Part shown: piece after piece, positions 1-64,000 of the stretch
Numbering within the stretch: position 1 is the stretch's first letter
How the letters are laid out: each line of letters begins with the position of its first letter
Source of the DNA: Amycolatopsis sp. DSM 110486
GTDB taxonomy: Bacteria; Actinomycetota; Actinomycetes; Mycobacteriales; Pseudonocardiaceae
DNA: 64,000 nt
Assembly: GCF_019468465.1 (NCBI RefSeq)
Contig: NZ_CP080519.1
Coordinates: forward strand, 4,971,001 to 5,035,000
Direction: 5' to 3'
The notes under the pieces: model-generated
What the model saw: only the letters and a program-made list of their open reading frames with translations
The model's database searches: none
What the model was told of the DNA's origin: nothing
Made by a program: the position numbers and the translations under genes

Positions 1-590
1 CCGCCCTCGACGACGCCGTCCGCCAAGGCAAGATCAGCTACGTCGGCACGTCCAACACCTTCGCATGGCAGCTCGCCAAGGCCCTCGGCGTCGCCGACCT
101 GCGCGGCTACCCGCGGTTCGTGTCGCTGCAGGCGTACTACTCGCTCGTCGGCCGTGATCTCGAGCGAGAGCTGCTGCCGCTGGTCAACGAGGAGAAGCTC
201 GGCCTGCTCGTCTACAGCCCGCTGGCCGGCGGCTTCCTCTCCGGCAAGTTCACCCGCGACAGCCACGACGCCTCCGGCCGCCGCGCCCAGGCCGACAACC
301 CGCCGATCGACCGCGAGCGCGGCTACGACATCGTCGACGCGCTGCGTAAGGTCGCCGACCGCCACGACGTCGGCGTCGCCCGCGTCGCGCTGGCCTGGGT
401 GCTGGCGCAGCGCGGGGTGACCAGCGTGATCGTCGGCGCCAAGCGGCCCGACCAGCTGCGCGAGAACCTCGCCGCCGTCGACCTGGAGCTCACGGGGCAG
501 GACCTCGCCGAGCTGGACGCCGTCAGCGCGCTGCGGCCGGAGTATCCGGCCTGGGCCCTCGACGGCGCCTATCCGTCGCGCACGCCCTAA
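1..590 (+). CDS. Aldo/keto reductase, C-terminal part (5' end outside window)
   Basis: The open frame runs in from the left edge (first full codon at base 3) to a TAA at 588-590, so the N-terminus is missing. The visible part has hallmarks of the second half of an aldo/keto reductase TIM barrel: the strand GLLVYSPLAGGFLSGKF, then the C-terminal NADPH-binding stretch with GVARVALAWVLAQRGV, SVIVGAKRPDQLRENLAAVDLELT. Proteins of this family reduce aldehydes and ketones with NADPH in the cytosol. The catalytic Asp, Tyr and Lys lie upstream of the window, so activity cannot be judged. It converges tail to tail with the gluconate permease, whose stop codon overlaps this gene's end. Family is near certain; substrate unknown. 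Confidence 0.9.
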   Translation, partial: ALDDAVRQGKISYVGTSNTFAWQLAKALGVADLRGYPRFVSLQAYYSLVGRDLERELLPLVNEEKLGLLVYSPLAGGFLSGKFTRDSHDASGRRAQADNPPIDRERGYDIVDALRKVADRHDVGVARVALAWVLAQRGVTSVIVGAKRPDQLRENLAAVDLELTGQDLAELDAVSALRPEYPAWALDGAYPSRTP

Positions 591-1957
591 AGCAAGGCGC
601 CCAGCGGCAGGATCAACGCGATCGACACCACCGAGATCACCGTCTCCATCACCGACCACGTCTTCAGCGTCTGCCCCACGGACATCCCGAAGTACTCCTT
701 GACCAGCCAGAACCCGGCGTCGTTCACATGCGAGAAGAACAGCGAACCGGCGCCGATGGCCAGCACCAGCAGGGCGTTGTGCGTCGGGTCGAGGGTGGCG
801 GCGAGCGGCGCGACGATGCCGGCGGCGGACACCGTGGCGACGGTCGCGGAGCCCGTCGCCAGACGGATCGCCACGGCGACCAGCCAGCCGAGCAGCAGCG
901 GCGACAGGTGGGCGCCGGTGGACAGGTTGGTGATCACGCCGCCGACGCCGGCGTCCACCAGCGTCTGCTTGAAGCCACCGCCCGCGGCCACGATGAGCAG
1001 GATGCCCGCGATCGGGGCGAGTGAGTCGCTGATGATCGACGACAGTTTCGCGCGATGCAGGCCCGCCGGGCGGCCCAGCGTGACCATGCCGACGAGGACC
1101 GCGAGCAGCAGCGCCACCAGCGGGTCGCCGACGAAGTCGAGCACGCGGCGCACGGCGTTTTCCTTGCCCAGCAGGATGTCCGAGAGCGCCTTCAGCAACA
1201 TCAGCGCCACCGGCAGCAGGACCGTGGTCAGCGTCGCGCCGAAGCTGGGCCGCTTGTCGACCTCGGTGCTCTCGGACGCGGGCACCAAGCGTTGCGGCGG
1301 CGTGGCGTCCGGCACCCACCGCGCCGCGACGCGACCGAACAGCGGGCCGGCGATGACCACCGTCGGGATGCCGACGAGGAGGCCGAGCGCGAGCGTGATG
1401 CCCACGTTGGCGCCGAGCGCACCCGCCGCGGCCAGCGGGCCGGGGTGCGGCGGGATCAGCCCGTGGAGCACCGACAGGCCCGCGAGCGCCGGGATTCCCA
1501 GCAGCAGCACGGGTTTCCCGCTGCGCTTGGCGACGAGCAGCACCACCGGGATCAGCATCACGAGACCGATCTCGAAGAACATCGGCAGCCCGATCAACGC
1601 GGCCACCAGCGCCATCGCCCACGGCAGCCCGCCGCCGTGCACGCGCCCGAGGATCGTGTCCACGATCCGGTCCGCACCACCGGAATCGGCCAGCAGCTTG
1701 CCGAGCATCGCGCCGAACGCGATCAGCAACCCGACCGAAGCGACCGTGCTGCCGACGCCGCTTTCGAAGCTCTTCAACAGCTTGTCCACGGGCATACCGG
1801 CCACGAGGCCGAGCACGCCGGAGCCGATCGTCAACGCCAGCAGCGGGTGGAGCTTCAGCTTGCTGATCAGCACCACGATCACGGCGATGGCGAGCACCGT
1901 CGCCAGGATCAGGCGGGTGTCGTGGCCGGTCCAACCGGCCGCGAGGGTGGTGGTCAT
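587..1957 (-). CDS. gntP: Gluconate:H+ symporter, GntP family
   Basis: A 456-residue, very hydrophobic protein with about 12 predicted membrane segments and the GntP-family segments LIAFGAMLGKLLADSGGADRI and LIPPHPGPLAAAGALGAN. GntP permeases import gluconate, and sometimes other sugar acids, with protons across the inner membrane. The ATG at 1955-1957 overlaps the stop of the gluconokinase gene in an ATGA, so the two are translationally coupled and the pair forms an uptake plus phosphorylation module. An open frame continues upstream to 2470, but that stretch is the gluconokinase gene in another frame. Regulation is probably by the divergent GntR-type gene through the dyads at 2484-2515. Sugar-acid specificity beyond gluconate is inferred from the kinase partner. 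Confidence 0.93.
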   Translation of the reverse strand: MTTTLAAGWTGHDTRLILATVLAIAVIVVLISKLKLHPLLALTIGSGVLGLVAGMPVDKLLKSFESGVGSTVASVGLLIAFGAMLGKLLADSGGADRIVDTILGRVHGGGLPWAMALVAALIGLPMFFEIGLVMLIPVVLLVAKRSGKPVLLLGIPALAGLSVLHGLIPPHPGPLAAAGALGANVGITLALGLLVGIPTVVIAGPLFGRVAARWVPDATPPQRLVPASESTEVDKRPSFGATLTTVLLPVALMLLKALSDILLGKENAVRRVLDFVGDPLVALLLAVLVGMVTLGRPAGLHRAKLSSIISDSLAPIAGILLIVAAGGGFKQTLVDAGVGGVITNLSTGAHLSPLLLGWLVAVAIRLATGSATVATVSAAGIVAPLAATLDPTHNALLVLAIGAGSLFFSHVNDAGFWLVKEYFGMSVGQTLKTWSVMETVISVVSIALILPLGALL

Positions 1958-2448
1958 GCACGCTCCTGGAACGCGTGAAGCGCCGCCTCGACGAGAGCGG
2001 CGGGAGGTTCGGTGATCTCGACGACGTGGCCCGGCTCGTCCGGCTGCAGCGGTTCGAGGTCCGCGAGCTGGGAGTCGAGCAGCGTGACGGGCATGAAGTG
2101 GCCCTTGCGGGCCTGCATGCGCTCGGCGAGCACGTCGCGATCGCCGTGGAGGTGGAGGAACCAGACGCTGCCGCCGGCTCTCAGTTCGTCGCGGTAGCGG
2201 CGTTTCAGCGCGGACGACGACACGATTCCACCGGACTCCTGGTGCGCCGCGATCCAGTGCGCGATCGCTTGCAACCAGGGCTCGCGGTCGGCGTCCGTCA
2301 GCGCGTGGCCGGCGGTCATCTTCTCGATGTTGGCCTTCGGGTGGAAGGTGTCGGCCTCGGCGTACTCCACGCCCAGGCGCTCGGCCAGCGCCTCGCCGAC
2401 CGTCGTCTTCCCCGAGCCGGACACACCCATCACGACGATGACGGTCAT
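1954..2448 (-). CDS. gntK: Gluconokinase
   Basis: A 164-residue cytosolic kinase that phosphorylates gluconate to 6-phosphogluconate with ATP, feeding the pentose phosphate pathway. The P-loop GVSGSGKTT is at residues 8-16. The motifs EADTFHPKANIEKMTAG and EPWLQAIAHWI, which bind substrate in the GntK family, follow at the expected distance, and SALKRRYRDELR is also typical. Length matches the family (about 165-175). The ATG at 2448 is preferred over a GTG at 2454 because a strong AAGGAGGT lies at 2453-2460 and would overlap the earlier start. It is the first gene of a gntK-gntP operon. Confidence 0.95.
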   Translation of the reverse strand: MTVIVVMGVSGSGKTTVGEALAERLGVEYAEADTFHPKANIEKMTAGHALTDADREPWLQAIAHWIAAHQESGGIVSSSALKRRYRDELRAGGSVWFLHLHGDRDVLAERMQARKGHFMPVTLLDSQLADLEPLQPDEPGHVVEITEPPAALVEAALHAFQERA

Positions 2449-2483
2449 CCGCACCTCCTTGTGTCCGCACGAGTCAAACCCAA

Positions 2484-2515
2484 AAGTACTACTTATTCAC
2501 GAAGAAGTAGTACTT
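2484..2515. promoter_or_regulatory. Twin-dyad operator between gntK and its regulator
   Basis: AAGTACTACTT at 2484-2494 and its exact reverse complement AAGTAGTACTT at 2505-2515 are separated by 10 bases. Each arm is itself a dyad of the form AAGT-N3-ACTT, with centres 21 bases (two helical turns) apart. The element is AT-rich in a GC-rich setting and sits between the divergent gntK and GntR-type genes. It is a strong candidate for cooperative binding of the regulator encoded at 2544-3254. Confidence 0.75.
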
Positions 2516-2543
2516 AATCGAATCAGAGCGGTAAGTTGGCCGG

Positions 2544-3254
2544 ATGGGGAGCGATCGGCACGAGGAAGTCCTCGACGTGCTGGGCGCGGCGATCGCCAAC
2601 GGCGAGCTGGCGCCCGGCGCCGTGCTGCGCTCCGACGAGCTGCAGGAACGCTTCGGCGCCTCGCGCACGGTCGCGCGAGAAGTCGTGCGCGTGCTGGAAA
2701 CGATGGGGCTCACCACGAGCCGCCGCCGCGTCGGCGTGATCGTGAGCGGCCCGGCCGGGTGGAACCACTACGACCCGCGCCTGATCCGCTGGCAGCTCGA
2801 CGGTTCCGGGCGCGCGACGGCGCTGCGGACGTTGACGGAGCTGCGCTCGGGCGTCGAGCCGTCGGCCGCGCGGTTCGCGGCGCTGCGCGCGACGCCGGAG
2901 GACCGCGGCCGGCTGCACGCGCTGGGCCACCGTCTGGAGGAGACGGCGCGGGCGCGCGACCTGACGACGTTCCTCGGCCACGACATCGCGTTCCACGACC
3001 TGCTGCTCACCGCGTCGGGAAACCCGATGTTCGCGCAGCTGTCCTCGGTGGTCGCCGAGGTGCTCGCGGGCCGCACCTCCCACGGCCTGATGCCCGAGGA
3101 ACCGCAGCCCGAAGCCGTCGCGCTGCACGTGGAAGTGGCCGTGGCCGTGGACGCCGGCGACGCCGATCGAGCCGAGCGCGCGATGCGCGACATCGTGGAC
3201 CAGGCACGGGACGAAATCGCCGCCGCGGTGTCGAGTAATCTCGGCGGGAAGTAA
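2544..3254 (+). CDS. GntR/FadR-family regulator of gluconate genes
   Basis: A 236-residue regulator. An N-terminal winged helix-turn-helix (about residues 8-70, with LRSDELQERFGASRTVAREVVRVLETMGL and a short wing) is followed by an all-helical FCD ligand-binding domain (about 90-225). The FCD domain has metal/ligand-site features LGHDIAFHDLLLTASGNPMF and a late EAVALHVEVAVAVDAGDAD segment. FadR-subfamily proteins bind small carboxylates, and the ligand here is probably gluconate or 6-phosphogluconate. It is transcribed divergently from gntK-gntP and shares an intergenic region with the two dyads at 2484-2515, so autoregulation plus repression of gntKP is likely. The start is the ATG at 2544; the ribosome site is weak. 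Confidence 0.9.
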   Translation: MGSDRHEEVLDVLGAAIANGELAPGAVLRSDELQERFGASRTVAREVVRVLETMGLTTSRRRVGVIVSGPAGWNHYDPRLIRWQLDGSGRATALRTLTELRSGVEPSAARFAALRATPEDRGRLHALGHRLEETARARDLTTFLGHDIAFHDLLLTASGNPMFAQLSSVVAEVLAGRTSHGLMPEEPQPEAVALHVEVAVAVDAGDADRAERAMRDIVDQARDEIAAAVSSNLGGK

Positions 3255-3340
3255 CCACACGCACTGAAATCACCGGCGTTTCGCCGGCCGGGCATCGGCC
3301 CGGCGGCGACACCGGAAACCACGTTCCCGGGGGGCTACTG

Positions 3341-4396
3341 GTGAGCGCGGCACGCGCGATCGGCTTGATGCTCGGCTTGGCGGCCGACGGCGTCCTCGGC
3401 AACCCCCGGCACCGCCCGCCGGTGACGGCGTTCCGTCGCTTGGCGACGCTGGGCTCCGGCGCCGGGCAGGGCGGTGAATCCGCCGCTGCGCTTCGCGCGG
3501 GGGGCGGTGTTGCTGTTGGGATGCCTGGGGAATCCACTGTCACGCTTGCAGCCGGCGCCGAGGCTGTCGGTGCGCCCGCCGGAGAGCTCGCCGCCTCGAT
3601 GTCCGCCCGCGCCGCCGTCACCGGTTTCGGCCTGGCGGGTGCCGTCGTTGCGGTCGGGCTGGTCGCCGAACGCGCCGCGCGCGACCGTCCTGTGGTGCAG
3701 GCCGTGGTCACGGCCGTCACGACCTGGGCCGTCGTCGGCGCCGCCGGCCTAGCGACGCAGGGCACGGAGCTCGCGCGCGACCTCGAAGAGGGCCGCCTCG
3801 AACCCGCGCGCGGCACACTGTCCGAACTGGACCCGCGAGTCGCCGACGGGCTCGGCATGATCGCGCTTTCCCGTGCCTCCGTGGAAACTCTGGCCGAGAA
3901 CACGTCCGAAGTGGTCGTCGCGCCGCTGCTGTGGGGAGCGCTTGCCGGGGTGCCGGGGCTGCTCGCGTCGCGGACCATCAGCGTCCTCGCGCGCGGCTCG
4001 GCGGGTCACTGGCTGGTCGCCCGGATCGACGAGCTCGTCCACCTCGTGCCGACGCGTGTCGCGGCCGCCCTCACTGTGCTGGCCGCTCCCGTCGTCGGCG
4101 GCTCCGCGGGCGGCGCGTGGCGGGCTTGGCGGCGGGACACGATCGCCCACCCGAGCCCCAACGCGGGCCGCGTGGAGGCCGCGTTCGCCGGTGCGCTGGA
4201 GATCCGTGTCGGTGGGCGCACGGTGTACCCGCAGGGGGTGGTCGAGCTGCCCGTGCTGGGCGTCGGCCGCAACCCGGACGCCGGTCACGTCACGCGCGCG
4301 GTGGAGCTGTCGCGTGTCGTCGGCTGGCTGGCGGGCGCGACTTCGGTGACGGTGGCCCTCCTCGTCGGCGCGCGCCGCCGTCGTCGTCGCAAGTGA
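3341..4396 (+). CDS. cobD: CobD/CbiB-like adenosylcobinamide-phosphate synthase, divergent
   Basis: A 351-residue membrane protein of the CobD/CbiB family, which attaches the aminopropanol arm to adenosylcobyric acid late in B12 synthesis. Recognisable parts are the start ARAIGLMLGLAADGVLGNPRH, the central ASVETLAENTSEVVVAPLLWGALAGVPGLL and the late HPSPNAGRVEAAFAGALEI. Several family hallmarks are altered: the usual DP-R-x-HPV near the N-terminus reads NPRHRPPV, and the NTLDAMVGHR-type motif reads SVLARGSAGHW. About residues 40-90 are a low-complexity Ala/Gly/Glu stretch not typical of the family. The start is GTG at 3341. The neighbourhood (SURF1, ptpA-like) matches mycobacterial cobD, supporting orthology, but full activity is uncertain. 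Confidence 0.75.
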   Translation: MSAARAIGLMLGLAADGVLGNPRHRPPVTAFRRLATLGSGAGQGGESAAALRAGGGVAVGMPGESTVTLAAGAEAVGAPAGELAASMSARAAVTGFGLAGAVVAVGLVAERAARDRPVVQAVVTAVTTWAVVGAAGLATQGTELARDLEEGRLEPARGTLSELDPRVADGLGMIALSRASVETLAENTSEVVVAPLLWGALAGVPGLLASRTISVLARGSAGHWLVARIDELVHLVPTRVAAALTVLAAPVVGGSAGGAWRAWRRDTIAHPSPNAGRVEAAFAGALEIRVGGRTVYPQGVVELPVLGVGRNPDAGHVTRAVELSRVVGWLAGATSVTVALLVGARRRRRRK

Positions 4397-4412
4397 GTCG
4401 GTCGCAAGTGAG

Positions 4413-5027
4413 TCAGCTGCGCCGCTGAAGGTGCTCCAGCGCGGCCGCGTCCAACGGCCCGCCCCGCGCCGCCAGCTTCCCCGAGATCCGCTCCCGGTCG
4501 GCCGGCGTCTTGTTGCCGCCGTACTTGAACTTCGCCTGCACCGACGTCACCGTCAGCTCGATCCCGCGGATCCCCGGCAGCAGCCGCCGGTCGGGGGCGT
4601 CGACCGAGGACACCGGGGTGCGGCCGCTGCCCGGCTCGAAGTGCCCGAGCTGCCGGTTGAGCACCTCCGCCTTCTCGGCCGGATCGTCGACGATCCGCAC
4701 GTCGCAGGCGAGCTGCGCGGTCGCGTAGTACGACGTGGGCACGCCCACCGCCGGATCGTCCGCGGTGTTCCAGTCCGACCGGATGTAGGTGTACTCGCCG
4801 ACCACCGTCAGCAAGGCCCGCGGGTGCTCCTCCAGCAGCGGCCACACCGGGTTGGGCCGCGCGAGGTGCAGCCACACGGTGGCCTCGCCGTCGAAGGTGA
4901 AGTGCGTCGGGACGACCACCGGGACGTCTCGGCCGCGACCACCGGCCACCAGCTGGCCGAAGTCGTGGCTCCTGAGCCACTGTCGCCATTCCGCGTCGTC
5001 TCCGGCGTCCCAAGGGTGGATCAGCAT
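4413..5027 (-). CDS. PaiB-like FMN-binding protein
   Basis: A 204-residue soluble protein of the PaiB/FMN-binding split-barrel family, often annotated as an FMN-binding negative transcriptional regulator. Features seen are MLIHPWDAGD at the start, PVVVPTHFTFDGEATVWLHLARPNP (the flavin-binding barrel strands), YIRSDWNTADD, PTSYYATAQL and the C-terminal IELTVTSVQAKFKYGGNKT. The last lysine-rich segment is conserved in PaiB-like proteins. In Bacillus, PaiB is linked to sporulation and protease control; the biochemical role of actinobacterial members is unclear. It converges with cobD, with a 16-base gap. Family is fairly sure, function is not. Confidence 0.8.
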   Translation of the reverse strand: MLIHPWDAGDDAEWRQWLRSHDFGQLVAGGRGRDVPVVVPTHFTFDGEATVWLHLARPNPVWPLLEEHPRALLTVVGEYTYIRSDWNTADDPAVGVPTSYYATAQLACDVRIVDDPAEKAEVLNRQLGHFEPGSGRTPVSSVDAPDRRLLPGIRGIELTVTSVQAKFKYGGNKTPADRERISGKLAARGGPLDAAALEHLQRRS

Positions 5028-5111
5028 GACACCGAGTATCGCCCCGCGAAGTGGCCCCGAAACAGGGCCAGTTTAAGCCTGGAACAGGTGACCACTTGGC
5101 AACCGCTTTGG

Positions 5112-5942
5112 CTACGCCGAGGGGGTGAACTCTTCCTCGTCCTCGGCCAGCATCTCCGCCACGGACTTTCGGCGCGTGCGCTCCGGCTTCTCCGTGGTCA
5201 GGGCGCCACCGGGCTTGAGCTCCCGGATCGTGAAGTACAGCCAGCCGAAGATCGCCATGCTGCCGAACGCCAGCCACTGCAACGCGTAGGAGAAGAACGG
5301 CCCCGAGTCCAGCTGCGGCAGCGGCAGCGCGCCGAGCACGCCGGGCTGGTTCTCGTCGAGCTGGAAGTAGCCGGGCCGGATCTTCAGGCCGGACGAGCGC
5401 GCCACCACCTGTGAATCGACGGTGTAGCTCTGCAGCTTCCCCTTCGTCGACGCGTCGGAGAACGCGTCGCGGTGCTTCGGGTCCACCTCGTCGCTGCGCA
5501 CGCGCGCGACCACGGTCACCTGGCCTCCGGGCGCGACGGCGTAGGGGAGCACGCCGGACTGGTCGTCGAGCCGCACATAACCGCGATCGATGAGGTAGAC
5601 GGTCCCGTCGGCCGCGCGCAACGGTGTGAGCACCTCGAACGCGGCCTCACCCTGCACGGTCCGCAACCGCGCCACGACCTCCGCCGACGGCAGGTACGTG
5701 CCCGTGATCGACACGAGGTGCCATTCCGTCTGCTGGTCGGGCGTCGCGTCGGCCGGCATCAGCTGGGCGGCGGGCGCCGGCTGGGCCGTGAACGACGCGG
5801 TGAGCGCGTTGTTCTGGGCCTCCTGCTCGGCGTCGCGCCGGAACTGCCAGGGCGCGAGAAGGGTGTAGCAGCAGACGGCGAAGGTGAACACCACCACCGT
5901 CAGTGCCAGCCAGCCGGGCCGGAGCAGAAACCGCAACCGCAC
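5112..5942 (-). CDS. SURF1-family cytochrome oxidase assembly protein
   Basis: About 276 residues with the SURF1 layout: an N-terminal membrane helix (LALTVVVFTFAVCCYTLL), the family signature APWQFRRDAE just after it, a central periplasmic domain (EWHLVSITGTYLPSAEVVARLRTVQGEAAFEVLTPLR, YLIDRGYV) and a C-terminal membrane helix (FFSYALQWLAFGSMAIFGWLYF). A cytosolic Lys/Arg/Glu-rich tail ends the protein. SURF1 helps insert haem a into cytochrome c oxidase. The start is uncertain: GTG at 5942 sits right on a GGAGGGG sequence, a TTG two codons later has better spacing, and the frame is open to an ATG at 6014 whose extra residues do not look conserved. It probably shares a transcript with the phosphatase gene upstream. 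Confidence 0.9.
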   Translation of the reverse strand: MRLRFLLRPGWLALTVVVFTFAVCCYTLLAPWQFRRDAEQEAQNNALTASFTAQPAPAAQLMPADATPDQQTEWHLVSITGTYLPSAEVVARLRTVQGEAAFEVLTPLRAADGTVYLIDRGYVRLDDQSGVLPYAVAPGGQVTVVARVRSDEVDPKHRDAFSDASTKGKLQSYTVDSQVVARSSGLKIRPGYFQLDENQPGVLGALPLPQLDSGPFFSYALQWLAFGSMAIFGWLYFTIRELKPGGALTTEKPERTRRKSVAEMLAEDEEEFTPSA

Positions 5943-6021
5943 CCCTCCACGGTAGGCCGTCGCCCCCACCGGGTGCGCGGCGACCTCTCCCACCTGTGAT
6001 TTTCCCCGGGACAAACCGGTC

Positions 6022-6483
6022 CTAACCGTGCGCGCGCACCCAGTCGAGAAGGGCGGGCATCGCGCGCTCGATCATCGCCAGCACGTCCTCGAAGCCCTCG
6101 TCACCGCCGTAATACGGGTCCGGCACCTCCGCGCCGACCCTCGCCGACGGGTCGAACTCACGCAGCAGCCGCACCTTCGCCGGATCCTCGACGCGCCCGC
6201 GCAGGAAGTCGAGGTGCCCCTCGTCCGCCGCCAGCAGCAGATCGGCCTCCAGGTCTTCGTCATTCACCTCCGACGCGACGTGCTGCGTCGGGTAACCGTG
6301 CGCACGGAGTGTCGCCTGCGCCCGCCGGTCCGCGGGCTCCCCCGCGTGCCACGGCCCGGTGCCGGCGCTCGACACCTTCACGACGTCCTCCAGCCCCTCC
6401 TCTGCGAGCTTCGCCCGGAACACCAGCTCCGCCATCGGCGAGCGGCAGATGTTGCCTGAACACACGAACACCACAGTCAGCAC
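6022..6483 (-). CDS. ptpA: Low-molecular-weight protein-tyrosine phosphatase
   Basis: A 153-residue cytosolic phosphatase. The catalytic P-loop C-x5-R-S is complete: Cys8, then SGNIC, Arg14, Ser15. The general acid is Asp122 in the DPYYGG loop. Length is typical of the family (about 150-165). The enzyme removes phosphate from tyrosine through a cysteinyl-phosphate intermediate. In mycobacteria the gene next to SURF1 and cobD is ptpA, and the same order here supports that name. The mycobacterial partner kinase PtkA is not found beside it. An ATG start at 6483 is used; SURF1 follows on the same strand. Confidence 0.93.
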   Translation of the reverse strand: MLTVVFVCSGNICRSPMAELVFRAKLAEEGLEDVVKVSSAGTGPWHAGEPADRRAQATLRAHGYPTQHVASEVNDEDLEADLLLAADEGHLDFLRGRVEDPAKVRLLREFDPSARVGAEVPDPYYGGDEGFEDVLAMIERAMPALLDWVRAHG

Positions 6484-6521
6484 GGGTTTTCCTTCACTCC
6501 TCGGGTGGGTGGCTCGGACAC

Positions 6522-6564
6522 GAGAAAGCCCTCCAGGGTTCTCGGATCGCTGGAGGGCTTTCTC
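6522..6564 (-). terminator. Strong stem-loop after the XRE/DUF397 operon
   Basis: A perfect 15-bp stem, GAGAAAGCCCTCCAG (6522-6536) with CTGGAGGGCTTTCTC (6550-6564), closes a 13-base loop. It lies 20 bases past the DUF397 stop and just before the phosphatase gene on the same strand, so it most likely ends the XRE/DUF397 transcript. The only T-run (T5 at 6569-6573) is on the plus strand, so on the minus strand this would be a stem without a U-tract. Confidence 0.75.
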
Positions 6565-6583
6565 CGGGTTTTTCCGTTACGGA

Positions 6584-6766
6584 TCAGCGTCCGAGCTGCG
6601 CCAGGAACGCCGACCAGCCGTCACGCGTGGCCGTCAGGTGCCCGGCCGGCCGGTCCTTCGTGTCGCGGATCCCGACGACGTCGGTCGCCACCGCGACCTC
6701 CACGCAGTCCGAGGTGTTCTGCGACCGGCTCGACTTCCGCCAGCCGGTGAAATGTTGCTGTTTCAT
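6584..6766 (-). CDS. DUF397 small protein
   Basis: A 60-residue protein with the DUF397 pattern: WRKSSRS near the start, then CVEVA, then VGIRDTKDR and a final FLAQLGR. DUF397 proteins are abundant in actinomycetes and are nearly always coded beside an XRE regulator with a DUF5753 domain. In Streptomyces some such pairs (BldB/WhiJ-like context) affect development. The ATG overlaps the stop of the upstream XRE gene in an ATGA, so the pair is translationally coupled. Its biochemical role is unknown; binding to or antagonising the XRE partner is the usual suggestion. Confidence 0.92.
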   Translation of the reverse strand: MKQQHFTGWRKSSRSQNTSDCVEVAVATDVVGIRDTKDRPAGHLTATRDGWSAFLAQLGR

Positions 6767-7611
6767 GCCGCTGTCTCCAAGTTGCCGAGGACCTCAGCGA
6801 TGAGCGTTCGTGTCTCTTCGGGACTCATCGCAACGTCCTGAACTCTATCGATCGCCAGCTGGTAGGCCTCGACATCGGCGGGCTGGTGGAAGAACAGAGC
6901 GGATCGCCGGTTTTCGATCTGCACCACGGGCGTCCGGTCGGCGAACTCCAGCAGCACGAACGGCCCTTCCAGTGCGGGGTGCCAGCCCGCGGACTCCGGG
7001 ATGGCGCGCACCGTCACGTTGCCCCAGCGGCTCGCTTCATCGAGCGCGCGCAGCTGCTCTGCCATGACCGCCGGCCCGCCGATGTTGCGACCCAGCGCGG
7101 TTTCGTCGAACAAGGCGAGCAGCTCCACCGGGTTTTCGCGCCGTGTGATCGCGTCGCGGCGCCCGATGCGAACCGCGACTCGGGTCTCGACGTCACTCGC
7201 CGGTACCCCGCCTGCACCGATGATGGCGCGCGCATACGCCGAGGTTTGGAGCAGCCCTGGAACGATCAGCGGCGAGACGTTCACGATTCGCGCCGCATCG
7301 CGTTCCAATTCGAGCAGGGCGGCGAGCTGGCGCTGCTGCTCGGGCAGACCCGAAGCGACCCAGTGCCGGCCGTCGCTGTCGCGCGCGAGCTCCACCAGTT
7401 CTTCGCGCAGGTCGGGGTCCGTGCCGAGCGCCCCGAGCACCGTCGCCACATCGATCGGCCGAGGGTTCCGCTCGCCGGACTCCCAGCGGCCGATCGTGGT
7501 GTGCGCGACTCCGATCCGCGCGGCCAGCGTGCGCGCACTGAGCCCGGCGTCTTCGCGAGCCCTGCGGAGTTCGGCGCCGACGGCGCGCGCTCTCGGAGTC
7601 GTCCCAGCCAT
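6763..7611 (-). CDS. XRE-family regulator with DUF5753 domain
   Basis: 282 residues. A helix-turn-helix of the Cro/CI type covers about residues 10-65 (RRAREDAGLSARTLAARIGVAHTTIGRWESGERNP). The DUF5753 domain fills the rest, starting around ALLELERDAARIVNVSPLIVPGLLQTSAYARAI and including PGLLQT and a late VEAYQLAIDRV. The ATG at 7611 starts the conserved part; the open frame extends to 7689 but that extension is not convincing. The gene is divergent from two small unknown genes and coupled to DUF397 downstream. These proteins are DNA-binding regulators of unknown signal. The repeated CGAACGGT upstream may be its operator. Confidence 0.92.
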   Translation of the reverse strand: MAGTTPRARAVGAELRRAREDAGLSARTLAARIGVAHTTIGRWESGERNPRPIDVATVLGALGTDPDLREELVELARDSDGRHWVASGLPEQQRQLAALLELERDAARIVNVSPLIVPGLLQTSAYARAIIGAGGVPASDVETRVAVRIGRRDAITRRENPVELLALFDETALGRNIGGPAVMAEQLRALDEASRWGNVTVRAIPESAGWHPALEGPFVLLEFADRTPVVQIENRRSALFFHQPADVEAYQLAIDRVQDVAMSPEETRTLIAEVLGNLETAA

Positions 7612-7639
7612 GCGCCACAGAAAACCACACACAGCGTTG

Positions 7640-7677
7640 CGAACGGTTACCCCGATCGGTGCATTGTGCCGAACGGT
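7640..7677. repeat. Two direct CGAACGGT copies in the XRE promoter region
   Basis: CGAACGGT occurs at 7640-7647 and 7670-7677, 30 bases (about three helical turns) apart on the same face. They lie between the divergent XRE gene and the small gene at 7776. This is a candidate operator, with weak evidence because the motif is only 8 bases long. Confidence 0.35.
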
Positions 7678-7775
7678 GCCATCGATCATAGTTTCCCGGC
7701 TTCACTCGGCACCGCATGGCACCAGGGCGGCACCGGCTGGAGCGGGAGATCAGATGCGGCGACGGGGAGCGGGGC

Positions 7776-8048
7776 ATGACGGTGAGGATCTCGGGCGAAC
7801 TATCGCCGGCGATGGTCGAACGGGGGCTGTACGCGGTGCACTTCTGGGCAGTCGACACCCGTAACCACCGATACCTGCGATCGCAACTCGAAGACCCCGA
7901 TCGCGGCACCTTCCAGCCCGGCTGCGTGCTGAACAGCTTCATGATCCCGGCCCGCTGGGCCTTCCGGTCGGAACTGTCATCGGACGAACTCGCCGACGAC
8001 CGCGACAAGTCCCGCGACTGCCGCGTGTGCTTCCGGGCGAGGCGATGA
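7776..8048 (+). CDS. Small unknown protein divergent from XRE/DUF397
   Basis: A 90-residue protein I do not recognise. It starts at the ATG 7776, preceded by a purine-rich GGGGAGCGGGG. It has no membrane segment or signal peptide. It has an aromatic-rich central part (LYAVHFWAVDTRNHRYLR), a CVLNSFMIPARWAFRSE segment and a basic, Cys-containing end (SRDCRVCFRARR). Its stop overlaps the ATG of the next gene in an ATGA, so the two small genes are coupled. Position next to an XRE/DUF397 pair suggests a regulatory-target or partner role, which is inference only. Confidence 0.65.
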   Translation: MTVRISGELSPAMVERGLYAVHFWAVDTRNHRYLRSQLEDPDRGTFQPGCVLNSFMIPARWAFRSELSSDELADDRDKSRDCRVCFRARR

Positions 8049-8485
8049 CCGTGGGCTGGTGGATCACCGACGACGGCCACGAAGTCGACACCGACCGCGA
8101 CACCGGCCAGATCATCGACGACGCCGGCCGGCGCACCGTGGCCGACTTCGCCGCGTGGGCCCTGACCGGCATCGAACAGGGGCGCACCATCGACGACCTC
8201 GCCAAGACCGCCCAATGCGGCGACGCCTTGATCCGCCTCGCGATCCTCGTGGCCCGCCGCCGCCGCGCCGCCGGCCACCACACCGCCGAGGCCCGCCGCG
8301 CCGACGACCGGCTCGCCGAGGACGCCGCCCGAGACCGCGTCGCCGAGGCCCGACCTGCCGAGGCCCGACCTGCCGAGGACCGCGCCGCCGCAGACAGGGT
8401 CGCCGAAGGCCCGACCTCCGAGCACCAGCCCGCCGGGGATCGAGCCGCGAAGGACCGAGCCGCCGAGAACGCCACCCACACCTGA
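8045..8485 (+). CDS. Unknown protein with Ala/Arg/Glu-rich repeated tail
   Basis: A 146-residue protein of unknown function, coupled to the previous gene by ATGA. The first 75 residues look folded (WWITDDGHEVDTDRDTGQII, then a helical FAAWALTGIEQGRTIDDLAKTAQCGDALIRLAILVARRRR). The rest is a degenerate run of short units such as AEDRAAADRVAE and AEARPAE, likely a charged helix or disordered tail. The tail is coded by imperfect tandem repeats at about 8270-8470, an obvious place for length variation. No enzyme motif is seen. Confidence 0.65.
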   Translation: MTVGWWITDDGHEVDTDRDTGQIIDDAGRRTVADFAAWALTGIEQGRTIDDLAKTAQCGDALIRLAILVARRRRAAGHHTAEARRADDRLAEDAARDRVAEARPAEARPAEDRAAADRVAEGPTSEHQPAGDRAAKDRAAENATHT

Positions 8486-8501
8486 CCAACCCGACCCAGC
8501 T

Positions 8502-8624
8502 CCCGGCCGCCGCCCTGGTGCCCCGACCTCGGTGCGGCGGCCGGGTTCCAACCTTCGCCGTCCGATGGTGCAGCGACGGTGGAGGGCGGACGCCCCCGGT
8601 GACTTCTCGGACGCCGGGGGCGTC
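8502..8624 (+). terminator. Two tandem GC-rich stem-loops
   Basis: The first stem is 12 bp (8502-8513 with 8534-8545, 20-base loop). The second is a perfect 11-bp stem, GACGCCCCCGG (8589-8599) with CCGGGGGCGTC (8614-8624). They fill the gap between the small-gene pair and the Nif3 gene, and neither has a T-run. They probably terminate the upstream pair and insulate the Nif3 operon. Confidence 0.6.
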
Positions 8625-8673
8625 GCGCCGCCTCGGGGTCCCGGGGCCGCCGCCGCCGTCGTGGGAAGATCCC

Positions 8674-9492
8674 GTGGTGCCTGCCCTAGCCGAGATCCTC
8701 GACGTCCTCGAACGCCACTACCCGCCGCGCCTCGCGGAGAAGTGGGATGCCGTCGGGCTCGTGTGCGGGGACCCGGCGGAGGAGGTCACGCGGGTGCTGT
8801 TCTGCGTCGACCCCGTCGAGGAGACGGTGGCCGAGGCCGAGGACCTGGGCGCGCAGCTGATCGTCGCGCACCACCCGTTGCTGCTGCGCGGGGTGCACGG
8901 CGTGCCCGCCGACACGGTCAAGGGCGGCCTCGTGCACCGCCTCATCCGCGGCGGCCGCGCGCTCTACTGCGCGCACACCAACGCCGACTCGGCCGACCCC
9001 GGCGTGTCCGACGCGCTCGCGAACGCCATCGGCCTCACCGTCGACCGGCCGCTCGACCCGCAGGAACCCGGTGGCCGCACAGGCATCGGGCGGATCGGGC
9101 ACCTGGCCGAAGCCGAGCCGTTCGCGGTGTTCGTGCAGCGCGTCGCCGAGGCGTTGCCGGCCACGGTGCCGGGCGTACTGGGCGCGGGGGACCCGGATCG
9201 GCCGATCCGCACTGTCGCGGTGTCCGGCGGCGCGGGCGACTCCTACCTCGCGCGCGCCACCGCCGAGGGCGTCGACGCGTACGTGACGGCGGACCTGCGC
9301 CACCACCCCGCCGGCGAGCACCTCGCCGCCTCGGGGCCCGCGCTGGTCGGGCTCACGCACTGGGCCAGCGAATGGCCCTGGTGCGCGCAGGCCTCGGCCC
9401 TTGTCGACGCGGCCTTTGCGGGTAACGTCGACAGTCACGTCTCCACGAGGCGCACCGACCCGTGGACCGTCCGCGCGACCCCCGCTAGCTGA
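8674..9492 (+). CDS. Nif3-like dinuclear metal centre protein
   Basis: About 272 residues, matching the short form of the Nif3/DUF34 family. Metal-ligand motifs are present: IVAHHPLLL (His66, His67), HTNAD (His101, Asp105) and a C-terminal segment LVGLTHWASEWPW that carries the late His and Glu ligands. The family forms hexamers that bind two metals per subunit. Several members have been linked to GTP cyclohydrolase or metal-insertion roles, but the function is not settled. The start is GTG at 8674 (or 8677). It is followed by the zinc-ribbon and RNase H genes, the same order as M. tuberculosis Rv2230c-Rv2229c-Rv2228c. Confidence 0.9.
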   Translation: MVPALAEILDVLERHYPPRLAEKWDAVGLVCGDPAEEVTRVLFCVDPVEETVAEAEDLGAQLIVAHHPLLLRGVHGVPADTVKGGLVHRLIRGGRALYCAHTNADSADPGVSDALANAIGLTVDRPLDPQEPGGRTGIGRIGHLAEAEPFAVFVQRVAEALPATVPGVLGAGDPDRPIRTVAVSGGAGDSYLARATAEGVDAYVTADLRHHPAGEHLAASGPALVGLTHWASEWPWCAQASALVDAAFAGNVDSHVSTRRTDPWTVRATPAS

Positions 9493-9541
9493 CTCCCCGC
9501 ATGACCACCAATTCCGCCGAGTCAATTCAACAAGGAGCACC

Positions 9542-10279
9542 GTGAAGGCCGACCCCGCCGTCCAGCGCCAGCTGCTCGAACTCGCGAAGGTGGACGCCGA
9601 GCTTTCGCGCACCGCGCACCGCCGGCGCACCCTGCCCGAGCTCGCCGAGATCGACGCGGGCGAGAAGACCGTGCGCGACAAGCGCGACGCGCTGGTGTCC
9701 GTGCAGACTGCCGCGTCGGACCTCGACCGCGAGATCGCCCGGCAGGAGAAAGAGGTCGAGTCGGTGCGGGCCCGCGAGGACCGCGACCGCAAGCTGCTGG
9801 AGTCGGGCTCCGTCAACGCCAAGCAGATGACCGACATCGAGCACGAGCTGCAGACGCTCGGCCGCCGCCAGAGCGCGCTCGAAGACGACCTGCTGGAGCT
9901 CATGGAGCAGCGCGAGGCCCTGGAGCTCGACGCGCAGCGCACCGGCGCCGAGGTCGACAAGGCCGAGGCGGGCGTCGCGGCCGCGATCGAGCGCCGCGAC
10001 GCGGAGTTCAAGGACCTCGACACCACGCGCGCCCGCCGCGACGAAGACCGCGCGAAGCTGCTGCCGCGCTTCCCGGAGCCGGTGCTCAAGCTGTATACAC
10101 GCGTGCTGGACCACAAGGGCATCGGCGCGTCCTTGCTGCGCGCTCGCCGCTGCGGCGCCTGCCAGCTGGAGCTGGACCGCAACACCATCGCCGAGATCAA
10201 GGCGACGGCCGAGGACACCGTCGTCCAGTGCGAGAACTGCGGGGCGATCCTGGTCCGTACGTTGGAGTCGGGCCTGTGA
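9542..10279 (+). CDS. Coiled-coil protein with C4 zinc ribbon
   Basis: A 245-residue protein. About residues 20-190 are charged heptad-like helices predicted to form a long antiparallel coiled coil. The C-terminus carries a zinc ribbon with two CxxC pairs, Cys204/Cys207 and Cys230/Cys233. It belongs to the family typified by Rv2229c and CT398/CdsZ-like proteins, whose chlamydial members interact with sigma-54 and secretion parts; the actinobacterial role is unknown. GTG 9542 has AAGGAG at 9531-9536. Its stop overlaps the GTG of the RNase H gene, so production of the two proteins is coupled. Confidence 0.9.
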   Translation: MKADPAVQRQLLELAKVDAELSRTAHRRRTLPELAEIDAGEKTVRDKRDALVSVQTAASDLDREIARQEKEVESVRAREDRDRKLLESGSVNAKQMTDIEHELQTLGRRQSALEDDLLELMEQREALELDAQRTGAEVDKAEAGVAAAIERRDAEFKDLDTTRARRDEDRAKLLPRFPEPVLKLYTRVLDHKGIGASLLRARRCGACQLELDRNTIAEIKATAEDTVVQCENCGAILVRTLESGL

Positions 10280-11427
10280 CCGACCGGGTCGTCGTCGAGG
10301 CCGACGGGGGGTCCCGGGGCAACCCGGGCCCGGCCGGCTACGGCGCGGTCGTGAAGGACGCCGCCACCGGCGAGGTGCTGGCCGAGCGCCACGAGTTCCT
10401 CGGTGTGGTGACCAACAACGTCGCGGAGTACTCGGGGCTCATCGCGGCCCTGACCGCGGCGGCGGAGACCGGCGCGTCCATTGTGGACGTGCGGATGGAC
10501 TCCAAGCTGGTCGTGGAGCAGATGTCCGGCCGCTGGAAGATCAAGCACGCCGCGCTGCAGCCGCTCGCCGCGCGGGCGCGTGAACTCGCGGACGGGTTCG
10601 ATCGTGTCACCTACATGTGGATCCCGCGCGCAGAGAACTCCCACGCCGACCACCTCGCCAACGTCGCGATGGACAGCGGCACCGGCAAGGTGACCACCCA
10701 GGCCCCGGCGCCGACCAAGCCGCAGGTCAAGACCACCTCCGGCACCGGTGAAGCCGACCGCGTCGCCAAGGCCGGCTGGACCGGCGCGCGTGGCACGCCC
10801 ACCCGACTGCTGCTCCTGCGCCACGGCCAGACCGAGATGTCGGTCGACCGCCGCTACTCCGGCCGCGGCGATGTGCCGCTCACCGAGCGCGGGCGCGGCC
10901 AGGCGGCCGCGGCGGCGAAGCGGCTCGGCGCGTGGCCGGGCCTCGTCTCCGAAGACGGCGAGGCCGCCCCCATCGTCTCCTCGCCCTTGACCAGGACGAA
11001 GCAGACCGCCCAGGCCGTGGCCGACGCGCTGGGTACCCGCTTCGTCACGCACCCGGGCCTCATCGAGACCGACTTCGGCGAGTGGGAGGGCCTCACTTTC
11101 ACCGAGGCCGCCGAACGCGACCCCGAGCTGCACCGCTGCTGGCTGCGCGACTCGTCGTGCGCGCCGCCCGGGGGCGAGAGCTTCGACGCGGTCCACGAGC
11201 GCGTCGGCCAGGCCCGCCGCGACCTGATCGAGCAGTACGAGGGGAAGACGATCATCGTCGTCAGCCACGTCACGCCCATCAAGACGCTGCTGCGGATGGG
11301 GCTCGACGCGGGCCCGAGCCTGCTGTTCCGCCTGCACCTGGACCTGGCGTCGCTCTCGATCGTGGAGTTCTACCCGGATGGCAACTCCTCCGTGCATCTC
11401 GCCAACGACATTTCACACCTGTCCTAA
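10276..11427 (+). CDS. Bifunctional RNase HI / histidine phosphatase
   Basis: A 383-residue fusion. The N-terminal RNase H fold has its four acidic catalytic residues: Asp10 (VEADGGSRGNPGPAGYG), Glu51 (NVAEYSGL), Asp75 (VRMDSKLVV) and Asp125 (NSHADHLAN). A Pro/Thr-rich linker (about 135-170) leads to a phosphoglycerate-mutase-like domain with the catalytic RHG (182-184) and the second His in VVSHVTPIK. This architecture matches Rv2228c, which degrades RNA in RNA:DNA hybrids and has acid phosphatase activity (CobC-like alpha-ribazole phosphatase in some hosts). The GTG start overlaps the preceding TGA. Confidence 0.95.
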   Translation: MTDRVVVEADGGSRGNPGPAGYGAVVKDAATGEVLAERHEFLGVVTNNVAEYSGLIAALTAAAETGASIVDVRMDSKLVVEQMSGRWKIKHAALQPLAARARELADGFDRVTYMWIPRAENSHADHLANVAMDSGTGKVTTQAPAPTKPQVKTTSGTGEADRVAKAGWTGARGTPTRLLLLRHGQTEMSVDRRYSGRGDVPLTERGRGQAAAAAKRLGAWPGLVSEDGEAAPIVSSPLTRTKQTAQAVADALGTRFVTHPGLIETDFGEWEGLTFTEAAERDPELHRCWLRDSSCAPPGGESFDAVHERVGQARRDLIEQYEGKTIIVVSHVTPIKTLLRMGLDAGPSLLFRLHLDLASLSIVEFYPDGNSSVHLANDISHLS

Positions 11428-11456
11428 CCGCGCGCTGACCGGGGCTGTGCTGATCG

Positions 11457-11546
11457 TTACCGATCCGACCACAGTCACGGCGGGAACGGTTGCCCGGTAC
11501 CTTGACGTCCAGTTGCGTGCCCGCCTGCTTCTGGTCGGATCGGTAA
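11457..11546. repeat. 15-bp perfect inverted repeat in an intergenic region
   Basis: TTACCGATCCGACCA (11457-11471) is repeated as its exact reverse complement at 11532-11546, with 60 bases between the arms. The pair lies between the RNase H gene and the membrane glycosyltransferase gene. Possible roles are paired binding sites for a regulator (DNA looping) or closing stems of a structured leader RNA. The 250 bases before 11678 hold no other gene I can see. Confidence 0.6.
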
Positions 11547-11722
11547 AATGTGGGGCGGATCACGCGCAGGGATGACGCGTGAGCGGGCGCCGATCCGGTA
11601 TTGGCTAGAGTGCTGTGTCGACCGCGGCGCCGCGGCGCGGGTTCCACCCGGGATCCTCATCAGGGGGGCGCAGGCTCGTGCGTTTCTCGGCAAGCTCTGC
11701 GAGTAGAAACAGTGACGAGGTA

Positions 11723-13468
11723 ATGACCGCTAGCGCACTCACCGAAGCATCCGAACGCGACCTCCCCGGCGAGGACGCGCCCGTGACCGCCGTCGGCCTG
11801 CGCCACGGCTGGATCGCCTCCGTGCTGGCGGTGCTGGCCGGTGTCGCCGCTGTCGCCTGGCACGCCACGCGCTACGGCCACTGGATCGTGGACGACGCGG
11901 CCATCACGTTCTCCTACTCGCGCAGCTTGGCCGACGGCCTCGGCCCCGTCCTGCAGCCGGGCGCGCCGCCCGTCGAGGGCTTCTCCGACCCGACGTGGAT
12001 GGTCCTGCTCGCGCTGGGCAAGCTCGCCGGCCTGTTCGACCACGGCCTCCTGTTCGGCATCCCCGACTACGTGCTGTTCCCGAAGCTGCTCGGCCTGCTG
12101 TTCACCGCCGGCATCCTCACGCTCTGCCACGTCGTGGCGCGGCAGATCTTCCCGCGTCACGCGTGGGCGGTCACGCTGGCCGTGGGTCTCACGCTGGCGA
12201 CCATCCCGTCGTTCGTGATCTGGGTGGTCTCGGGCCTCGAGAACTCGCTGTTCGCGTTCGCGGTGCTCGGCCTCGCGGTGCTGCTGTTCACCGCGGTGCG
12301 CAAGGAACGCACGCTCACGTGGAAGGTCGCGGTGGGCGCGGGCGTGATCGTGGCGTTCGCCGCGCTGACGCGTCCGGAAGGCCTGATCTACGCCGGCGCG
12401 TACCCGATCGTCCTGCTCTACGGCGTGCGGCGCGAGGGTTTCTGGGTCAGCTTCCGCTACGCCGTGCTGTCCATTGTGGCTTTCGCGGTCCCGTTCGGCG
12501 CTTATGTGGCTTGGCGCCACAGCGAGTTCGGCGGCCGGTTCCTCGCCAACCCGTCGGTGGCGAAGAAGCAGGGCTTGCCTGACCTGATGTCGTTGGTCCG
12601 GCCCGGAACCCTGATCCTCTACGCCGGTGTCGCCGCCGTGGTCGTGCTCGCGGTGGTCGTGATCTGGGCGCTGCGCAAGGCGCCTTGGCGGCGTCCGCTG
12701 GCCGCGTTGATCACGCCCTTCGCGCTCGGCGTGATCGCCTTCGGCGTGATGGTGCCCGACTGGATGGCGCAGTTCCGCTTCGCGACGCCGGTGTGGGTCC
12801 TCGGCGTGCTCGCGGGCACGCTGTCGTTCGGCGAGCTGCTGCGCACGGTGAAGGTGCGCTGGCGCGCGGTCGCGTCCGTGGTCGTGGTGGCCGCGGCGAT
12901 CCCGTCGCTGGTCGGTTTCGTGCAGCAGTCCGACGAGTTCATCAAGAGCCCCACCGTGCCGGCGTGCCTGATCGCCGACCGCTTCGGCCGCGGCTTCAAC
13001 ACCTACGCCGACATGCTGGGCCTGCAACAGGCGTCGCTGCTGCTGCCGGACCTCGGCGGCTCGTCGATGACCAGCCGGCTGCAGCTCGTGGACATGGCGG
13101 GCCTGGTCAACGCGCCCATCGCCGACCTCACGCACGACGAGAACATGGCGGGCCTGCGCGACTACGTGTTCGACACGGTCAAGCCCACCTTCATCCACTC
13201 GTGGGGCCCGTGGGCCGGCGGCAACGGCATCTCCCTCGACCCGCGCATCGACCGCGACTACTACCCGATCTTCATCTACCCCGGCCCGGGCCTGCGCAAC
13301 GGCGACTGGGTCCGCAAGGACGCGGTGAAGGATCCGGCGAAGCTCCAGGCCGTCCAGCACTACGCGGCGACCACGATGATGGACGTCGAGGCCTACCGCT
13401 TCGGCAACGGCCTCGACGACTGCGGCCCCACGCTGGAGCCGGGGCAGACGATCCCGCCGCGGCCCTAG
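11723..13468 (+). CDS. GT-C type membrane glycosyltransferase (arabinofuranosyltransferase-like)
   Basis: About 581 residues with roughly 10 membrane segments and a C-terminal extracellular domain (about 410-581). After TM1 comes the acidic loop signature of GT-C enzymes, HWIVDDAAITFSYSRSLADG followed by GLGPVLQPGAPPVEGFSDPTW. Such enzymes use polyprenyl-phosphate sugars on the outer face of the membrane, and the nearest well-known relatives by pattern are mycobacterial arabinan-building enzymes. It could decorate arabinogalactan or a glycolipid. The ATG 11723 has GAGG only 2 bases away; a GTG at 11678 with an upstream G-rich sequence is an alternative start. No partner gene sits next to it. 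Confidence 0.7.
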   Translation: MTASALTEASERDLPGEDAPVTAVGLRHGWIASVLAVLAGVAAVAWHATRYGHWIVDDAAITFSYSRSLADGLGPVLQPGAPPVEGFSDPTWMVLLALGKLAGLFDHGLLFGIPDYVLFPKLLGLLFTAGILTLCHVVARQIFPRHAWAVTLAVGLTLATIPSFVIWVVSGLENSLFAFAVLGLAVLLFTAVRKERTLTWKVAVGAGVIVAFAALTRPEGLIYAGAYPIVLLYGVRREGFWVSFRYAVLSIVAFAVPFGAYVAWRHSEFGGRFLANPSVAKKQGLPDLMSLVRPGTLILYAGVAAVVVLAVVVIWALRKAPWRRPLAALITPFALGVIAFGVMVPDWMAQFRFATPVWVLGVLAGTLSFGELLRTVKVRWRAVASVVVVAAAIPSLVGFVQQSDEFIKSPTVPACLIADRFGRGFNTYADMLGLQQASLLLPDLGGSSMTSRLQLVDMAGLVNAPIADLTHDENMAGLRDYVFDTVKPTFIHSWGPWAGGNGISLDPRIDRDYYPIFIYPGPGLRNGDWVRKDAVKDPAKLQAVQHYAATTMMDVEAYRFGNGLDDCGPTLEPGQTIPPRP

Positions 13469-13492
13469 CCGGATTCCGTTCGCCCTGATCTG

Positions 13493-14737
13493 TCACGGCA
13501 GGACCAGCCACAACGCGGCGGTCGCCGCGGCGAGGGAGACGGGTGTGGTCAACGCGCCCAGCGCCGTGAACTCCCTCGCGCGCGGCGTGTGCCCGTGGCG
13601 GGCCAGCACGCGGCGCCACAGCAGCGTCGCCAAGGAGCCGAGGTAGGTCGCGTTCGGTCCGACGTTCACGCCGATCAGCACGGCCAGCAGCACGCCCGTG
13701 TTCGGGTGGTCGCCCAGCACCGACAGCAGGATCAGCGTCGCGGGCAGGTTGTTGACGAGGTTCGCCAGCACGGCCGCGATCGCGGTGGTGAGCAGCAGCT
13801 CGGGCAGCCCCGCCGTCGTGGGCAGGAACGCTTTGAGGGCGCCGCCGAGCACGTGTTCGTCGACGGCCTCCACCGTGATGGCCAGGCCGAGCACGAACAG
13901 CACCAGCATCGGCGACGCTTCCGTGATCACCTGCCACGGCTTGATCTTGCGTTCGCCCAGCGCCCGCGCGCTGAGCACGAGCGCCGCCAGCGCCGCGACC
14001 CAGACGGGCTCGACGTGCACGAGCTCGCCCACGCCGAAGCCGACGAGCATCACGCCGAGCACGACGAGCGCGAACACCGGCGCCTCGCGGTGCTGCGGCT
14101 TCTCGGTGCTGCGGGGGCCTTCCAGGTCGCGTTTGAAGAACCTCGCGAACACGGCCAGCTCGATCAGGATCGTGACCAGCCAGGGCAGCGCCATCAGCGC
14201 GGTGAACCCGGCGAACGTGAGCCCGGACGCGGCGAAGGCCAGAAGGTTGGTCAGGTTGGAGACGGGCAGCAGCGTCGAGGCCGAGTTGGCGAGGTGGGCG
14301 CAGGCGTAGACGTGGGGCTTCGACTCGAGCCTGAGCCCCTCGGCCGTGGCCAGCACGACCGGCGTGAGGAGCACGACGGTCGCGTCGAGGCTCAGCACCG
14401 CCGTCACGCCTGCCGCGGCGACGAAGGTGAACACGAGCAGCCGCTTGGGCTCACCCCGGCAGACTTCGGCCAGCCGGCTGCCCAGCCAGGAGAACACACC
14501 GTCGATGGCGGCGAGGTGGCTGACGAGCAGGATCGCGGCCAGGAACCCCATCGTCGGCAGGATCTCGACGACCCGCTGCCACGCGGCCGCGGGCGTGGTG
14601 AGCCCGATGGCGAGCACCACCGCCGCGACCGGAACCGCGGCGACCGCCTCGGGCAACCCGCGCGGGCGCACCATCGCGAACCCCAGCGTCACGGCCAGGA
14701 GCGCGAGGGAGACGACCGCGGCGAGGGGTTCGGGCAC
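13493..14737 (-). CDS. SLC13/ArsB-like permease
   Basis: A 414-residue membrane protein with about 10-11 helices in the ion-transporter fold shared by ArsB and SLC13 carriers. Two family hallmark loops are visible: LSLDATVVLLTPVVLATA followed by NSASTLLPVSNLTNLL in the first half, and VLANLVNNLPATLILLSVL followed by GVNVGPNATYLGSLATLLW in the second. These paired SN-L-TN / NNLPA motifs form the substrate site. Substrate cannot be told: arsenite, a dicarboxylate or another anion are all possible, and no arsR or arsenate reductase lies nearby. It converges with the glycosyltransferase gene with a 24-base gap. Confidence 0.85.
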   Translation of the reverse strand: MPEPLAAVVSLALLAVTLGFAMVRPRGLPEAVAAVPVAAVVLAIGLTTPAAAWQRVVEILPTMGFLAAILLVSHLAAIDGVFSWLGSRLAEVCRGEPKRLLVFTFVAAAGVTAVLSLDATVVLLTPVVLATAEGLRLESKPHVYACAHLANSASTLLPVSNLTNLLAFAASGLTFAGFTALMALPWLVTILIELAVFARFFKRDLEGPRSTEKPQHREAPVFALVVLGVMLVGFGVGELVHVEPVWVAALAALVLSARALGERKIKPWQVITEASPMLVLFVLGLAITVEAVDEHVLGGALKAFLPTTAGLPELLLTTAIAAVLANLVNNLPATLILLSVLGDHPNTGVLLAVLIGVNVGPNATYLGSLATLLWRRVLARHGHTPRAREFTALGALTTPVSLAAATAALWLVLP

Positions 14738-14906
14738 GCGAGAACGCTAATCGAGCCCACCCGGCGTCCGGTGAGCGGCTGTGAAGGTGCCGCCGAGGCC
14801 CGGCTTGCACACTGCCGTCTCGACCACACGCTGCCGACTCGCCTGTGCGCCCCTCGGCGAACTACCAACCTGCTGCGGGCTTCCCCTTGCCTTTGCCACT
14901 ACGCCC

Positions 14907-15002
14907 GCGGGATCGCGCCGGCTTCTGGACTGAGCGATTTTCGTGCGGCCCCTGGGCCGCATGAAAATCGGGAGGGAAGAAGCCGGCTCAAAGCGATCCC
15001 GC
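14907..15002. repeat. 96-base near-perfect inverted repeat at the sfnG 3' end
   Basis: The arms pair in four blocks: 14907-14916 with 14993-15002, 14917-14926 with 14978-14987, CGATTTTC (14935-14942) with GAAAATCG (14963-14970), and TGCGGCCC (14944-14951) with GGGCCGCA (14954-14961). The centre is only two bases. It overlaps the last codons of the SfnG-like gene. It could act as a terminator or mRNA 3' stabiliser, or be a remnant palindromic element. It has no T-run. Confidence 0.8.
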
Positions 15003-16145
15003 ACGCCTCGGCGGGGCCGAGGCAGATGACACAGGCTCGGGAATGCCTTTGCCCTTCGCCAGTTCGCGTTCCTTCTCGCGGATCACGGGCAGCACGTTCT
15101 TCCCGAAGTGCTCCACGTCTTCCAGGTAGTGCAAGAAACCCAGCAGCAGCAGGTTCGCGCCGCGCTTCTCGTATTCGATCGCTCGGTCGGCGATTTGTTC
15201 CGGCGTGCCGATGAGCTGGGTGCGGAAACCGTCGTTGTACTGCACGAGGTCCTTGAACTCGGAGTCGGCCCACATGCCTTTGTTGTCCGCCGTGGACTTC
15301 CCGGCCTGCGCGACAGCGGAACGGAACCCTTCGACAGCCGGCCGGTTGGCCTTCTCGATGATCTCGCGCAGCACGGCTTCGGCCTCGGCAGCCGATTCGC
15401 GGGCGATGACGAACCCGTTGAGTCCGAAGCGGACAGTGCGGCCGTTCGCGATGGCGCGGACGTCTTCGACTTGTTCGGTGAAACCGTCGTAGTCCTTGCC
15501 GTTGCTGAAGTACCAGTCGGACACGCGGCCGGCGACCTTGCGGGCGGCCGTGGAGTTGCCGCCCTGGAAGATCTCCGGGTGCGGGCGGCCGGGGGAGACC
15601 TCGGGCTTGGGCTTGATGTCGAAGTCGTGGATGCGGTAGAAGTCGCCGCCGAACTCGGCGTGGTCGTTCGTCCAGAGCTCGCGCACGGCGGTGATGAACT
15701 CCTCCGTGCGACGGTAGCGCTCGTCGTGTTCGAGCCACGGTTCGCCCAGCTTGGTGAACTCGTCCTTGAACCAGCCGCTGACGACGTTGATGGCCGCGCG
15801 CCCGCCGGAGATCACGTCGGCGCTCGCGACGAACTTCGCGAGCACACCCGGGTGCCACAGGCCGGGGTGGATCGCGGCGATCACCTTGAGACGCTGCGTC
15901 GCCAGCAGCAGTGCGAGGCTGAAGCCGGTGGATTCGTGCTGGTAGGAGGCGCCGTAGCTGGCGGTGTAGCGGACTTGGGTGAGCGCGTACTCGAAGCCGT
16001 TGTTCTCGGCCAGGATGGCGAGCTGCTTGTTGTACTCGTACCCCCAGTCGGTGCGCTGCTCGATGTCGCTGGTGACCAGGCCGCCGCTTACGTTCGGGAC
16101 CCAGTAGGCGAATTTCAGGGGCTCGTGCAGGTCTGGTGCGGACAT
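14988..16145 (-). CDS. sfnG: SfnG-like FMNH2-dependent monooxygenase
   Basis: A 385-residue bacterial-luciferase-like TIM-barrel flavoprotein. The N-terminus (KFAYWVPNVSGGLVTSDIEQ, then NNGFEYALTQVRY) is very close to dimethylsulfone monooxygenase SfnG, and the middle has the family's NVVSGWFKDEF and GGNSTAARKVAG. SfnG oxidises dimethylsulfone to methanesulfinate using FMNH2 from a separate reductase, to release sulfur. No flavin reductase, SfnR or sulfonate transporter is near, so the reductase must be coded elsewhere or the substrate may differ. The ATG at 16145 is used; the last codons lie inside the large inverted repeat. Confidence 0.85.
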   Translation of the reverse strand: MSAPDLHEPLKFAYWVPNVSGGLVTSDIEQRTDWGYEYNKQLAILAENNGFEYALTQVRYTASYGASYQHESTGFSLALLLATQRLKVIAAIHPGLWHPGVLAKFVASADVISGGRAAINVVSGWFKDEFTKLGEPWLEHDERYRRTEEFITAVRELWTNDHAEFGGDFYRIHDFDIKPKPEVSPGRPHPEIFQGGNSTAARKVAGRVSDWYFSNGKDYDGFTEQVEDVRAIANGRTVRFGLNGFVIARESAAEAEAVLREIIEKANRPAVEGFRSAVAQAGKSTADNKGMWADSEFKDLVQYNDGFRTQLIGTPEQIADRAIEYEKRGANLLLLGFLHYLEDVEHFGKNVLPVIREKERELAKGKGIPEPVSSASAPPRRAGSL

Positions 16146-16279
16146 GTCGCGAGTGAAACAGCGGCCCTGAGCAGCGTCAACGCACGTCCAGGGCGTGAGA
16201 TCATCCACAAAGGACCTTGCGCTGATCGACTTGAACCGGTTGTGGGCGGGGCCCGTACTCCCCTTTGCGAAGGGAGCTG

Positions 16280-16486
16280 GTGGCCGTGGACCTGATCAAC
16301 GTCGTGGAGCTCGTGGCGCTGGCGGTGATCGTGACGCTCGGCGTCGTCGAACTGCTCGCCCCGCCGCGCGCCCGTCCGGCGGTGCGCGGGTACGATTGCG
16401 GGGCGGACGAGTTGGCTGGACGGTCGCGAATCGGGGTGACCCGGTCCGAGGAAAGTCCGGACTCCGCAGGGCAGGGTGGTTGCTAA
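16280..16486 (+). CDS. Possible small single-TM protein running into rnpB
   Basis: A 68-codon frame starting at GTG 16280 with AGGGAG at 16271-16276. Its first 30 residues form a convincing hydrophobic helix (INVVELVALAVIVTLGVVELL). The rest is polar, and from 16401 the frame overlaps the 5' end of rnpB by 86 bases, where its sequence is dictated by the RNA. It may be a real small membrane protein or a chance frame in the divergent promoter region of rnpB and sfnG. Conservation of only the hydrophobic part in relatives would decide. Confidence 0.25.
   Translation: MAVDLINVVELVALAVIVTLGVVELLAPPRARPAVRGYDCGADELAGRSRIGVTRSEESPDSAGQGGC
16391..16396 (+). promoter_or_regulatory. -10 element for rnpB
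   Basis: TACGAT at 16391-16396 fits the actinobacterial -10 pattern TA-N3-T and is placed 5-7 bases before the first base of the P1 helix of RNase P RNA at 16401. No clear -35 hexamer is visible. Confidence 0.6.
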
Positions 16487-16806
16487 CGGCAACCCGGGGC
16501 GACCCGCGGGACAGTGCCACAGAAAACAGACCGCCCCCGTCTCCGGACGGGGGTAAGGGTGAAACGGTGGTGTAAGAGACCACCAGCACCCCGGGTGACC
16601 GGGGTGGCTAGGTAAACCCCACCCGGAGCAAGGCCAAGAGGGAGCTGCCGCTCCTGCGCAGGCGCTTGAGGACGGCCCGTCCGATGCCTGCGGGTAGGCC
16701 GCTGGAGCCTGCCGGCAACGGCAGGCCGAGATGGATGACCGTCGCCCGACCGGCCGCGAGGCCGCGCCGGGCACAGGATCCGGCTTACACGCCAACTCGT
16801 CCGCCC
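16401..16806 (+). ncRNA. rnpB: RNase P RNA (bacterial type A)
   Basis: The catalytic RNA that removes 5' leaders from tRNA precursors. The ends pair perfectly over 16 bases to form P1: the 5' strand at 16401-16416 with GCCAACTCGTCCGCCC at 16791-16806. Conserved blocks appear in order: GAGGAAAGTCCGGACTCC (CR I / P4 5' strand), GGGCAGGGTG, CAGAAAACAGACCGCC, AGGGTGAAACGG, GGTAAACCCCAC, GAGATGGATGACCGTC, and near the 3' end CAGGATCCGGCTTACA, where most species have CAGAAYCCGGCTTA. Length of about 406 is usual for actinobacteria. It stands alone with its own -10 element at 16391. Confidence 0.95.
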
Positions 16807-17073
16807 TGCTTTGGGGCTTCTGCCGTCCCGGGCAACTGCCGGCCGAAGCCGTGCCGTCGATTCCGGCATCTGCTGGGGCCAGGTTGGTGGGGCCGTGCAC
16901 GTTTTGGCTGGCGTTGTGCCTCTCCGGCTCTGGCATCTGCTTCGGTTCGGCCGCGCCCGTTCTTGCCGACGCTGTGCCGTCCCGCTCCGGCACCTGCTTC
17001 GGCCCCACCACCCGCCAAAAACCCACCCCCATCCCCAAGACACCAACACCTACCGCCCGGTAGCATCCCGCCC

Positions 17074-17931
17074 ATGGGCGAAGCAGCCGAAGCGGCGAAG
17101 AAGTTCAAGGGCACCTTCGACACCCTCCACTCCCTGATCTACTTCGTCCCCGAAGCCGAAGAGCACCTCACCGCCGCGGGGCTCCGGCCCGGGCGCATGA
17201 CGTACTTCGCCAGCCGCTCCGCGCCGATGGGTGCGGTCAAAGCCGGCGTGGTTGCCGCGACGTTCTACAACTTCAACCCCGAGATCGTCGAGCGCCACAT
17301 CCCGCGCGCCTGGACCCTCGCCACACCCGAACAAATCATCGAAGCCCGCTTCACCGCCGTCGACGCCGCCCTCAGCAGGCTCCTCGGCGACGAGATCCAC
17401 GCCGAAACCACCGCCGAAGCCGCGGAGCTCGCGCGTGAAGCCACAGACGGCTGCCGCCCGGAAGGCCGAGCCCTCTACGCCGGCCACGCGAGTCTTGCCT
17501 GGCCCGAAAAGCCGCACCTCGTCCTCTGGCACGCCCTCACGCTCGTGCGCGAGCACCGCGGCGACGCCCACGTCGCCGCGCTCATGCTCCACGGCCTCGA
17601 CGGCCTGGCCGCCCTTGTCACGCACGTCGCGAGCGGCGCCGGCTTCACGCCCGACATGGCCAAGAGCACGCGCGGCTGGAGCGACGAACAGTGGGACGCT
17701 GAGGTCGCCCGCCTGGCGAGCCAAGGCGTCATCGGCCCCGACGGCGACCTCACGGACAAGGGTGCCGACCTCCGTGAGCGCGTCGAGGCCGCCACGAACG
17801 CCGCCTCCGAAGGCCCCTGGCGGCACCTGGGTGAGGAAAAATCCGCCCGTCTCGCCGAGCTGTGCCGGCCGCTGAGCCGTGCCGTCGTCAAGGCCGGCGC
17901 GTTTCCGCGAGCGGTGACCTCTTCCCGATAA
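17074..17931 (+). CDS. SCO6745-family protein
   Basis: A 285-residue soluble, helix-rich protein that I recognise as the actinobacterial SCO6745 family, of unknown biochemical function. Visible conserved stretches are FDTLHSLIYFVPEAEEHLTAAGL, YFASRSAPMGAVKAGVVAATFYNFNPEIVERHIPRAW, LWHALTLVREHRGDAHVAALMLHGLDGLAALV and a winged-helix-like C-terminal part (GWSDEQWDAEVARLASQGVIGPDGDLTDKGADLRERVE). The end resembles a MarR-type reading head, which suggests regulation, but this is inference. The start is ATG 17074. It is monocistronic, with 460 non-coding bases before the next operon. Confidence 0.75.
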   Translation: MGEAAEAAKKFKGTFDTLHSLIYFVPEAEEHLTAAGLRPGRMTYFASRSAPMGAVKAGVVAATFYNFNPEIVERHIPRAWTLATPEQIIEARFTAVDAALSRLLGDEIHAETTAEAAELAREATDGCRPEGRALYAGHASLAWPEKPHLVLWHALTLVREHRGDAHVAALMLHGLDGLAALVTHVASGAGFTPDMAKSTRGWSDEQWDAEVARLASQGVIGPDGDLTDKGADLRERVEAATNAASEGPWRHLGEEKSARLAELCRPLSRAVVKAGAFPRAVTSSR

Positions 17932-18298
17932 GGCACCTCTCGTGCCCGATGTCCGGCATCACGCTATGTAGTGAAAATCCCGGCCCGACTTGCGCGTATC
18001 GTGACAAGCGCCTCACTGCTCCCGGCGACCCTGGGGCAGCGTGGCGGTGACACTGCGGGCTCACTCGGAGAGGCCGAATGGGGCATGCCACACTGGCTCC
18101 GGCCGGATATCGACCACTTGGGAAGTACCGAGAGTGAGCAAAACACTCCCAGCAGGGTGAGTTCGTGAGTCCACTGCGAAATCCGGGTGGCCGGGGTTAA
18201 TCCCAAGCACCCTTGCCCCCATGATGGAGGGCGAGGAATTCTGACCAGACGACCCCAGCCCCATCCGTGTCCACAAGTCGACATTTACACAGCGCGCT
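17932..18298. other. Non-coding stretch before the secretion-like operon
   Basis: No convincing coding frame on either strand. A small stem, GGCAC-CTCTC-GTGCC (about 17934-17948), right after the SCO6745-like gene could help termination. The rest is less GC-rich than the surrounding genes and includes repeated GTGAG/CTCAC words but no clear long dyad. Confidence 0.5.
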
Positions 18299-18327
18299 TT
18301 GACCACTACCCCTTGTGACGCCATGAT
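18299..18327 (+). promoter_or_regulatory. Candidate promoter of the type IV secretion-like operon
   Basis: TTGACC at 18299-18304 and CATGAT at 18322-18327 are 17 bases apart, a reasonable housekeeping-sigma arrangement. Transcription would start near 18334, leaving a 5' leader of about 57 bases before the first ATG at 18391. Confidence 0.5.
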
Positions 18328-18390
18328 GTTGTTCGAGGCTTCGCCGAAGCCAGAAGCGCGCGGGACCGTCCGCGCACCGGGAGTATCGCG

Positions 18391-18657
18391 ATGACCACCA
18401 TGACCACGCTCGAGACGCTGGCTGCCGGCGAACTCGGCACCGGAAACGTCCGAAACTGGTTGCTCGACAACGTCGTCCCCCTGGTGTTGCTGGCCGTCGC
18501 GCTCCTGTTGCTCTGGCTCGGTGGCGGCAAGGGTGACAACGCCGGTGTCATGCGCAGGCTCGCCGGTGTCGTCATCGCGCTCGCCATCATCGGACTCGCG
18601 GTCAGTGGCGCCGGCGTCAACGTGGGCCAGTGGATCGCCGGCCTGTTCACGGGCTGA
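18391..18657 (+). CDS. VirB2-like two-TM pilin candidate
   Basis: An 88-residue protein: a short polar N-terminus (about 25 residues), a membrane helix (about 29-46, VVPLVLLAVALLLLWL), a Gly/Lys/Arg cytosolic loop (GGGKGDNAGVMRR) and a second helix (about 58-85). Size and two-helix hairpin topology match VirB2/TrbC-type pilins after processing, though no leader-peptidase site is evident. GGAG about 7 bases before the ATG gives a fair ribosome site. It is the first gene of an operon; the next start is 12 bases downstream. The VirB2 assignment rests on topology and operon position, not sequence identity. Confidence 0.6.
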   Translation: MTTMTTLETLAAGELGTGNVRNWLLDNVVPLVLLAVALLLLWLGGGKGDNAGVMRRLAGVVIALAIIGLAVSGAGVNVGQWIAGLFTG

Positions 18658-18669
18658 GGCGGAGCAGGC

Positions 18670-19158
18670 GTGCGCATCAGGACGGATGACGAGGTCTACC
18701 GGGTCGACGCCGTCTGGCTCGGCCCGCCGAAGGCGACTTTTCCCTGGAGAGCCCGCTACGTAGCGTGGCTCATCGGCATACCCATCTTCCTGGTCGTGCT
18801 CACCATCGAACGGTGGGCCGGCTGGAGCTTCGGATTCTTCTCCACGGCGTGGGCGTTCGTGGCCACGATCGTGATCACCCGGCTGATCACCGCCAAGATC
18901 AGCCACGAGCGCCCGCTGGGCGCGGTGATCGGGATGGCCGGCCGCGAGCTCAACACACCGCGTGAGAAGCCCGCGGGTACGGGCGGCGCCGTCAGCGCCA
19001 GCCGTATCCGCGTGCGGGCCGAGCGCCCGTTGCCGAAGCACAAGAGAAGGCGGCAGTACCGGCACCACGGCTACGGCCAGGGCACCGGGGTTTCGGCCGG
19101 AGCACAGGGAGCACCACGAGCGCGCCGGAGCCGCCCCGCGGCTCGGGCCGGGAGGTAG
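18670..19158 (+). CDS. PrgI/VirB3-like inner-membrane protein
   Basis: 162 residues. After an N-terminal cytosolic segment (VYRVDAVWLGPPKATFPWR), two closely spaced membrane helices follow (about 31-46 and 51-73), then a conserved-looking TAKISHERPLGAVIGMAGREL and a basic, low-complexity tail. The fold plan and position directly before a VirB4-like ATPase are those of PrgI/VirB3, which anchors VirB4 at the membrane. GTG 18670 is preceded by GGAG at 18661-18664. The stop is 3 bases from the next start. The basic tail (KHKRRRQYRHHGYGQ) is unusually long. Confidence 0.7.
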   Translation: MRIRTDDEVYRVDAVWLGPPKATFPWRARYVAWLIGIPIFLVVLTIERWAGWSFGFFSTAWAFVATIVITRLITAKISHERPLGAVIGMAGRELNTPREKPAGTGGAVSASRIRVRAERPLPKHKRRRQYRHHGYGQGTGVSAGAQGAPRARRSRPAARAGR

Positions 19159-19161
19159 TCG

Positions 19162-22134
19162 TTGTTCGGTCGCGGCGGAAGCCGAGGAAAGCGGGATCGA
19201 AGCGTGCCCACGGGCGCCTGGGAAACCCCGCAGCAGGTCCGGCAACCCTCGCCGAGGAACAACTCCTCGGCGGGCAAGAGGCTGCCCGGTGAGCAGGCCA
19301 TACCCGCGTACACGCCATCGATCGCGGCGCGCAGCATCGACGGGCACCTGCTGCGCACCGGGCACGAGGTGTACGCCTGGTACCGGCTCGCGCCCCAACG
19401 GTGGTCGTTCCGCTCCGACTCACAGCGCCGCGACCTGATCGCGGCCATCGCGGGCCAGTACGCGGAGCTGCAGGGCCGCTGGCTGCACCTGCGCGTGACC
19501 AACCGGCCGTACCCGATCCGCATGTGGGCCGAGGCCCACGTGCACAACGCCGTCGGCCGTCCCCAGGACGTGCCGGGTGCCCTTTCCTTCGACGACTACC
19601 TGATCGGCGAGCAGCAGCAGCTGATGGGCCGTTCGATGGCCGAAAAAGAGGTCTACCTCGGCGTCCAGGTGCAGACCCGCCGCATGGTCGACCGCGCCGT
19701 CGAACGCGCCGCCCCCGTGCTGCGCAAGATCCTGCCCGAGGCCGTCGACGCCGAGCTGGTGGCGCTCGACTCCGAGGTCGAGCACCTCGACCAGGTCATC
19801 GGCACCGCCGGGCTCGAAGGCCGTCCGGTGCACGCCGAGGAGATGTCCTGGCTGATGCACCGCTCGTGCTCGCTGGGCCTGCCCGCGCCGCGCAACATGC
19901 CGGCCGTGCCGGGCGCCGCGTGGGAGCCCGAGGACCTCGCCAGCTTCACCGACGCAGCCGACTTCCACGCCGACCCGTACGCGCCCACGGTCACCGTCCG
20001 TGGCCGCACGGGGTCCAACGCCGGCGTGTCGCGGCACCTTGCCGTGCTCACCGTCGGCCAGATGCACGGCCTGCAGATCCCCGAGGTCGACGACCCGTGG
20101 ATCCAGCACGCCGACCGCCTGCCCGCCGCCGTCGAGGTGTCCGCGCGCATCTACGTGCGCCGGCCCGAAGAGGTCGCGGGTGAGCTGCAGCGCCAGATGA
20201 ACAAGGTGCGTTCGCAGGTCAAGCACTACACCGACGAGCACGAGCTGGAGCCGCCGCAATCGCTTGCGCGCCAGGCCGGGCGCGTGCTGGAGATCGACGA
20301 CGAGATGACGTCGGGCTTCACCGCGCTGGCCACCCGCGTGCGCTCGTGGTGGCGTCTGGCCGTCTCCGGCCCGACGGAGCGCGACGCGCTGCGCCTGGCC
20401 CAGCAGCTGCTCGACCTGTACAAGCCGAAGGTCGCGATCGAGCACCCCGAGGCCCAGTACGCGATGGCGCGCGAGTTCATCCCGGGCGAGCCGCTGGCGT
20501 CGGCGGCGTACATGCGTCGCGGCTCGGTGGTGTGGACGGCGTCGTCCGTGCCCACGGCCACCGCGGAGGTCGGTGACCGGCGCGGCATCCTGCTCGGCGA
20601 GACGGTGACCGCGACCCGGCGGCCGGTGGCGTGGGACCCGTGGATGGCGCAGGAGATCCGCGACGGCTCGGGCCTCACAGCGATGGTGGCCGGCCTGGGT
20701 GGCGGCAAGTCGTTCCTCGGCGGCGGCATCGTCTACAAGACGCTGCGCGCCGGGGCGCACTGGACGATCCTCGACCCGTCGGGCCCGCTGGCGCGGCTGT
20801 GCGACCTGCCGGAGCTGCGGCCGTACGCGCGACCGATCAACCTGCTCAACGCACAGCCCGGCATCCTCAACCCGTACCGCGTGGTCGCTGATCCGCTGCT
20901 CGAGCACTTCATGGACGAGGACGACCCGGAACGCTCCTGGCGGCGCGAAAAGGCGCTCGCCGGCGCGACCCGGCGCCGTCTGGTGCTCGACGTGCTCACG
21001 GGCGTGCTGCCGTACGAGGTGTCGCGCATGGCGCAGACGCGGATCGTGCTGCTGCGCGCCGTCCGCGCCGTCGGCGGTCGTTTCGACGCCGACCCGGGCC
21101 AGGTCATCGACGCGCTGCGCCGCGATTCGAGCGAGCACCACGAGCACGCCGTCGTGGTCGCCGACTTCCTCGACGAGATGCGCGAACGCATGGCGCTGCT
21201 CATCCCGGAACGCGGCGCCGACCCGTACTCCGAGACGCGCGACGACCGCATGACGGTGCTGACCATGGCGGGCCTGACCCTGCCCAAGGACGGCGTGCCG
21301 CGCGAGTACTGGACGGACGCGGAGTCGCTCGGCGTCGAGATGCTGAACCTCGCGGCGTGGCTCACGCAGCGGTCGGTGTACGAGAAGCCGAAGGAACAGC
21401 GCAAGGGCGTCTGGATCGACGAGGCGTTCTTCCTCTCGGAGGTCCCGACCGGCCGCGTGCTGATGAACCGCTTCGCGCGCGACTCGCGAAAGTGGAACGT
21501 CCGCGTGCTGCTGTCCTCGCAGATCCCGGCCGACTTCCTGAAGATCCAGGGCTTCGTCGCCCTGCTCGACTCGGTCTTCGTCGGCCGCCTCGACGACGAC
21601 GACGCCCAGGCCGACGCCCTGCGCCTGCTCAAGGTGCCTGTCGGCGTCGGCTACGAACAGGTCGTCGCCGCGTTGGGCCGCCGCCCCGGCGCGCAACGCG
21701 GCACAGAACGCGACGTGGAACCCCGCCAGTTCATCTTCGGCGACGGCGCCGGCGGCGTGGAACGCATCCGCGTCGACTTCTCCGGCCCCCACCTCGACCA
21801 GCTGCGCTCGGTCATGGACACCACCCCGGGTTCCCCCGACGCGCGCACCAAGCCGGGCGCGGCCCTCGTGCGACCCCACGAGGAAGCGCCCGCCCCCTAC
21901 GTCCCCACCCCACCGGAGGACGACGAGCTGGAACACGACTTCGAGCTCCAGGCCGAGCTCGAAGTCGGCCTTACCGACGAGCAGCTCCTCGGCTCGCCGG
22001 ACCCGCTCGCGTCCGAGACCGGCGAGGTGGAGGGTGCTGTGCACAACGGAAACGGACAACCTGCCAACGGACACTCCCCCGACCGGCACGCCCGGGCCGG
22101 CGGCAAGGGTGGTACCGGCAGGGATGCCGCGTGA
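19162..22134 (+). CDS. virB4-like: VirB4-like secretion ATPase
   Basis: A 990-residue protein, the likely motor of the apparatus. Residues 1-60 are a disordered tail and about 65-480 the N-terminal VirB4-type domain that docks to the membrane complex. The ATPase domain has Walker A GLGGGKS at 511-517, Walker B GVWIDEA with Asp753-Glu754, and a following RFARDSRKWNVRVLLSSQIPADFL, typical of VirB4/TraC motif III. About 880-990 is an acidic, disordered tail. Length exceeds usual VirB4 (about 800) because of both tails. The start is TTG 19162 with GGGAGG six bases upstream. It has no coupling-protein (VirD4) features. The stop overlaps the next GTG. Confidence 0.85.
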   Translation: MFGRGGSRGKRDRSVPTGAWETPQQVRQPSPRNNSSAGKRLPGEQAIPAYTPSIAARSIDGHLLRTGHEVYAWYRLAPQRWSFRSDSQRRDLIAAIAGQYAELQGRWLHLRVTNRPYPIRMWAEAHVHNAVGRPQDVPGALSFDDYLIGEQQQLMGRSMAEKEVYLGVQVQTRRMVDRAVERAAPVLRKILPEAVDAELVALDSEVEHLDQVIGTAGLEGRPVHAEEMSWLMHRSCSLGLPAPRNMPAVPGAAWEPEDLASFTDAADFHADPYAPTVTVRGRTGSNAGVSRHLAVLTVGQMHGLQIPEVDDPWIQHADRLPAAVEVSARIYVRRPEEVAGELQRQMNKVRSQVKHYTDEHELEPPQSLARQAGRVLEIDDEMTSGFTALATRVRSWWRLAVSGPTERDALRLAQQLLDLYKPKVAIEHPEAQYAMAREFIPGEPLASAAYMRRGSVVWTASSVPTATAEVGDRRGILLGETVTATRRPVAWDPWMAQEIRDGSGLTAMVAGLGGGKSFLGGGIVYKTLRAGAHWTILDPSGPLARLCDLPELRPYARPINLLNAQPGILNPYRVVADPLLEHFMDEDDPERSWRREKALAGATRRRLVLDVLTGVLPYEVSRMAQTRIVLLRAVRAVGGRFDADPGQVIDALRRDSSEHHEHAVVVADFLDEMRERMALLIPERGADPYSETRDDRMTVLTMAGLTLPKDGVPREYWTDAESLGVEMLNLAAWLTQRSVYEKPKEQRKGVWIDEAFFLSEVPTGRVLMNRFARDSRKWNVRVLLSSQIPADFLKIQGFVALLDSVFVGRLDDDDAQADALRLLKVPVGVGYEQVVAALGRRPGAQRGTERDVEPRQFIFGDGAGGVERIRVDFSGPHLDQLRSVMDTTPGSPDARTKPGAALVRPHEEAPAPYVPTPPEDDELEHDFELQAELEVGLTDEQLLGSPDPLASETGEVEGAVHNGNGQPANGHSPDRHARAGGKGGTGRDAA

Positions 22135-24203
22135 ACACAGTCTGGACGCTGGCGTTCGTCCTGTCGTTCGCCGCTGGCTGGCACGCGCTGAAGCGGCGCA
22201 TCAAGGAAGGTCCGAAACCCGGCCGGCGGCAGCCGAGCCGGCGGGCGGCCATGCTCGCCGTGATCACGATCCTCGGCTTGCAGACGGTGCTCATGGCGCC
22301 GTCGGCCAACGCCGCGGCCTGCGGTGAGTCACCGAACCCCGAGCGGCCCGGCTCGGGCATGGTCGGCGCGATCGACCCGCCGGAAGGCCACGGCGAGCCC
22401 GGCAGCGCGTACATCGACTACAGCTACGCGGGCATGGTCTGGAACACCTACCAGACCAACTGCACGGCGCTGTCCGCCATCGCCTCGCCCAGTTCCACAA
22501 TCGACACGTGGGCGGGCAACCAGCTGTTCAACGTCGGCAAGAACATCGTCGGCGCCACCAACTCGCTGCACTACACCGTGCTCGAGGGCGGGCTGCTGAA
22601 CCCGATCTACAGCGCGGTGAAATCGGGCGCGGAGAAGGTCTACAACAACATCTACGCGCAGCTGTTCGGGCTCGTCGCGCTGATCCTGTCGATCATGCTG
22701 TTCCGCCAGATCTGGCGGGGTGACCTCGCGGCGGTGAGCAAACGGGCGCTGTACGCGCTCGCAGGGGTGTGGCTCGCGGCGTCGTCGCTGGCGATGCTGC
22801 GGTACTTCGACCCGATCGACAAAGCGATCGTCCAGACCACCACGAACATCCAGGCGGGCTTCGTCGACGAGAGCTCCGACCGGATCGTGCGCGACATCCT
22901 GCCGACGAACCTGCACACCCAGATCGTCTACGACAACTGGCTGCGCGGGGAGTTCGGTTCGCCGACCGCGCCGCAGGCCGACCAGTTCGGCAAGCCGCTG
23001 CTCGACGCGCAGGCGTTCACCCGCGACCAGCTCGTGAACGGCGACGACGGCAAACAAAACGTCGTCGACGCCAAAAAAGCCGCCTTCAAAGACATCTCCG
23101 GCAAGCTCGGCCCTGCCACCGGCTACTTCACCGGCGAGTCCGGCGGCCGCACCGGCGCCGGGTTCCTGGCGCTGGGCCAGAGCATCGTCTACTCGCTGTT
23201 CCAGTTGCTGGCCAAGGCTTCCGTGCTCCTCGCGCAGGTCTTGATCCGCCTGTTCACGCTCACCGCGCCGCTCATCGGCCTCGTCGCGCTGCTGCACCCG
23301 GACATCCTGCGCCGCGTGCTGAAGGTGGCCGGCGGGATCGCGTTCAACCTGGTCGTGCTGTCGGTGCTCGCGGGTGTGCACGCGCTGCTGCTGCAGGCGA
23401 TCTTCGACGCCGGCAGCTCGCTCAACCTGCTCACGCAGATGGTGCTCGGCGGCCTGATCACGGTGCTGCTGTTCCTGGTCGGACGGCCCGTGCGGCGGCT
23501 GTGGCAGATGGTCGAGATGTCCGTCAACGTCGTGGGTGCCGCGGTGCCTTCGCCCAACGGCGGCATTTTCTCCCGCTTCCGCAAGAAGGCCGGGCCTTCG
23601 CCGCAGGACGAGTTCTGGCAGAACGTGCGCGACACCGACGACGTGGTCGACGGCGAAGCGCGCGGTCCGATGGGCGCGACCGTCGGCGGCGGGCGCTACC
23701 GGCCGGAGGCCGCGGTCTTCGCCAGCGCCCAGCGGCTCGACAACGGTTCCCGCTCCGCGCGTCCGGCCGCCGCTTGGTCGGGTGCGCCGTGGCCCGGCGC
23801 CGTCGGGTCGGCCGGCGAGCGCGCCGCGCTGACGTCGGGCGGCGGTGGAGCGCCGGTGTTCTCGCAGTACAACCCGGTCACGGGCGAGCCGGGCGACTAC
23901 GTCGGCGGCCGCCGCGTGCCGATGCAGGAAAGCCGGCGCGTCGACACGTCGCCGGTGGCCGACCGGCGCTGGAGCGACGAGCAGGAGCCGGTCGTCGTCC
24001 CGTCGCGGATGAGCTCGTCGGACCGCGGCTACACCTCGCCGGAGTCGATTCCGGAGCAGGCAGGCGTCTACACGCCGCCGGGCATCCGCGCGCAGCCTCG
24101 CCGGGTCGACCCGGAAGTGGTCGCGGGCAAGCCCGTTTTCGTGCTGTACCGGCCTTCCCGTGGCATCGAGGTCCGCGACACCGACCAGCTCATGGGGCGG
24201 TGA
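22131..24203 (+). CDS. VirB6/TrbL-like polytopic membrane protein
   Basis: 690 residues. Two N-terminal hydrophobic stretches (about 3-18 and 37-58, the second ending in ANAAACG, signal-peptide-like) are followed by an extracellular-looking segment. About 6 membrane helices lie between about 180 and 465 (AQLFGLVALILSIMLF, LYALAGVWLAASSLAML, LIRLFTLTAPLIGLVALL, FNLVVLSVLAGVHALLL, LGGLITVLLFLVG). A 220-residue Ser/Arg/Pro-rich cytosolic tail ends the protein. VirB6/TrbL proteins form the inner-membrane channel of type IV systems. GTG 22131 overlaps the VirB4-like stop in a GTGA. Identity is by topology, size and operon position. Confidence 0.75.
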   Translation: MNTVWTLAFVLSFAAGWHALKRRIKEGPKPGRRQPSRRAAMLAVITILGLQTVLMAPSANAAACGESPNPERPGSGMVGAIDPPEGHGEPGSAYIDYSYAGMVWNTYQTNCTALSAIASPSSTIDTWAGNQLFNVGKNIVGATNSLHYTVLEGGLLNPIYSAVKSGAEKVYNNIYAQLFGLVALILSIMLFRQIWRGDLAAVSKRALYALAGVWLAASSLAMLRYFDPIDKAIVQTTTNIQAGFVDESSDRIVRDILPTNLHTQIVYDNWLRGEFGSPTAPQADQFGKPLLDAQAFTRDQLVNGDDGKQNVVDAKKAAFKDISGKLGPATGYFTGESGGRTGAGFLALGQSIVYSLFQLLAKASVLLAQVLIRLFTLTAPLIGLVALLHPDILRRVLKVAGGIAFNLVVLSVLAGVHALLLQAIFDAGSSLNLLTQMVLGGLITVLLFLVGRPVRRLWQMVEMSVNVVGAAVPSPNGGIFSRFRKKAGPSPQDEFWQNVRDTDDVVDGEARGPMGATVGGGRYRPEAAVFASAQRLDNGSRSARPAAAWSGAPWPGAVGSAGERAALTSGGGGAPVFSQYNPVTGEPGDYVGGRRVPMQESRRVDTSPVADRRWSDEQEPVVVPSRMSSSDRGYTSPESIPEQAGVYTPPGIRAQPRRVDPEVVAGKPVFVLYRPSRGIEVRDTDQLMGR

Positions 24204-24206
24204 CGC

Positions 24207-24815
24207 GTGCCGATCCGGACCAACCGCGGCCGGACCGCGGTCTACCGCCGCCTGTGGGGCTATCCGCTCCGCTCGCCGCGCCACCTTGTGGGCACGATCG
24301 TGTTCCTGGCGATCGTGGTCACCGCGCTCGGCATCGTGCTGCCGAAGGTGATGGGCAAGCCGGCCACCGCGACGCCGGGCGCGCCGGGCAGCACATCGGT
24401 CGCCACGACCACGTCGCAGCCGCCGGGCATCGCGGCACCCGTGCCGACCACCGCGACGCTGCCGACGCGGCTGTCGAGCCCGCTGCTCACCCCGACGTCC
24501 GCGGCACCGAACCCCGAGGCCGTCAACGTCGCCAAGCAGTGGGCCACGGCCTGGGTCAACCACCCCGCGGGCATCACCAACGCCGACTGGCTCAACGGCA
24601 TGCGCGCCCTGACCACCGACGAGTTCCTGCCCCAGATGTCCACTGTGGACCCCGCGAACATCCCGGCCACGCGCGTGACCGGCGACGCGACGGTCCAGTC
24701 CTCCTACACCAGCTCCGTCGTAGTCATTGTCCCCACTGACGGTCCGAAGCTGTCCATCACCGTGGTCAACACGGGCGCGGGGTGGCGGGTTTCGGACTAC
24801 GACCAGGCGAGCTGA
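24207..24815 (+). CDS. VirB8/TcpC-like bitopic protein
   Basis: 202 residues: a short basic cytosolic start (YRRLWGYPLRSPRHLV), one membrane helix (about 29-48), a Thr/Pro/Ala-rich linker (about 52-100) and an extracytosolic domain (about 105-200) ending in VVNTGAGWRVSDYDQ. The end pattern, with a late Trp-Arg-Val, is common in NTF2-like domains such as VirB8 and TcpC. VirB8-like proteins bridge the inner-membrane channel to outer parts. GTG 24207 lies 3 bases after the previous stop. Only the C-terminal half of the VirB8 fold is recognisable, so the assignment is probable rather than certain. Confidence 0.65.
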   Translation: MPIRTNRGRTAVYRRLWGYPLRSPRHLVGTIVFLAIVVTALGIVLPKVMGKPATATPGAPGSTSVATTTSQPPGIAAPVPTTATLPTRLSSPLLTPTSAAPNPEAVNVAKQWATAWVNHPAGITNADWLNGMRALTTDEFLPQMSTVDPANIPATRVTGDATVQSSYTSSVVVIVPTDGPKLSITVVNTGAGWRVSDYDQAS

Positions 24816-24819
24816 CTCG

Positions 24820-25818
24820 GTGAAGATCGCTATCCTCGTCGCGGTGCTGGTCGCCGCCGTCTTCGCGACGGTGCTCACCGCGAGCACCGTGACGAAAGTC
24901 GTGGTGGACCAGCAGGAAGCCGCCGCCGGCGGGATCCTCAACACCTCGTGCGACGCGGCGATCGGTCCCACGCAGCCCGGCCAGCCGGAGACCGGTGCGG
25001 GGCAGGCGCAGAACCTCGACGACGAGCAGCGCGGCATCGTCTCGCTCATCATCTCCATCGGCAAGCAGCGCAGCCTCGCCCCGCGCGCCTGGCAGGTGGC
25101 GATCCAGGCCGGCATGACCGAGTCGGGCCTGCGCAACCTCAACCACGGCGACCGAGACTCCCTGGGCATCTTCCAGATGCGCCCGTCGATGAACTGGGGC
25201 AGCGTCGCCCAGGTCACTGACCCGAACTACGCGATCAACAAGTTCTACGACGTGCTCCTCGCCGTGCCCGACTGGCAGAACGAACGCCCGGGCGACGCCG
25301 CGCAAGCCGTGGAACGCTCCGGTTTCCCCGACCGCTACCACAAGTGGGAAGCCATGGCTTCCGTGCTGATCGAGAACCTGGGCCAGGTCGTCGACGCGTC
25401 CGGCTGCGGCCAGGGCCTCGGCGCCGCGCTCCCGCCCAGCCAGGCGGCGGCGCAGGCCATCAAGTTCGCACTGGGGGAGCAGGGCAAGCCCTACGTGTGG
25501 GGCGCGACCGGTCCCGGCGCGTACGACTGTTCCGGTCTCATGCTGCGCGCCTACGAGTCGGCCGGCGTGATCCTGCCGCGCGTCTCCCAGGACCAGTACA
25601 AGGCCGGCGCGATGCTCCCGGTGCGCGAGGCGCAGCCCGGTGACCTGATCTTCCTCGCGACGGACCCCGCCGACCCGTCCACCATCCACCACGTGGCGAT
25701 GTACCTGGGCGACGGCAAGATCGTCGAGGCCCAGCAGACAGGCGTGCCCGTGCACGTGCGCCCCTTCTCCTTCGACGAGGCCGAAGTGGTGCCGCAGGCG
25801 GTGCGCCCCGGCGTCTAG
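24820..25818 (+). CDS. VirB1-like cell-wall hydrolase (lysozyme-like + NlpC/P60)
   Basis: 332 residues with an N-terminal membrane anchor (about 3-22). Next comes a lysozyme-like domain (about 62-185) with the candidate catalytic Glu in AIQAGMTESGLRNL and a SLGIFQMRPS loop. A C-terminal NlpC/P60 peptidase (about 212-330) has catalytic Cys237 (YDCSGL) and His290/His291 (IHHVAMYLG). Such two-domain hydrolases (CwlT/Orf14/TcpG class) open peptidoglycan for Gram-positive type IV machines. GTG 24820 is 4 bases from the previous stop. Its place at the end of the core operon strongly supports a transenvelope apparatus. Confidence 0.88.
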   Translation: MKIAILVAVLVAAVFATVLTASTVTKVVVDQQEAAAGGILNTSCDAAIGPTQPGQPETGAGQAQNLDDEQRGIVSLIISIGKQRSLAPRAWQVAIQAGMTESGLRNLNHGDRDSLGIFQMRPSMNWGSVAQVTDPNYAINKFYDVLLAVPDWQNERPGDAAQAVERSGFPDRYHKWEAMASVLIENLGQVVDASGCGQGLGAALPPSQAAAQAIKFALGEQGKPYVWGATGPGAYDCSGLMLRAYESAGVILPRVSQDQYKAGAMLPVREAQPGDLIFLATDPADPSTIHHVAMYLGDGKIVEAQQTGVPVHVRPFSFDEAEVVPQAVRPGV

Positions 25819-25843
25819 CATGGAGTTCGGGAGTCACCGGCTC

Positions 25844-25872
25844 TTGACACGGACCGGGGTGACCGCTAAGGC
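25844..25872 (+). promoter_or_regulatory. Candidate internal promoter before the Pro/Gln-rich gene
   Basis: A consensus -35, TTGACA (25844-25849), and TAAGGC (25867-25872) are 17 bases apart in the 135-base gap after the hydrolase gene. The -10 deviates at the last base. It could allow expression of the large protein apart from the membrane genes. Confidence 0.5.
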
Positions 25873-25953
25873 GCTTGACCGGCGCCGCGGATTCACCCGA
25901 AGTCGCGGCCTGTCCACGAGCACGCGGCCGCGCGCTGGCAGAGGATGACACAC

Positions 25954-28900
25954 GTGGCACGGAAATTCGGCAAACGAGGCAAGCCCGGCCAGGGCGAGCC
26001 CCAGGACCCGGCAACGTTGTTCGGTGCGCCCCAGCCTCCGCGGCAGGCCGCGCACCCCGCGTCGAGCACCCCCCTGGCCGACCACCTGGCCCACGGCTGG
26101 CCCGGCGTCGACCCCGGGTACGTCGTGCTGCCCCGCTCCCTGGCCGAGGGCATGTCCCTGCCCTGGCAACAACAGATGGCCGCGCTGCTGGCCCAGTTCC
26201 ACGCCGAACACGCCGCCTTGGCGTGGCCGATCTACCGCGTGGTGCCGTCGCGCTACGAAAAGCTTGTCGACCTGGACGAAGAACAACTCGCGGAAGCCGG
26301 CTACCTCGTCGAAATCGACACCGAAGGCGAGATGATCTACCGCGAGCGGAGCGGGCGGAAGGTCGACGACCCGCTGAACACGACCGTTCTCGTGTCCTGC
26401 CTGGATCCGATTCCGAAGCCCAAGCCGCGGCCTGCCGCTCCCGCCCCTTCTCAACCGTTGCGGGCGCCTGCACCGATGAACATCGGCCCGGCCCCGGTGT
26501 GGCGGACGGTGCCGCATCCTGGTGAGGGTGAAGTTCCTGGTCCTGGTGGTCCGATTTCTCGCGCTCCTGGCCTTGCTGGCCCTGTCGGTCCGGGTCCTGT
26601 CGCTCCGGGTCCTGCTGCCTCAAATGCCGGCCCCGGCCCGGGTGGACCTGGCTTCCAGACCCCGCCCGCCGCGCCACCACACCCTGGTTTCGACCCGACA
26701 TCACACCCTGCGCCGCCCAACGGCCCTTCGCCCGAGGCGACCGGCTGGCAACACTCCGCCGCAGGTCACCCTGGTGGTTCAACCTTCGCCACCGGTGCCA
26801 CGGACCTGAACGCAGCCACCTTCGGCACCGGCTCTCCCAACGCCGGCGGCCCCGGCCTCGGCGCTCCGGGCTTCGCCGCGGGACCTGGAGTCCCAGCCGC
26901 AGCACCCGAGACCGCTCAGACCACCTCGGCGTCGTTGCCTGTTGTTCCCGCTCAGATCCCGGTCTCCACCCAACCTCAGCGGACCTCGGCTCCGCAGCCA
27001 CCACCGGCTCCTCCGGCCCAGCCGCCGATTGCCGAGACACCCGAACCTGGCCTGCTCCCGTCCGAGACCCCGCACGCCGCGGAACCGGTCACGCAGCCCG
27101 CGCCCCTTCAGCCGCCGGCTCCGCCCACGGAACCAGAGCCTGTCCAGACTGCGGCTCCCGCACCGGTCGACCCACCGGCCGGCACCATTTCTCCGGCCCC
27201 TTCGGCAACCGACTCCTCCGTCGCGCCCGCGGCCGCGCAGGAAACGGCCCCTGTCCCTACTTCGGGCGACACAACACCACCTGCTGCCGACACGTCTCCG
27301 GCTGCAGCCCTGGCAACTACCGCCGATCCGGACGATGCCCCAGTGGCCGAGCCTGCCGGGGACCCCAACCCCAGCGCATCGGATCTCATCGAATCTCCAT
27401 CACAGACTTCCGAGCCACCGCAGGAACCGGCAGCCCCGTCGCCACAGCAGGACGCCGCCCAGCAACCGCCACGACCGGACGAACAGCCGCAGCCTGCACC
27501 TCTGACCAGCCCGCCGGCGGACCTCCCGGCCGAGCAGTCGCAATCGCCCGACCATTCGCCCCCGCATGACCAGCCGCACACATCTCCGGCGACCGAGTCC
27601 TCGACACAGTCGCCGATCGCGCAGGCAGAGCCACAGTCGTCGGACCACCCATCACACGATGATGTGCACCCGCAGGAGCCGTCGGCGCCCGAGTTTTCGG
27701 CGCAGTCGCCGGGTGCGCAGGCGGAGCCACTGGACCGATCGCCGCTGGTGGAAGAGCAGCCGCAGGCGTCTTTGGCCAGTGCGTCTTCGCCGCAGTTGTC
27801 TGATCAAGGGGCGTTCGAGGCCGCCGCGAGCGAGCCGCAGCCTGCGATTGAGCAGGCTTCGCCGCAGGTTGAGGTGCAGCAGCCGGATGAGGTGGCTTCC
27901 GTCGTTGCGGCGGGTCAGGCCGAGAGCGCCGAACTACCCGCGTACGAGCCGATTCCGCATGTCGAAACGTCCGAGCAACCGGTGGATGCGCAGGCCGAGC
28001 CAAGGCAGGTGCCTTCCACGACTGAGCCGGAGCTGCCGCCGGCCGATCGGCCGACGTCGCAGATCGCCGCGCCGGAGCAGCAAGTTCCGCAGGTAGAGGA
28101 CCAGCCGTCCACCGAGAGTTCGGGGGCAGCGGAGCCGCAGAACGGGCGGCCGCAAGGGGAGTACCCGTCGGCTCAGCAGGCCGCTGCACCGGCGCAGGTC
28201 CCGCAGACAGTTCAGCCGCCGGCTGCGCAGGCAGCTCAACTTCCGGCTGCGCAGGCGGCTCGGCCTCCGGCTGCGCAGCCGGAGCAGGTTGCTGGTCATC
28301 CGCAGCACGGCCAGCCGACGAGTGCTGCCGAGCCTGCTCGCGGTGAAGAGCTGAGCCAAGCGCAGCAACCTTCCGGGATTCAGCCGACCCAACCGGCAAC
28401 TGGGGCGCCGCAGCCGCCGCGCGAGGCAATGCCGCAGGCGAGCGGGCAGCCGAGTGCAGCGCAGCCGCAGCCTGGGTGGGCCCATCCGCAGGCGGGGAGC
28501 GATCAGCAGCCGGCTGGTGTACGTGCAACACAACAGCAGGGCGGCCAGTGGAGCCAGCCGCAGTCGGGCGGCCTTGTGCCGGGCGGCACGCAGCCGCAGT
28601 TTGCGGGCGCGGCAAGTGGGTCGCCTCAGCCGGCTGCACAGCAGCAAGCTGCCGCGCAGCCAGACGCGGCGCCAAGCGGTTTGCCCCAGCCCGGCCCGCA
28701 GCAACCGGCTGGCGCGCAGCCGGAGGCAGTATCGAGTGGCTTGCCCGAGCTGAGCGGGGTGCAAGGCCCCGGCGGGCAGCATCCGGCTGCTCCGGCAACC
28801 GGCTTGCCCCAACCGAGCACGCAGCCAGCGGCTCCGGAGAGCGGCGTGGCGCAACCGGGTGCGCACCAGGCGATTCCGCCGAGCGGCTTGCCGCAGCCAG

Positions 28901-29532
28901 GTGCACAGCCGGAGGGGCAGCAGCCGGCTGCTCCGGCGAGCGGCTTGCCCCAACCGGGCACGCAGCCTGGCTGGAGCCAGCAGGAAGTGCGCGCCCCATG
29001 GCCCGAACTGCCCCAACCCCAACCGCGGCCCGCGCTAGGGCCGGACGGCCGGCCCCTGCCGGTGTTCCCCGGCCAGGAGACCGGACCCGTGGCACCGCCG
29101 CCCGCTGCAGCGCGGGTGTATCGCGCTGCGCCGCCGGTGTTTCCCGGGAAGGAGCCGGTGGTGCCGGTGGTGCCCGAGGTGAACCAGCCCGTTCAGGAGA
29201 AGCCGGGGTTGCCGCAGCCGTCGTCGATGGAGAGGAAGTTGGCGGGGCAGCGGGGGCAGGCGGAGGGTGCGCAGGTGAGGGATGTGCCGTTGGGGTTCTC
29301 GGAGCAGACGGCCCACGGACAGCAGCCCAACGCATCCCAAAGCCACCCCGCCGACGAAACCCCCACCCCGCCACGCGGCATCCCCCAGGTGCGCGGTTGG
29401 TTCGACCAGCACCCCGACAACCCCAACACCCCACCGCAAACCGCCACACCCCCCAATGGCGACGACCCCGACGGCGGCGAGTTCGGCCCCACCGGCGACC
29501 CGACCGAGATCCCGTTCCGCTGGCGCAAGTGA
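25954..29532 (+). CDS. Giant Pro/Gln-rich protein linked to the secretion-like operon
   Basis: 1,192 residues, not recognised. About 25-135 is a compact folded domain ([27 protein letters not shown], then [26 protein letters not shown]). The remaining 1,050 residues are disordered: first Gly/Pro-rich, then Pro/Gln/Ala/Glu-rich with many AQPQ, PAAQ and SGLPQPG units, ending in a short conserved-looking [19 protein letters not shown]. There is no signal peptide or membrane helix. GTG 25954 is preferred because GAGG (25941-25944) directly abuts the ATG at 25945. Codon choice in the middle (27600-29000) looks looser than in its neighbours. It could be a substrate, a scaffold or a chaperone-like adaptor; no evidence chooses. 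Confidence 0.7.
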
Positions 29533-29556
29533 CCTGCCGGATGTCAGGCTGGACGC

Positions 29557-29754
29557 ATGGCTGACGACCCCAACCCGGACCCCGGCTGGTACTACAACAC
29601 CCGCACCCACGAGGTGGAACACCTGGAACGCAGCCGGAGCATCGACCTCCTCGGGCCCTACCCCGACGAGGCCACCGCCCGCCGCGCCCTCGACATCGCC
29701 CGCGAGCGCAACCGACAGGCCGACGCCGCCGACCGCGAATGGGACGGCGACTGA
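29557..29754 (+). CDS. Small SPOR-like protein
   Basis: A 65-residue protein with WYYNTRTHEVEHLERSRSID followed by LGPYPDEATARRALDIARERN. This matches the short actinobacterial proteins annotated as SPOR-domain-like, where the aromatic start is followed by the GPYxxxxxARRAL motif. SPOR domains bind denuded glycan strands, but this protein has no signal peptide, so the true ligand is unclear. It follows the Pro/Gln-rich gene by 24 bases on the same strand and may be co-transcribed. A GC-rich stem-loop follows. Confidence 0.7.
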   Translation: MADDPNPDPGWYYNTRTHEVEHLERSRSIDLLGPYPDEATARRALDIARERNRQADAADREWDGD

Positions 29755-29767
29755 CCACCCGCCACGT

Positions 29768-29789
29768 CGGGCCGGGTCCATCCGGCCCG
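29768..29789 (+). terminator. Stem-loop after the SPOR-like gene
   Basis: CGGGCCGG (29768-29775) pairs with CCGGCCCG (29782-29789) around a 6-base loop, 13 bases past the stop codon at 29754. It has no T-run. It probably ends the plus-strand transcript, facing the convergent CooC-like gene. Confidence 0.6.
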
Positions 29790-30211
29790 GCCCGCTGACG
29801 TCCGCCCGCTGACGTCCGCCCGCGGTATCCGGCGCGCCTGATCTCGACCCCGGGCCCGCGAAGGTTTGCGTGGCCCGACTCGGGCGCACTTCGCCGCCCA
29901 CGGCAGGTCAGCTCGCAGCGCCGGAATCGCCGCCGAAACCGGGGCTGATACCGCAGTTCTCAGATCGACCCGACCGCCACGTCACCGCCCGGGCGGGCCG
30001 GCTCAATGTTCGGAATTACCGCCGAACTGAGACATGGGCTGGTTGCCGCGATCATCGGCCGGCACGTCGCTGTCCGGCCCGGCGTGCCGAGGCACGGCCG
30101 GTGCACCGGCCTGAGTGGTTGCCCGTGGAGCGCACGTCGCTGCCCGGCTCGCCGCGCCGAGCCCCGACGTATGCGCCGACACCCGAGCCGCGGAACCCAC
30201 AGACCACAACC
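29790..30211. other. Non-coding stretch with short repeats
   Basis: No credible gene. A 14-base unit GCTGACGTCCGCCC is tandemly repeated from about 29793. Two imperfect copies of a 35-base segment (30062-30096 and 30132-30166, about 7 mismatches) both begin GCACGTCGCTG. The stretch looks like decayed or spacer DNA between convergent transcripts. Confidence 0.45.
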
Positions 30212-31174
30212 TCACAAAGACGTCGAAACTCCCGGCCCCAACACGAACTCCGGATCCACCTGCGCCTCGAGGTCCTCGCCCATCCGGCCGTTACCCCAGG
30301 CCCGCGCGTTGCGCAGGTGGAAGTCCACGGCCTGGCGCTGATAGCGAGCCCAGTCGCGGGTCACGCCGTCGACCGTCGACAGCATCGACGCGAGCGTCCC
30401 CAGGTTGTGAGGCTCCAGTTCCCCAATCGGACGCGAAGCGCCGCGCTCACCGGCCCGGACGTGTCCCGAAGACTCCAGCCAGCCCAGCAGAGCCGGGCCC
30501 AGCGAGGACTGCAGAAAAGCCACATCCTCCGCATCCGTCACCTTGTTCCCCACCGCCACCAGGTGCACGCCGAAGTCGCGCGCGTGGTCGGCGTACTGGC
30601 GGTAGACGCCGACGCTGCGCAGCGTCGGCTCGCAGACCAGGAACGTCACGTCGAAGCGCGTGAACAGGCCGGACGCGAAGGCGTCGGCGCCGGCGGTCAT
30701 GTCCATCACCACGTACTCGCCCGGGCCGTCGACCAGGTGGTTGAGCAGCAACTCCGCGGCGCCGACCTTCGAGTGGTAGCACGCTACGCCGAGGTCGTCC
30801 TCGTCGAACTGGCCCGTGACACCCAAGCGCACGTCGCCCAAAAACCGGAAGCACGCGTCGGTGACGGGGTTGTCCTCGAACGGCGTGACCAGGCGCGATC
30901 CGCGGCCCGGCGGCGTGGTTTTGATCATCGCCGACGCGGAAGGGATACGCGGGTTGTCGCCGCGCAGGTAGTCCTTGATGAGCGCCATGTTGTCGCCCAG
31001 CGTGGGCCACGCGAGCGCTTCCTCCTCGGTCGCGCCGAGGGCGACGGCGAGGTGCTGGTTGATGTCGGCGTCGATGGCCAGCACCGGTTTGCCGGCGCCG
31101 GCCAGGTAGGAGACGAACAGCGACGAGAGCGTGGTCTTCCCGCTGCCGCCCTTGCCGACGAACGCGATCTTCAC
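30212..31174 (-). CDS. CooC/MinD-like ATPase
   Basis: 320 residues. A deviant Walker A, GKGGSGKTT (7-15), carries the signature second Lys, followed by LAIDADINQHLAVALGA (switch I Asp), VVMDMTAGADAFASGL (switch II region) and VGNKVTDAED. This is the SIMIBI class that includes CooC (nickel insertion into CO dehydrogenase) and MinD/ParA. Length and the LAIDAD motif favour CooC-like metal-chaperone or maturation ATPases, though no CO dehydrogenase or hydrogenase is in the window. A Zur-box-like dyad lies 20 bases upstream of ATG 31174. It converges with the secretion-like operon and could instead serve as its positioning ATPase. Confidence 0.8.
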   Translation of the reverse strand: MKIAFVGKGGSGKTTLSSLFVSYLAGAGKPVLAIDADINQHLAVALGATEEEALAWPTLGDNMALIKDYLRGDNPRIPSASAMIKTTPPGRGSRLVTPFEDNPVTDACFRFLGDVRLGVTGQFDEDDLGVACYHSKVGAAELLLNHLVDGPGEYVVMDMTAGADAFASGLFTRFDVTFLVCEPTLRSVGVYRQYADHARDFGVHLVAVGNKVTDAEDVAFLQSSLGPALLGWLESSGHVRAGERGASRPIGELEPHNLGTLASMLSTVDGVTRDWARYQRQAVDFHLRNARAWGNGRMGEDLEAQVDPEFVLGPGVSTSL

Positions 31175-31192
31175 GGCGAAACCCTTTCACAA

Positions 31193-31211
31193 AATGAAGA
31201 TGGTTTTCATT
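31193..31211. promoter_or_regulatory. Zur-box-like dyad
   Basis: The core TGAAGATGGTTTTCA (31195-31209) matches the actinobacterial Zur consensus TGAAAATNATTTTCA at 12 of its 14 specified bases, and the flanks AA/TT extend the dyad. It lies 21-35 bases before the ATG of the CooC-like gene, where a repressor would block the promoter, and about 80 bases before the divergent RNB operon. Confidence 0.65.
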
Positions 31212-31279
31212 ACAGCAAGGATCAACGTACACCCGCGCGGCTCGCGCCCGAACGGGCGATCGGCGGCCGTCGAGCGGGA

Positions 31280-31285
31280 TAGTGT
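31280..31285 (+). promoter_or_regulatory. -10 element of a leaderless transcript
   Basis: TAGTGT at 31280-31285 ends 3 bases before the GTG at 31289 (6 before a second GTG at 31292). A transcript from here would begin at or next to the start codon, as is common in actinomycetes. Confidence 0.5.
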
Positions 31286-31288
31286 TGT

Positions 31289-32701
31289 GTGGTGCCACTC
31301 GTGATCAGGACACCCGCGTCGGGAGGGGACTTCGGTCGGCTCCGGACGGAGTTCTCGTTGCCGGAATCGTTCGGTCCCGAGGTGCTGGCCGAGGCGGAGG
31401 CCGCTGTGCTCTCCGCGCGCGCCGAGGGCCGCGAGGACGCCACGGACCTGCCGTTCGTGACGATCGACCCGCCCGGCGCCAAGGATCTCGACCAGGCGAT
31501 GGTCGTCGAACGCACCGGGGGCGGTTTCCGCGTGCACTACGCCATCGCCGACCTCGCCGCCTTCGTCCCGCCCGGCGGCGCGCTCGACCACGAGGCCCGC
31601 CGCCGCGGCCAGACGCTCTACCTGCCGGACGGCAACGTCCCGCTCCACCCCACCGTCCTGTCCGAAGGTGCCGCAAGCCTGCTGCCCGGCGAGGTGCGCG
31701 CGGCCGTGCTCTGGACGGTCGACGTCGACGCCGACGGCGAGCCCGTCGCCACCCGTGTACGCCGCGCGCTGGTGCGCTCGACCGAACAGCTCGACTACGA
31801 GAGCGTGCAGGCCTCGCTCGACGCGGGCACTCCGCACCCGTCCGTCGCCGCGCTGCCGGAGCTCGGCCGGCTGCGACGCGAGCTGGCCGTGCAGCGCGGG
31901 GCCGTGGAATTACAGCTGCCGGAGCAGGAGATCAGCGGCGACCCCGACGGCGGCTGGGCGCTGGCCCGTCGTCCGCGCACCGCCGTCGACGCGTGGAACG
32001 CCGAGATCTCGCTGCTCACCGGCATGGCCGCGGCGCAGATCATGATCGAAGCCCGCGTCGGCGTGCTGCGGACGTTGCCGCCACCCGAGCCGGACGCCGT
32101 GGAGTGGCTGCGCCGCTCGGCGTCGGTCGTTGGCGTCTCCTGGCCGGCGGGGCTCGGAGTTTCGGAGTTCCTGTCCTCTTTGGACCCCGGACAGCCGTCG
32201 TCGATGGCCATCTTCGCTGACACCACGCGGCTTCTGCGAGGCGCCGGCTACACGTCCTTCGACGGATCCCTGCCCGCGCTCACCACCCACGCGGGCATCG
32301 GTGGCGCGTACGCCCACGTCACCGCGCCCATCCGCCGCCTGGTCGACCGCTTCGGCACGGAGGTCTGCCTCGCCGTCACGGCCGGGCGCGAGGTGCCGTC
32401 GTGGGTTCGCGACGCGCTCGCGGAGGTGCCGTTGCAGATGTCCGCTTCCGACGGTCTCGCCGCCCGCGTCGAACGCGCCTGCATCGACCAGGTGGAAGCG
32501 TGGGTCCTGGCGGAACGCGTCGGGCGCGAGTTCACCGCCGTGGTGCTGCGCGCGGAGGAGACGCGCGCGGAGATCCTCGTGGAGGACCCGCCGGTGATGG
32601 CCAAGTGCACGGGCGAGAAATTCCCTGAAGGCGAACGGATCGGCGTCCGCCTGACCGCCGTGGACGTCGACAAGCGGAAGGTGTCGTTCGAACGCGTATG
32701 A
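31289..32701 (+). CDS. RNB-domain (RNase II family) exoribonuclease
   Basis: 470 residues, made essentially of the RNB catalytic domain. The metal-binding aspartates are in VTIDPPGAKDLDQAM (Asp60, Asp66, Asp68). RVHYAIADLAAFV and the late GIGGAYAHVTAPIRRLVDRF are also RNase II/R hallmarks. The usual N-terminal cold-shock domains and C-terminal S1 domain are absent or very reduced (about 430-470 may be a short OB-like end), so it is a compact actinobacterial form. The enzyme degrades single-stranded RNA 3' to 5'. Its stop overlaps the next ATG, giving an operon with the metal receptor gene. Confidence 0.9.
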   Translation: MVPLVIRTPASGGDFGRLRTEFSLPESFGPEVLAEAEAAVLSARAEGREDATDLPFVTIDPPGAKDLDQAMVVERTGGGFRVHYAIADLAAFVPPGGALDHEARRRGQTLYLPDGNVPLHPTVLSEGAASLLPGEVRAAVLWTVDVDADGEPVATRVRRALVRSTEQLDYESVQASLDAGTPHPSVAALPELGRLRRELAVQRGAVELQLPEQEISGDPDGGWALARRPRTAVDAWNAEISLLTGMAAAQIMIEARVGVLRTLPPPEPDAVEWLRRSASVVGVSWPAGLGVSEFLSSLDPGQPSSMAIFADTTRLLRGAGYTSFDGSLPALTTHAGIGGAYAHVTAPIRRLVDRFGTEVCLAVTAGREVPSWVRDALAEVPLQMSASDGLAARVERACIDQVEAWVLAERVGREFTAVVLRAEETRAEILVEDPPVMAKCTGEKFPEGERIGVRLTAVDVDKRKVSFERV

Positions 32702-33471
32702 GGAGCACCGAACTCGTCGACGACCTGGGCGAACCGGTCCCGTTGTCCGGCCCGCCGGTGCGAGTGGTGTCCCTGGTGCCTTCGCTGACGGAAGCCGTGG
32801 AGATCAGCGCGCCCGGCCGGCTCGTCGGTGCCACGGACTACTGCACGCATCCGTCTGATTTGGACGTTCCACGCGTGGGCGGCTCGAAGTACCCGAAGAT
32901 CGACCGCGTGCTCGACTTGGCGCCGGACCTGGTGCTGGCGAACTCCGAGGAAAACCGCCCGGAGGACGTGCAACGCCTGCGTGCCAACGGGATCCCCGTG
33001 TTCGTCATGGCGGCGGCCGCTTCGGTTCCTGCGGCTTTGGGCTCGCTGCGCCGTCTGCTGACGCAGGTCTACGCCCTGGACGAGCCCCAGTGGCTGGTCT
33101 CCGCCGAAGAACTCTGGCGCACGACGGCCCCGATCCGCTTCCGCGCCGTCATCCCGGTCTGGCGCAAGCCGTGGATCGTCCTGGGCCGCGACACGTTCGC
33201 GGGAGACGTCCTCCGCCGCGTCGGGGTAGCGAACGCCTATGCCGGCGCCGATGACCGCTACCCACGCCCGCCGCTGGACGAGCTGCAGGCCGCCGCCGCC
33301 GACATCGTGGTGCTACCGGACGAACCGTACGAGTTCACCACCGACGACGGCCCGGACTTCTTCCCGGACCAGCGCCCGGTTCTGGTCTCGGGACGGTATC
33401 TGACCTGGTACGGCCCGTCACTTGTCGAAGCCCACGGCGCCTTGACCGAAGCGTTGGCGAAGCTGCCGTGA
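32698..33471 (+). CDS. Cytosolic BtuF-like helical-backbone metal receptor
   Basis: 257 residues with the two-lobed BtuF/FhuD-like fold pattern: PVRVVSLVPSLTEAVEI at the start, GATDYCTHPSD, VGGSKYPKIDRVLDLAPDLVLAN and the long linking helix near VPAALGSLRRLLTQVYAL, then the second lobe. These receptors normally bind cobalamin, haem or metal chelates outside the membrane for ABC importers. Here there is no signal peptide or lipobox and no permease or ATPase gene nearby, so the protein should stay in the cytosol. It is coupled on both sides by 4-base overlaps. It could be a cytosolic carrier or a chelatase-like relative. Confidence 0.8.
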   Translation: MRSTELVDDLGEPVPLSGPPVRVVSLVPSLTEAVEISAPGRLVGATDYCTHPSDLDVPRVGGSKYPKIDRVLDLAPDLVLANSEENRPEDVQRLRANGIPVFVMAAAASVPAALGSLRRLLTQVYALDEPQWLVSAEELWRTTAPIRFRAVIPVWRKPWIVLGRDTFAGDVLRRVGVANAYAGADDRYPRPPLDELQAAAADIVVLPDEPYEFTTDDGPDFFPDQRPVLVSGRYLTWYGPSLVEAHGALTEALAKLP

Positions 33472-34046
33472 CACTCGGCGTCCGCGCTGCGCGTTTGCTC
33501 GCATCATTGGACTGCTGTCGCATCGAGCGCGGCCTCACCGACGCCGAATTCGATCGTATCGAGGCCCAGTACGACATCGAATTCGCCGACGACCACCGTG
33601 CGTTCCTCGCCACGGGCCTCCCCGTCGAGTCTCCGCACGAAGAGGGTCAGACCTGGACACACCCGTGGCCCGACTGGCGCAACGGCGACCCGGCCGCCCT
33701 TCGCGCCCACATCGACTGGGAGACGGACTACGTCATCGACCTCGTCCGGGACGGCTACTGGGAAACCCGCTGGGGCAACCGCCCGGTCACCCCGCACGAC
33801 GCGGTGGGCGCCTTCCGCCGCCGCCTCCGCATAGCGGCCCCGATGGTGCCGATCTACGCTCACCGCTACCTCCCCGGAGGACACGGCACCTCCGGGCGCC
33901 CGGTCCTTTCCATGCGCGGCTTCGACATCATCTACTACGGCAGGGATCTGCTGAACTACATCGTCCGCGAGTTCGCCGAGCCCCTGTCCGGAGCGTGGCC
34001 GCCCCCACGGATCGCGTTCTGGGGCCACTACCTCGAAGACGAGTAG
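33468..34046 (+). CDS. SMI1/KNR4 (SUKH)-like protein
   Basis: 192 residues. The N-terminal LTDAEFDRIEAQYDIEFADDHRAFLATGLPV and late VPIYAHRYLPG, PVLSMRGFDIIYYGRDLLNYIVREF match the actinobacterial branch of the SUKH/SMI1 fold. SUKH proteins often act as immunity proteins to contact toxins, but this branch is widespread beside housekeeping genes and has no toxin neighbour here. It starts at GTG 33468, overlapping the previous TGA, so it is the third gene of the RNB operon. Confidence 0.7.
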   Translation: MTLGVRAARLLASLDCCRIERGLTDAEFDRIEAQYDIEFADDHRAFLATGLPVESPHEEGQTWTHPWPDWRNGDPAALRAHIDWETDYVIDLVRDGYWETRWGNRPVTPHDAVGAFRRRLRIAAPMVPIYAHRYLPGGHGTSGRPVLSMRGFDIIYYGRDLLNYIVREFAEPLSGAWPPPRIAFWGHYLEDE

Positions 34047-34096
34047 GGACCGCGACGGGCCGCCCGGCGGTTGAGCGGCCCGTCGACATCCGGCCC

Positions 34097-35524
34097 CTAC
34101 AGGGTCAACCCCGTCAGTACGGTCACCCGTTCCTCCGTGAAATCCGCCATCGCAGCCGCCGGGCCCTCGCGGCCGACGCCGGAGTCCTTGACGCCGCCGT
34201 AAGGCATCTGGTCGGCACGGAAGCTGGGGACGTCGCCGATGAGGACGCCGCCGACCTTCAAGCGGGCGGAGACGTCGAACGCCGTGGGCAGGTCGCGCGT
34301 GAAGACGCCGGCCTGGAGGCCGAAGCGCGAAGCGTTGATCCGCGAAACGCCCTCGTCCACAGAGGACACCCGGATCAACGAAACCACCGGCCCGAACACC
34401 TCCTCGGCCATCACGGCAGCGTCTTCCGGCACCCCGGACAGCACCGTCGGCTCCACTGTCGCACCGGAACGGCCGCCGCCGGTGAGCAAAGAAGCGCCGG
34501 CGGAGACGGCGTCCGACACCCACGAAGTGACCCGCGAAGCCGCGGCCTCGTTGATCAGCGGGCCGACATCCACCCCGTCGGCAGACGGGTCACCCGTGCG
34601 CAAAGCAGCGACCTGCGCCAGAACCCGAGACTCCAGCTCGTCATACACATCCGTGTGCACGTAAACCCGCTGCACGGAGATGCACGACTGCCCCGCCTGG
34701 TACATGGAAAACGTCGCGATCCGCTGCGCCGCGAAGTCCAGGTCCGTCCAATCCGGACAGACCAGCACGGCGCCGTTGCCGCCCAGCTCCAGGGAGACGT
34801 GCTTGCGCGGCACGCTCTCCCGGATCGACCAGCCGACCGGCACCGAGCCTGTGAACGAAACCACCGGCAGCCGCGGATCGCGAACCAGAGCGGCCGTCTC
34901 CTCGTTGCCCAGCGGCAGAATCGACCAGCTCCCCGCAGGCAACCCCGTCTCCGCCAGGATCTCGCCCAGCAGCAATGACGTCAGCGGCGTCGCCGGCGCC
35001 GGCTTCAGCACGATCGGCGCGCCGACCGCGATGGCCGGCGCGACCTTGTGCGCCACCAGGTTCAGCGGGAAGTTGAACGGCGTGATCCCCAGCACCGGTC
35101 CGCGAGGCACCCGGCGCACCAAGGCCAGTCGGCCCGTACCACCCGGGTCCGTGTCGAGGCGCTGAAGCTCGCCCGAGAATCGGCGGGCCTCTTCGGCGGC
35201 CCAGCGGAACGTCGACACCGCGCGCCCCACTTCGCCCCGCGACCACTTCAACGGCTTGCCCGACTCGGCCGTGATGAGCCGCGCGATCTCGTCGGCCCGC
35301 TGACTCAACGAACGGGACACGTGGTCCAACGCCCCCGCCCGCACGTGCGCGGGCGTAACAGCGAACTCGTCTGCCACCGAAGCCGCCGCCGCAACCGCCG
35401 CCTCGACGTCCGAAGCGGTCGGCACGAAGTGCGAACCGGCCTCGCTCCCGTCATAGGAATGGTGGACGACCGCGGTCGAGGAACTGGTCACCGGCTTGCC
35501 GGCGATCCAAAAGGGGACAGTCAC
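34097..35524 (-). CDS. gabD: Aldehyde dehydrogenase, probably succinate-semialdehyde type
   Basis: 475 residues of the NAD(P)-dependent aldehyde dehydrogenase superfamily. The catalytic Cys281 (QAGQSC), general base Glu246 (SLELGGN) and oxyanion Asn151 (TPFNFP) are all present. The GTG at 35522-35524 overlaps the stop of the GABA aminotransferase gene in a GTGA, so the two are translationally coupled. GabT makes succinate semialdehyde and this enzyme most likely oxidises it to succinate. The sequence is nearer to phosphorylating-like or broad ALDH groups than to classical GabD, so the gene name is by context. Confidence 0.85.
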   Translation of the reverse strand: MTVPFWIAGKPVTSSSTAVVHHSYDGSEAGSHFVPTASDVEAAVAAAASVADEFAVTPAHVRAGALDHVSRSLSQRADEIARLITAESGKPLKWSRGEVGRAVSTFRWAAEEARRFSGELQRLDTDPGGTGRLALVRRVPRGPVLGITPFNFPLNLVAHKVAPAIAVGAPIVLKPAPATPLTSLLLGEILAETGLPAGSWSILPLGNEETAALVRDPRLPVVSFTGSVPVGWSIRESVPRKHVSLELGGNGAVLVCPDWTDLDFAAQRIATFSMYQAGQSCISVQRVYVHTDVYDELESRVLAQVAALRTGDPSADGVDVGPLINEAAASRVTSWVSDAVSAGASLLTGGGRSGATVEPTVLSGVPEDAAVMAEEVFGPVVSLIRVSSVDEGVSRINASRFGLQAGVFTRDLPTAFDVSARLKVGGVLIGDVPSFRADQMPYGGVKDSGVGREGPAAAMADFTEERVTVLTGLTL

Positions 35525-36873
35525 TTGCGCACCTCCGTGCGGACCGCGTGCTCGAGGACGGACAGGCCCTCGTCGAGCAGCTCGTTGGACAGGGAAAGCG
35601 GCGGCAGCAGCCGGATGACGTTGCCGTCGGTCCCGCAGGTCAGCACCACCACGCCGAGCGCGTGACACGCCGCCGCGACGCGCTTGGTGAGGTCGGCGTC
35701 CGGCTCGGAGGTGCCGGGGCGAACGAATTCCGCGGCCAACATCGCGCCGCGCCCGCGCACGTCGCCGATCACGCCCGTCTCGGCGGCCAGAGCCCGCAGC
35801 CGCGGCAGCACGACCTCCTCCACGCGCCGCGCGGAAGACGCCAGATCCGAACTACGCATCGTCTCGATCGAACCCAGCGCAGCGGCACAAGCGATGGGGT
35901 TACCGCCGTAGGTCCCGCCAAGACCACCGGGCCCGACCGCGTCGAGCAGCTCCGCGCGCCCGGTCACGGCCGACAGGGGCAGGCCCGCCGCGATGCCCTT
36001 GGCCGTCGCGATCAGGTCCGGCACCACGCCCTCGCGCGACGACGCGAACCAGTCGCCGGTGCGGCAGAAGCCTGTCTGCACCTCATCAGCCACGAACACC
36101 ACGCCATTCGCAGCGCACCACTGCGAAAGCGCCGGCAGGAACCCCGGTGCCGGCTCGATGAACCCGCCCTCACCCTGGATCGGCTCGATCACCACGGCCG
36201 CCACCTGGTCGCCGCCGATCTGCTTCTCGATCCGGTCGATCGCGATCCGCGCGGCCTCCGGACCCGAAAGCCCGTCGCGGTACGGGTAGGACCCCGGCAC
36301 GCGGTACACCTCGGGCGCGAACGGGCCGAAGCCGTGCTTGTAGGGCACCGACTTCGCGGTCAACGCCATCGTCAGGTTCGTCCGCCCGTGGTAGGCGTGG
36401 TCGAACACCACCACGGCCTGCCGCCCGGTCGCGGCGCGCGCGATCTTCACCGCGTTCTCCACGGCCTCCGCGCCGGAGTTGAACAGCACCGACTTCTTCG
36501 CGTGGTCACCCGGCGTCAGCTCCGCCAGTGCCTCGCACACCTCGACGTACCCCTCGTACGGCGTGACCATGAAACACGTGTGCGTGAACCAGCCCGCCTG
36601 CTTGCGCACGCGGTCCACGACCTCGGGCGCGGAGTGGCCCACGTTCGTCACGGCGATGCCGGAACCGAAGTCGATGAGCACGTTGCCGTCGGCATCGGTG
36701 AGCAGACCGCCACTGGCCGACGTGATGTACGCGGGCAGCGTCGAGCTCACCCCCGCCGCGACCGCGGCCGTCCGCCGCTCCTGCAGCGCGCGCGACGCCG
36801 GGCCGGGGATCTCGGTGCGCAACTGGCGCAGGCGGGGCGCCGGGGCCACCAGGGTTTCGGTGGTCATGGTCAT
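35521..36873 (-). CDS. gabT: 4-aminobutyrate aminotransferase
   Basis: 450 residues, PLP-dependent class III aminotransferase. The Schiff-base lysine is Lys292 (LIATAKGIAAGLP) and the pyridine-N Asp is Asp263 (FVADEVQTGFCRTG). Other hallmarks are FNSGAEAVENAVKIAR and VVIEPIQGEGGF. The enzyme converts GABA plus 2-oxoglutarate to succinate semialdehyde plus glutamate. The ATG at 36873 has AGGAG about 8 bases upstream. It is divergent from the PucR gene, with a dyad in between, and coupled to the downstream dehydrogenase gene. Confidence 0.94.
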   Translation of the reverse strand: MTMTTETLVAPAPRLRQLRTEIPGPASRALQERRTAAVAAGVSSTLPAYITSASGGLLTDADGNVLIDFGSGIAVTNVGHSAPEVVDRVRKQAGWFTHTCFMVTPYEGYVEVCEALAELTPGDHAKKSVLFNSGAEAVENAVKIARAATGRQAVVVFDHAYHGRTNLTMALTAKSVPYKHGFGPFAPEVYRVPGSYPYRDGLSGPEAARIAIDRIEKQIGGDQVAAVVIEPIQGEGGFIEPAPGFLPALSQWCAANGVVFVADEVQTGFCRTGDWFASSREGVVPDLIATAKGIAAGLPLSAVTGRAELLDAVGPGGLGGTYGGNPIACAAALGSIETMRSSDLASSARRVEEVVLPRLRALAAETGVIGDVRGRGAMLAAEFVRPGTSEPDADLTKRVAAACHALGVVVLTCGTDGNVIRLLPPLSLSNELLDEGLSVLEHAVRTEVRK

Positions 36874-36940
36874 GGGCTCAACTCCTGGGAAACGGGCTGG
36901 GTCACCTCCCAGGATGAGGCGGCTCCATGCACAAGTCAGC

Positions 36941-36977
36941 TGGCCAAGATGTCCAATGCCGCGCGTAAACTTGGCCA
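36941..36977. promoter_or_regulatory. Dyad between gabT and the PucR gene
   Basis: TGGCCAAG (36941-36948) and CTTGGCCA (36970-36977) form a perfect 8-bp inverted repeat with 21 bases between. The right arm ends 2 bases before the pucR-type ATG. It is a candidate site for the PucR-like regulator to control itself and gabT. Confidence 0.6.
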
Positions 36978-36979
36978 CT

Positions 36980-38419
36980 ATGGCACTCACCCTGCGCGCG
37001 CTCACTGAACAGCGGTCGCTCGCGCTGCGCGTGGTTGCGGGGGAGGCCGGCCTCGATCGCCCGATCGGCTGGGTGCACCCGACCGAGCTCACCGACCCGC
37101 ACGCCTTCCTCGAAGGCGGCGAGCTCCTGCTCACCACGGGCCTGGCCCTCGACGACACGACGTCGGAGGCCTACGTCCGCCGCCTCGTCGAAGCGGGCAC
37201 CGCCGGGCTCGGCTTCGGCGTCGGGCTCAGCCACGAGCACGTGCCGCGCACCCTGGTCGAAACCGCCGACGAGATCGGCCTCCCGGTGCTCGAAGTGCCC
37301 CGCAAGACGCCCTTCATCGCCATCACCCGCGCCGTCTCCCGCGCGGTCGCGGCCGACGAGTACGCCGCGACCGTCCGCATCGGCCGCGCCCAGCAGGAAC
37401 TCACCCGCACCGCCGTGGGAAAGACGGGCGCGGCGGGTGTCGTGCGGCGGCTCGCCCGGCTCATCGACGGCTGGGTCGTGCTCTTCGACGCCGCCGGCCA
37501 ACTCCGCGAAGTCTCTTCCGCAGCCGCTCGCGCACACGGGGAACAGCTCGACGTGAAGGACCTGCGCGCCGGCACACGGGTTGTCACGCTGGGGGAGCAG
37601 GAGGTCGTGCTCCAGACCTTGCACACGCGCGGCGCGCTCGCGGTCGGCACCACCGAGCCGCTCGACTCGACCGGTCGCCACATCGTGAACACGGCGGTCT
37701 CGCTGCTTTCCCTTGCCCTGGAACAGGATCGTGCCCAACGCGGCGCGCTGTCCCGGCTGCGCACCGGCCTGCTCGACCTGTTCGCCGACGGCCAGGAAGC
37801 CCTCGCGCTCGACGTGCTGCGCACCGCGCAAGGCGCCCCGCCGCAACCGTGGGCCGTGCTCGCCGTCGCGGGCCGGCCTGCCGCGCGGACCGCGCTGTAC
37901 GACCGCCTGGAACCCGTTGCGGGGCAAGTGTTCTTCGCCCACTCCGAGTCGCTCCTCGTCGCCGCGACCGACGACGCCGACCGCGTGCTCACCGTGGCCG
38001 CCGAAGTCGGCGGTTGCCACGTCGGCGTCGGAGACGCCACCGAGTTCCCGGCAGCGCTGCGCCAGGCCCGGCAGGCGGCCGAAACCGCGCGCAGCCAGGA
38101 CATTCCGCTCCTGCGCTATGCCGACCACGCCGGCCGGGGCCTGCTCAACCTCCTGGATCCCCTTGCCGCCCAAGCCTTTGCCCACGAGCTTCTGAACCCG
38201 CTGCGCACCCACGACGAGTCCGGCCGCGGTGAGCTGGAGGAGTCCCTGCGCTGCTGGCTCGAAAACCACGGCCACTGGGACCGCGCCGCCACGCAGCTGC
38301 ACATCCACCGTCACACCCTGCGCAACCGCATCACCAAGGCCGCCGAGCTCCTCGGTCAGGACCTCGACTCACCCGGCACCAGGGCCGAACTCTGGCTCGC
38401 CCTTCAGGTCAACCGCTGA
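36980..38419 (+). CDS. PucR-family regulator of the GABA genes
   Basis: 479 residues. The N-terminal PucR sensory domain (about 5-125) contains WVHPTELTDPHAFLEGGELLLTTG. A middle GGDEF-like/CdaR-type region follows, and the C-terminal helix-turn-helix (about 415-475) has LRCWLENHGHWDRAATQLHIHRHTLRNRITKAAELLG. PucR proteins activate purine, GABA or amino-acid use genes, and GabR-like members activate gabT-gabD in actinobacteria. Being divergent from gabT with a shared dyad makes it the likely activator of gabT-gabD. The start is ATG 36980. Confidence 0.92.
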   Translation: MALTLRALTEQRSLALRVVAGEAGLDRPIGWVHPTELTDPHAFLEGGELLLTTGLALDDTTSEAYVRRLVEAGTAGLGFGVGLSHEHVPRTLVETADEIGLPVLEVPRKTPFIAITRAVSRAVAADEYAATVRIGRAQQELTRTAVGKTGAAGVVRRLARLIDGWVVLFDAAGQLREVSSAAARAHGEQLDVKDLRAGTRVVTLGEQEVVLQTLHTRGALAVGTTEPLDSTGRHIVNTAVSLLSLALEQDRAQRGALSRLRTGLLDLFADGQEALALDVLRTAQGAPPQPWAVLAVAGRPAARTALYDRLEPVAGQVFFAHSESLLVAATDDADRVLTVAAEVGGCHVGVGDATEFPAALRQARQAAETARSQDIPLLRYADHAGRGLLNLLDPLAAQAFAHELLNPLRTHDESGRGELEESLRCWLENHGHWDRAATQLHIHRHTLRNRITKAAELLGQDLDSPGTRAELWLALQVNR

Positions 38420-38438
38420 GAAAACACCCGCTGAGAAG

Positions 38439-39194
38439 TCACACGCTGACCAGCAACGCGATCGGCGAATCCCCGCACCGCCGCAACGTCGCGCCACCCG
38501 ACATCGTCTGCGGCTCCGCCCCGGCCGTCCACCACGCCGGCACATCGACGTCTCGCACCAGAGAACCCGTCGCCTGCCGGACGCTGTTCGACACGATCAC
38601 CCGCCCCTGCGCGTTGAGCAGAGCCGCGCGCCGGCCCAGCGAACGCAGCCGCCGGCTCACCGTCCGCTCGAACTCGCGCACGTAGACGTCCGCGCCCACC
38701 ACGCCGGCAAACGAACCGTCGCGGTACACGGGCAGCGTGAAAGTGAGCGTGTACTCGTCGGTGCAGAGGTAGTCGACGTACGGGCCGTTGATGTGGCGCC
38801 GGCCGCTGTCGCGCGGCACGGTGAACCACGACTGGCGCGTGTAGTCGAGGAAGTTCGGGCTCTCCGGGTCGAGGCTGATGAACAGCTGCTCCGGCACGGT
38901 GTCCTCGGAACCACTGTCGTCCGAACCGGTGGTGGTCCACCACTCGAAGCCGAACTCCTGGTCCGACAACACGTGGGGCGCACTCACGAACCCCGCGCCG
39001 ATCACGAGGCCGCCGAGGGCCTCCAGGACCTGCGGCCGGATGCCGTGGAGCGTGCGGGAACCGGCGCCGCCGGGCTCGGCCAGCAGCGTCTCGGCCGCGG
39101 CCAATACGGGCTTCAGCCGCTCGAAGATCTCCTCGACCAGCGCGGATACCTGTGCGACGACTTCGTCGCCGGTCAACGTGCGGGTGTCGGTCAC
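38439..39194 (-). CDS. Cytosolic Cache-domain protein
   Basis: 251 residues with a Cache-type ligand-binding domain: YLCTDEYTLTFTLPVYRDGSFAGVVGADVYVREFE followed by RRAALLNAQGRVIVSNS. Cache domains usually sit outside the membrane in chemoreceptors and kinases, but this protein has no signal peptide, membrane helix or output domain. It lies between the PucR gene and a GntR gene within a polyamine/GABA catabolic region, so binding of an amine or amino-acid ligand is plausible. GTG 39194 with GAGGTGAG upstream is preferred over GTG 39203. The output partner is unknown, perhaps the adjacent GntR regulator. Confidence 0.75.
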   Translation of the reverse strand: MTDTRTLTGDEVVAQVSALVEEIFERLKPVLAAAETLLAEPGGAGSRTLHGIRPQVLEALGGLVIGAGFVSAPHVLSDQEFGFEWWTTTGSDDSGSEDTVPEQLFISLDPESPNFLDYTRQSWFTVPRDSGRRHINGPYVDYLCTDEYTLTFTLPVYRDGSFAGVVGADVYVREFERTVSRRLRSLGRRAALLNAQGRVIVSNSVRQATGSLVRDVDVPAWWTAGAEPQTMSGGATLRRCGDSPIALLVSV

Positions 39195-39226
39195 GATGCT
39201 CACCTCGATCGCGGGGTCATCGAAGC

Positions 39227-39970
39227 CTACGGCGTTTCGAGGCTTAAGTGCAGATCCACGAGCCGGTCGAGCGCGCTCAGGATGTGCTCCTCGGTCAGCT
39301 TGCGGGCCAGATCGCCGTCGGCCGCCGCGATCGCGGTGACGATCGCGTAGTGCTCAGCGTAGGACTGGCGGCAGGTGTCCTCGCCGTCGAGGGGCACCCA
39401 GAGCAACCCGCCGTGTTCGCCCTGCAGTTGGACCTCCTGGTTGGTGAGCCGCGGCGACTGCGCGGCCGCCGCGATCTCGAGGTGGAAGTGCCGTTCGGCG
39501 CGCGTCGCCTCGGGACCGGTCGTGCCGAGGAGGTCTTCGCTGGTCAGGCGCAGTCGTTCCAGGTCTTCGGGCGAGCTGCGTTCCGACGCGAGCTTGGCCG
39601 CGGACCCGGCCACGGCGAGGTAGTGGTCGCCGAAGTCGCGCAGATCCGCGAGCGAGACGAGCCGCAGGCGCTGGGCCCACGAGCTCGGCGCCGGCCATGC
39701 GGGCGTGCGCACGAAGCTGCCGCCGCCGCGCCCGCGCCTGGTCTCGACCAGCCCCTGCTGCCGCAGCACAGCGAGCGCTTCGCGGACCGTCACGGTGGAA
39801 ACGCGGAACTGCGCGGCGAGCTCGACCTCGCTCGGCAGCTGCTCGGCGTCGTCGAGGAGACCCAGGGTGATGGCGTCGAGCAGCCGGGCCGCGACCGCCT
39901 CGGCGCGGCCGAGCTGGTCGAGCGGAGCGAACATCGCCAGTCGTGCGCTGTTCGACATCTCCTTGCGCAT
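39227..39970 (-). CDS. GntR/FadR-family regulator near the aminobutyraldehyde dehydrogenase gene
   Basis: 247 residues. The winged helix-turn-helix is at about 25-95 (LPSEVELAAQFRVSTVTVREALAVLRQQGLVETRRGRGGGSFV) and an FCD ligand domain at about 110-235, including ERHFHLEIAAAAQSPRL and a late EHYAIVTAIAAADGDLARKLTEEH. It is transcribed divergently from the dehydrogenase-pot operon at 40085, with an AT-rich dyad in the gap. It probably represses polyamine uptake and oxidation in the absence of its ligand. The start is ATG 39970; a second ATG four codons in overlaps an AAGGAG. Confidence 0.88.
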   Translation of the reverse strand: MRKEMSNSARLAMFAPLDQLGRAEAVAARLLDAITLGLLDDAEQLPSEVELAAQFRVSTVTVREALAVLRQQGLVETRRGRGGGSFVRTPAWPAPSSWAQRLRLVSLADLRDFGDHYLAVAGSAAKLASERSSPEDLERLRLTSEDLLGTTGPEATRAERHFHLEIAAAAQSPRLTNQEVQLQGEHGGLLWVPLDGEDTCRQSYAEHYAIVTAIAAADGDLARKLTEEHILSALDRLVDLHLSLETP

Positions 39971-40029
39971 CGTGGGCCCACCCGTCTCGGCATGCGATTG
40001 GGGCCAATAGTGCCCCAGGACCTTGTCAT

Positions 40030-40055
40030 GTGAAATATGGAGTTATATGTTTCAC
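40030..40055. promoter_or_regulatory. Candidate GntR operator
   Basis: GTGAAATAT (40030-40038) is mirrored by ATATGTTTCAC (ending 40055), a dyad with one inserted base, whose outer six bases GTGAAA/TTTCAC match perfectly. It is AT-rich, sits 30 bases before the dehydrogenase start at 40085, and is divergent from the GntR gene. Confidence 0.6.
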
Positions 40056-40084
40056 CCTGCCACGGAGAGTCAGGAGGCGCACGC

Positions 40085-41506
40085 GTGCAGGAATTGAAGC
40101 ACTACGTCGGCGGGAAGTTCGTCGACTCGCAGTCCGGGAGGGTCCTCGAAATCGTGGACCCGGTCACCGGCCGCGCGTACTGCACCGCGCCGGTGGCGAG
40201 CGCCGAAGACATCGACCACGCGCTCAAGGTCGCGGCGGAGGCGTTCGAGAGCTGGAAGGAGACCACGCCGGCCCAGCGCCAGCTCGCGCTCCTGAAGATC
40301 GCCGACGCCGTCGAGGCCCGCGGCGAGGAGCTCGTGCGCGTCGAGTCGCAGAACACCGGCAAGCCGGTCGCGCTCACGATGTCCGAAGAGCTGCCGATGA
40401 TCGTCGACCAGCTGCGCTTCTTCGCCGGCGCCGCGCGCGTGCTCGAAGGCCGCGCGGCCGGTGAGTACATGGAAGGCCACACGTCCTTCATCCGCCGCGA
40501 GCCCGTGGGCGTCTGCGCGCAGGTGACGCCGTGGAACTACCCGCTGCTCATGGCGATCTGGAAGATCGCGCCCGCGCTCGCGGCGGGCAACACGGTCGTG
40601 CTCAAGCCGTCGGACACCACGCCGGCGTCCACTCTGCTGCTGGCCGAGATCTGCGGCGAGTTCCTGCCGCCGGGCGTGTTCAACGTGGTGACCGGCGACC
40701 GTGACTCCGGCCGCGCGCTGGTGGAGCACCCGATCCCCTCGATGGTGTCGATCACCGGCTCCGTGCGCGCCGGCATCGAGGTCGCGGGCGCCGCGGCCCG
40801 CGACGTCAAGCGCGTGCACCTGGAGCTGGGCGGCAAGGCGCCCGTGATCGTGTTCTCCGACGCCGACCTCGAGGCCGCCGCCGAGACCATCGCGATGGCG
40901 GGCTACTTCAACGCCGGCCAGGACTGCACCGCCGCCACGCGCGTGCTGGTGTCCGACGACGTGCACGACACCTTCGTCGCCGCCCTCTCGCGTCAGGCCG
41001 AGGCCAGCAAGACCGGCAAGCCGGACGACGACACCGCCGCCTTCGGCCCGCTCAACAACGCCGCGCAGCTGGAGAAGGTGTCCGGCTTCATCGACCGCCT
41101 GCCCGGGCACGCCACCGTCCACTGTGGAGGGCGACGCGTCGGCGACGAGGGCTTCTTCTACGAAGCCACCGTGGTCTCCGGCGTCACGCAGGACGACGAG
41201 ATCACCCAGAACGAGGTCTTCGGCCCCGTGATCACCGTGCAGCGCTTCTCCGACGAAGCCGACGCGGTGAAGGCGGCCAACGGCGTGCCCTACGGCCTCG
41301 CCTCCTCGATCTGGACCAAGGACCACCAGCGCGCCATGCGCGTGTCCGCCAAGCTCGACTTCGGGTGCGTGTGGATCAACACCCACATCCCGCTCGTCGC
41401 CGAGATGCCCCACGGCGGGTTCAAGAAGTCGGGTTACGGCAAGGATCTCTCGCTGTACGGACTCGAGGACTACACCCGCGTCAAGCACGTGATGAGCGCG
41501 CTGTAG
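40085..41506 (+). CDS. Gamma-aminobutyraldehyde dehydrogenase-type ALDH
   Basis: 473 residues of the aldehyde dehydrogenase superfamily with catalytic Cys281 (NAGQDCTAATR), Glu247 (LELGGKAP) and Asn151 (TPWNYPLL). The overall pattern, including the final HGGFKKSGYGKDLSLYGLEDYTRVKH, is that of PuuC/PatD-type enzymes that oxidise 4-aminobutanal to GABA. The product would feed gabT-gabD a few kb away. GTG 40085 has a strong AGGAGG at 40072-40077. It is the first gene of the run continuing into the polyamine importer genes. Confidence 0.9.
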   Translation: MQELKHYVGGKFVDSQSGRVLEIVDPVTGRAYCTAPVASAEDIDHALKVAAEAFESWKETTPAQRQLALLKIADAVEARGEELVRVESQNTGKPVALTMSEELPMIVDQLRFFAGAARVLEGRAAGEYMEGHTSFIRREPVGVCAQVTPWNYPLLMAIWKIAPALAAGNTVVLKPSDTTPASTLLLAEICGEFLPPGVFNVVTGDRDSGRALVEHPIPSMVSITGSVRAGIEVAGAAARDVKRVHLELGGKAPVIVFSDADLEAAAETIAMAGYFNAGQDCTAATRVLVSDDVHDTFVAALSRQAEASKTGKPDDDTAAFGPLNNAAQLEKVSGFIDRLPGHATVHCGGRRVGDEGFFYEATVVSGVTQDDEITQNEVFGPVITVQRFSDEADAVKAANGVPYGLASSIWTKDHQRAMRVSAKLDFGCVWINTHIPLVAEMPHGGFKKSGYGKDLSLYGLEDYTRVKHVMSAL

Positions 41507-41539
41507 GTACCGGTGACGAGATCCACGGGAAGGCCCGCC

Positions 41540-42616
41540 ATGCCACACCTTGCCCCGACGGCCGCCCGGCGGCCCGAGCCGCCGCGCGCCGGCGGTGAGC
41601 CGGCGATCCGGCTCACCGGGCTGCAGAAGCACTTCGACAAGGTCCGCGCCGTCGACGGCGTCGACCTCGACATCCCGCCCGGTGAGTTCTTCTCCATGCT
41701 CGGCCCGTCGGGCTCGGGGAAGACCACGGTGCTGCGCATGATCGCCGGCTTCGAGCTGCCCACCGCGGGCACCATCGAGCTCGCCGGGCGCGACGTCAGC
41801 CAGCTGGCGCCGTTCGAGCGCGACGTGAACACCGTGTTCCAGGACTACGCGCTCTTTCCGCACATGTCGGTGCGGCAGAACGTGGAGTACGGCCTCAAGG
41901 TCAAGCGGGTCGCCAAGGCCGAGCGCAAGCAACGCGCCGCGGAAGCCCTGGAGACCGTGCGGCTCGGGGAGTACGGCGACCGCAAGCCTTCTCAGCTCTC
42001 GGGTGGTCAGCGCCAGCGCGTCGCTCTCGCGCGGGCCCTGGTGAACCGCCCGAAGGTGCTGCTGCTCGACGAACCGCTGGGAGCACTCGACCTCAAGCTG
42101 CGTCAAGCGATGCAGATCGAGCTCAAGCAGATCCAGCGCGAAGTCGGGATCACCTTCGTGTTCGTGACGCACGACCAGGACGAGGCGCTGACCATGAGCG
42201 ACCGCATCGCGGTGTTCAACGCCGGGCGGATCGAACAGGTCGGCACCCCGGTGGAGGTGTACGAGAGACCGGCCAGCGCGTTCGTCGCCGGCTTCGTCGG
42301 CACGTCCAACCTGCTCAGCGGGCGTGGGGCCGAAGCGGTGATCGGCAAGCCCGGCGTGTACAGCATCCGGCCGGAGAAAATTCGCATCGATGCTGATCTT
42401 GCGTCGCCGGCCGGTCCAGGCGAGACTTCGGCGACCGGAATCGTCACGGATGTCGTATACGCCGGATCTACAGTGCGCTACGCTGTCGCGCTCGATGCGG
42501 GGGGTCAGTTGTCCGTGGTTCGCCAGAACACCAGTGAACCGACCGAGTTCGCCGACCGCCGGGTCCGTCTGCGGTGGCGCCACGAACACAGTTTCCGGGT
42601 CCCCGAAGCCGGCTAG
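41540..42616 (+). CDS. potA: Polyamine ABC importer ATPase
   Basis: 358 residues. Walker A is GPSGSGKT (55-62), the signature [15 protein letters not shown], Walker [13 protein letters not shown], and the switch His is in [14 protein letters not shown]-terminal TOBE-type regulatory domain (about 270-358) fits PotA. The ATP hydrolysis drives spermidine/putrescine uptake with the PotB/PotC/PotD-like products coded next. GGGAAGG before the ATG 41540 marks the start; the frame is open a little further up. Confidence 0.92.
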
Positions 42617-42641
42617 TTCTCACGGGAAGGTTTCTCTCGAC

Positions 42642-43850
42642 ATGAAGAACAGGAAGACGCTGCTCGCGGGTCTGTGCGGCGTGAGCCTGCTGCTCGCGGC
42701 CTGCGGGACGTCGGGCTCCGACTCAAACGCGGGGTCCGCGCCGGGCGCTCAGGGGTTCACCCCGCCCAAGCTGGCCGCACTCACCCAGCTGGGCCAGCCG
42801 GAAGGCCAGCTGAACGTGCTCGCGTGGCCCGGTTACGCCGAAAACGGCTCCACCGACTCGACCATCAACTGGGTCAAGCCGTTCGAGGACCAGACCGGCT
42901 GCAAGGTCAATGTCAAGGCGTTCGGCACGTCCGACGAGGCCGTGACGCTGATGAAGACGGGCCAGTACGACGTGGTGTCCGCCTCGGGCGACGCCTCGCT
43001 GCGCCTGGTCGCCTCGGGCGACGTCGAGCCGGTGAACACCGCGCTCGTGCCGAACTACAACGACGTCTACCCGTTCCTGAAGAACAAGTCGTGGAACAGC
43101 GTCAACAACGTCGCCTACGGCATCCCGCACGGCTGGGGCGCGAACGTGCTCACCTGGCGCACCGACAAGGTGAGCCCGGAGCCGACGTCGTGGTCGCCGA
43201 TGTTCGACGTGAACTCGCCCTACAAGGGCAAGATCATCGCCTACGACTCTCCGATCTACATCGCCGACGCCGCCCTGTACCTCATGGCGCACCAGCCCGA
43301 CCTCGGCATCAAAAACCCGTACGCCTTGGACGACAAGCAGTTCAACGCGGCGGTGGACCTGCTGAAGAAGCAGCGCCCGAACGTCAGCGAGTACTGGGCG
43401 GACTACCTCAAGGAAACGCAGTCGCTCAAGAACGCGGACGCCGTGATCGGCACCGCGTGGCAGGTCACGGTGAACCTGGCCAAGAGCGAGGGCGCTCCGC
43501 TGGGTGCGACCGTGCCGAGCGAAGGTGCCACCGGCTGGTCGGACACCTGGATGGTGGCCACGAAGTCGCAGCACAAGACGTGCGCGTACAAGTGGATGGA
43601 CTACATCATCAGCCCGAAGGTCAACGCCCAGGTGGCGGAGTACTTCGGTGAGGCCCCGGCCAACTCCAAGGCCTGCGCCGAGATGACCGACAAGTCCCTG
43701 TGCGACACCTACCACGCCAACGACGCGGCCTACGCCGCCAAGATCCAGTACTGGACCACGCCGATCCCGCAGTGCCTCGACGGCCGCACGGACGTCAAGT
43801 GCAAGGACTACGGCGACTGGACCCGTGCCTGGACCGAGATCAAGGGTTGA
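42642..43850 (+). CDS. potD: Polyamine-binding lipoprotein
   Basis: 402 residues. A lipoprotein signal peptide ends in LLAAC with the lipidated Cys21. The mature part has the PotD/PotF pattern: LNVLAWPGYAENG at the N-terminal lobe, FEDQTGCKVNVKAFGTSDE, YDVVSASGDASLRLV, and GTAWQVTVNLAKSEG. It would sit on the outer face of the membrane and pass ligand to the PotB/PotC channel. Acidic and aromatic pocket residues fit an amine ligand, but putrescine, spermidine or GABA cannot be told apart by eye. It starts at ATG 42642. A strong stem-loop follows the gene. Confidence 0.9.
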   Translation: MKNRKTLLAGLCGVSLLLAACGTSGSDSNAGSAPGAQGFTPPKLAALTQLGQPEGQLNVLAWPGYAENGSTDSTINWVKPFEDQTGCKVNVKAFGTSDEAVTLMKTGQYDVVSASGDASLRLVASGDVEPVNTALVPNYNDVYPFLKNKSWNSVNNVAYGIPHGWGANVLTWRTDKVSPEPTSWSPMFDVNSPYKGKIIAYDSPIYIADAALYLMAHQPDLGIKNPYALDDKQFNAAVDLLKKQRPNVSEYWADYLKETQSLKNADAVIGTAWQVTVNLAKSEGAPLGATVPSEGATGWSDTWMVATKSQHKTCAYKWMDYIISPKVNAQVAEYFGEAPANSKACAEMTDKSLCDTYHANDAAYAAKIQYWTTPIPQCLDGRTDVKCKDYGDWTRAWTEIKG

Positions 43851-43862
43851 CGTGCTCGTGAG

Positions 43863-43892
43863 TGCCGGCGCCGCTTGAAACCGGCGCCGGCA
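43863..43892 (+). terminator. Intercistronic stem-loop between potD and potB
   Basis: TGCCGGCGCCG (43863-43873) pairs perfectly with CGGCGCCGGCA (43882-43892) around an 8-base loop, 13 bases past the potD stop. There is no T-run. Such hairpins after binding-protein genes usually protect the upstream message or cut read-through, so more binding protein than permease is made. Confidence 0.75.
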
Positions 43893-43992
43893 TTCGTGAG
43901 ATTCCCCCTTTGCTCCGGGGGCGGCGGGCACCTCCCCCCTCGTCCGCCGCCCCCGGACCCCCTCCCGCAACCGTGCCCCGAAGGTGCTCGAC

Positions 43993-44874
43993 ATGACCGC
44001 CGTGAGCCCGCCGAGCCGCCGCGCTTCGGCTTTCTTCTTCCGCAAACCCAAGCTGCGCCTGGGCATTCTCCTTTCGGCTCCGCTGCTGTGGCTCGGCCTG
44101 GCCTACCTCGGCGCGCTCGCCGCCCTGTTCATCACGGCCTTCTGGTCCACCGACGTGTTCACCGGCAAGGTGGTCACGGACTGGTCGTTCGACAACTTCG
44201 TCACCCTGTTCACCGACTCGGTCTACCGCACGATCACGCTGCGGACAGTCGGCATCGCGCTGCTGGTGACGGTCATCGACGCGGTCATCGCCTTCCCCAT
44301 GGCCTTCGCGATGGCCAAGCTCGCTTCCCCTCGGGCGCAACGGATCCTCGTGATCGCCGTGATGACGCCGCTGTGGGCGAGCTACCTGGTGAAGGCCTAC
44401 GCGTGGCGCACCCTGCTTTCCGGCAACGGCGCGATCAGCTGGCTGCTGAGCCCCTTCGGCCTCTCCGGCCCCGGCTACGGCGTCGCGGCCACGGTGATCA
44501 CGCTGTCGTACCTGTGGCTGCCGTACATGATCCTGCCGATCTACGCCGGCCTGGAGCGCCTGCCCGACTCACTGGTCGACGCGTCGGGTGACCTCGGCGC
44601 GAAGTCGTTCCGCACGTTCCGCTCGGTGATCCTGCCCCTCGCCTTCCCGGCGATCGTTGCGGGCTCGATCTTCACGTTCTCCCTGTCGCTGGGCGACTAC
44701 ATCGCCGTCAAGATCGTGGGCGGCACGTCGCAGATGCTTGGCAACGTCGTCTACGACAACATCGGCGCGGCCAACAACCTGCCATTCGCGGCGACCGTGG
44801 CCATCGTGCCGGTCGTGATCATGCTCGTGTACTTGGCCGTCGTGCGTCGCACCGGCGCGCTGAACAACCTCTAG
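43993..44874 (+). CDS. potB: Polyamine ABC importer permease, PotB type
   Basis: 293 residues with 6 membrane helices of the binding-protein-dependent permease fold. The EAA-type coupling loop is seen as LVDASGDLGAKSFRTFRSVILPLAFPAI. The first helix (LLSAPLLWLGLAYLGALAALFITAFWS) is typical of PotB. ATG 43993, preceded by GAAGG at a good distance, is chosen over GTG 43984. It forms the channel with the next gene's product; the gap to it is 9 bases. Confidence 0.92.
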   Translation: MTAVSPPSRRASAFFFRKPKLRLGILLSAPLLWLGLAYLGALAALFITAFWSTDVFTGKVVTDWSFDNFVTLFTDSVYRTITLRTVGIALLVTVIDAVIAFPMAFAMAKLASPRAQRILVIAVMTPLWASYLVKAYAWRTLLSGNGAISWLLSPFGLSGPGYGVAATVITLSYLWLPYMILPIYAGLERLPDSLVDASGDLGAKSFRTFRSVILPLAFPAIVAGSIFTFSLSLGDYIAVKIVGGTSQMLGNVVYDNIGAANNLPFAATVAIVPVVIMLVYLAVVRRTGALNNL

Positions 44875-44883
44875 GAGACCGCC

Positions 44884-45693
44884 GTGCGCATGTCGAAGAC
44901 CGGCCGGGTGGTGCTGTGGACGGCACTCGGGGTCGGGTTCGCGGTGATCTACTTCCCGCTTCTGGTGGTGCTGCTCAACTCCGTGAACTCGGACACCACG
45001 TTCGGCTGGCCGCCGAAGAGCTTCACCCTCGAGTGGTGGGGCCGCGCGGTCACCAACGCCGGGGCGCTGCACGCGTTGTGGACCAGCATCGAGGCCGGGG
45101 TGGCCGCCACGGCGATCGCGCTCGTGCTCGGCACGATGGCCGCGTTCGCCTTGCAGCGCTACCGGTTCTTCGGCCGGGACTCGATCTCGCTGCTGATCAT
45201 CCTGCCGATCGCTCTGCCGGGCATCGTCACCGGTATCGCGCTGAACAACGCGTTCCGCACGATCCTCGGCATCGACCTCGGCCTGCTCACGGCGATCATC
45301 GCCCACGCGACCTTCTGCATCGTCGTGGTGTTCAACAACGTCGTGGCCCGCCTGCGGCGCATGGGCGGCAACCTCGAGGAAGCGTCGATGGACCTCGGCG
45401 CCGACGGCATCACCACGTTCCGGCTGGTGACGTTCCCGATGCTGCGCTCGGCGCTGCTGGCGGGCGGGCTGCTGGCGTTCGCGCTGTCGTTCGACGAGAT
45501 CATCGTGACGACCTTCACGCTGGGCACCGGCATGGAGACGTTGCCGATCTGGATCTACGACAACCTGTTCCGCCCCAACCAGGCCCCGGTGGTCAACGTG
45601 GTGGCGGCGGTGCTGATCATCGTCTCGACGGTGCCGGTGTACTTCGCGCAGAAGCTCTCCGGCGGCGACAGTTCTTCGGGCGGCCGGATCTAG
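44884..45693 (+). CDS. potC: Polyamine ABC importer permease, PotC type
   Basis: 269 residues with 6 membrane helices. The coupling loop is LEEASMDLGADGITTFRLVTFPMLRSAL, and ALSFDEIIVTTFTLGTGMETLPIWIY near the end is the PotC signature. GTG 44884 has AGGAG at 44873-44877. It is the last gene of the dehydrogenase-potABCD run and converges closely with the SDR gene. With potA, potB and potD the importer is complete. Confidence 0.93.
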   Translation: MRMSKTGRVVLWTALGVGFAVIYFPLLVVLLNSVNSDTTFGWPPKSFTLEWWGRAVTNAGALHALWTSIEAGVAATAIALVLGTMAAFALQRYRFFGRDSISLLIILPIALPGIVTGIALNNAFRTILGIDLGLLTAIIAHATFCIVVVFNNVVARLRRMGGNLEEASMDLGADGITTFRLVTFPMLRSALLAGGLLAFALSFDEIIVTTFTLGTGMETLPIWIYDNLFRPNQAPVVNVVAAVLIIVSTVPVYFAQKLSGGDSSSGGRI

Positions 45694-45698
45694 GGTTC

Positions 45699-46478
45699 CT
45701 AGCTCACCGAGCGGATGGTGCCACCGTCCACGCGGAGGGTGGCCCCGCTGACGTAGTCGCCGTACGGGCTCGCCAGGTACGCCACGGCGCCCGCGATCTC
45801 GTCGGGCCGCCCGAAGCGGCCGATGTCGTTGGGCACGAAGTCCTGAGCGGCGTGGGGTTCGATGGTCTCCCAGGTCTCGCCCCAGCCGCGTTCCGGGGCG
45901 AGGTCCGTGAGCAGCTTCTGCACGGAGTCCACGAGGATCGCGCCGGGAGCGACCACATTGGACGTCACGCCGGTGTCCTTCAGTTCCCGCGCAAGGGAAA
46001 CCGCGAGGTTGTGGCGCGCGGCAAGCGTCGCGTTGTAGTGGGGGAGCAGCGCCATCGGCTGACCGGACAGGCCGCCGCCGATCTGGATCACGCGGCCCCA
46101 GCCACGTTCGCGCATGCCGGGCACGAGGTGGCGGATCATGCGGACCGACGAGATCACGTTCACCTCGTACGTCCGCGCCCATTCCTCGGGCGTGGCCTCG
46201 GCCCAGGTCAGGTGCTGGTAGGCGCCGGCGTTGTTCACGAGCACGTCGATGTCACCGGCTTCCTTCGCGACTTTCGCCGCGCCTTCGTCGGTGGCGAGGT
46301 CGCCGATCGCGACGGCTTTCGCGCCGATTTTGTCCGCCACCGCACGGGTTCGGGCTTCGTCGCGGCCGTGGACCACGACGTCCGCGCCTTCTTCCGCGAG
46401 CAGCCGCGCGATCGCTTCGCCGAGGCCGGAACTCGAGCCCGTGACGAGTGCGCGGCGGCCGGTCAGGTTGAGGTCCAT
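45699..46478 (-). CDS. SDR-fold protein lacking catalytic Ser and Lys
   Basis: 259 residues with a normal short-chain dehydrogenase scaffold: the cofactor loop TGSSSGLG (13-20), NNAG (82-85) and the EVNVISS helix. The active site is altered. Tyr148 is kept, but the Lys that should follow four residues later is Leu152 (YNATL instead of YxxxK). The expected catalytic Ser position reads Gly in VIQIGGG (134-136). It may bind NAD(P)H without classical oxidoreduction, or use another mechanism. It is divergent from a TetR gene through two clean operators, so its expression is tightly controlled by a small molecule. Confidence 0.85.
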   Translation of the reverse strand: MDLNLTGRRALVTGSSSGLGEAIARLLAEEGADVVVHGRDEARTRAVADKIGAKAVAIGDLATDEGAAKVAKEAGDIDVLVNNAGAYQHLTWAEATPEEWARTYEVNVISSVRMIRHLVPGMRERGWGRVIQIGGGLSGQPMALLPHYNATLAARHNLAVSLARELKDTGVTSNVVAPGAILVDSVQKLLTDLAPERGWGETWETIEPHAAQDFVPNDIGRFGRPDEIAGAVAYLASPYGDYVSGATLRVDGGTIRSVS

Positions 46479-46492
46479 GGTTCTCCGTTCAG

Positions 46493-46533
46493 GTCTACGG
46501 CTGTAGATTTAATTTTAGTCTACACTGGTAGAC
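46493..46533. promoter_or_regulatory. Two TetR operators between the SDR and TetR genes
   Basis: GTCTAC-ACTG-GTAGAC (46518-46533) is a perfect dyad ending at the base before the TetR ATG. A second copy, TCTAC-GGCT-GTAGA (46494-46507), lies 25 bases upstream and 15 bases from the SDR start. The stretch between is AT-rich, fitting overlapping divergent promoters. Confidence 0.85.
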
Positions 46534-47097
46534 ATGACTGCACCACGCCGTCGCGACGCCGCGGCGACCCGGGAAGCGATCCTGCGCGCGGGCGTCGAGG
46601 CGTTCACGCGCTTCGGCTACGACGGCGTCGGAGTGCGGGAGATCGCGCAGACCGCCGGCGTCACGGCGATGCTCGTGAACCGCTACTTCGGCTCGAAGGA
46701 AGGGCTCTTCGCCGAGGTTGTGGAGGTGTCGATGACCGAGCGGACCGTGCTGACGGGCGACCCGGCCACGCTCGCACGCGACGTCGCGGCTTCGCTCGTG
46801 TCGCGGACTTCACCGGACGCCGACAGCCTCGACCCGTTCCTGCTGACGCTGCGCTCGGCGCCCAATCCGCGCGCCGCCGAGATCTTGCGCGCGGGCATCG
46901 AAAAGCACGTCGAGGCGCACATTCTCGACGTCGTCCCCGGCGTGCGCGGAACCGATCGCGCGGCCGTGGCGCTGTCGCTGATCTCGGGGTTCTGGTTGAT
47001 GCGCAAGCTGATCGGCAGCACGGCTTTGAACGAGACCGACCAGGCCGCGCTGGCGTCGACGTTGGAAGGACTCTTCCGGCTGCTGCTGGACGTCTAG
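46534..47097 (+). CDS. TetR-family repressor
   Basis: 187 residues. The N-terminal helix-turn-helix (about 10-57) has TREAILRAGVEAFTRFGYDGVGVREIAQTAGVTAMLVNRYFGSKEGLF. The C-terminal domain (about 70-187) is a short all-helical ligand-binding and dimerisation region ending in ALASTLEGLFRLLLDV. It is transcribed away from the SDR gene; the GTCTAC dyads in the gap are its probable operators, one abutting its own ATG, so it should repress itself as well. Its stop overlaps the stop of the convergent proline iminopeptidase gene by a few bases. Confidence 0.92.
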   Translation: MTAPRRRDAAATREAILRAGVEAFTRFGYDGVGVREIAQTAGVTAMLVNRYFGSKEGLFAEVVEVSMTERTVLTGDPATLARDVAASLVSRTSPDADSLDPFLLTLRSAPNPRAAEILRAGIEKHVEAHILDVVPGVRGTDRAAVALSLISGFWLMRKLIGSTALNETDQAALASTLEGLFRLLLDV

Positions 47098-48047
47098 CGG
47101 AAGTCGTCGGTCGCCTGACGCAGCGCGGCCAGCGTGCCCGGGTCGTTCACGGCGTGCCCCGCGCCTTCCGTGATGCGCAGGATCGAGCCGGGCCACGCGC
47201 GGTGCAGCTCGTACGCGGTGATCGGCAGGCAGACGGCGTCGTAGCGGCCCTGCACGAGCACGCCCGGCACTCCGGCGAGCTTGCCGGCGTCGCGGATCAG
47301 CTGCTCGTCCTCGAGCCAGGCGTCGTGGCTGAAGTAGTGCACCGCCAGCCGCGCGAACGTCAGCGCGAACGACGGATCGGCGTACCGGTTCAGGAACGCT
47401 TGTTGCGGCAGCAATGCCACCGTCGCGCCCTCCCAGACGCTCCACGCGATCGCGGCCCGTTCCCGCACGCCGCGGTCGGGGTCGTCGAGCAGCTCGGCGT
47501 ACCCCGCGAGCGGATCCTTGTGGTGCTCTTCCGGCAGTGGCGCCAGGAAGTCCTCCCACTCGGCGGGGAAGAGGTTCGCCGCGCCGCCGCGGTAGATCCA
47601 GTCGAGCTCGCGCTGCCGCGCGGTGAAGATCCCGCGCAGCACCAGCTCCGTCACCTGATCGGGGTAAGTCTGCGCGTACGCCAGCGCGAGCGTCGACCCC
47701 CACGACCCTCCGAACACCTGCCAGCGCCGGATGTTCAGCCGCTCCCGCAGCAGCTCCATGTCCGCGACGAGGTGCCACAACGTGTTCGTGCTCAGGTCCG
47801 CGTCCGGGTCCTCGACGCTCGGCGTGCTCCGCCCCGCCCCGCGCTGGTCGAACAGGATGATCCGGTACGCGGCGGGGTCGAAATGCCTGCGCGCCATCGG
47901 CGCGATCCCGCTCCCGGGCCCGCCGTGCACCACGACCACCGGCTTGCCCTGCGGGTTTCCCGCCTCCTGGCAGTAGATCCGGTGCCCGTCGCCCACGTCG
48001 AGCATCCCATCGGCCAATGGCTGCAGCGGCGGGTAGAGGTCGTCCAT
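47094..48047 (-). CDS. pip: Proline iminopeptidase
   Basis: 317 residues, alpha/beta hydrolase of peptidase family S33. The N-terminus LYPPLQPLADGMLDVGDGHRIY is typical, VVVHGGPGSG is the oxyanion strand, FDQRGAGRSTP a family hallmark, and the nucleophile is Ser115 in FGGSWGS. The late GRYDAVCLP and GAGHAVND carry the Asp and His. It removes N-terminal proline from peptides in the cytosol. The ATG 48047 fits family start positions; a GTG at 48056 is possible. It is monocistronic. Confidence 0.93.
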   Translation of the reverse strand: MDDLYPPLQPLADGMLDVGDGHRIYCQEAGNPQGKPVVVVHGGPGSGIAPMARRHFDPAAYRIILFDQRGAGRSTPSVEDPDADLSTNTLWHLVADMELLRERLNIRRWQVFGGSWGSTLALAYAQTYPDQVTELVLRGIFTARQRELDWIYRGGAANLFPAEWEDFLAPLPEEHHKDPLAGYAELLDDPDRGVRERAAIAWSVWEGATVALLPQQAFLNRYADPSFALTFARLAVHYFSHDAWLEDEQLIRDAGKLAGVPGVLVQGRYDAVCLPITAYELHRAWPGSILRITEGAGHAVNDPGTLAALRQATDDFR

Positions 48048-48583
48048 GCCGATCACTCTGCCGGACCGGCGGCTTTCGCGCGGGAGTCGCGGCGCCGTTC
48101 AGCCGAAAGGCCGCGAGTCGTCCGGGTGTCGGCCGGCTCGGTTCGCGCGGGCACCGCTTGCGCCGCCGCCGCGCCTGGCTGTCGCCTCCGCAGAGACACC
48201 CTCAGCGCCATTCGCAGAGAAGGTGGAGGCCCGCCCCCGCCGCCGGGCTGAGCGGGCCCCCGTCCGTGTCGCGTCGGTGGCCCACCTGGGAGGTGGCCGC
48301 GTCCGCGATTTTCCTTCACCGTGGCGCGGACCTCGGGTGGCGGGTCGCGCGTGAAGCTCCGGCTGCTTCCGGCATCCCGTCCTCCTCGTCGAGGTTCACA
48401 CCTTCGTGTTGGGGACCACGCTAAGCCACCGCCCGAACACCAGTCAAGGACATGATTCGTGTTCATGGATGTGAACAAGCACAAGGTCGCCGAGGAGGTT
48501 CTTTCGCCCCCTTGCCCCGCGTTTACCCGGTAGTGGGTAGCTTGCGCGAGGAAAGGCCGAACCGACGCGAGAAAGGCTCGAGA
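48048..48583. other. Non-coding region before uppP
   Basis: About 535 bases between the pip and uppP starts (divergent) with no gene I can support. It holds a short dyad, TGTTCA (48460-48465) with TGAACA (48472-48477), a GGCCCACCT/AGGTGGCC imperfect stem at about 48272-48293, and a GAGGAAAGG-rich approach to the uppP start. It is unusually long for this window, so an unrecognised leader RNA or regulatory region is possible. Confidence 0.4.
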
Positions 48584-49528
48584 ATGTCCGCGGTCACGTA
48601 TGTCGAGTCGATCGTCGTCGGCGCGCTGCAAGGCGTGTCGGAATTGTTTCCCGTGTCCAGCCTGGGACACAGCATCCTGTTGCCCGCGGTGATCGGCGGA
48701 TCGTGGCAGCGTGATCTGAGCATCGGCGAGGATTCGCCTTATCTCGCGGTGCTCGTGGCGATGCACGTGGCCACGGCGCTCGCCCTCGTGCTGTTCTTCT
48801 GGCGCGACTGGGTGCGCATCATCGGCGGCCTGTTCTCCTCGATCCGCCACCGCGAGGTCCGCACGGCCGACCAGCGTCTCGCGTGGCTGCTCATCCTCGC
48901 GACGATCCCCGTCGGCATCGCCGGCCTGCTGCTCGAAAGCGTGCTACGCGACTTCCTCGGCAAGCCCGTGCCGTCGGCCATCTTCCTCATCCTCAACGGC
49001 GGCGTGCTGTATGCGGCCGAACGCTTCTCCCGTGCCGCGCCCAAGGCCGGGATCTCAGGCAGGACAACGGAAGACACGGTCGACTTCAGCGCCGAAGACA
49101 CCCTCGTCATGCGCGCGATCACGGTCGAGGAAGCCACCGACGCCCGCCTCTCCAAGCTCAGCGTGAAGGAGGCCGTGCTCATCGGCTCGGCCCAGATCCT
49201 CGCGCTCCTGCCGGGCATCAGCCGCTCCGGCATCACGATGGTCGCGGGCCTGCGCCGCGGTCTCGGCCACCAGGATTCGGCCCGCTTCGCGTGGCTGCTG
49301 GCCACCCCGGTGATCCTCGCCGCGGGCGTGCTGAAACTTCCCTCGCTGTTCACGCCGGAGAACAGCCCGTCGCTCGGCCCGGCGCTCGCCGGAAGTCTGG
49401 TGGCCGGTATTGCGTCCTACATTTCTGTCCGTTTTCTCACGAAATACTTCGAAACGCGCACCTTGACGCCGTTCGCCATCTACTGCGTCATCGCCGGAAT
49501 CGCCAGCCTGCTCGTCTTCAGTTTCTGA
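48584..49528 (+). CDS. uppP: Undecaprenyl-diphosphatase
   Basis: 314 residues with about 8 membrane helices. The two conserved active-site regions are present: GALQGVSELFPVSSLGHSIL near the N-terminus (family EFLPISSxGH) and LLPGISRSGITMVAGLRRGL (PGxSRSG) later. The enzyme removes one phosphate from undecaprenyl-PP on the outer leaflet to recycle the carrier for peptidoglycan and other polymers, and confers bacitracin tolerance. A charged loop (about 165-195) is longer than in E. coli BacA. The start is ATG 48584, after GAAAGG. Confidence 0.94.
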   Translation: MSAVTYVESIVVGALQGVSELFPVSSLGHSILLPAVIGGSWQRDLSIGEDSPYLAVLVAMHVATALALVLFFWRDWVRIIGGLFSSIRHREVRTADQRLAWLLILATIPVGIAGLLLESVLRDFLGKPVPSAIFLILNGGVLYAAERFSRAAPKAGISGRTTEDTVDFSAEDTLVMRAITVEEATDARLSKLSVKEAVLIGSAQILALLPGISRSGITMVAGLRRGLGHQDSARFAWLLATPVILAAGVLKLPSLFTPENSPSLGPALAGSLVAGIASYISVRFLTKYFETRTLTPFAIYCVIAGIASLLVFSF

Positions 49529-49571
49529 GGGCGGTGTCCCGGTCCGATTTCCGGAAGGGGACACTGGCGGT

Positions 49572-50483
49572 ATCGAAACCCCGCTCACCGGCACCACGCT
49601 CTTCACGGCCTGGACACCCGACGTCCCGGCCCTGCTCGTCGTGCTCGCCCTCGGCGCGGCTTACGTCGTCGCCGCGCGGAAGCAAGACAGCTGGGCACCC
49701 GGCCGGACGACGGCGTTCCTCGCCGGGCTCGCCACGATCGTGCTCGTCACATGCTCGTTCCTCGGCGTCTACGACACCACGCTGTTCTGGGTCCGGGCCA
49801 CGCAGAACACCGTGCTGCTCATGGTCACGCCGCTGCTGCTCGCCCTCGGCGCGCCGATCACGCTGCTCATGCGCACGGCGCCGCCCGGGCTCGCGCAGTG
49901 GTTGCGCCACCACGGCCGCAGCCCGTTCGCGAAGTTCCTGACCTTCCCGCTCACCGTCACGGTCGTGCTCATCGCGCCGTTCGTGATCATCTATCTGACG
50001 CCGGTCTACGGGCTCTCGCTCGACTACGCCGTGGTCGGCGGCCTGGTGCGGGTGTTCCTCATCGCCGCCGGGTTCCTCTACTTCTACAGCCGTGTGGCAC
50101 TCGACCCGACCCCGCGCGGCGGCTCGCACCTCGTGTCGGTCTGGATCTCGTTCACGGAAGTCATCTTCGACGGCGCGCTCGGCCTCGTGCTCTGGCTCGG
50201 CCCGCTGCTCGCGCCCGCGCACTACGCCACGGCGCACCCCGGTTGGGGCCCGGACCCGCGCACCGACCAGGTCATCGGCGCCGGCGTGCTGTGGATCGGC
50301 GGCGACGTGGCGGGCCTGCCGTTCGTCGGCGCGCTGTTCGTGCGCTGGGTCCGCGACGACCAGAAGCGCGCGAAGCAGATCGACGAGCGCCTCGACGAGG
50401 AAGCCGAATCCGGTGAGGCCCCCACGGGCGGCCTCTGGTGGCAGAACGACCCGGAGCTCGCCCAGCGGTTTCGCCGCCGGTGA
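49572..50483 (+). CDS. CtaG-like cytochrome oxidase assembly membrane protein (start uncertain)
   Basis: About 280-303 residues, with 6-7 membrane helices and a charged C-terminal tail. Features of the CtaG (caa3-type) family are the repeated TM segments with VTPLLLALGAPITLLMRT, FVIIYLTPVYGLSLDY and HLVSVWISFTEVIFDGALGLVLWLGPL. It would aid copper delivery or assembly of cytochrome c oxidase. The first ordinary start codon, GTG 49641, cuts into TM1. The in-frame sequence upstream (TPLTGTTLFTAWTPDVPALL) looks genuine and begins at an ATC (49572) 11 bases after GGAAGGGG, with no ATG, GTG or TTG in frame. Coordinates here assume the ATC start. Confidence 0.7.
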   Translation: METPLTGTTLFTAWTPDVPALLVVLALGAAYVVAARKQDSWAPGRTTAFLAGLATIVLVTCSFLGVYDTTLFWVRATQNTVLLMVTPLLLALGAPITLLMRTAPPGLAQWLRHHGRSPFAKFLTFPLTVTVVLIAPFVIIYLTPVYGLSLDYAVVGGLVRVFLIAAGFLYFYSRVALDPTPRGGSHLVSVWISFTEVIFDGALGLVLWLGPLLAPAHYATAHPGWGPDPRTDQVIGAGVLWIGGDVAGLPFVGALFVRWVRDDQKRAKQIDERLDEEAESGEAPTGGLWWQNDPELAQRFRRR

Positions 50484-50505
50484 GCCCCGGGCCGGGGAAA
50501 ATCAC

Positions 50506-51384
50506 TCAGTGGAACGCGTGCTCCGGCGCCGGGAACTCCCCGCGCCGCACGTCTTCGGCGAACGCCGAGGCCGCACCCTGCAGCACGTCGGCGAGCTCGG
50601 CGTAGCGCTTCACGAACCGCGGCGCCTTGCCCCGGCGCAGCCCGGCCATGTCCTGCCACACCAGCACCTGCGCGTCGCAGTCGGGCCCGGCGCCGATGCC
50701 GACCGTCGGGATCTTCAGCTCGTGCGTCACGCGCTTCGCGGCTTCGGCGGGCACCATCTCCATCACCACGGCGAACGCGCCGGCCTCCTGCAGCGCCAGC
50801 GCGTCGGCGAGCAGCACGTCCGCCGCTTCACCGCGCCCCTGCACCCGGTAGCCGCCGAGGTTGTGTTCACTCTGCGGGGTGAATCCGATGTGGCCCATCA
50901 CGGGGATGCCGGCCGACGTCAGCGCCTCGACGTGCGCGGCGAACCGGCGCCCGCCTTCCAGCTTCACGGCGTGCGCGCGGCCCTCCTTCATGAACCGCAC
51001 GGACGTGGCCAGCGCCTGCTCGGGCGAGAGCTGGTAGGAGCCGAACGGCAGGTCGGCCACCACGAGCGCCCGCTTCACCGAGCGCGTCACGGCGCGGACC
51101 AGGGGCAGCAGCTCGTCGACCGTCACTGGCAGCGAGGTGTCGTAGCCGAACACGTTGTTGGCCGCGGAGTCGCCGACGAGCAGCACGGGGATGCCGGCCT
51201 CGTCGAAGATCTGCGCGGTGTACATGTCGTAGGCGGTGAGCATCGGCCACGGCTCGCCGCGTTCCTTCAGCTCACGCAGGTGGTGCACACGGACTTTGCG
51301 CCCGGTCGCCGCGGGTTGCGCGGGCGCGGCGCCGGTTCCGTACGGGGCGGCCACCTCGTCGGATCCGTTCGGATTGGCAGACAT
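50506..51384 (-). CDS. panB: 3-methyl-2-oxobutanoate hydroxymethyltransferase
   Basis: 292 residues, TIM-barrel enzyme that makes ketopantoate from 2-oxoisovalerate and methylene-THF, the first committed step of pantothenate and CoA synthesis. Metal and substrate motifs are seen: [63 protein letters not shown] and the catalytic Glu in VVMEMVPAE. The first 28 residues are a disordered extension. ATG 51384. It is divergent from lysX, with a 240-base gap. No panC or panD lies in the window. Confidence 0.95.
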
Positions 51385-51624
51385 CGTCGTCGACCGTCCT
51401 TCCCTCGAGGCCTCGGTGAGGTCCCCGGGTCGTGGAGTCAGAACACGTCAAAGCCTGACATGCCCGCCGGTCGGTCCCAAGGTCGTGCGATGAGCTTCAC
51501 ACGCGTGTGGTGTGCTCCGTCAGGAGGATCCCGGCTCAGCCTGCCGGGTGATGACTGCAGACAACCACTGCCGGTCTACTGACGTCTTTGCACCAGTCGT
51601 GATGATCACGTGAGAAGGGCACCG

Positions 51625-54600
51625 ATGGGAACCCCAGCGAGCGCGCGCAGGCGCATCCCCGCCTGGAAGGCCAGGGCGGGCGGCCTCGTCGCCACTGTCG
51701 TGCAGCTCGCCGCCGTCTTCTCGGTGGTGCTGCTGCTCGCCGGCGGGACCCACGGGCACCTGCTCAACGGCATCGACATGGCCTTCTCGGCCCTCAGCGT
51801 GCCGACGAGCGCGAGCCTCGTGATCGTGCTGCTGCTCGTCGTCCTCGGCGCGGCCCTGCGGCGGCGCAAGAAGGCCGCGCTCTACACGTTGCTGCTCTTC
51901 CAGGTCGGCGGGCTGCTCATCACGCTCGCGTTCCAGGCGGTGTTGCTGTGGGCGCCCGACCTGCTCGCGCTCGGCCCGCGGCAGATCCGCCACATCCCGA
52001 TGCAGGTCGGCTTCCTCGCGATCGCCGACGTGCTGTCCGTGCTGCTGATCTCGTTCCTGCTCGTGCTGCGCCCGGCGTTTCCCGCGCGGCTCGCGCCCGG
52101 CGCCTGGCGCGACGGGCTGGCGGTGCTCTTCGGCGGCCTGCTCGTGGTGGTCGCGCTCGGCTGGGCGCTCACCGAGGCGTTCCCCGGCACGCTCGGCGAC
52201 TCGTGGGAACGGCTGGTCTGGGTGGTCAACCACGCCACCGGTGAGAACCTGCAGCTGCGCAAGATCGGCGTCGGCGAGGGCCCGGCGTGGATCGACGTGG
52301 TGCTCGACCTCGGCGCGACCTTCGTGGCCACCGGCGCGCTGTACACGCTCTTCCGCGGTGTTCGGCACCGTCGTCAGCGCACCGACGACGAAGAGTTGGC
52401 GCTGCGCCGCCTGCTCGCGGAGTTCGGCGATGACGACTCCCTCGGCTACTTCGCCACGCGCCGGGACAAGAGCGTGGTCTTCTCGCCCAACGGCCGCGCG
52501 GCCGTGACCTACCGCGTGCTCGGCGGCACCAGCGTCGCCAGCGCCGACCCGATCGGCGACCCGGACGCGTGGCCCGACGCCGTGCGGGCGTGGCTCGACG
52601 AAACCCGTTCGTACGGCTGGATTCCCGGCGTCCTCGGCGCCAGCGAGCGCGGCGCGAAGGTCTACGCGGCCGCGGGCCTGCGCGCGCTGGAGATCGGCGA
52701 CGAAGCGGTGCTCGACGTCCGCGAGTTCTCCCTGACCGGGCCCGAGCGCAAGTCCGTGCGCCAGGCCGTGAAGCGGATCGAACGCGCGGGTTACACCGCG
52801 CGCGTGCGCCGCCACGGCGAAATCTCCGACGACGAGATGCAGGGCCTGCTCGGGCGGGCGCAGCAGTGGCGCGGCGCGGAGTCCGAACGCGGCTTCTCGA
52901 TGGCGCTGGGCCGCCTCGGCGACGCCAGCGATGCCCGCAGTGTGATGGTCGAGGCCTACGACGGCGAGGGCGAGCTGCGCGGCCTGCTGTCCTTCGTGCC
53001 GTGGGGCCGGCGGGGCCTCTCGCTCGATCTCATGCGCCGTGACCGCGGGGCGGAAAACGGCCTCAACGAGTTCATGATCGCCGAGGTCGTCGCGGCCGCG
53101 CAGCACCTCGGCGCGCAGCGGATCTCCCTCAACTTCGCCATGTTCCGCGCGGTCTTCGCCGAGGGGGAGCGCATCGGCGCCGGTCCCGTGCTGCGCCTGT
53201 GGCGTTCGGTGCTGGGCCTGGCGTCGCGGTTCTTCCAGCTGGAGTCGCTGTACCGCTCCAACGCGAAGTACGGCCCGGGCTGGGAACCGCGCTTCCTCTG
53301 CTACTCCTCGGCCCGCCGCTTGCCGCGCGTCGGCATCGTCGCCGGCGCGCTGGAGGGGTTCGTGCCCACGGGCCGCTCGCGCGTGCTGCGGCTCGAAACG
53401 GTGAGCGACGAGTTCGTGGCCAAGGTCCGGCGCATCGAGGACGGCGCCGCCCGCGTCGCCCCGAAGGCCGCGCGCCGTCCGGAGCAGGTGCGCGTGCGCG
53501 TCGCGAAGCTGGACAAACTGCGCGATCTCGGCGTGGATCCGTACCCCGTCGGCTTCAGGCGCGAAGACCTGCTGGGCGAGGTCGTGGGCAAGTTCGCCGA
53601 GCTGCCGGCGGATTCGCGCACCGGGCACCGCGTGCGCGTGGCCGGCCGGGTGCTCGCGCTGCGGACGCTCGGCGGCCTGTGTTTCGCGCGCATCAAGGAC
53701 TTTTCGGGCGAATTGCAGCTGATGCTCGACGCCGCGGTGCTCGACCTCTCGGGCTGGCGCACGGGTGTGGACCTCGGTGACCACGTCGGCGTGAGCGGAG
53801 AGGTGGTCACCTCGCGCCGAGGCGAGCTGTCCGTGCTCGTCGACGAGTGGACGGTCACCGCGAAGTGCCTGCACCCGTTGCCGGACAAACGAAAGGGCCT
53901 CACCGACCCCGAGACGCGCGTGCGCCAGCGCTACCTCGACCTGGCCGTGAACCCGGAGTCGGCGCACCTGCTGCGGCTGCGGTCCACGGTGGTCCGCGCC
54001 GTGCGCGAGCGGCTGCACCAGGGTGACTACCTCGAGGTCGAGACGCCGATGCTGCAGACCGTCCACGGTGGAGCCAACGCGCGGCCGTTCGTCACGCACA
54101 TCAACGCCTACGACATGCGGATGTACCTGCGCATCGCGCCGGAGCTCTACCTCAAGCGCCTGTGCGTCGCCGGCGTCGAGCGCGTCTTCGAGCTCAACCG
54201 CAACTTCCGCAACGAAGGCGTCGACGCGACGCACAACCCCGAGTTCACGATGCTCGAGGCGTACCAGGCCTACGCCGACTACAACTCGATGCGCGACCTC
54301 ACCCGCGAGCTGGTGCAGCACGCGGCCGAAGCGGCCTTCGGCGCGCAGATCGTGCGCCGCCACGACGCCGACGGCCACGTGACCGAGTACGACATTTCCG
54401 GCGACTGGCCGGTGATCCCCGTGCACGAGGCCGTTTCGGCGGCGCTCGGCGAGGAGATCGACTCGGGTACGTCGGTGGCCACGCTCCGGCGGCTCTGCAC
54501 CGCGGCCGGTGTGCCGGTGGGGGAGGACGCCGGGCACGGTGACCTGGTGCTGAAGGCCCACGAGCACCTCGTCGAGGGCTCGACGGTGATGCCGACCTTC

Positions 54601-54948
54601 TACACCGACTACCCCACGGACGTTTCGCCGCTGACCCGCCGGCACCGCCGCGACCCGCTGCTGGCCGAGCGCTGGGACCTCATCGCGTTCGGCTCGGAGG
54701 TCGGCACCGCGTACACCGAGCTCACGGACCCGATCGAACAGCGCCGCCGGCTGGAAGCCCAGTCGCTGCGCGCCGCGAGCGGCGACGTCGAGGCGATGGA
54801 GCTCGACGAAGACTTCCTGCTCGCGCTCGAACACGGCATGCCGCCGACGGGCGGGCTCGGCCTCGGCGTCGACCGGCTGCTGATGATGCTCAGCGGCGCG
54901 TCGATCCGGCAGACGGTGCTGTTCCCGTTCGTGCGCCCGCACGCCTGA
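51625..54948 (+). CDS. lysX: Lysylphosphatidylglycerol synthase fused to lysyl-tRNA synthetase
   Basis: 1,107 residues. The N-terminal part (about 15-250) has 6 membrane helices. The MprF-like LPG synthase domain (about 265-590) includes VTYRVLGGTSVASADPIGDP and ISLNFAMFRAVFAEGERIG. The rest is a lysyl-tRNA synthetase: OB-fold at about 640-760, class II motif 2 (RVFELNRNFRNEGVDATHNPEFTMLE) and motif 3 (GLGLGVDRLLMML). The enzyme charges tRNA-Lys and transfers lysine to phosphatidylglycerol, lowering membrane charge and raising resistance to cationic peptides, as in M. tuberculosis. ATG 51625 follows AAGGG at good spacing. Confidence 0.96.
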   Translation: MGTPASARRRIPAWKARAGGLVATVVQLAAVFSVVLLLAGGTHGHLLNGIDMAFSALSVPTSASLVIVLLLVVLGAALRRRKKAALYTLLLFQVGGLLITLAFQAVLLWAPDLLALGPRQIRHIPMQVGFLAIADVLSVLLISFLLVLRPAFPARLAPGAWRDGLAVLFGGLLVVVALGWALTEAFPGTLGDSWERLVWVVNHATGENLQLRKIGVGEGPAWIDVVLDLGATFVATGALYTLFRGVRHRRQRTDDEELALRRLLAEFGDDDSLGYFATRRDKSVVFSPNGRAAVTYRVLGGTSVASADPIGDPDAWPDAVRAWLDETRSYGWIPGVLGASERGAKVYAAAGLRALEIGDEAVLDVREFSLTGPERKSVRQAVKRIERAGYTARVRRHGEISDDEMQGLLGRAQQWRGAESERGFSMALGRLGDASDARSVMVEAYDGEGELRGLLSFVPWGRRGLSLDLMRRDRGAENGLNEFMIAEVVAAAQHLGAQRISLNFAMFRAVFAEGERIGAGPVLRLWRSVLGLASRFFQLESLYRSNAKYGPGWEPRFLCYSSARRLPRVGIVAGALEGFVPTGRSRVLRLETVSDEFVAKVRRIEDGAARVAPKAARRPEQVRVRVAKLDKLRDLGVDPYPVGFRREDLLGEVVGKFAELPADSRTGHRVRVAGRVLALRTLGGLCFARIKDFSGELQLMLDAAVLDLSGWRTGVDLGDHVGVSGEVVTSRRGELSVLVDEWTVTAKCLHPLPDKRKGLTDPETRVRQRYLDLAVNPESAHLLRLRSTVVRAVRERLHQGDYLEVETPMLQTVHGGANARPFVTHINAYDMRMYLRIAPELYLKRLCVAGVERVFELNRNFRNEGVDATHNPEFTMLEAYQAYADYNSMRDLTRELVQHAAEAAFGAQIVRRHDADGHVTEYDISGDWPVIPVHEAVSAALGEEIDSGTSVATLRRLCTAAGVPVGEDAGHGDLVLKAHEHLVEGSTVMPTFYTDYPTDVSPLTRRHRRDPLLAERWDLIAFGSEVGTAYTELTDPIEQRRRLEAQSLRAASGDVEAMELDEDFLLALEHGMPPTGGLGLGVDRLLMMLSGASIRQTVLFPFVRPHA

Positions 54949-54951
54949 GGA

Positions 54952-54993
54952 ACGTTGCGACCAGGGAAAAAGTGACACCTCCGCGCGCAACGT
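54952..54993 (+). terminator. Inverted repeat after lysX
   Basis: ACGTTGCG (54952-54959) pairs with CGCAACGT (54986-54993) around a 26-base loop, starting 4 bases past the lysX stop. It may terminate lysX or mark a regulator site just upstream of the DUF998-like promoter. It has no T-run. Confidence 0.4.
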
Positions 54994-55007
54994 CGCACCG
55001 CTTCGCT

Positions 55008-55013
55008 TAGGGT
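55008..55013 (+). promoter_or_regulatory. -10 element of a leaderless transcript
   Basis: TAGGGT at 55008-55013 lies 6 bases before the GTG at 55020, so the message would start at or near the start codon. This supports 55020 over the earlier GTGs at 55012 and 55014, which overlap the -10 element. Confidence 0.5.
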
Positions 55014-55019
55014 GTGGGC

Positions 55020-55598
55020 GTGCGTACTGCGCGACTCGCCGCGGTCGCCCTGGTCGGGCTCGGGGTGGTGGTCTATTCCGCCTGGCTGCTCGAATTCTTC
55101 CTGCCCACCGGCGTATCGCCGGCCCAGCAGACCGTCGAGGAGTTGCTGCGGGCGGTTCCGCTGTTCCGGATCACCACCGGGGTCGCGGGCTTCGCCTTCG
55201 TGCTCGCCTGCCCACCGCTGTTGCGCCTGGTGCCGGTGCACTGGACGGGCCGGGTCGCCGCGATCACGCTCGCGCTCTTCGGCCTCGTCCTGATCGTCGA
55301 CGCGCTGGTGCCGGGCACGATCGCCGCGCAGCTGCTGGAGAACCTCGCGTTCGTGGGGGGCTCGTTCAGCCTCGTGTTCTGGTGGCCGCCGCCGTGGCGC
55401 GAGTGGGCGCTGGCCGGGTTCGCGCTGGTGCTCCTCACCTGGGCGCTGGTCCTCGTCGCGTCGCTGCTCGGGCCGGGACACCTGGCCGGCGTGTTCAGCC
55501 GCGTGCAGCTCGGGGTGCGGGCCGTGCTGATGGGCTCGGGCGTCGCGTACATCGTCATCACGCCCCTGCCGCGCTTCGCCTCGCGTCCCGTTCGCTGA
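55020..55598 (+). CDS. DUF998-like membrane protein
   Basis: 192 residues with 5-6 membrane helices and no long soluble part. The start (VALVGLGVVVYSAWLLEFFLPTGVSP), followed by a short extracytosolic stretch and FRITTGVAGFAFVLACPPLLRLVP, resembles the actinobacterial DUF998 family, of unknown function. No catalytic motif is evident. It follows lysX on the same strand but has its own probable leaderless promoter. Confidence 0.65.
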   Translation: MRTARLAAVALVGLGVVVYSAWLLEFFLPTGVSPAQQTVEELLRAVPLFRITTGVAGFAFVLACPPLLRLVPVHWTGRVAAITLALFGLVLIVDALVPGTIAAQLLENLAFVGGSFSLVFWWPPPWREWALAGFALVLLTWALVLVASLLGPGHLAGVFSRVQLGVRAVLMGSGVAYIVITPLPRFASRPVR

Positions 55599-55630
55599 GT
55601 TTTGTCGGGGGTCGCTCGTACCCTGGGCAG

Positions 55631-56164
55631 ATGACGTCCGGATACACCGTTTTCGACACGCCACTGGGCGCGTGTGGGCTGGCCTGGCGCGAAGGGGCCA
55701 TCATCGGCACCGCGCTCCCGGGCAGCTCGCCCGCGAGCACCCGGGCCTTCCTCGCCCGGCGGTTCCCCGACGCCACGGAAGCGGTGCCGCCGCCGGAAAT
55801 CCAGACCGCCGTCGAGCTGATCACCGCGCTGTTGTCGGGCGGCCAACCCGACCTGTCCGGCCTTCCGCTGGCGTTGGACGACGTCCCGGAGTTCAACCGC
55901 CGTGCCTACGTTGCGGCGCTGCGGATCCCACCCGGCAAAACCAAGACCTACGGCGATCTGGCCCACGAGCTCGGCCTCCCGGGCGCCGCCCAAGCCGTGG
56001 GGCAGGCCATGGGCAACAACCCGTTCCCGATCATCGTGCCGTGCCACCGCGTGCTCGCGGCCGGCGGCAAACACGGCGGCTTCTCGGCCCCTGGCGGCGT
56101 CGAGACCAAGCGGCGGATGCTCGTGATCGAAGGCGCGCTGCCCGACGAACCGACGCTTTTCTAG
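55631..56164 (+). CDS. ogt: Methylated-DNA--protein-cysteine methyltransferase
   Basis: 177 residues. The suicidal acceptor Cys138 lies in the invariant PCHRV motif (IIVPCHRVL), preceded by the DNA-binding RIPPGKTKTYGDLA helix and the Asn hinge GNNPFPI. The protein reverses O6-alkylguanine damage by taking the alkyl group on Cys138. TACCCT at 55618-55623 lies 7 bases before the ATG, so it may be leaderless. It converges with nadE, with a 9-base gap. Confidence 0.95.
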   Translation: MTSGYTVFDTPLGACGLAWREGAIIGTALPGSSPASTRAFLARRFPDATEAVPPPEIQTAVELITALLSGGQPDLSGLPLALDDVPEFNRRAYVAALRIPPGKTKTYGDLAHELGLPGAAQAVGQAMGNNPFPIIVPCHRVLAAGGKHGGFSAPGGVETKRRMLVIEGALPDEPTLF

Positions 56165-56173
56165 ACGCTGTGC

Positions 56174-57895
56174 TCAGGCTTTCCGCTCGCGCCACGCGTT
56201 CGTGATCGGCAGCCGCCGGTCGCGGCCGAAGGCCTTGAACGTGATCTTCGTGCCCGGCGGGTACTGCCGGCGCTTGTACTCCGCGCGGTCGACCATCCGC
56301 ACGACCCGGTCGATGGTCTCCGGCTCGAACCCGGCGGCCACGAGGTCGGCGTAGCCGCGGTCGCCCTCCACGTAGTCGTCGAGGATGTCGTCGAGCAACG
56401 CGTAGTCCGGCAGCGAGTCGGTGTCCACCTGGCCGGGCGCGAGCTCGGCCGACGGCGGTTTGGTGATCGAGCTCTCCGGGATCGGCGGGGTTTCGCCGCG
56501 CTTGGCCGCCTCGTCGTTGCGCCAGCGCGCGAGCTGCCAGACGTGCGTTTTGAACACGTCCTTGATCGGCGCGAACCCTCCCACCGCGTCGCCGTAGATC
56601 GTGGAGTAGCCCACGGCCAGCTCGGTCTTGTTGCCGGTGGCGAGCACGAGGTGTCCGTCCAGGTTGGACAGTGCCATGAGGAGCATGCCCCGCGTGCGGG
56701 CTTGGATGTTCTCCTCCGCGAGCCCGGTCAGCGCCAGCTGGTCCACGTAGACCTTCACCATGTCCTCGACCGGCTCCACGCGGTAGTGCGCGCCGATGCG
56801 CCGCGCGAGGTCGGCGGCGTCGTCCTTCGAGTGCGCGGACGAGTACTTCGACGGCATCGAGACGCCGTACACGTTGTCGCCGCCGAGCGCGTCGGCCGCC
56901 AGGGCCGCACAGACCGCGGAGTCGATGCCGCCGGAGAAGCCGAACGTCACCGACGAGAAGCCGTTCTTGTGCACGTAGTCGCGCAGCCCGATCACGAGCG
57001 CCGACCACACCTCGGCCTCGTCCGAAAGCGGCTCGCTGATCACGGGATCCGTCAGCGGCGGGTACGCGGGCAGCGGCTCGGCGCTCAGCACGCGCCGGTG
57101 GACGTGCAGGCCCGCGAGGGCGCCGTCGCCCGCGTGGCCGCCCGAGGTCAAGTCCATGTCCACCACCAGCAGGTGCTCCACGAACTGCGGCGCTCGTGCG
57201 AGCAGCTTGCCGTCGGCGCCGACCACGAGCGAGTCGCCGTCGAACACGAGGTCGTCCTGGCCGCCGACCTGGTTCGTGTAGACCAGCGGCGCGCCCGCCT
57301 CGGCCGCGCGCCGGGCCACGAGCGGCAGCCGCTGCTCGTCCTTCGACCGCTCGTAGGGCGACGCGTTGGGCGCCACGACCAGGTCGACACCGGCCTTGCC
57401 GAGCGCGGAGATCGGGCCGCCGTCCTGCCAGATGTCCTCGCAGATCACCATGCCGATGTCGATGCCGTGCAGCCGCACGACCTCCAGCTCCGTGCCCGGC
57501 TTGAAGTAGCGGTGCTCGTCGAACACGCCGTAGTTGGGCAGGTGGTGCTTGTACTGCTTCGCCACGACCTCGCCGCGGAACAGCGCGGCGGCCGCGTCGC
57601 GCGGGCCGGCCTCGTCGTGGTCGAGGTAACCGACGTAGGTGAGCACTTCGCCGCAGCCCGCGTCGTCCAGCCGGCGGGCCAGCTCGTCCAGCGAATTGCG
57701 CGAAGCCTGCGCGAACGTGGCCCGGAACGCCAGGTCCTCCACGGGATAACCCGTCTGGGACATCTCCGGGAACACGACGACGTGGGCGCCGGCCTCGGCG
57801 GCGCGGCGGGTCCACTCGATCGTGCGCGCGGTGTTGCCGTCGACGTCGCCGACGGTGGGGTTGACCTGGGCCAAGGCGATGCGCAGCTGCGGCAT
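56174..57895 (-). CDS. nadE: Glutamine-dependent NAD+ synthetase
   Basis: 573 residues. The N-terminal nitrilase-type glutaminase domain (about 1-270) has Glu in VVFPEMSQTGYP, Lys in KHHLPNYGVFDE and Cys in MVICEDIWQDGG. The C-terminal synthetase domain (about 310-573) has the P-loop FGFSGGIDSAVCAALAADA and the late LARWRNDEA, GFAPIKDVFKT. The enzyme makes NAD from nicotinic acid adenine dinucleotide using glutamine nitrogen. The start is ATG 57895; the open frame continues to 58030 but without family similarity. Two 19-base direct repeats lie in the upstream gap. Confidence 0.96.
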   Translation of the reverse strand: MPQLRIALAQVNPTVGDVDGNTARTIEWTRRAAEAGAHVVVFPEMSQTGYPVEDLAFRATFAQASRNSLDELARRLDDAGCGEVLTYVGYLDHDEAGPRDAAAALFRGEVVAKQYKHHLPNYGVFDEHRYFKPGTELEVVRLHGIDIGMVICEDIWQDGGPISALGKAGVDLVVAPNASPYERSKDEQRLPLVARRAAEAGAPLVYTNQVGGQDDLVFDGDSLVVGADGKLLARAPQFVEHLLVVDMDLTSGGHAGDGALAGLHVHRRVLSAEPLPAYPPLTDPVISEPLSDEAEVWSALVIGLRDYVHKNGFSSVTFGFSGGIDSAVCAALAADALGGDNVYGVSMPSKYSSAHSKDDAADLARRIGAHYRVEPVEDMVKVYVDQLALTGLAEENIQARTRGMLLMALSNLDGHLVLATGNKTELAVGYSTIYGDAVGGFAPIKDVFKTHVWQLARWRNDEAAKRGETPPIPESSITKPPSAELAPGQVDTDSLPDYALLDDILDDYVEGDRGYADLVAAGFEPETIDRVVRMVDRAEYKRRQYPPGTKITFKAFGRDRRLPITNAWRERKA

Positions 57896-57927
57896 GCGGT
57901 CATTCTGACCCGGCCGCGCGCCCGGGA

Positions 57928-57990
57928 CCGAGCGAATGTGGGCAAATCTGCACAGCCTGGCCTGGCCGGAGCCGAGCGAATGTGGGCAAA
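57928..57990. repeat. Two 19-base direct repeats upstream of nadE
   Basis: CCGAGCGAATGTGGGCAAA occurs at 57928-57946 and again, identically, at 57972-57990, 44 bases apart (about four helical turns). Both copies lie between the nadE start and the secA2 terminator, so they are placed to act on nadE. Perfect 19-base copies are not expected by chance here. Confidence 0.65.
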
Positions 57991-58023
57991 AAGAAACCCG
58001 GCCACCGACGTGGGTGACCGGGC
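57988..58023 (-). terminator. Rho-independent terminator of secA2
   Basis: On the minus strand a stem (58018-58022 and flanks pairing with 57997-58006, one mismatch) closes a short loop and is followed by TTTCTTTTTG. This is a textbook stem plus T-tract, about 18 bases past the secA2 stop. It overlaps the end of the second direct repeat. Confidence 0.85.
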
Positions 58024-58040
58024 TCTTCACGAAACCGGGA

Positions 58041-60380
58041 TCAGGACTTCTTCATCCGCATCATGCTGCGCACCTTCTTCACCGTCTGCTCGAAGTCCGA
58101 GTCGAACGGGTTGTCGTGCACCAGGTAGGTCCACGTCGTGTTCGCCCGCCGCACGCCGGCGTCGGCGAGATCGATGCCGTCGTCGGTGATCTCGGCTTCC
58201 TCGAGCGTCTTCGACGCGCGCGCCGCCGACTCCGCGATGATCTTGTGGAACTCCGGGATCGCCGCGCGGTGGAACTCGTCGAGCGGCGTCTCGCGGGCCA
58301 GCGCCCGCAGGTGGATGCTCTCGCGCACGTCGGTCAGGTACGCGAGGTGGTCGGACCAGAGCTGGTCGAGGTGGAACAGCACGACCTCGCGGGAGAGCTG
58401 TTCGAGCCGCTCGGTGTCGTCGAGCTTCTCCTTCACCTCGGCGAACTTTTCCGGCTGAGCCTTCTCCAGCTCCTCGGACGCGAACGCCGTGTGCAGCACC
58501 TTGTCGCGGTGTTCCAGCAGCTCGGTGCGCTGCCGCTCGATCAGCCGCGTGTAGCGCCAGGTGTTGCGGTGGATCTCCAGGTCGACGCCCTCGGCCACGC
58601 GCTGGGCGTGGTTGATCTGCCGCACCGCCGCCGGGTCGGTGATCTCCCCGGTCTCGGTGTCGGCGTCGATGCCCTCGGGGATGTCGGGCGCGTTGGAGAG
58701 CACCAGGTCGTCGTTGAGGCTCGCGAAGAAGATCGCGCTGCCCGGGTCACCCTGCCGGCCGGACCGGCCGCGCAGCTGGCCGTCGAGGCGGCTCGACGGG
58801 TACCGCGCGGTGCCGATCACGTGCAGGCCGCCCAGCTCGGCGACCTCCTCGCGGCTCGCGCCCTCGGTGCCGCCGAGGCGGATGTCGGTACCGCGGCCGG
58901 CCATCTGCGTGGACACGGTGACCGCGCCCTTCTTGCCGGCCTCGGCGATGATGGCGGCCTCTTCGGCGTCGTTGCGCGCGTTGAGCACCACGCACGGCAG
59001 GTCGACCTTCGCGAGCTTGTCGGCCAGCTCCTCGGACTCGGCCACGTCCTGGGTGCCCACGAGGATGGGCCGCCCGGTCTCGTGCACCTTCCGGATCTCC
59101 TCCTCGATCGCGCGCAGCTTCTGCGACGGCGATCCGAAGATCCGGTCCGGCTGGTCCTCGCGGACGTTCGGGGTGTTCGGCGGGATCACCGCGACCTCGA
59201 GGCTGTAGAACTCGCGCAGCTGCTCGGCCACGGCCACGGCCGTCCCGGTCATGCCCGCCACCGACGGGTAGCGCGCGAGCAGCGCCTGCACCGTGATCGA
59301 GTCGAGGATCTCGCCGCGGTCGGTGGCCGCCACCTGCTCCTTCGCCTCGACGGCGGCCTGCAGGCCGTCCGGCCAGCGCTGCAGCTCGGCGACGCGGCCG
59401 CGGGCGGCGTTGATGAGCTGCACCTTGCCGTCGCGCACGAGGTAGTCGACGTCGCGGGTGAGCAGCGCGTGGGCGTGCAGCGCGACGTTCACCGCGGCCA
59501 GTCGGTCGGAGCCCGAGTCGCCGTAGAGGTCGATGCCGCCGAGCGACTTCTCGACCACGGACGCGCCGGCGGTGGTGAGCCACGCGTTGCGGCCGTCGGT
59601 GTCGGTCTCGTAGTGCAGGCCGAGACGCAGCCGGCGCACGACCGTGGCGACCTCTTCGTCGGCGTCGTTGTGGTCGATCGAGCCGGCCATCACGAGCGGC
59701 ACGCGGGCCTCGTCGACCAGCACGGAGTCGGCCTCGTCGACGATCGCCACCTCGGGTGCGCCCTGCACCAGATCGTCGACGGCCGTCACGAGCCGGTCGC
59801 GCAGCACGTCGAAGCCGATCTCGGCCACGGCGCCGTAGGTGACCTGCTTGCCGTAGGCGTCCTTGCGCTCGTCGCGGCTATGCGCGGGCTCGACCCAGCC
59901 GACGGTCACCGAGAGCAGGTCGTAGACGGGTTTCATCCACTCGGCGTCGCGTCGGGCGAGGTAGTCGTTGACGGTGACGACGTGCACGCGGTTGCCGCGC
60001 AGGGCGTACCCCGCGGCCGCCAGCGCTCCGGCGAGCGTCTTGCCCTCACCGGTCTCCATCTGCACCACGTGCCCGGTGAGCAGACCCATCGTGCCGAGGA
60101 CCTGCACGTCGAACGCGCGCTCGCCGAGCGCGCGCCGCGCGGCCTCACGGCCGAGGGCGCAGGTCTCCACCAGCTGGTCGTCGTTGAACACCTTCGCGCC
60201 ACCGAGGTCCTCACGCAGCTTTTCGGCGCGTTCGGTGAGCTCGGCGTCCGAGAGCTTCTCGAGGTCGGGTTCGAGCTTCGCGACTGCGGGCAGCAGCGCT
60301 TCGTAGCGGGTCAGCTCGACGCTGCCCGGCCGCTGGATGATCCGGCGGAGCCGCTTGCCCACCCGGCTGATCAGTGCCAC
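58041..60380 (-). CDS. secA2: Accessory Sec translocase ATPase SecA2
   Basis: 779 residues, close to mycobacterial SecA2 (about 800) and shorter than SecA1. Walker A is METGEGKT (108-115), Walker B DEADSVLVDEAR, and the second helicase-like domain has MAGRGTDIRLGG and RSGRQGDPGSAIFF. The C-terminal zinc-binding linker of SecA1 is absent; the end is the basic MMRMKKS. SecA2 exports a limited protein set, some important for host interaction in pathogens. GTG 60380 is the assumed start. A strong terminator follows. It is divergent from the CaeA-like gene. Confidence 0.93.
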   Translation of the reverse strand: MALISRVGKRLRRIIQRPGSVELTRYEALLPAVAKLEPDLEKLSDAELTERAEKLREDLGGAKVFNDDQLVETCALGREAARRALGERAFDVQVLGTMGLLTGHVVQMETGEGKTLAGALAAAGYALRGNRVHVVTVNDYLARRDAEWMKPVYDLLSVTVGWVEPAHSRDERKDAYGKQVTYGAVAEIGFDVLRDRLVTAVDDLVQGAPEVAIVDEADSVLVDEARVPLVMAGSIDHNDADEEVATVVRRLRLGLHYETDTDGRNAWLTTAGASVVEKSLGGIDLYGDSGSDRLAAVNVALHAHALLTRDVDYLVRDGKVQLINAARGRVAELQRWPDGLQAAVEAKEQVAATDRGEILDSITVQALLARYPSVAGMTGTAVAVAEQLREFYSLEVAVIPPNTPNVREDQPDRIFGSPSQKLRAIEEEIRKVHETGRPILVGTQDVAESEELADKLAKVDLPCVVLNARNDAEEAAIIAEAGKKGAVTVSTQMAGRGTDIRLGGTEGASREEVAELGGLHVIGTARYPSSRLDGQLRGRSGRQGDPGSAIFFASLNDDLVLSNAPDIPEGIDADTETGEITDPAAVRQINHAQRVAEGVDLEIHRNTWRYTRLIERQRTELLEHRDKVLHTAFASEELEKAQPEKFAEVKEKLDDTERLEQLSREVVLFHLDQLWSDHLAYLTDVRESIHLRALARETPLDEFHRAAIPEFHKIIAESAARASKTLEEAEITDDGIDLADAGVRRANTTWTYLVHDNPFDSDFEQTVKKVRSMMRMKKS

Positions 60381-60496
60381 CCCTGGTCTCCCGTCCTGTT
60401 GCTCGTGTCTCCGACCGCCGCTGGTCCACCCGACGCTGACTACCCAACGCGCCGGTGGTGCGTCGGAGTTCCGTCGCCGGATGGCACGATCAAACC

Positions 60497-62119
60497 GTGT
60501 CTCCCCTTGCCAGCGCCAGCTCTCGCGCCCACCGGATCGCCGCTCTCGCGGCGGCCGTACTGCTCGGCGGCACGCTAGCCGCGTGCACGTCGAACGACGG
60601 TCAGGTCGCGCCCTCGCCGACCACGGAATCGCATCCGCCCGTGGGCCCGGTGCCCGCGGGATTGGCGCGCTTCTACGGCCAGAGCATGACCTGGGCCGAC
60701 TGCGCACCCTACGCGACCTCGGACGACGCGCAGTCCGCCTTCCGCGCGTCCGGGATCCAGTGCGCTCGGCTGACCGTCCCGCTGGACTATGACAAACCGG
60801 ACGGACAGACCATCACGCTCGGCGTCCTGCGGCACAAAGCGAGCGAACCGGACGACCGCATCGGCTCGCTGGTGGTCAACCCGGGCGGTCCCGGCGCGTC
60901 CGGCATGGTCGCCGCGGCCGGCTTGATCGACCAGGTCAAGAACAACGACCTCGGCAAACGCTTCGACCTCGTCGGCTTCGACCCGCGCGGCATCGGCGCG
61001 AGCGAACCGCAGATCCGCTGCCTCACCGACAGCGAGCGCGACGCGGACCGCGCCGACGACAGCGAAACCGACGGCACGCCCGCCGGCGTCGCGAAGCAGG
61101 AGACGCAGGAAAAAGACTTCGCCGCCAAGTGCGCCCAGCGCACCAAACTCGGCGACGACATGCTCGAACACGTCGGCACCCGCGACGGCGCGAAGGACCT
61201 GGACGTCCTTCGGTCGGTGCTCGGCGACGAGAAGCTGACCTACCTCGGCTACTCCTACGGCACCCTCCTCGGCTCGACCTACGCCGAGGACTTCCCACGC
61301 AACGTCCGCGCGCTCGTCCTCGACGGCGCCGTCGACCCGACGCAGGACCCGGAAGACTCGCTCGTCGCGCAGGGCCAGGGCTTCGGCGTCGCGTTCGGTG
61401 AGTTCGCGAAGTGGTGTGCCGCTCAGCAGGACTGCGCGCTCGGCAACAACCCGGCCGCGGCGACCAAGGCGTTCCAGGACCTGACGCGGCCGCTGATCGA
61501 CTTCCCGGTGCCAGTGGGCGACGGGCGCAAGCTGTCGTACGAGGACGCCACCACCGGCGCCATCCAGGCGCTCTACCAGCAGAACCTCTGGGACTACCTC
61601 AACACCGGCCTCAACGAGCTGCGCAACCAGCGCGGCGCCACGCTCGAGCAGCTCGCCGACATCTACAACGAGCGCGGCCCCGACGGGCGCTACGGCACCA
61701 CGCAGGACGCCTTCACCGCGATCCGCTGCGTCGACGACCCGCGCGTCACGGACCCCAAGACGATCCTCGACGCGCAGCAGAAGTACGAGCAGGTGGCGCC
61801 GTTCCTCGACGACGGCCGCCCGGCCAGCTCCGCGCGCGACGCGTGCGCCTTCTGGCCCGTGCCGAACACCATGACGCCGCACGAACCGCAGGTCGAAGGG
61901 CTGCCCAAGACGCTCACGGTCTCGACGACCAACGACCCGGCCACGCCGTACCAGGCGGGTGTCAACCTCGCGAAGGCGCTGAAGGGCGCGCTGCTCACCT
62001 TCGAGGGCACGCAGCACACGGCGTTCCTGCAGGGCAACGCGTGCGTGGACAAGGCGGGAATCGCCTACCTCGTCGACGGCACGGTGCCGGCCGACGGGAC
62101 GCGTTGCGCGGGCAGCTAG
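60497..62119 (+). CDS. CaeA-like lipoprotein peptidase (alpha/beta hydrolase)
   Basis: 540 residues. A lipoprotein signal ends in GGTLAAC with Cys30. The alpha/beta hydrolase core has the oxyanion VVNPGGPGASG, FDPRGIGASEPQ, nucleophile Ser in YLGYSYGTLLGS, Asp in STTNDPATPYQ and His in FEGTQHTAFL. A cap domain and TAP-like C-terminus (about 440-540) place it with tripeptidyl aminopeptidases and mycobacterial CaeA/Hip1 (Rv2224c). It would cleave peptides or cell-wall proteins on the outer face of the membrane. GTG 60497 follows CACGAT by 6 bases, suggesting a leaderless message. Confidence 0.9.
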   Translation: MSPLASASSRAHRIAALAAAVLLGGTLAACTSNDGQVAPSPTTESHPPVGPVPAGLARFYGQSMTWADCAPYATSDDAQSAFRASGIQCARLTVPLDYDKPDGQTITLGVLRHKASEPDDRIGSLVVNPGGPGASGMVAAAGLIDQVKNNDLGKRFDLVGFDPRGIGASEPQIRCLTDSERDADRADDSETDGTPAGVAKQETQEKDFAAKCAQRTKLGDDMLEHVGTRDGAKDLDVLRSVLGDEKLTYLGYSYGTLLGSTYAEDFPRNVRALVLDGAVDPTQDPEDSLVAQGQGFGVAFGEFAKWCAAQQDCALGNNPAAATKAFQDLTRPLIDFPVPVGDGRKLSYEDATTGAIQALYQQNLWDYLNTGLNELRNQRGATLEQLADIYNERGPDGRYGTTQDAFTAIRCVDDPRVTDPKTILDAQQKYEQVAPFLDDGRPASSARDACAFWPVPNTMTPHEPQVEGLPKTLTVSTTNDPATPYQAGVNLAKALKGALLTFEGTQHTAFLQGNACVDKAGIAYLVDGTVPADGTRCAGS

Positions 62120-62129
62120 GCCGCGGTGA

Positions 62130-62795
62130 TCAGGTCCGGGGAGCCGGGATGGGCTGGTTCTCGTTCGAGAGCGTGACCTCGAACATCACCGGGCTGTCCT
62201 TCTCCGTCGGGGGCGGGACCTGCAGCCAGAACCGGGCGAACCGCCGCGGCTCGGCGGCGGTGACCCACACCTTCACGTTCACGTCCGAGTGAATCTGGGG
62301 GAGCAGCCGCGTGGCCACCTTCTCGGGCAGGACCCCGCCGACGCGGTAGGTGTCGAGGCCGTGCACGGGCTCGCGGGTCTCGGTCTGCGGGTTGCCGAGT
62401 GAGCTGAGCAGGTGCGCGAGCCCGCTGTCGGGGCCGAGGAAGTCTCCGACGGTGAACGTCGCCGGGCCCGACCAGGTCGCGCCGGTGCTGTCGTGCGTGG
62501 TGGCGTGGGTGCCGTCGAGGACGAAGGAGAGCTTCCGGTCGCTCGTGGCGTTCTCCAGCTCGGCGGTGCCGGCCGCGTGGCCGCCGTCGTCGAGCGTCGC
62601 GTCGCCGTCGACGGTGCTCAGCGGCAGGCCGGGCAGCACGCCGTTCACGACCACGGAGAAGTGCAGGCTGCGCACGCCGGCGAAGTTCGCTCCGGCCGCG
62701 CCGAGCAGGTCACCGGCCGGGGGCAGCGAGGGCGCTGTGCACCCGCCGACGAGTCCGAGGAGCAGCAGCACCGGCAGGAAGCGTCGGCAGCGCAT
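62130..62795 (-). CDS. LprG/LppX-like lipoprotein
   Basis: 221 residues. A signal peptide (MRCRRFLPVLLLLGLVGGC) gives lipidated Cys19. The mature part has the LppX/LprG half-barrel pattern: FAGVRSLHFSVVVNGVLPGLPLSTVDGDATL, then WSGPATFTVGDFLGPDSGLAHLLSSL and a final RFWLQVPP. In mycobacteria LprG carries triacylated glycolipids across the envelope and is coded with the P55 efflux pump. Here the neighbouring MFS gene is divergent rather than downstream, and it does not look like P55. ATG 62795 is used; a longer frame adds an unlikely N-terminus. Confidence 0.85.
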   Translation of the reverse strand: MRCRRFLPVLLLLGLVGGCTAPSLPPAGDLLGAAGANFAGVRSLHFSVVVNGVLPGLPLSTVDGDATLDDGGHAAGTAELENATSDRKLSFVLDGTHATTHDSTGATWSGPATFTVGDFLGPDSGLAHLLSSLGNPQTETREPVHGLDTYRVGGVLPEKVATRLLPQIHSDVNVKVWVTAAEPRRFARFWLQVPPPTEKDSPVMFEVTLSNENQPIPAPRT

Positions 62796-62885
62796 GGCGG
62801 TGAGACTACCCGTGGCCCGATCCTTTCGGACGGTGTCCTTCAAGCCACTGTCCAGGACGCCGAAGACGAATCAGACTCATCTCCC

Positions 62886-64000
62886 GTGACCGTCGAGACT
62901 CGTACCGCGCCCCGCGTCCACCGAGCCTGGTTCGTGGCCGCGGCCGCGTTCATCGCGCTGCTGGCCGCGGCCGGGTTCCGCGCCGCGCCGAGCGTGCTGA
63001 TCGACCCGCTGCACGAGGAGTTCGGCTGGTCCCGCGCGACCATCGGGCTCGCGGTCTCCGTCAACCTCGTGCTCTACGGCGTCTTCGCGCCCTTCGCGGC
63101 CGCGTTGATGGAGCGCTTCGGCATCCGCCGCGTCGCCGCGACCGCGTTGTTCGTGGTCGCGCTCGGGGCCGGCGGCACGGTGTTCATGAGCACGAGCTGG
63201 GAGCTCATCCTGTGCTGGGGCGTGCTCGTCGGCGCCGGCACGGGCTCGATGGCCATGAGCTTCGCCGCGACCGTCACCACGCGCTGGTTCGTGCGCCACC
63301 GCGGCGCCGTGACCGGCATCCTCACCGCGGCCGGCTCGACGGGTCAGCTCGTGTTCCTGCCGGTGGTCGCCACGCTGGCCGTGAACGACGGCTGGCGCAC
63401 GGCGTCGCTGGTCATCGCCATCGCGGCGCTCGCGGTGGTCCCCGTCGTGCTGCTCGTGGTGCGCGACCACCCGGCCGACCTGGACACCGTCGCGTACGGC
63501 GCGCCGGAGGGCACGGAGGTGGCCCACCCGGAGGTCAAGCGCGGTTCGGCGGGCCGGGCGATCAGCGTGCTGTTCCAGGCCATGCGCTCACGCTCGTTCT
63601 GGCTGCTGGCCGTCGGCTTCGCGATTTGCGGGGCGACCACCAACGGCCTGGTCGGCACCCACTTCGTGCCGGCCGCGCACGACCACGGCATGCCGCAGAC
63701 CACCGCGGCGAGCCTGCTCGCGCTCGTCGGTGTGTTCGACGTGGTGGGGACGGTCGTGTCCGGCCGGCTCACCGACCGCGTCGACCCGCGCATCCTGCTC
63801 GGCGTGTACTACGCGCTGCGCGGTCTCTCGCTCGCGTTGCTGCCGCAGCTGCTCACCGACTCCGTGCAGCCCAGCATGTGGGCGTTCATCCTTTTCTACG
63901 GTCTCGACTGGGTCGCCACGGTCCCGCCGACGGTCGCGCTCTGCATCCGCTCCTTCGGCGAGGCCGGCCCGATCGTGTTCGGCTGGGTCTTCGCGTGCCA
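62886..64000 (+). CDS. MFS transporter, C-terminus beyond window
   Basis: The first 371 codons are present and the frame is open at the right edge. TM1 starts after a short polar segment (VHRAWFVAAAAFIALLAAAGFR), then helices follow in the 12-TM MFS order. The A-motif-like loop is ALMERFGIRRVAAT. MSTSWELILCWGVLVGAGTGSMAMSFAATVTTRWFVRHRGAVTGILTA marks TM4-TM5. The general pattern is that of the monocarboxylate or oxalate/formate-type MFS group. Substrate is unknown. GTG 62886 is used. It is divergent from the LprG-like gene with a 90-base gap. Confidence 0.85.
   Translation, partial: MTVETRTAPRVHRAWFVAAAAFIALLAAAGFRAAPSVLIDPLHEEFGWSRATIGLAVSVNLVLYGVFAPFAAALMERFGIRRVAATALFVVALGAGGTVFMSTSWELILCWGVLVGAGTGSMAMSFAATVTTRWFVRHRGAVTGILTAAGSTGQLVFLPVVATLAVNDGWRTASLVIAIAALAVVPVVLLVVRDHPADLDTVAYGAPEGTEVAHPEVKRGSAGRAISVLFQAMRSRSFWLLAVGFAICGATTNGLVGTHFVPAAHDHGMPQTTAASLLALVGVFDVVGTVVSGRLTDRVDPRILLGVYYALRGLSLALLPQLLTDSVQPSMWAFILFYGLDWVATVPPTVALCIRSFGEAGPIVFGWVFAC

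Follow-up and report, generated by a model that had tools for sequence, protein, structure and literature searches.

A relaxase-less type IV channel operon on Pseudonocardiaceae chromosomes that looks like a tamed conjugation machine

Among the described systems, the Tn916/pCW3 (Tcp)-type conjugation machinery of the MPF_FA class provides the best NCBIfam model, TcpF, for the VirB4 of the operon presented here. In these systems two small VirB3-like proteins, TcpD and TcpE, are encoded upstream of VirB4, and the common gene order is two small genes, VirB4 and then VirB6 (as outlined in the excerpted text of PMC12857230 and partly from general background). CmdABCDEF of Streptomyces coelicolor (SCO4126-4131) is likewise encoded by a chromosomal, co-directional operon for a VirB4-related ATPase and membrane proteins. 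According to the available text of PMC2782261, cmd mutants are defective in aerial hyphae, spore septation and chromosome segregation, while the transfer of plasmid pQC542 was left unchanged. From another phylum, the Patescibacteria, relaxase-poor chromosomal T4SS are described as VirB4-based and of monoderm kinship, most clusters being devoid of a relaxase and the function unassigned (PMC12102498, in the accessible part of that paper); they are likened to our operon by description and not by sequence comparison.

With the monoderm MPF_FA/FATA systems the operon shares a VirB4 with intact Walker A and Walker B motifs, a VirB6-like protein encoded beside it and a VirB1-like hydrolase, which Tn916-type NlpC/P60 proteins resemble. 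In contrast to Tn916/pCW3 it comes without relaxase, TcpA/VirD4 or integrase, and the sequence similarity is slight except for VirB4 and the hydrolase.

Layout and parts of the operon

Reading the open reading frames of the window (the whole stretch of 64,000 nucleotides that was analysed) revealed six same-strand genes at 18391-25818 whose products make up a type IV channel of the monoderm kind, namely two small proteins with two TM segments each, the ATPase VirB4, one VirB6-like and one VirB8-like protein and a muramidase plus NlpC/P60 protein. Place and strand of all six are as given in the preliminary description, and so is their spacing of 12 bases or less or overlap; only if VirB4 starts at 19204 do 45 bases lie ahead of it. 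Two accessory genes, reaching to 29754, travel together with the six.

18299..18327, + strand: sigma-70-like promoter candidate TTGACC-17-CATGAT, 63 bases 5' of gene 1
18391..18657, + strand: gene 1, 88 aa, two TM segments (estimate), VirB2-like or TcpD-like in position
18670..19158, + strand: gene 2, 162 aa, soluble N-terminus followed by two TM segments; only position and topology make it VirB3/TcpE-like
19162..22134, + strand: VirB4 ATPase, 990 aa from TTG 19162 or 976 aa from GTG 19204
22131..24203, + strand: VirB6-like polytopic membrane protein (gene 4), 690 aa, six TM segments estimated
24207..24815, + strand: VirB8-like bitopic protein (gene 5), 202 aa, one TM segment
24820..25818, + strand: VirB1-like wall hydrolase, 332 aa, N-terminal hydrophobic segment, muramidase-like domain and NlpC/P60 domain
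25945..29532, + strand: 1195-aa accessory protein rich in proline, with a conserved domain of about 125 aa at the N-terminus
29557..29754, + strand: accessory protein of 65 aa, encoded by the final gene of the putative transcription unit

The promoter candidate was found once, versus 0.3 expected in shuffles, and its block is mostly kept in five distinct genomes of the same genus. A search for developmental regulator motifs ahead of gene 1, made with general motif patterns, gave nothing convincing. Gene 2 is absent from the gene-caller output for the window, and tblastn recovers it in all 26 relatives' loci.

VirB4 matches Pfam AAA_10 (2.1e-19) and, yet far under that model's cut-off, NCBIfam TcpF (4.7e-18); the top PDB match of its profile is the VirB4 4ag5 (4.1e-10). 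The Walker A (511-517) and Walker B (753-754) motifs proposed earlier in the 990-aa numbering correspond to K502 and D739-E740 in the 976-aa numbering, which all 13 aligned homologues share without change. The wall hydrolase also turned out as predicted: it contains an NlpC/P60 domain (PF00877, 2.2e-23), and residues 74-181 of its N-terminal part are muramidase-like (PDB 8b2e, 7.4e-9), with 7cfl, 4hpe and 4fdy as further PDB matches. No Pfam or NCBIfam model names gene 2 or gene 5, the sole match of gene 1 is weak (0.0093) and far below cut-off, and the same holds for gene 4 with NF046089 (1.4e-4). For the VirB8-like protein, in which an NTF2-like fold would be expected, the top PDB sequence match has an E-value of 0.33 and is an unrelated structure. 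The earlier assignment of a full minimal VirB2/B3/B4/B6/B8/B1 set stands for VirB4, the VirB6-like and the VirB1-like protein, while "full set" and "VirB2" overreach for genes 1 and 2. Because TcpD and TcpE, both VirB3-like, precede VirB4 in Tn916/pCW3-type systems, gene 1 may encode either a VirB2 pilin or a TcpD-like protein in that position.

The proline-rich and the 65-aa protein have no Pfam or NCBIfam match, and the profile of the former has no PDB match. Its first 172 aa have 414 relatives; in 18 plasmid and outgroup loci the best E-value is only 0.13. Among the named records listed, the operon proteins are labelled just "ATP-binding" or "hypothetical".

Residence on the chromosome and coupling proteins

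VirB4 is present in all 120 sampled Pseudonocardiaceae genomes, the one studied here included, and in 46 of 46 genera, at one place per genome and with 60-93% identity where the match is unsplit. In its own genome it is the sole PF12846 protein. Synteny across the family, a check proposed at the outset, is collinear in 26 of 26 loci; gene 1 was found in 26, the wall hydrolase in 25, the proline-rich gene in 24 and the 65-aa gene in 22 of them, and flanking genes are common to most. Compared with one genome of the genus, dN/dS is 0.07 for gene 1, 0.16 for gene 2, 0.10 for VirB4, 0.29 for VirB6, 0.39 for VirB8 and 0.28 for the hydrolase, and 0.22 and 0.18 for two neighbouring genes. The operon genes are under purifying selection. 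In-frame stops inside the VirB4 match occur in a few genomes; among 55 re-read loci only two have them, both in the variable C-terminal tail.

Because of the presence in 120/120 genomes, the collinearity and the purifying selection, the locus is not a mobile element, which bears out the preliminary description in regarding it as resident and not as an ordinary conjugative element. Of the marks expected of an integrative conjugative element, neither patchy presence nor a varying site was seen, and the scanned window genes include no integrase. A Pfam scan of 42 other window genes, which left out seven gene calls (6, 8, 9, 18, 21, 55, 56), found no relaxase, integrase, transposase or coupling protein (VirD4, TcpA or FtsK type), in line with what had been claimed. 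Relaxase and coupling-protein genes always linked in relatives had been named as the finding that would speak for a mobile element. None is linked, and VirD4 (PF02534) is limited to 22 of 60 family genomes, where it lies away from the operon.

A universal coupling protein was not found among the family genomes. Plasmid-type FtsK gave 0/60 in a search without positive control. In the related operon of outgroup f3 (by inference Micromonosporaceae) an FtsK/SpoIIIE gene lies two or three called genes past the hydrolase, and a homologue of it is present in 47 of 60 family genomes. We rejected this protein as coupling protein in trans: it belongs to a cassette of its own (an 86-aa gene plus FtsK in 14/14 loci, with a second gene of about 82 aa called in 13/14), looks soluble, is only distantly like plasmid FtsKs and is missing from 13/60 genomes. 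In 11 of the 60 genomes we found 18 integrated loci with TrwC relaxase and VirD4 whose read stretch contains no channel gene; in eight of these eleven genomes the resident VirB4 is the only VirB4 found.

Linear-plasmid counterparts and VirB4 phylogeny

With small variations a homologous block was found on all eight plasmids opened, all recorded as linear: Streptomyces sp. 891-h, pRVR2 and pSM17C, Nonomuraea unnamed1, Pseudonocardia p1, Gordonia pSMJS1.2, Rhodococcus ruber plas2 and R. qingshengii unnamed1. The order is that of the chromosome, i.e. small genes, VirB4, VirB6-like and VirB8-like gene and wall hydrolase (gene 1 being the exception on two plasmids). Both Rhodococcus plasmids have a DD-metalloendopeptidase as hydrolase, in Gordonia the hydrolase is split, and Nonomuraea has three small genes. 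The chromosomal operon differs in adding the proline-rich and 65-aa genes and in having no adjoining coupling ATPase gene. Such a gene lies within about 2 kb of the plasmid block in seven of eight cases (six named FtsK/SpoIIIE, one named conjugative DNA transfer), none being near the Pseudonocardia p1 block.

Profile comparison with a three-plasmid set gave 97.7-100% homology, while 12 mismatched controls did not exceed 1.6%. Gene 1 reached 97.7% and gene 2 99.7% (f3 98.1%; TcpE domain of outgroup f18, by inference Streptosporangiaceae, 0.1%). The VirB6-like protein scored 100% with the plasmids, 100% with f3, 99.7% with f18 and 96.7% with Streptomyces (outgroup f20, Streptomycetaceae, a label resting on named Streptomyces loci), the VirB8-like protein 98.9%, 98.5%, 88.1% and 6.2%, respectively; genes 1, 2 and 5 have no profile match to their Streptomyces counterparts. 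On the other five plasmids gene 2 reached 98.6-99.4%, VirB6 99.8-100%, VirB8 at least 92.8% in four and gene 1 at least 92.1% in three; gene 1 homology is none or weak on L182 and L184, and VirB8 is weak on L185.

No annotated relaxase is near the block in the fetched stretch of any of the eight plasmids. Seven records are typed non-mobilizable, and the eighth carries a MOBP typing at another place on the plasmid. Because the same block occurs on 8/8 plasmids, seven of them typed relaxase-free, the suggestion of the preliminary description that a locus lacking a relaxase serves to export proteins or to build a surface structure is unsupported. Nor is it a general rule that the block goes without relaxase, because of the MOBP plasmid and because 37 of the 99 plasmid records in which VirB4 has a match carry a mobilizable typing.

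In a VirB4 tree of 36 rows, whose groups were named only once the tree was seen and which carries a long-branch warning for several plasmid rows, the Pseudonocardiaceae form one clade (100/100), sister to plasmid VirB4s of Pseudonocardia, Gordonia and Rhodococcus (97/95). A joint clade of the family with f3 is rejected (p 2e-5), and a single clade of plasmid rows only at p 0.018, in a test that includes L088, a probable plasmid contig; an earlier eight-plasmid test (p 1e-38) was dropped as it had omitted L088. The chromosomal VirB4s thus appear to nest among plasmid ones, with moderate confidence. Two changes between chromosome and plasmid suffice on the tree, which is compatible with either direction of capture. 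Class-wide, 27 of 246 genomes match the window VirB4 at 1e-10 (three candidates scored each) and 40 of 246 the f18 VirB4 at 1e-5 (four candidates each); 21 f18 genomes have a match to the f18 VirB4, a count of matching genomes that implies no universality; non-matching genomes are mostly unlisted, hence these counts give no family-wide fraction outside Pseudonocardiaceae.

Possible roles of the channel

On balance we favour a conjugation-type channel that was fixed on the chromosome in the Pseudonocardiaceae ancestor and kept as a core host machine, with its substrate supplied in trans. A channel of the kind found on actinobacterial linear plasmids would have become fixed there; VirB4 would power it, the VirB8-like, VirB6-like and small two-TM proteins would build the membrane channel, the muramidase/NlpC protein would open the wall, and proteins encoded elsewhere would bring the substrate. 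The most likely cargo would be DNA or nucleoprotein that passes through hyphal membranes or cross-walls during normal mycelial life. Integrated elements bringing only relaxase and VirD4 could additionally use the channel.

A dedicated protein exporter or an envelope/septum machine for hyphal development, with a role like that of CmdABCDEF and no DNA cargo, is a possible though less probable explanation. It would fit the lack of any linked DNA-processing or coupling gene, the two conserved accessory genes of unassigned role, and the developmental defects of chromosomal cmd mutants with unaltered pQC542 transfer, as reported in the available text of PMC2782261. However, the operon has no linked effector gene, the closest relatives that were found are plasmid-borne and next to coupling-type ATPases, and the link to cmd is an analogy of role. 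The Streptomyces chromosomal locus with a VirB4 related to ours (L151; 24 named Streptomyces loci) lacks the published cmdB primer sites, which speaks against its identity with cmd. A pattern derived from one primer, which is unsure as the two printed strands of that primer disagree, had no match in three Streptomyces-group genomes. The published domain positions of CmdB would fit a shorter ATPase, perhaps of the kind of about 490 aa at L188.

We regard a VirB4-powered DNA-uptake machine as improbable. It would have models in ComB of Helicobacter pylori and, in the description available, Ced of the Sulfolobales, importers which do without a coupling protein and employ VirB4/VirB6-like parts. 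However, none of the 42 scanned neighbours is a competence gene, and the wall hydrolase and the plasmid kinship better match outward transfer. Least credible by far is a decayed integrative conjugative element (DICE, the label of a Streptomyces survey for chromosomal T4SS loci without some markers; PMC9513070, in its excerpted text). The joint absence of integrase, relaxase and coupling protein would suit it, but it is already contradicted by the occurrence in 120/120 genomes, the conserved site and order, the purifying selection and the rarity of in-frame stops.

The favoured reading of a host-retained conjugation-type channel could be extended, as a doubtful speculation, to a gate owned by the host: one relaxase-less core channel kept by the Pseudonocardiaceae and passed by different integrated elements that bring only relaxase and VirD4, with comparable channels separately fixed in other mycelial families. 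If this were true, the host, rather than the element, would own the mating apparatus. Such help by the resident channel would explain how relaxase plus VirD4 elements move without a channel of their own, and the host genome would determine gene flow. All sampled genomes of this family, which comprises antibiotic producers, have a VirB4 channel, and this suggests that in mycelial actinobacteria the machinery of conjugation has become part of core cell biology.

The operon and its chromosomal setting

18391-25818, + strand: six-gene operon, in the order two small genes (genes 1 and 2), VirB4 (gene 3), putative VirB6-like (gene 4) and VirB8-like (gene 5) genes, wall hydrolase (gene 6)
25945-29532, + strand: 1195-aa proline-rich protein
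29557-29754, + strand: 65-aa protein
51700-54948, + strand: lysyl-tRNA synthetase fused with a phosphatidylglycerol lysyltransferase domain
58041-60380, - strand: 779-aa SecA-family ATPase

Re-reading of the sequence and of the gene calls confirmed the six genes, their coordinates and their strand. Gene 3 encodes a VirB4 ATPase (Pfam AAA_10, 2.1e-19) which also matches the NCBIfam model TcpF with 4.7e-18, yet under the model cut-off; with a profile of 13 VirB4 sequences the top solved structure is VirB4 4ag5. The wall hydrolase combines a muramidase-like part with NlpC/P60. Pfam and NCBIfam place genes 1, 2 and 5 in no family above cut-off; gene 4 matches NF046089 (NCBIfam) weakly and under cut-off. 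The putative assignment of genes 1, 2, 4 and 5 is based on their position, their membrane topology and their homology to plasmid counterparts. The proline-rich gene, with a conserved N-terminal domain, and the 65-aa gene follow on the same strand; of 26 loci with the operon, 24 have the former and 22 the latter. This N-terminal domain comprises about 125 aa; the tail varies in length, from about 1000 aa here to almost nothing in relatives that measure about 134-157 aa in total.

The window occupies 4.97-5.03 Mb of a 10.96-Mb contig, and the names borne by its closest protein relatives point to Amycolatopsis as the host genus. When up to seven candidates per genome were scored, VirB4 was found in all 120 sampled Pseudonocardiaceae genomes (including this one) and all 46 genera. 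In 26 fetched loci tblastn detected genes 1-5 throughout and the hydrolase in 25, and order and strand of operon and accessory genes are identical in all 26. Most loci have neighbours in common, for example upstream NIF3, a zinc-ribbon protein and an RNase H-phosphatase, or downstream an RNB-domain protein; in L078-L080, which belong to a deeper clade, the operon occupies a different site. Compared with one genome of the genus, dN/dS is 0.07-0.39 for the six genes and 0.18-0.22 for two neighbours. Pfam scans of 42 other genes of the window revealed neither relaxase nor coupling protein, and neither integrase nor transposase. With VirB4 in every sampled genome of the family, collinear loci and no mobility gene among these 42 neighbours, the proposal of a resident chromosomal apparatus stands: the operon is a genuine core chromosomal T4SS-type channel.

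Five of the 120 genomes (G028, G066, G069, G037, G112; loci L081-L085) carry in VirB4 an in-frame insert of about 400 aa with intein-like ends, which splits Walker A precisely after GGGK and before S. P0104, a relative of this length, contains a LAGLIDADG domain (PF14528).

Plasmid relatives and VirB4 phylogeny

The VirB4 of the window matches 99 plasmid records, all with at most 60% identity, of which mobility typing assigns 62 as non-mobilizable and 37 as mobilizable. Eight plasmids, among the 40 matches listed of these 99, were opened, and all are recorded as linear. Each contains two small genes (three in Nonomuraea), VirB4, and then a VirB6-size gene, a gene in VirB8 position and a wall hydrolase. 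Profile comparison of the family proteins with three plasmids gave 97.7% for gene 1, 99.7% for gene 2, 100% for VirB6 and 98.9% for VirB8, against a maximum of 1.6% in 12 mismatched controls. For the five remaining plasmids the values are at least 98.6% for gene 2 and VirB6; VirB8 reaches at least 92.8% in four and 56% in one, and gene 1 at least 92.1% in three, against 29% and 0.3% in the last two. Seven of the eight plasmids have a gene for a coupling ATPase no more than about 2 kb from the block. Six of these ATPases bear the name FtsK/SpoIIIE and belong to a single family; that of SM17 shows only weak similarity. Mobility typing classes seven of the opened records as non-mobilizable and that of R. 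qingshengii as MOBP.

In a VirB4 tree of 36 rows (IQ-TREE, LG+C20) the 12 Pseudonocardiaceae rows form a single clade (100/100), whose sister group consists of plasmid rows from Pseudonocardia, Gordonia and Rhodococcus (97/95). Those from plasmids of Streptomyces and Nonomuraea branch next (100/100 for all together), two chromosomal rows of another actinobacterial family (f3) fall outside this group (91/86), and the chromosomal rows of family f18 and of Streptomyces are far off. A clade of Pseudonocardiaceae and f3 was rejected (p 2e-5), as was one of all plasmid rows including locus L088 (p 0.018); both clades were named after the tree had been seen, and the tool flagged plasmid rows with long branches. 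Topology and rejections therefore indicate that the chromosomal copies are not one lineage and that the Pseudonocardiaceae copy was fixed once. Parsimony needs two changes for capture in either direction, from plasmid to chromosome or from chromosome to plasmid, and so does not decide between them.

Other loci were seen alongside. Locus L107:4391-8037 (C1 of the genome studied here, about 3.19 Mb) is a small cassette of an 86-aa gene, an approximately 82-aa gene, a 913-aa FtsK/SpoIIIE-domain ATPase and an approximately 120-aa gene; the 86-aa gene and the FtsK of such cassettes are conserved in all 14 loci examined. In f18 the gene preceding VirB4 (L090:13329-17387, L095:13065-16154, L097:4615-6927) encodes 770-1352 aa with a TcpE domain at the start, as Pfam showed for L090 (8.9e-26), the one protein of the three scanned; towards its end it also matches CbiA/ParA weakly. 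Streptomyces chromosomes (L151, L156-L179) have a separate locus with a distant VirB4, ordered as long proline-rich gene, small gene, 160-aa gene, VirB4, lipoprotein-like gene and VirB6-like gene, with divergent VirB8-like and hydrolase-like genes.

VirD4 and relaxase loci in the family

Of 60 genomes of the family, 22 have VirD4 (PF02534), in no case close to the operon. All 37 VirD4 places were fetched and compared with reference proteins. TrwC-type relaxase and VirD4 are found together in 18 loci from 11 genomes; relaxase identity is 28 to 79% over the whole comparison and at least 49% in these loci (in two pieces in L195). Seven of the 18 show an integrase-like gene; Pfam confirmed relaxase, VirD4 and integrase in L189 and the integrase in L190. 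Another 14 loci combine VirD4 with an approximately 490-aa ATPase of another T4SS type, present in 16 of the 60 genomes by family search, and five fit neither class (L197, L204, L208, L215, and L219, which has no gene calls).

The single VirD4 of the genome studied here lies 3.4 Mb from the operon beside genes for an approximately 490-aa ATPase and for an RHS-repeat protein; the 20 kb read there contain no TrwC-type relaxase. In this region, L187:7528-19998 (C1, about 8.39 Mb), the VirD4-like gene is clustered with those of the ATPase, put at about 500 aa and of the L188 kind, and of the RHS-repeat protein, which has 1698 aa and an SLT domain; the cluster is perhaps a T4SS remnant with toxin-like cargo.

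Substrate supply and published systems

The preliminary description had suggested protein export or a surface structure. Protein export is not favoured over DNA transfer; the homologous plasmid block is likewise without an annotated relaxase in the fetched stretches of the eight plasmids. The 18 relaxase loci contain no gene like the resident VirB4 or VirB6 or the approximately 490-aa ATPase in the stretch read (20 kb at most, and less in L196, L200 and L206, where the contig ends). In eight of the 11 genomes (G002, G020, G028, G033, G037, G039, G042, G049) there is no approximately 490-aa ATPase and the VirB4 search found the resident one only. The elements thus seem to depend on a channel encoded outside them, and among the two types searched the resident channel is the sole candidate found; this is a correlation, and the elements may be inactive. 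That they pass through a host-owned channel appears rather unlikely to us. The dependence of IMEs on the T4SS of another conjugative element is an established idea (PMC9513070).

The same paper labels Streptomyces chromosomal T4SS loci without some markers as defective ICEs; one such locus is found mid-chromosome in each of the 11 strains of one population. The chromosomal VirB4-related operon cmdABCDEF can matter in hyphal development (PMC2782261), a role backed by transposon data on actinorhodin overproduction (PMC6585502), and a relaxase-poor chromosomal T4SS is described for Patescibacteria (PMC12102498). No published description of the Pseudonocardiaceae operon was found among the matches listed, in a search mostly outside the subscription literature. 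On balance we lean slightly towards a conjugation-type channel that became fixed on the chromosome of the Pseudonocardiaceae and is kept by the host.
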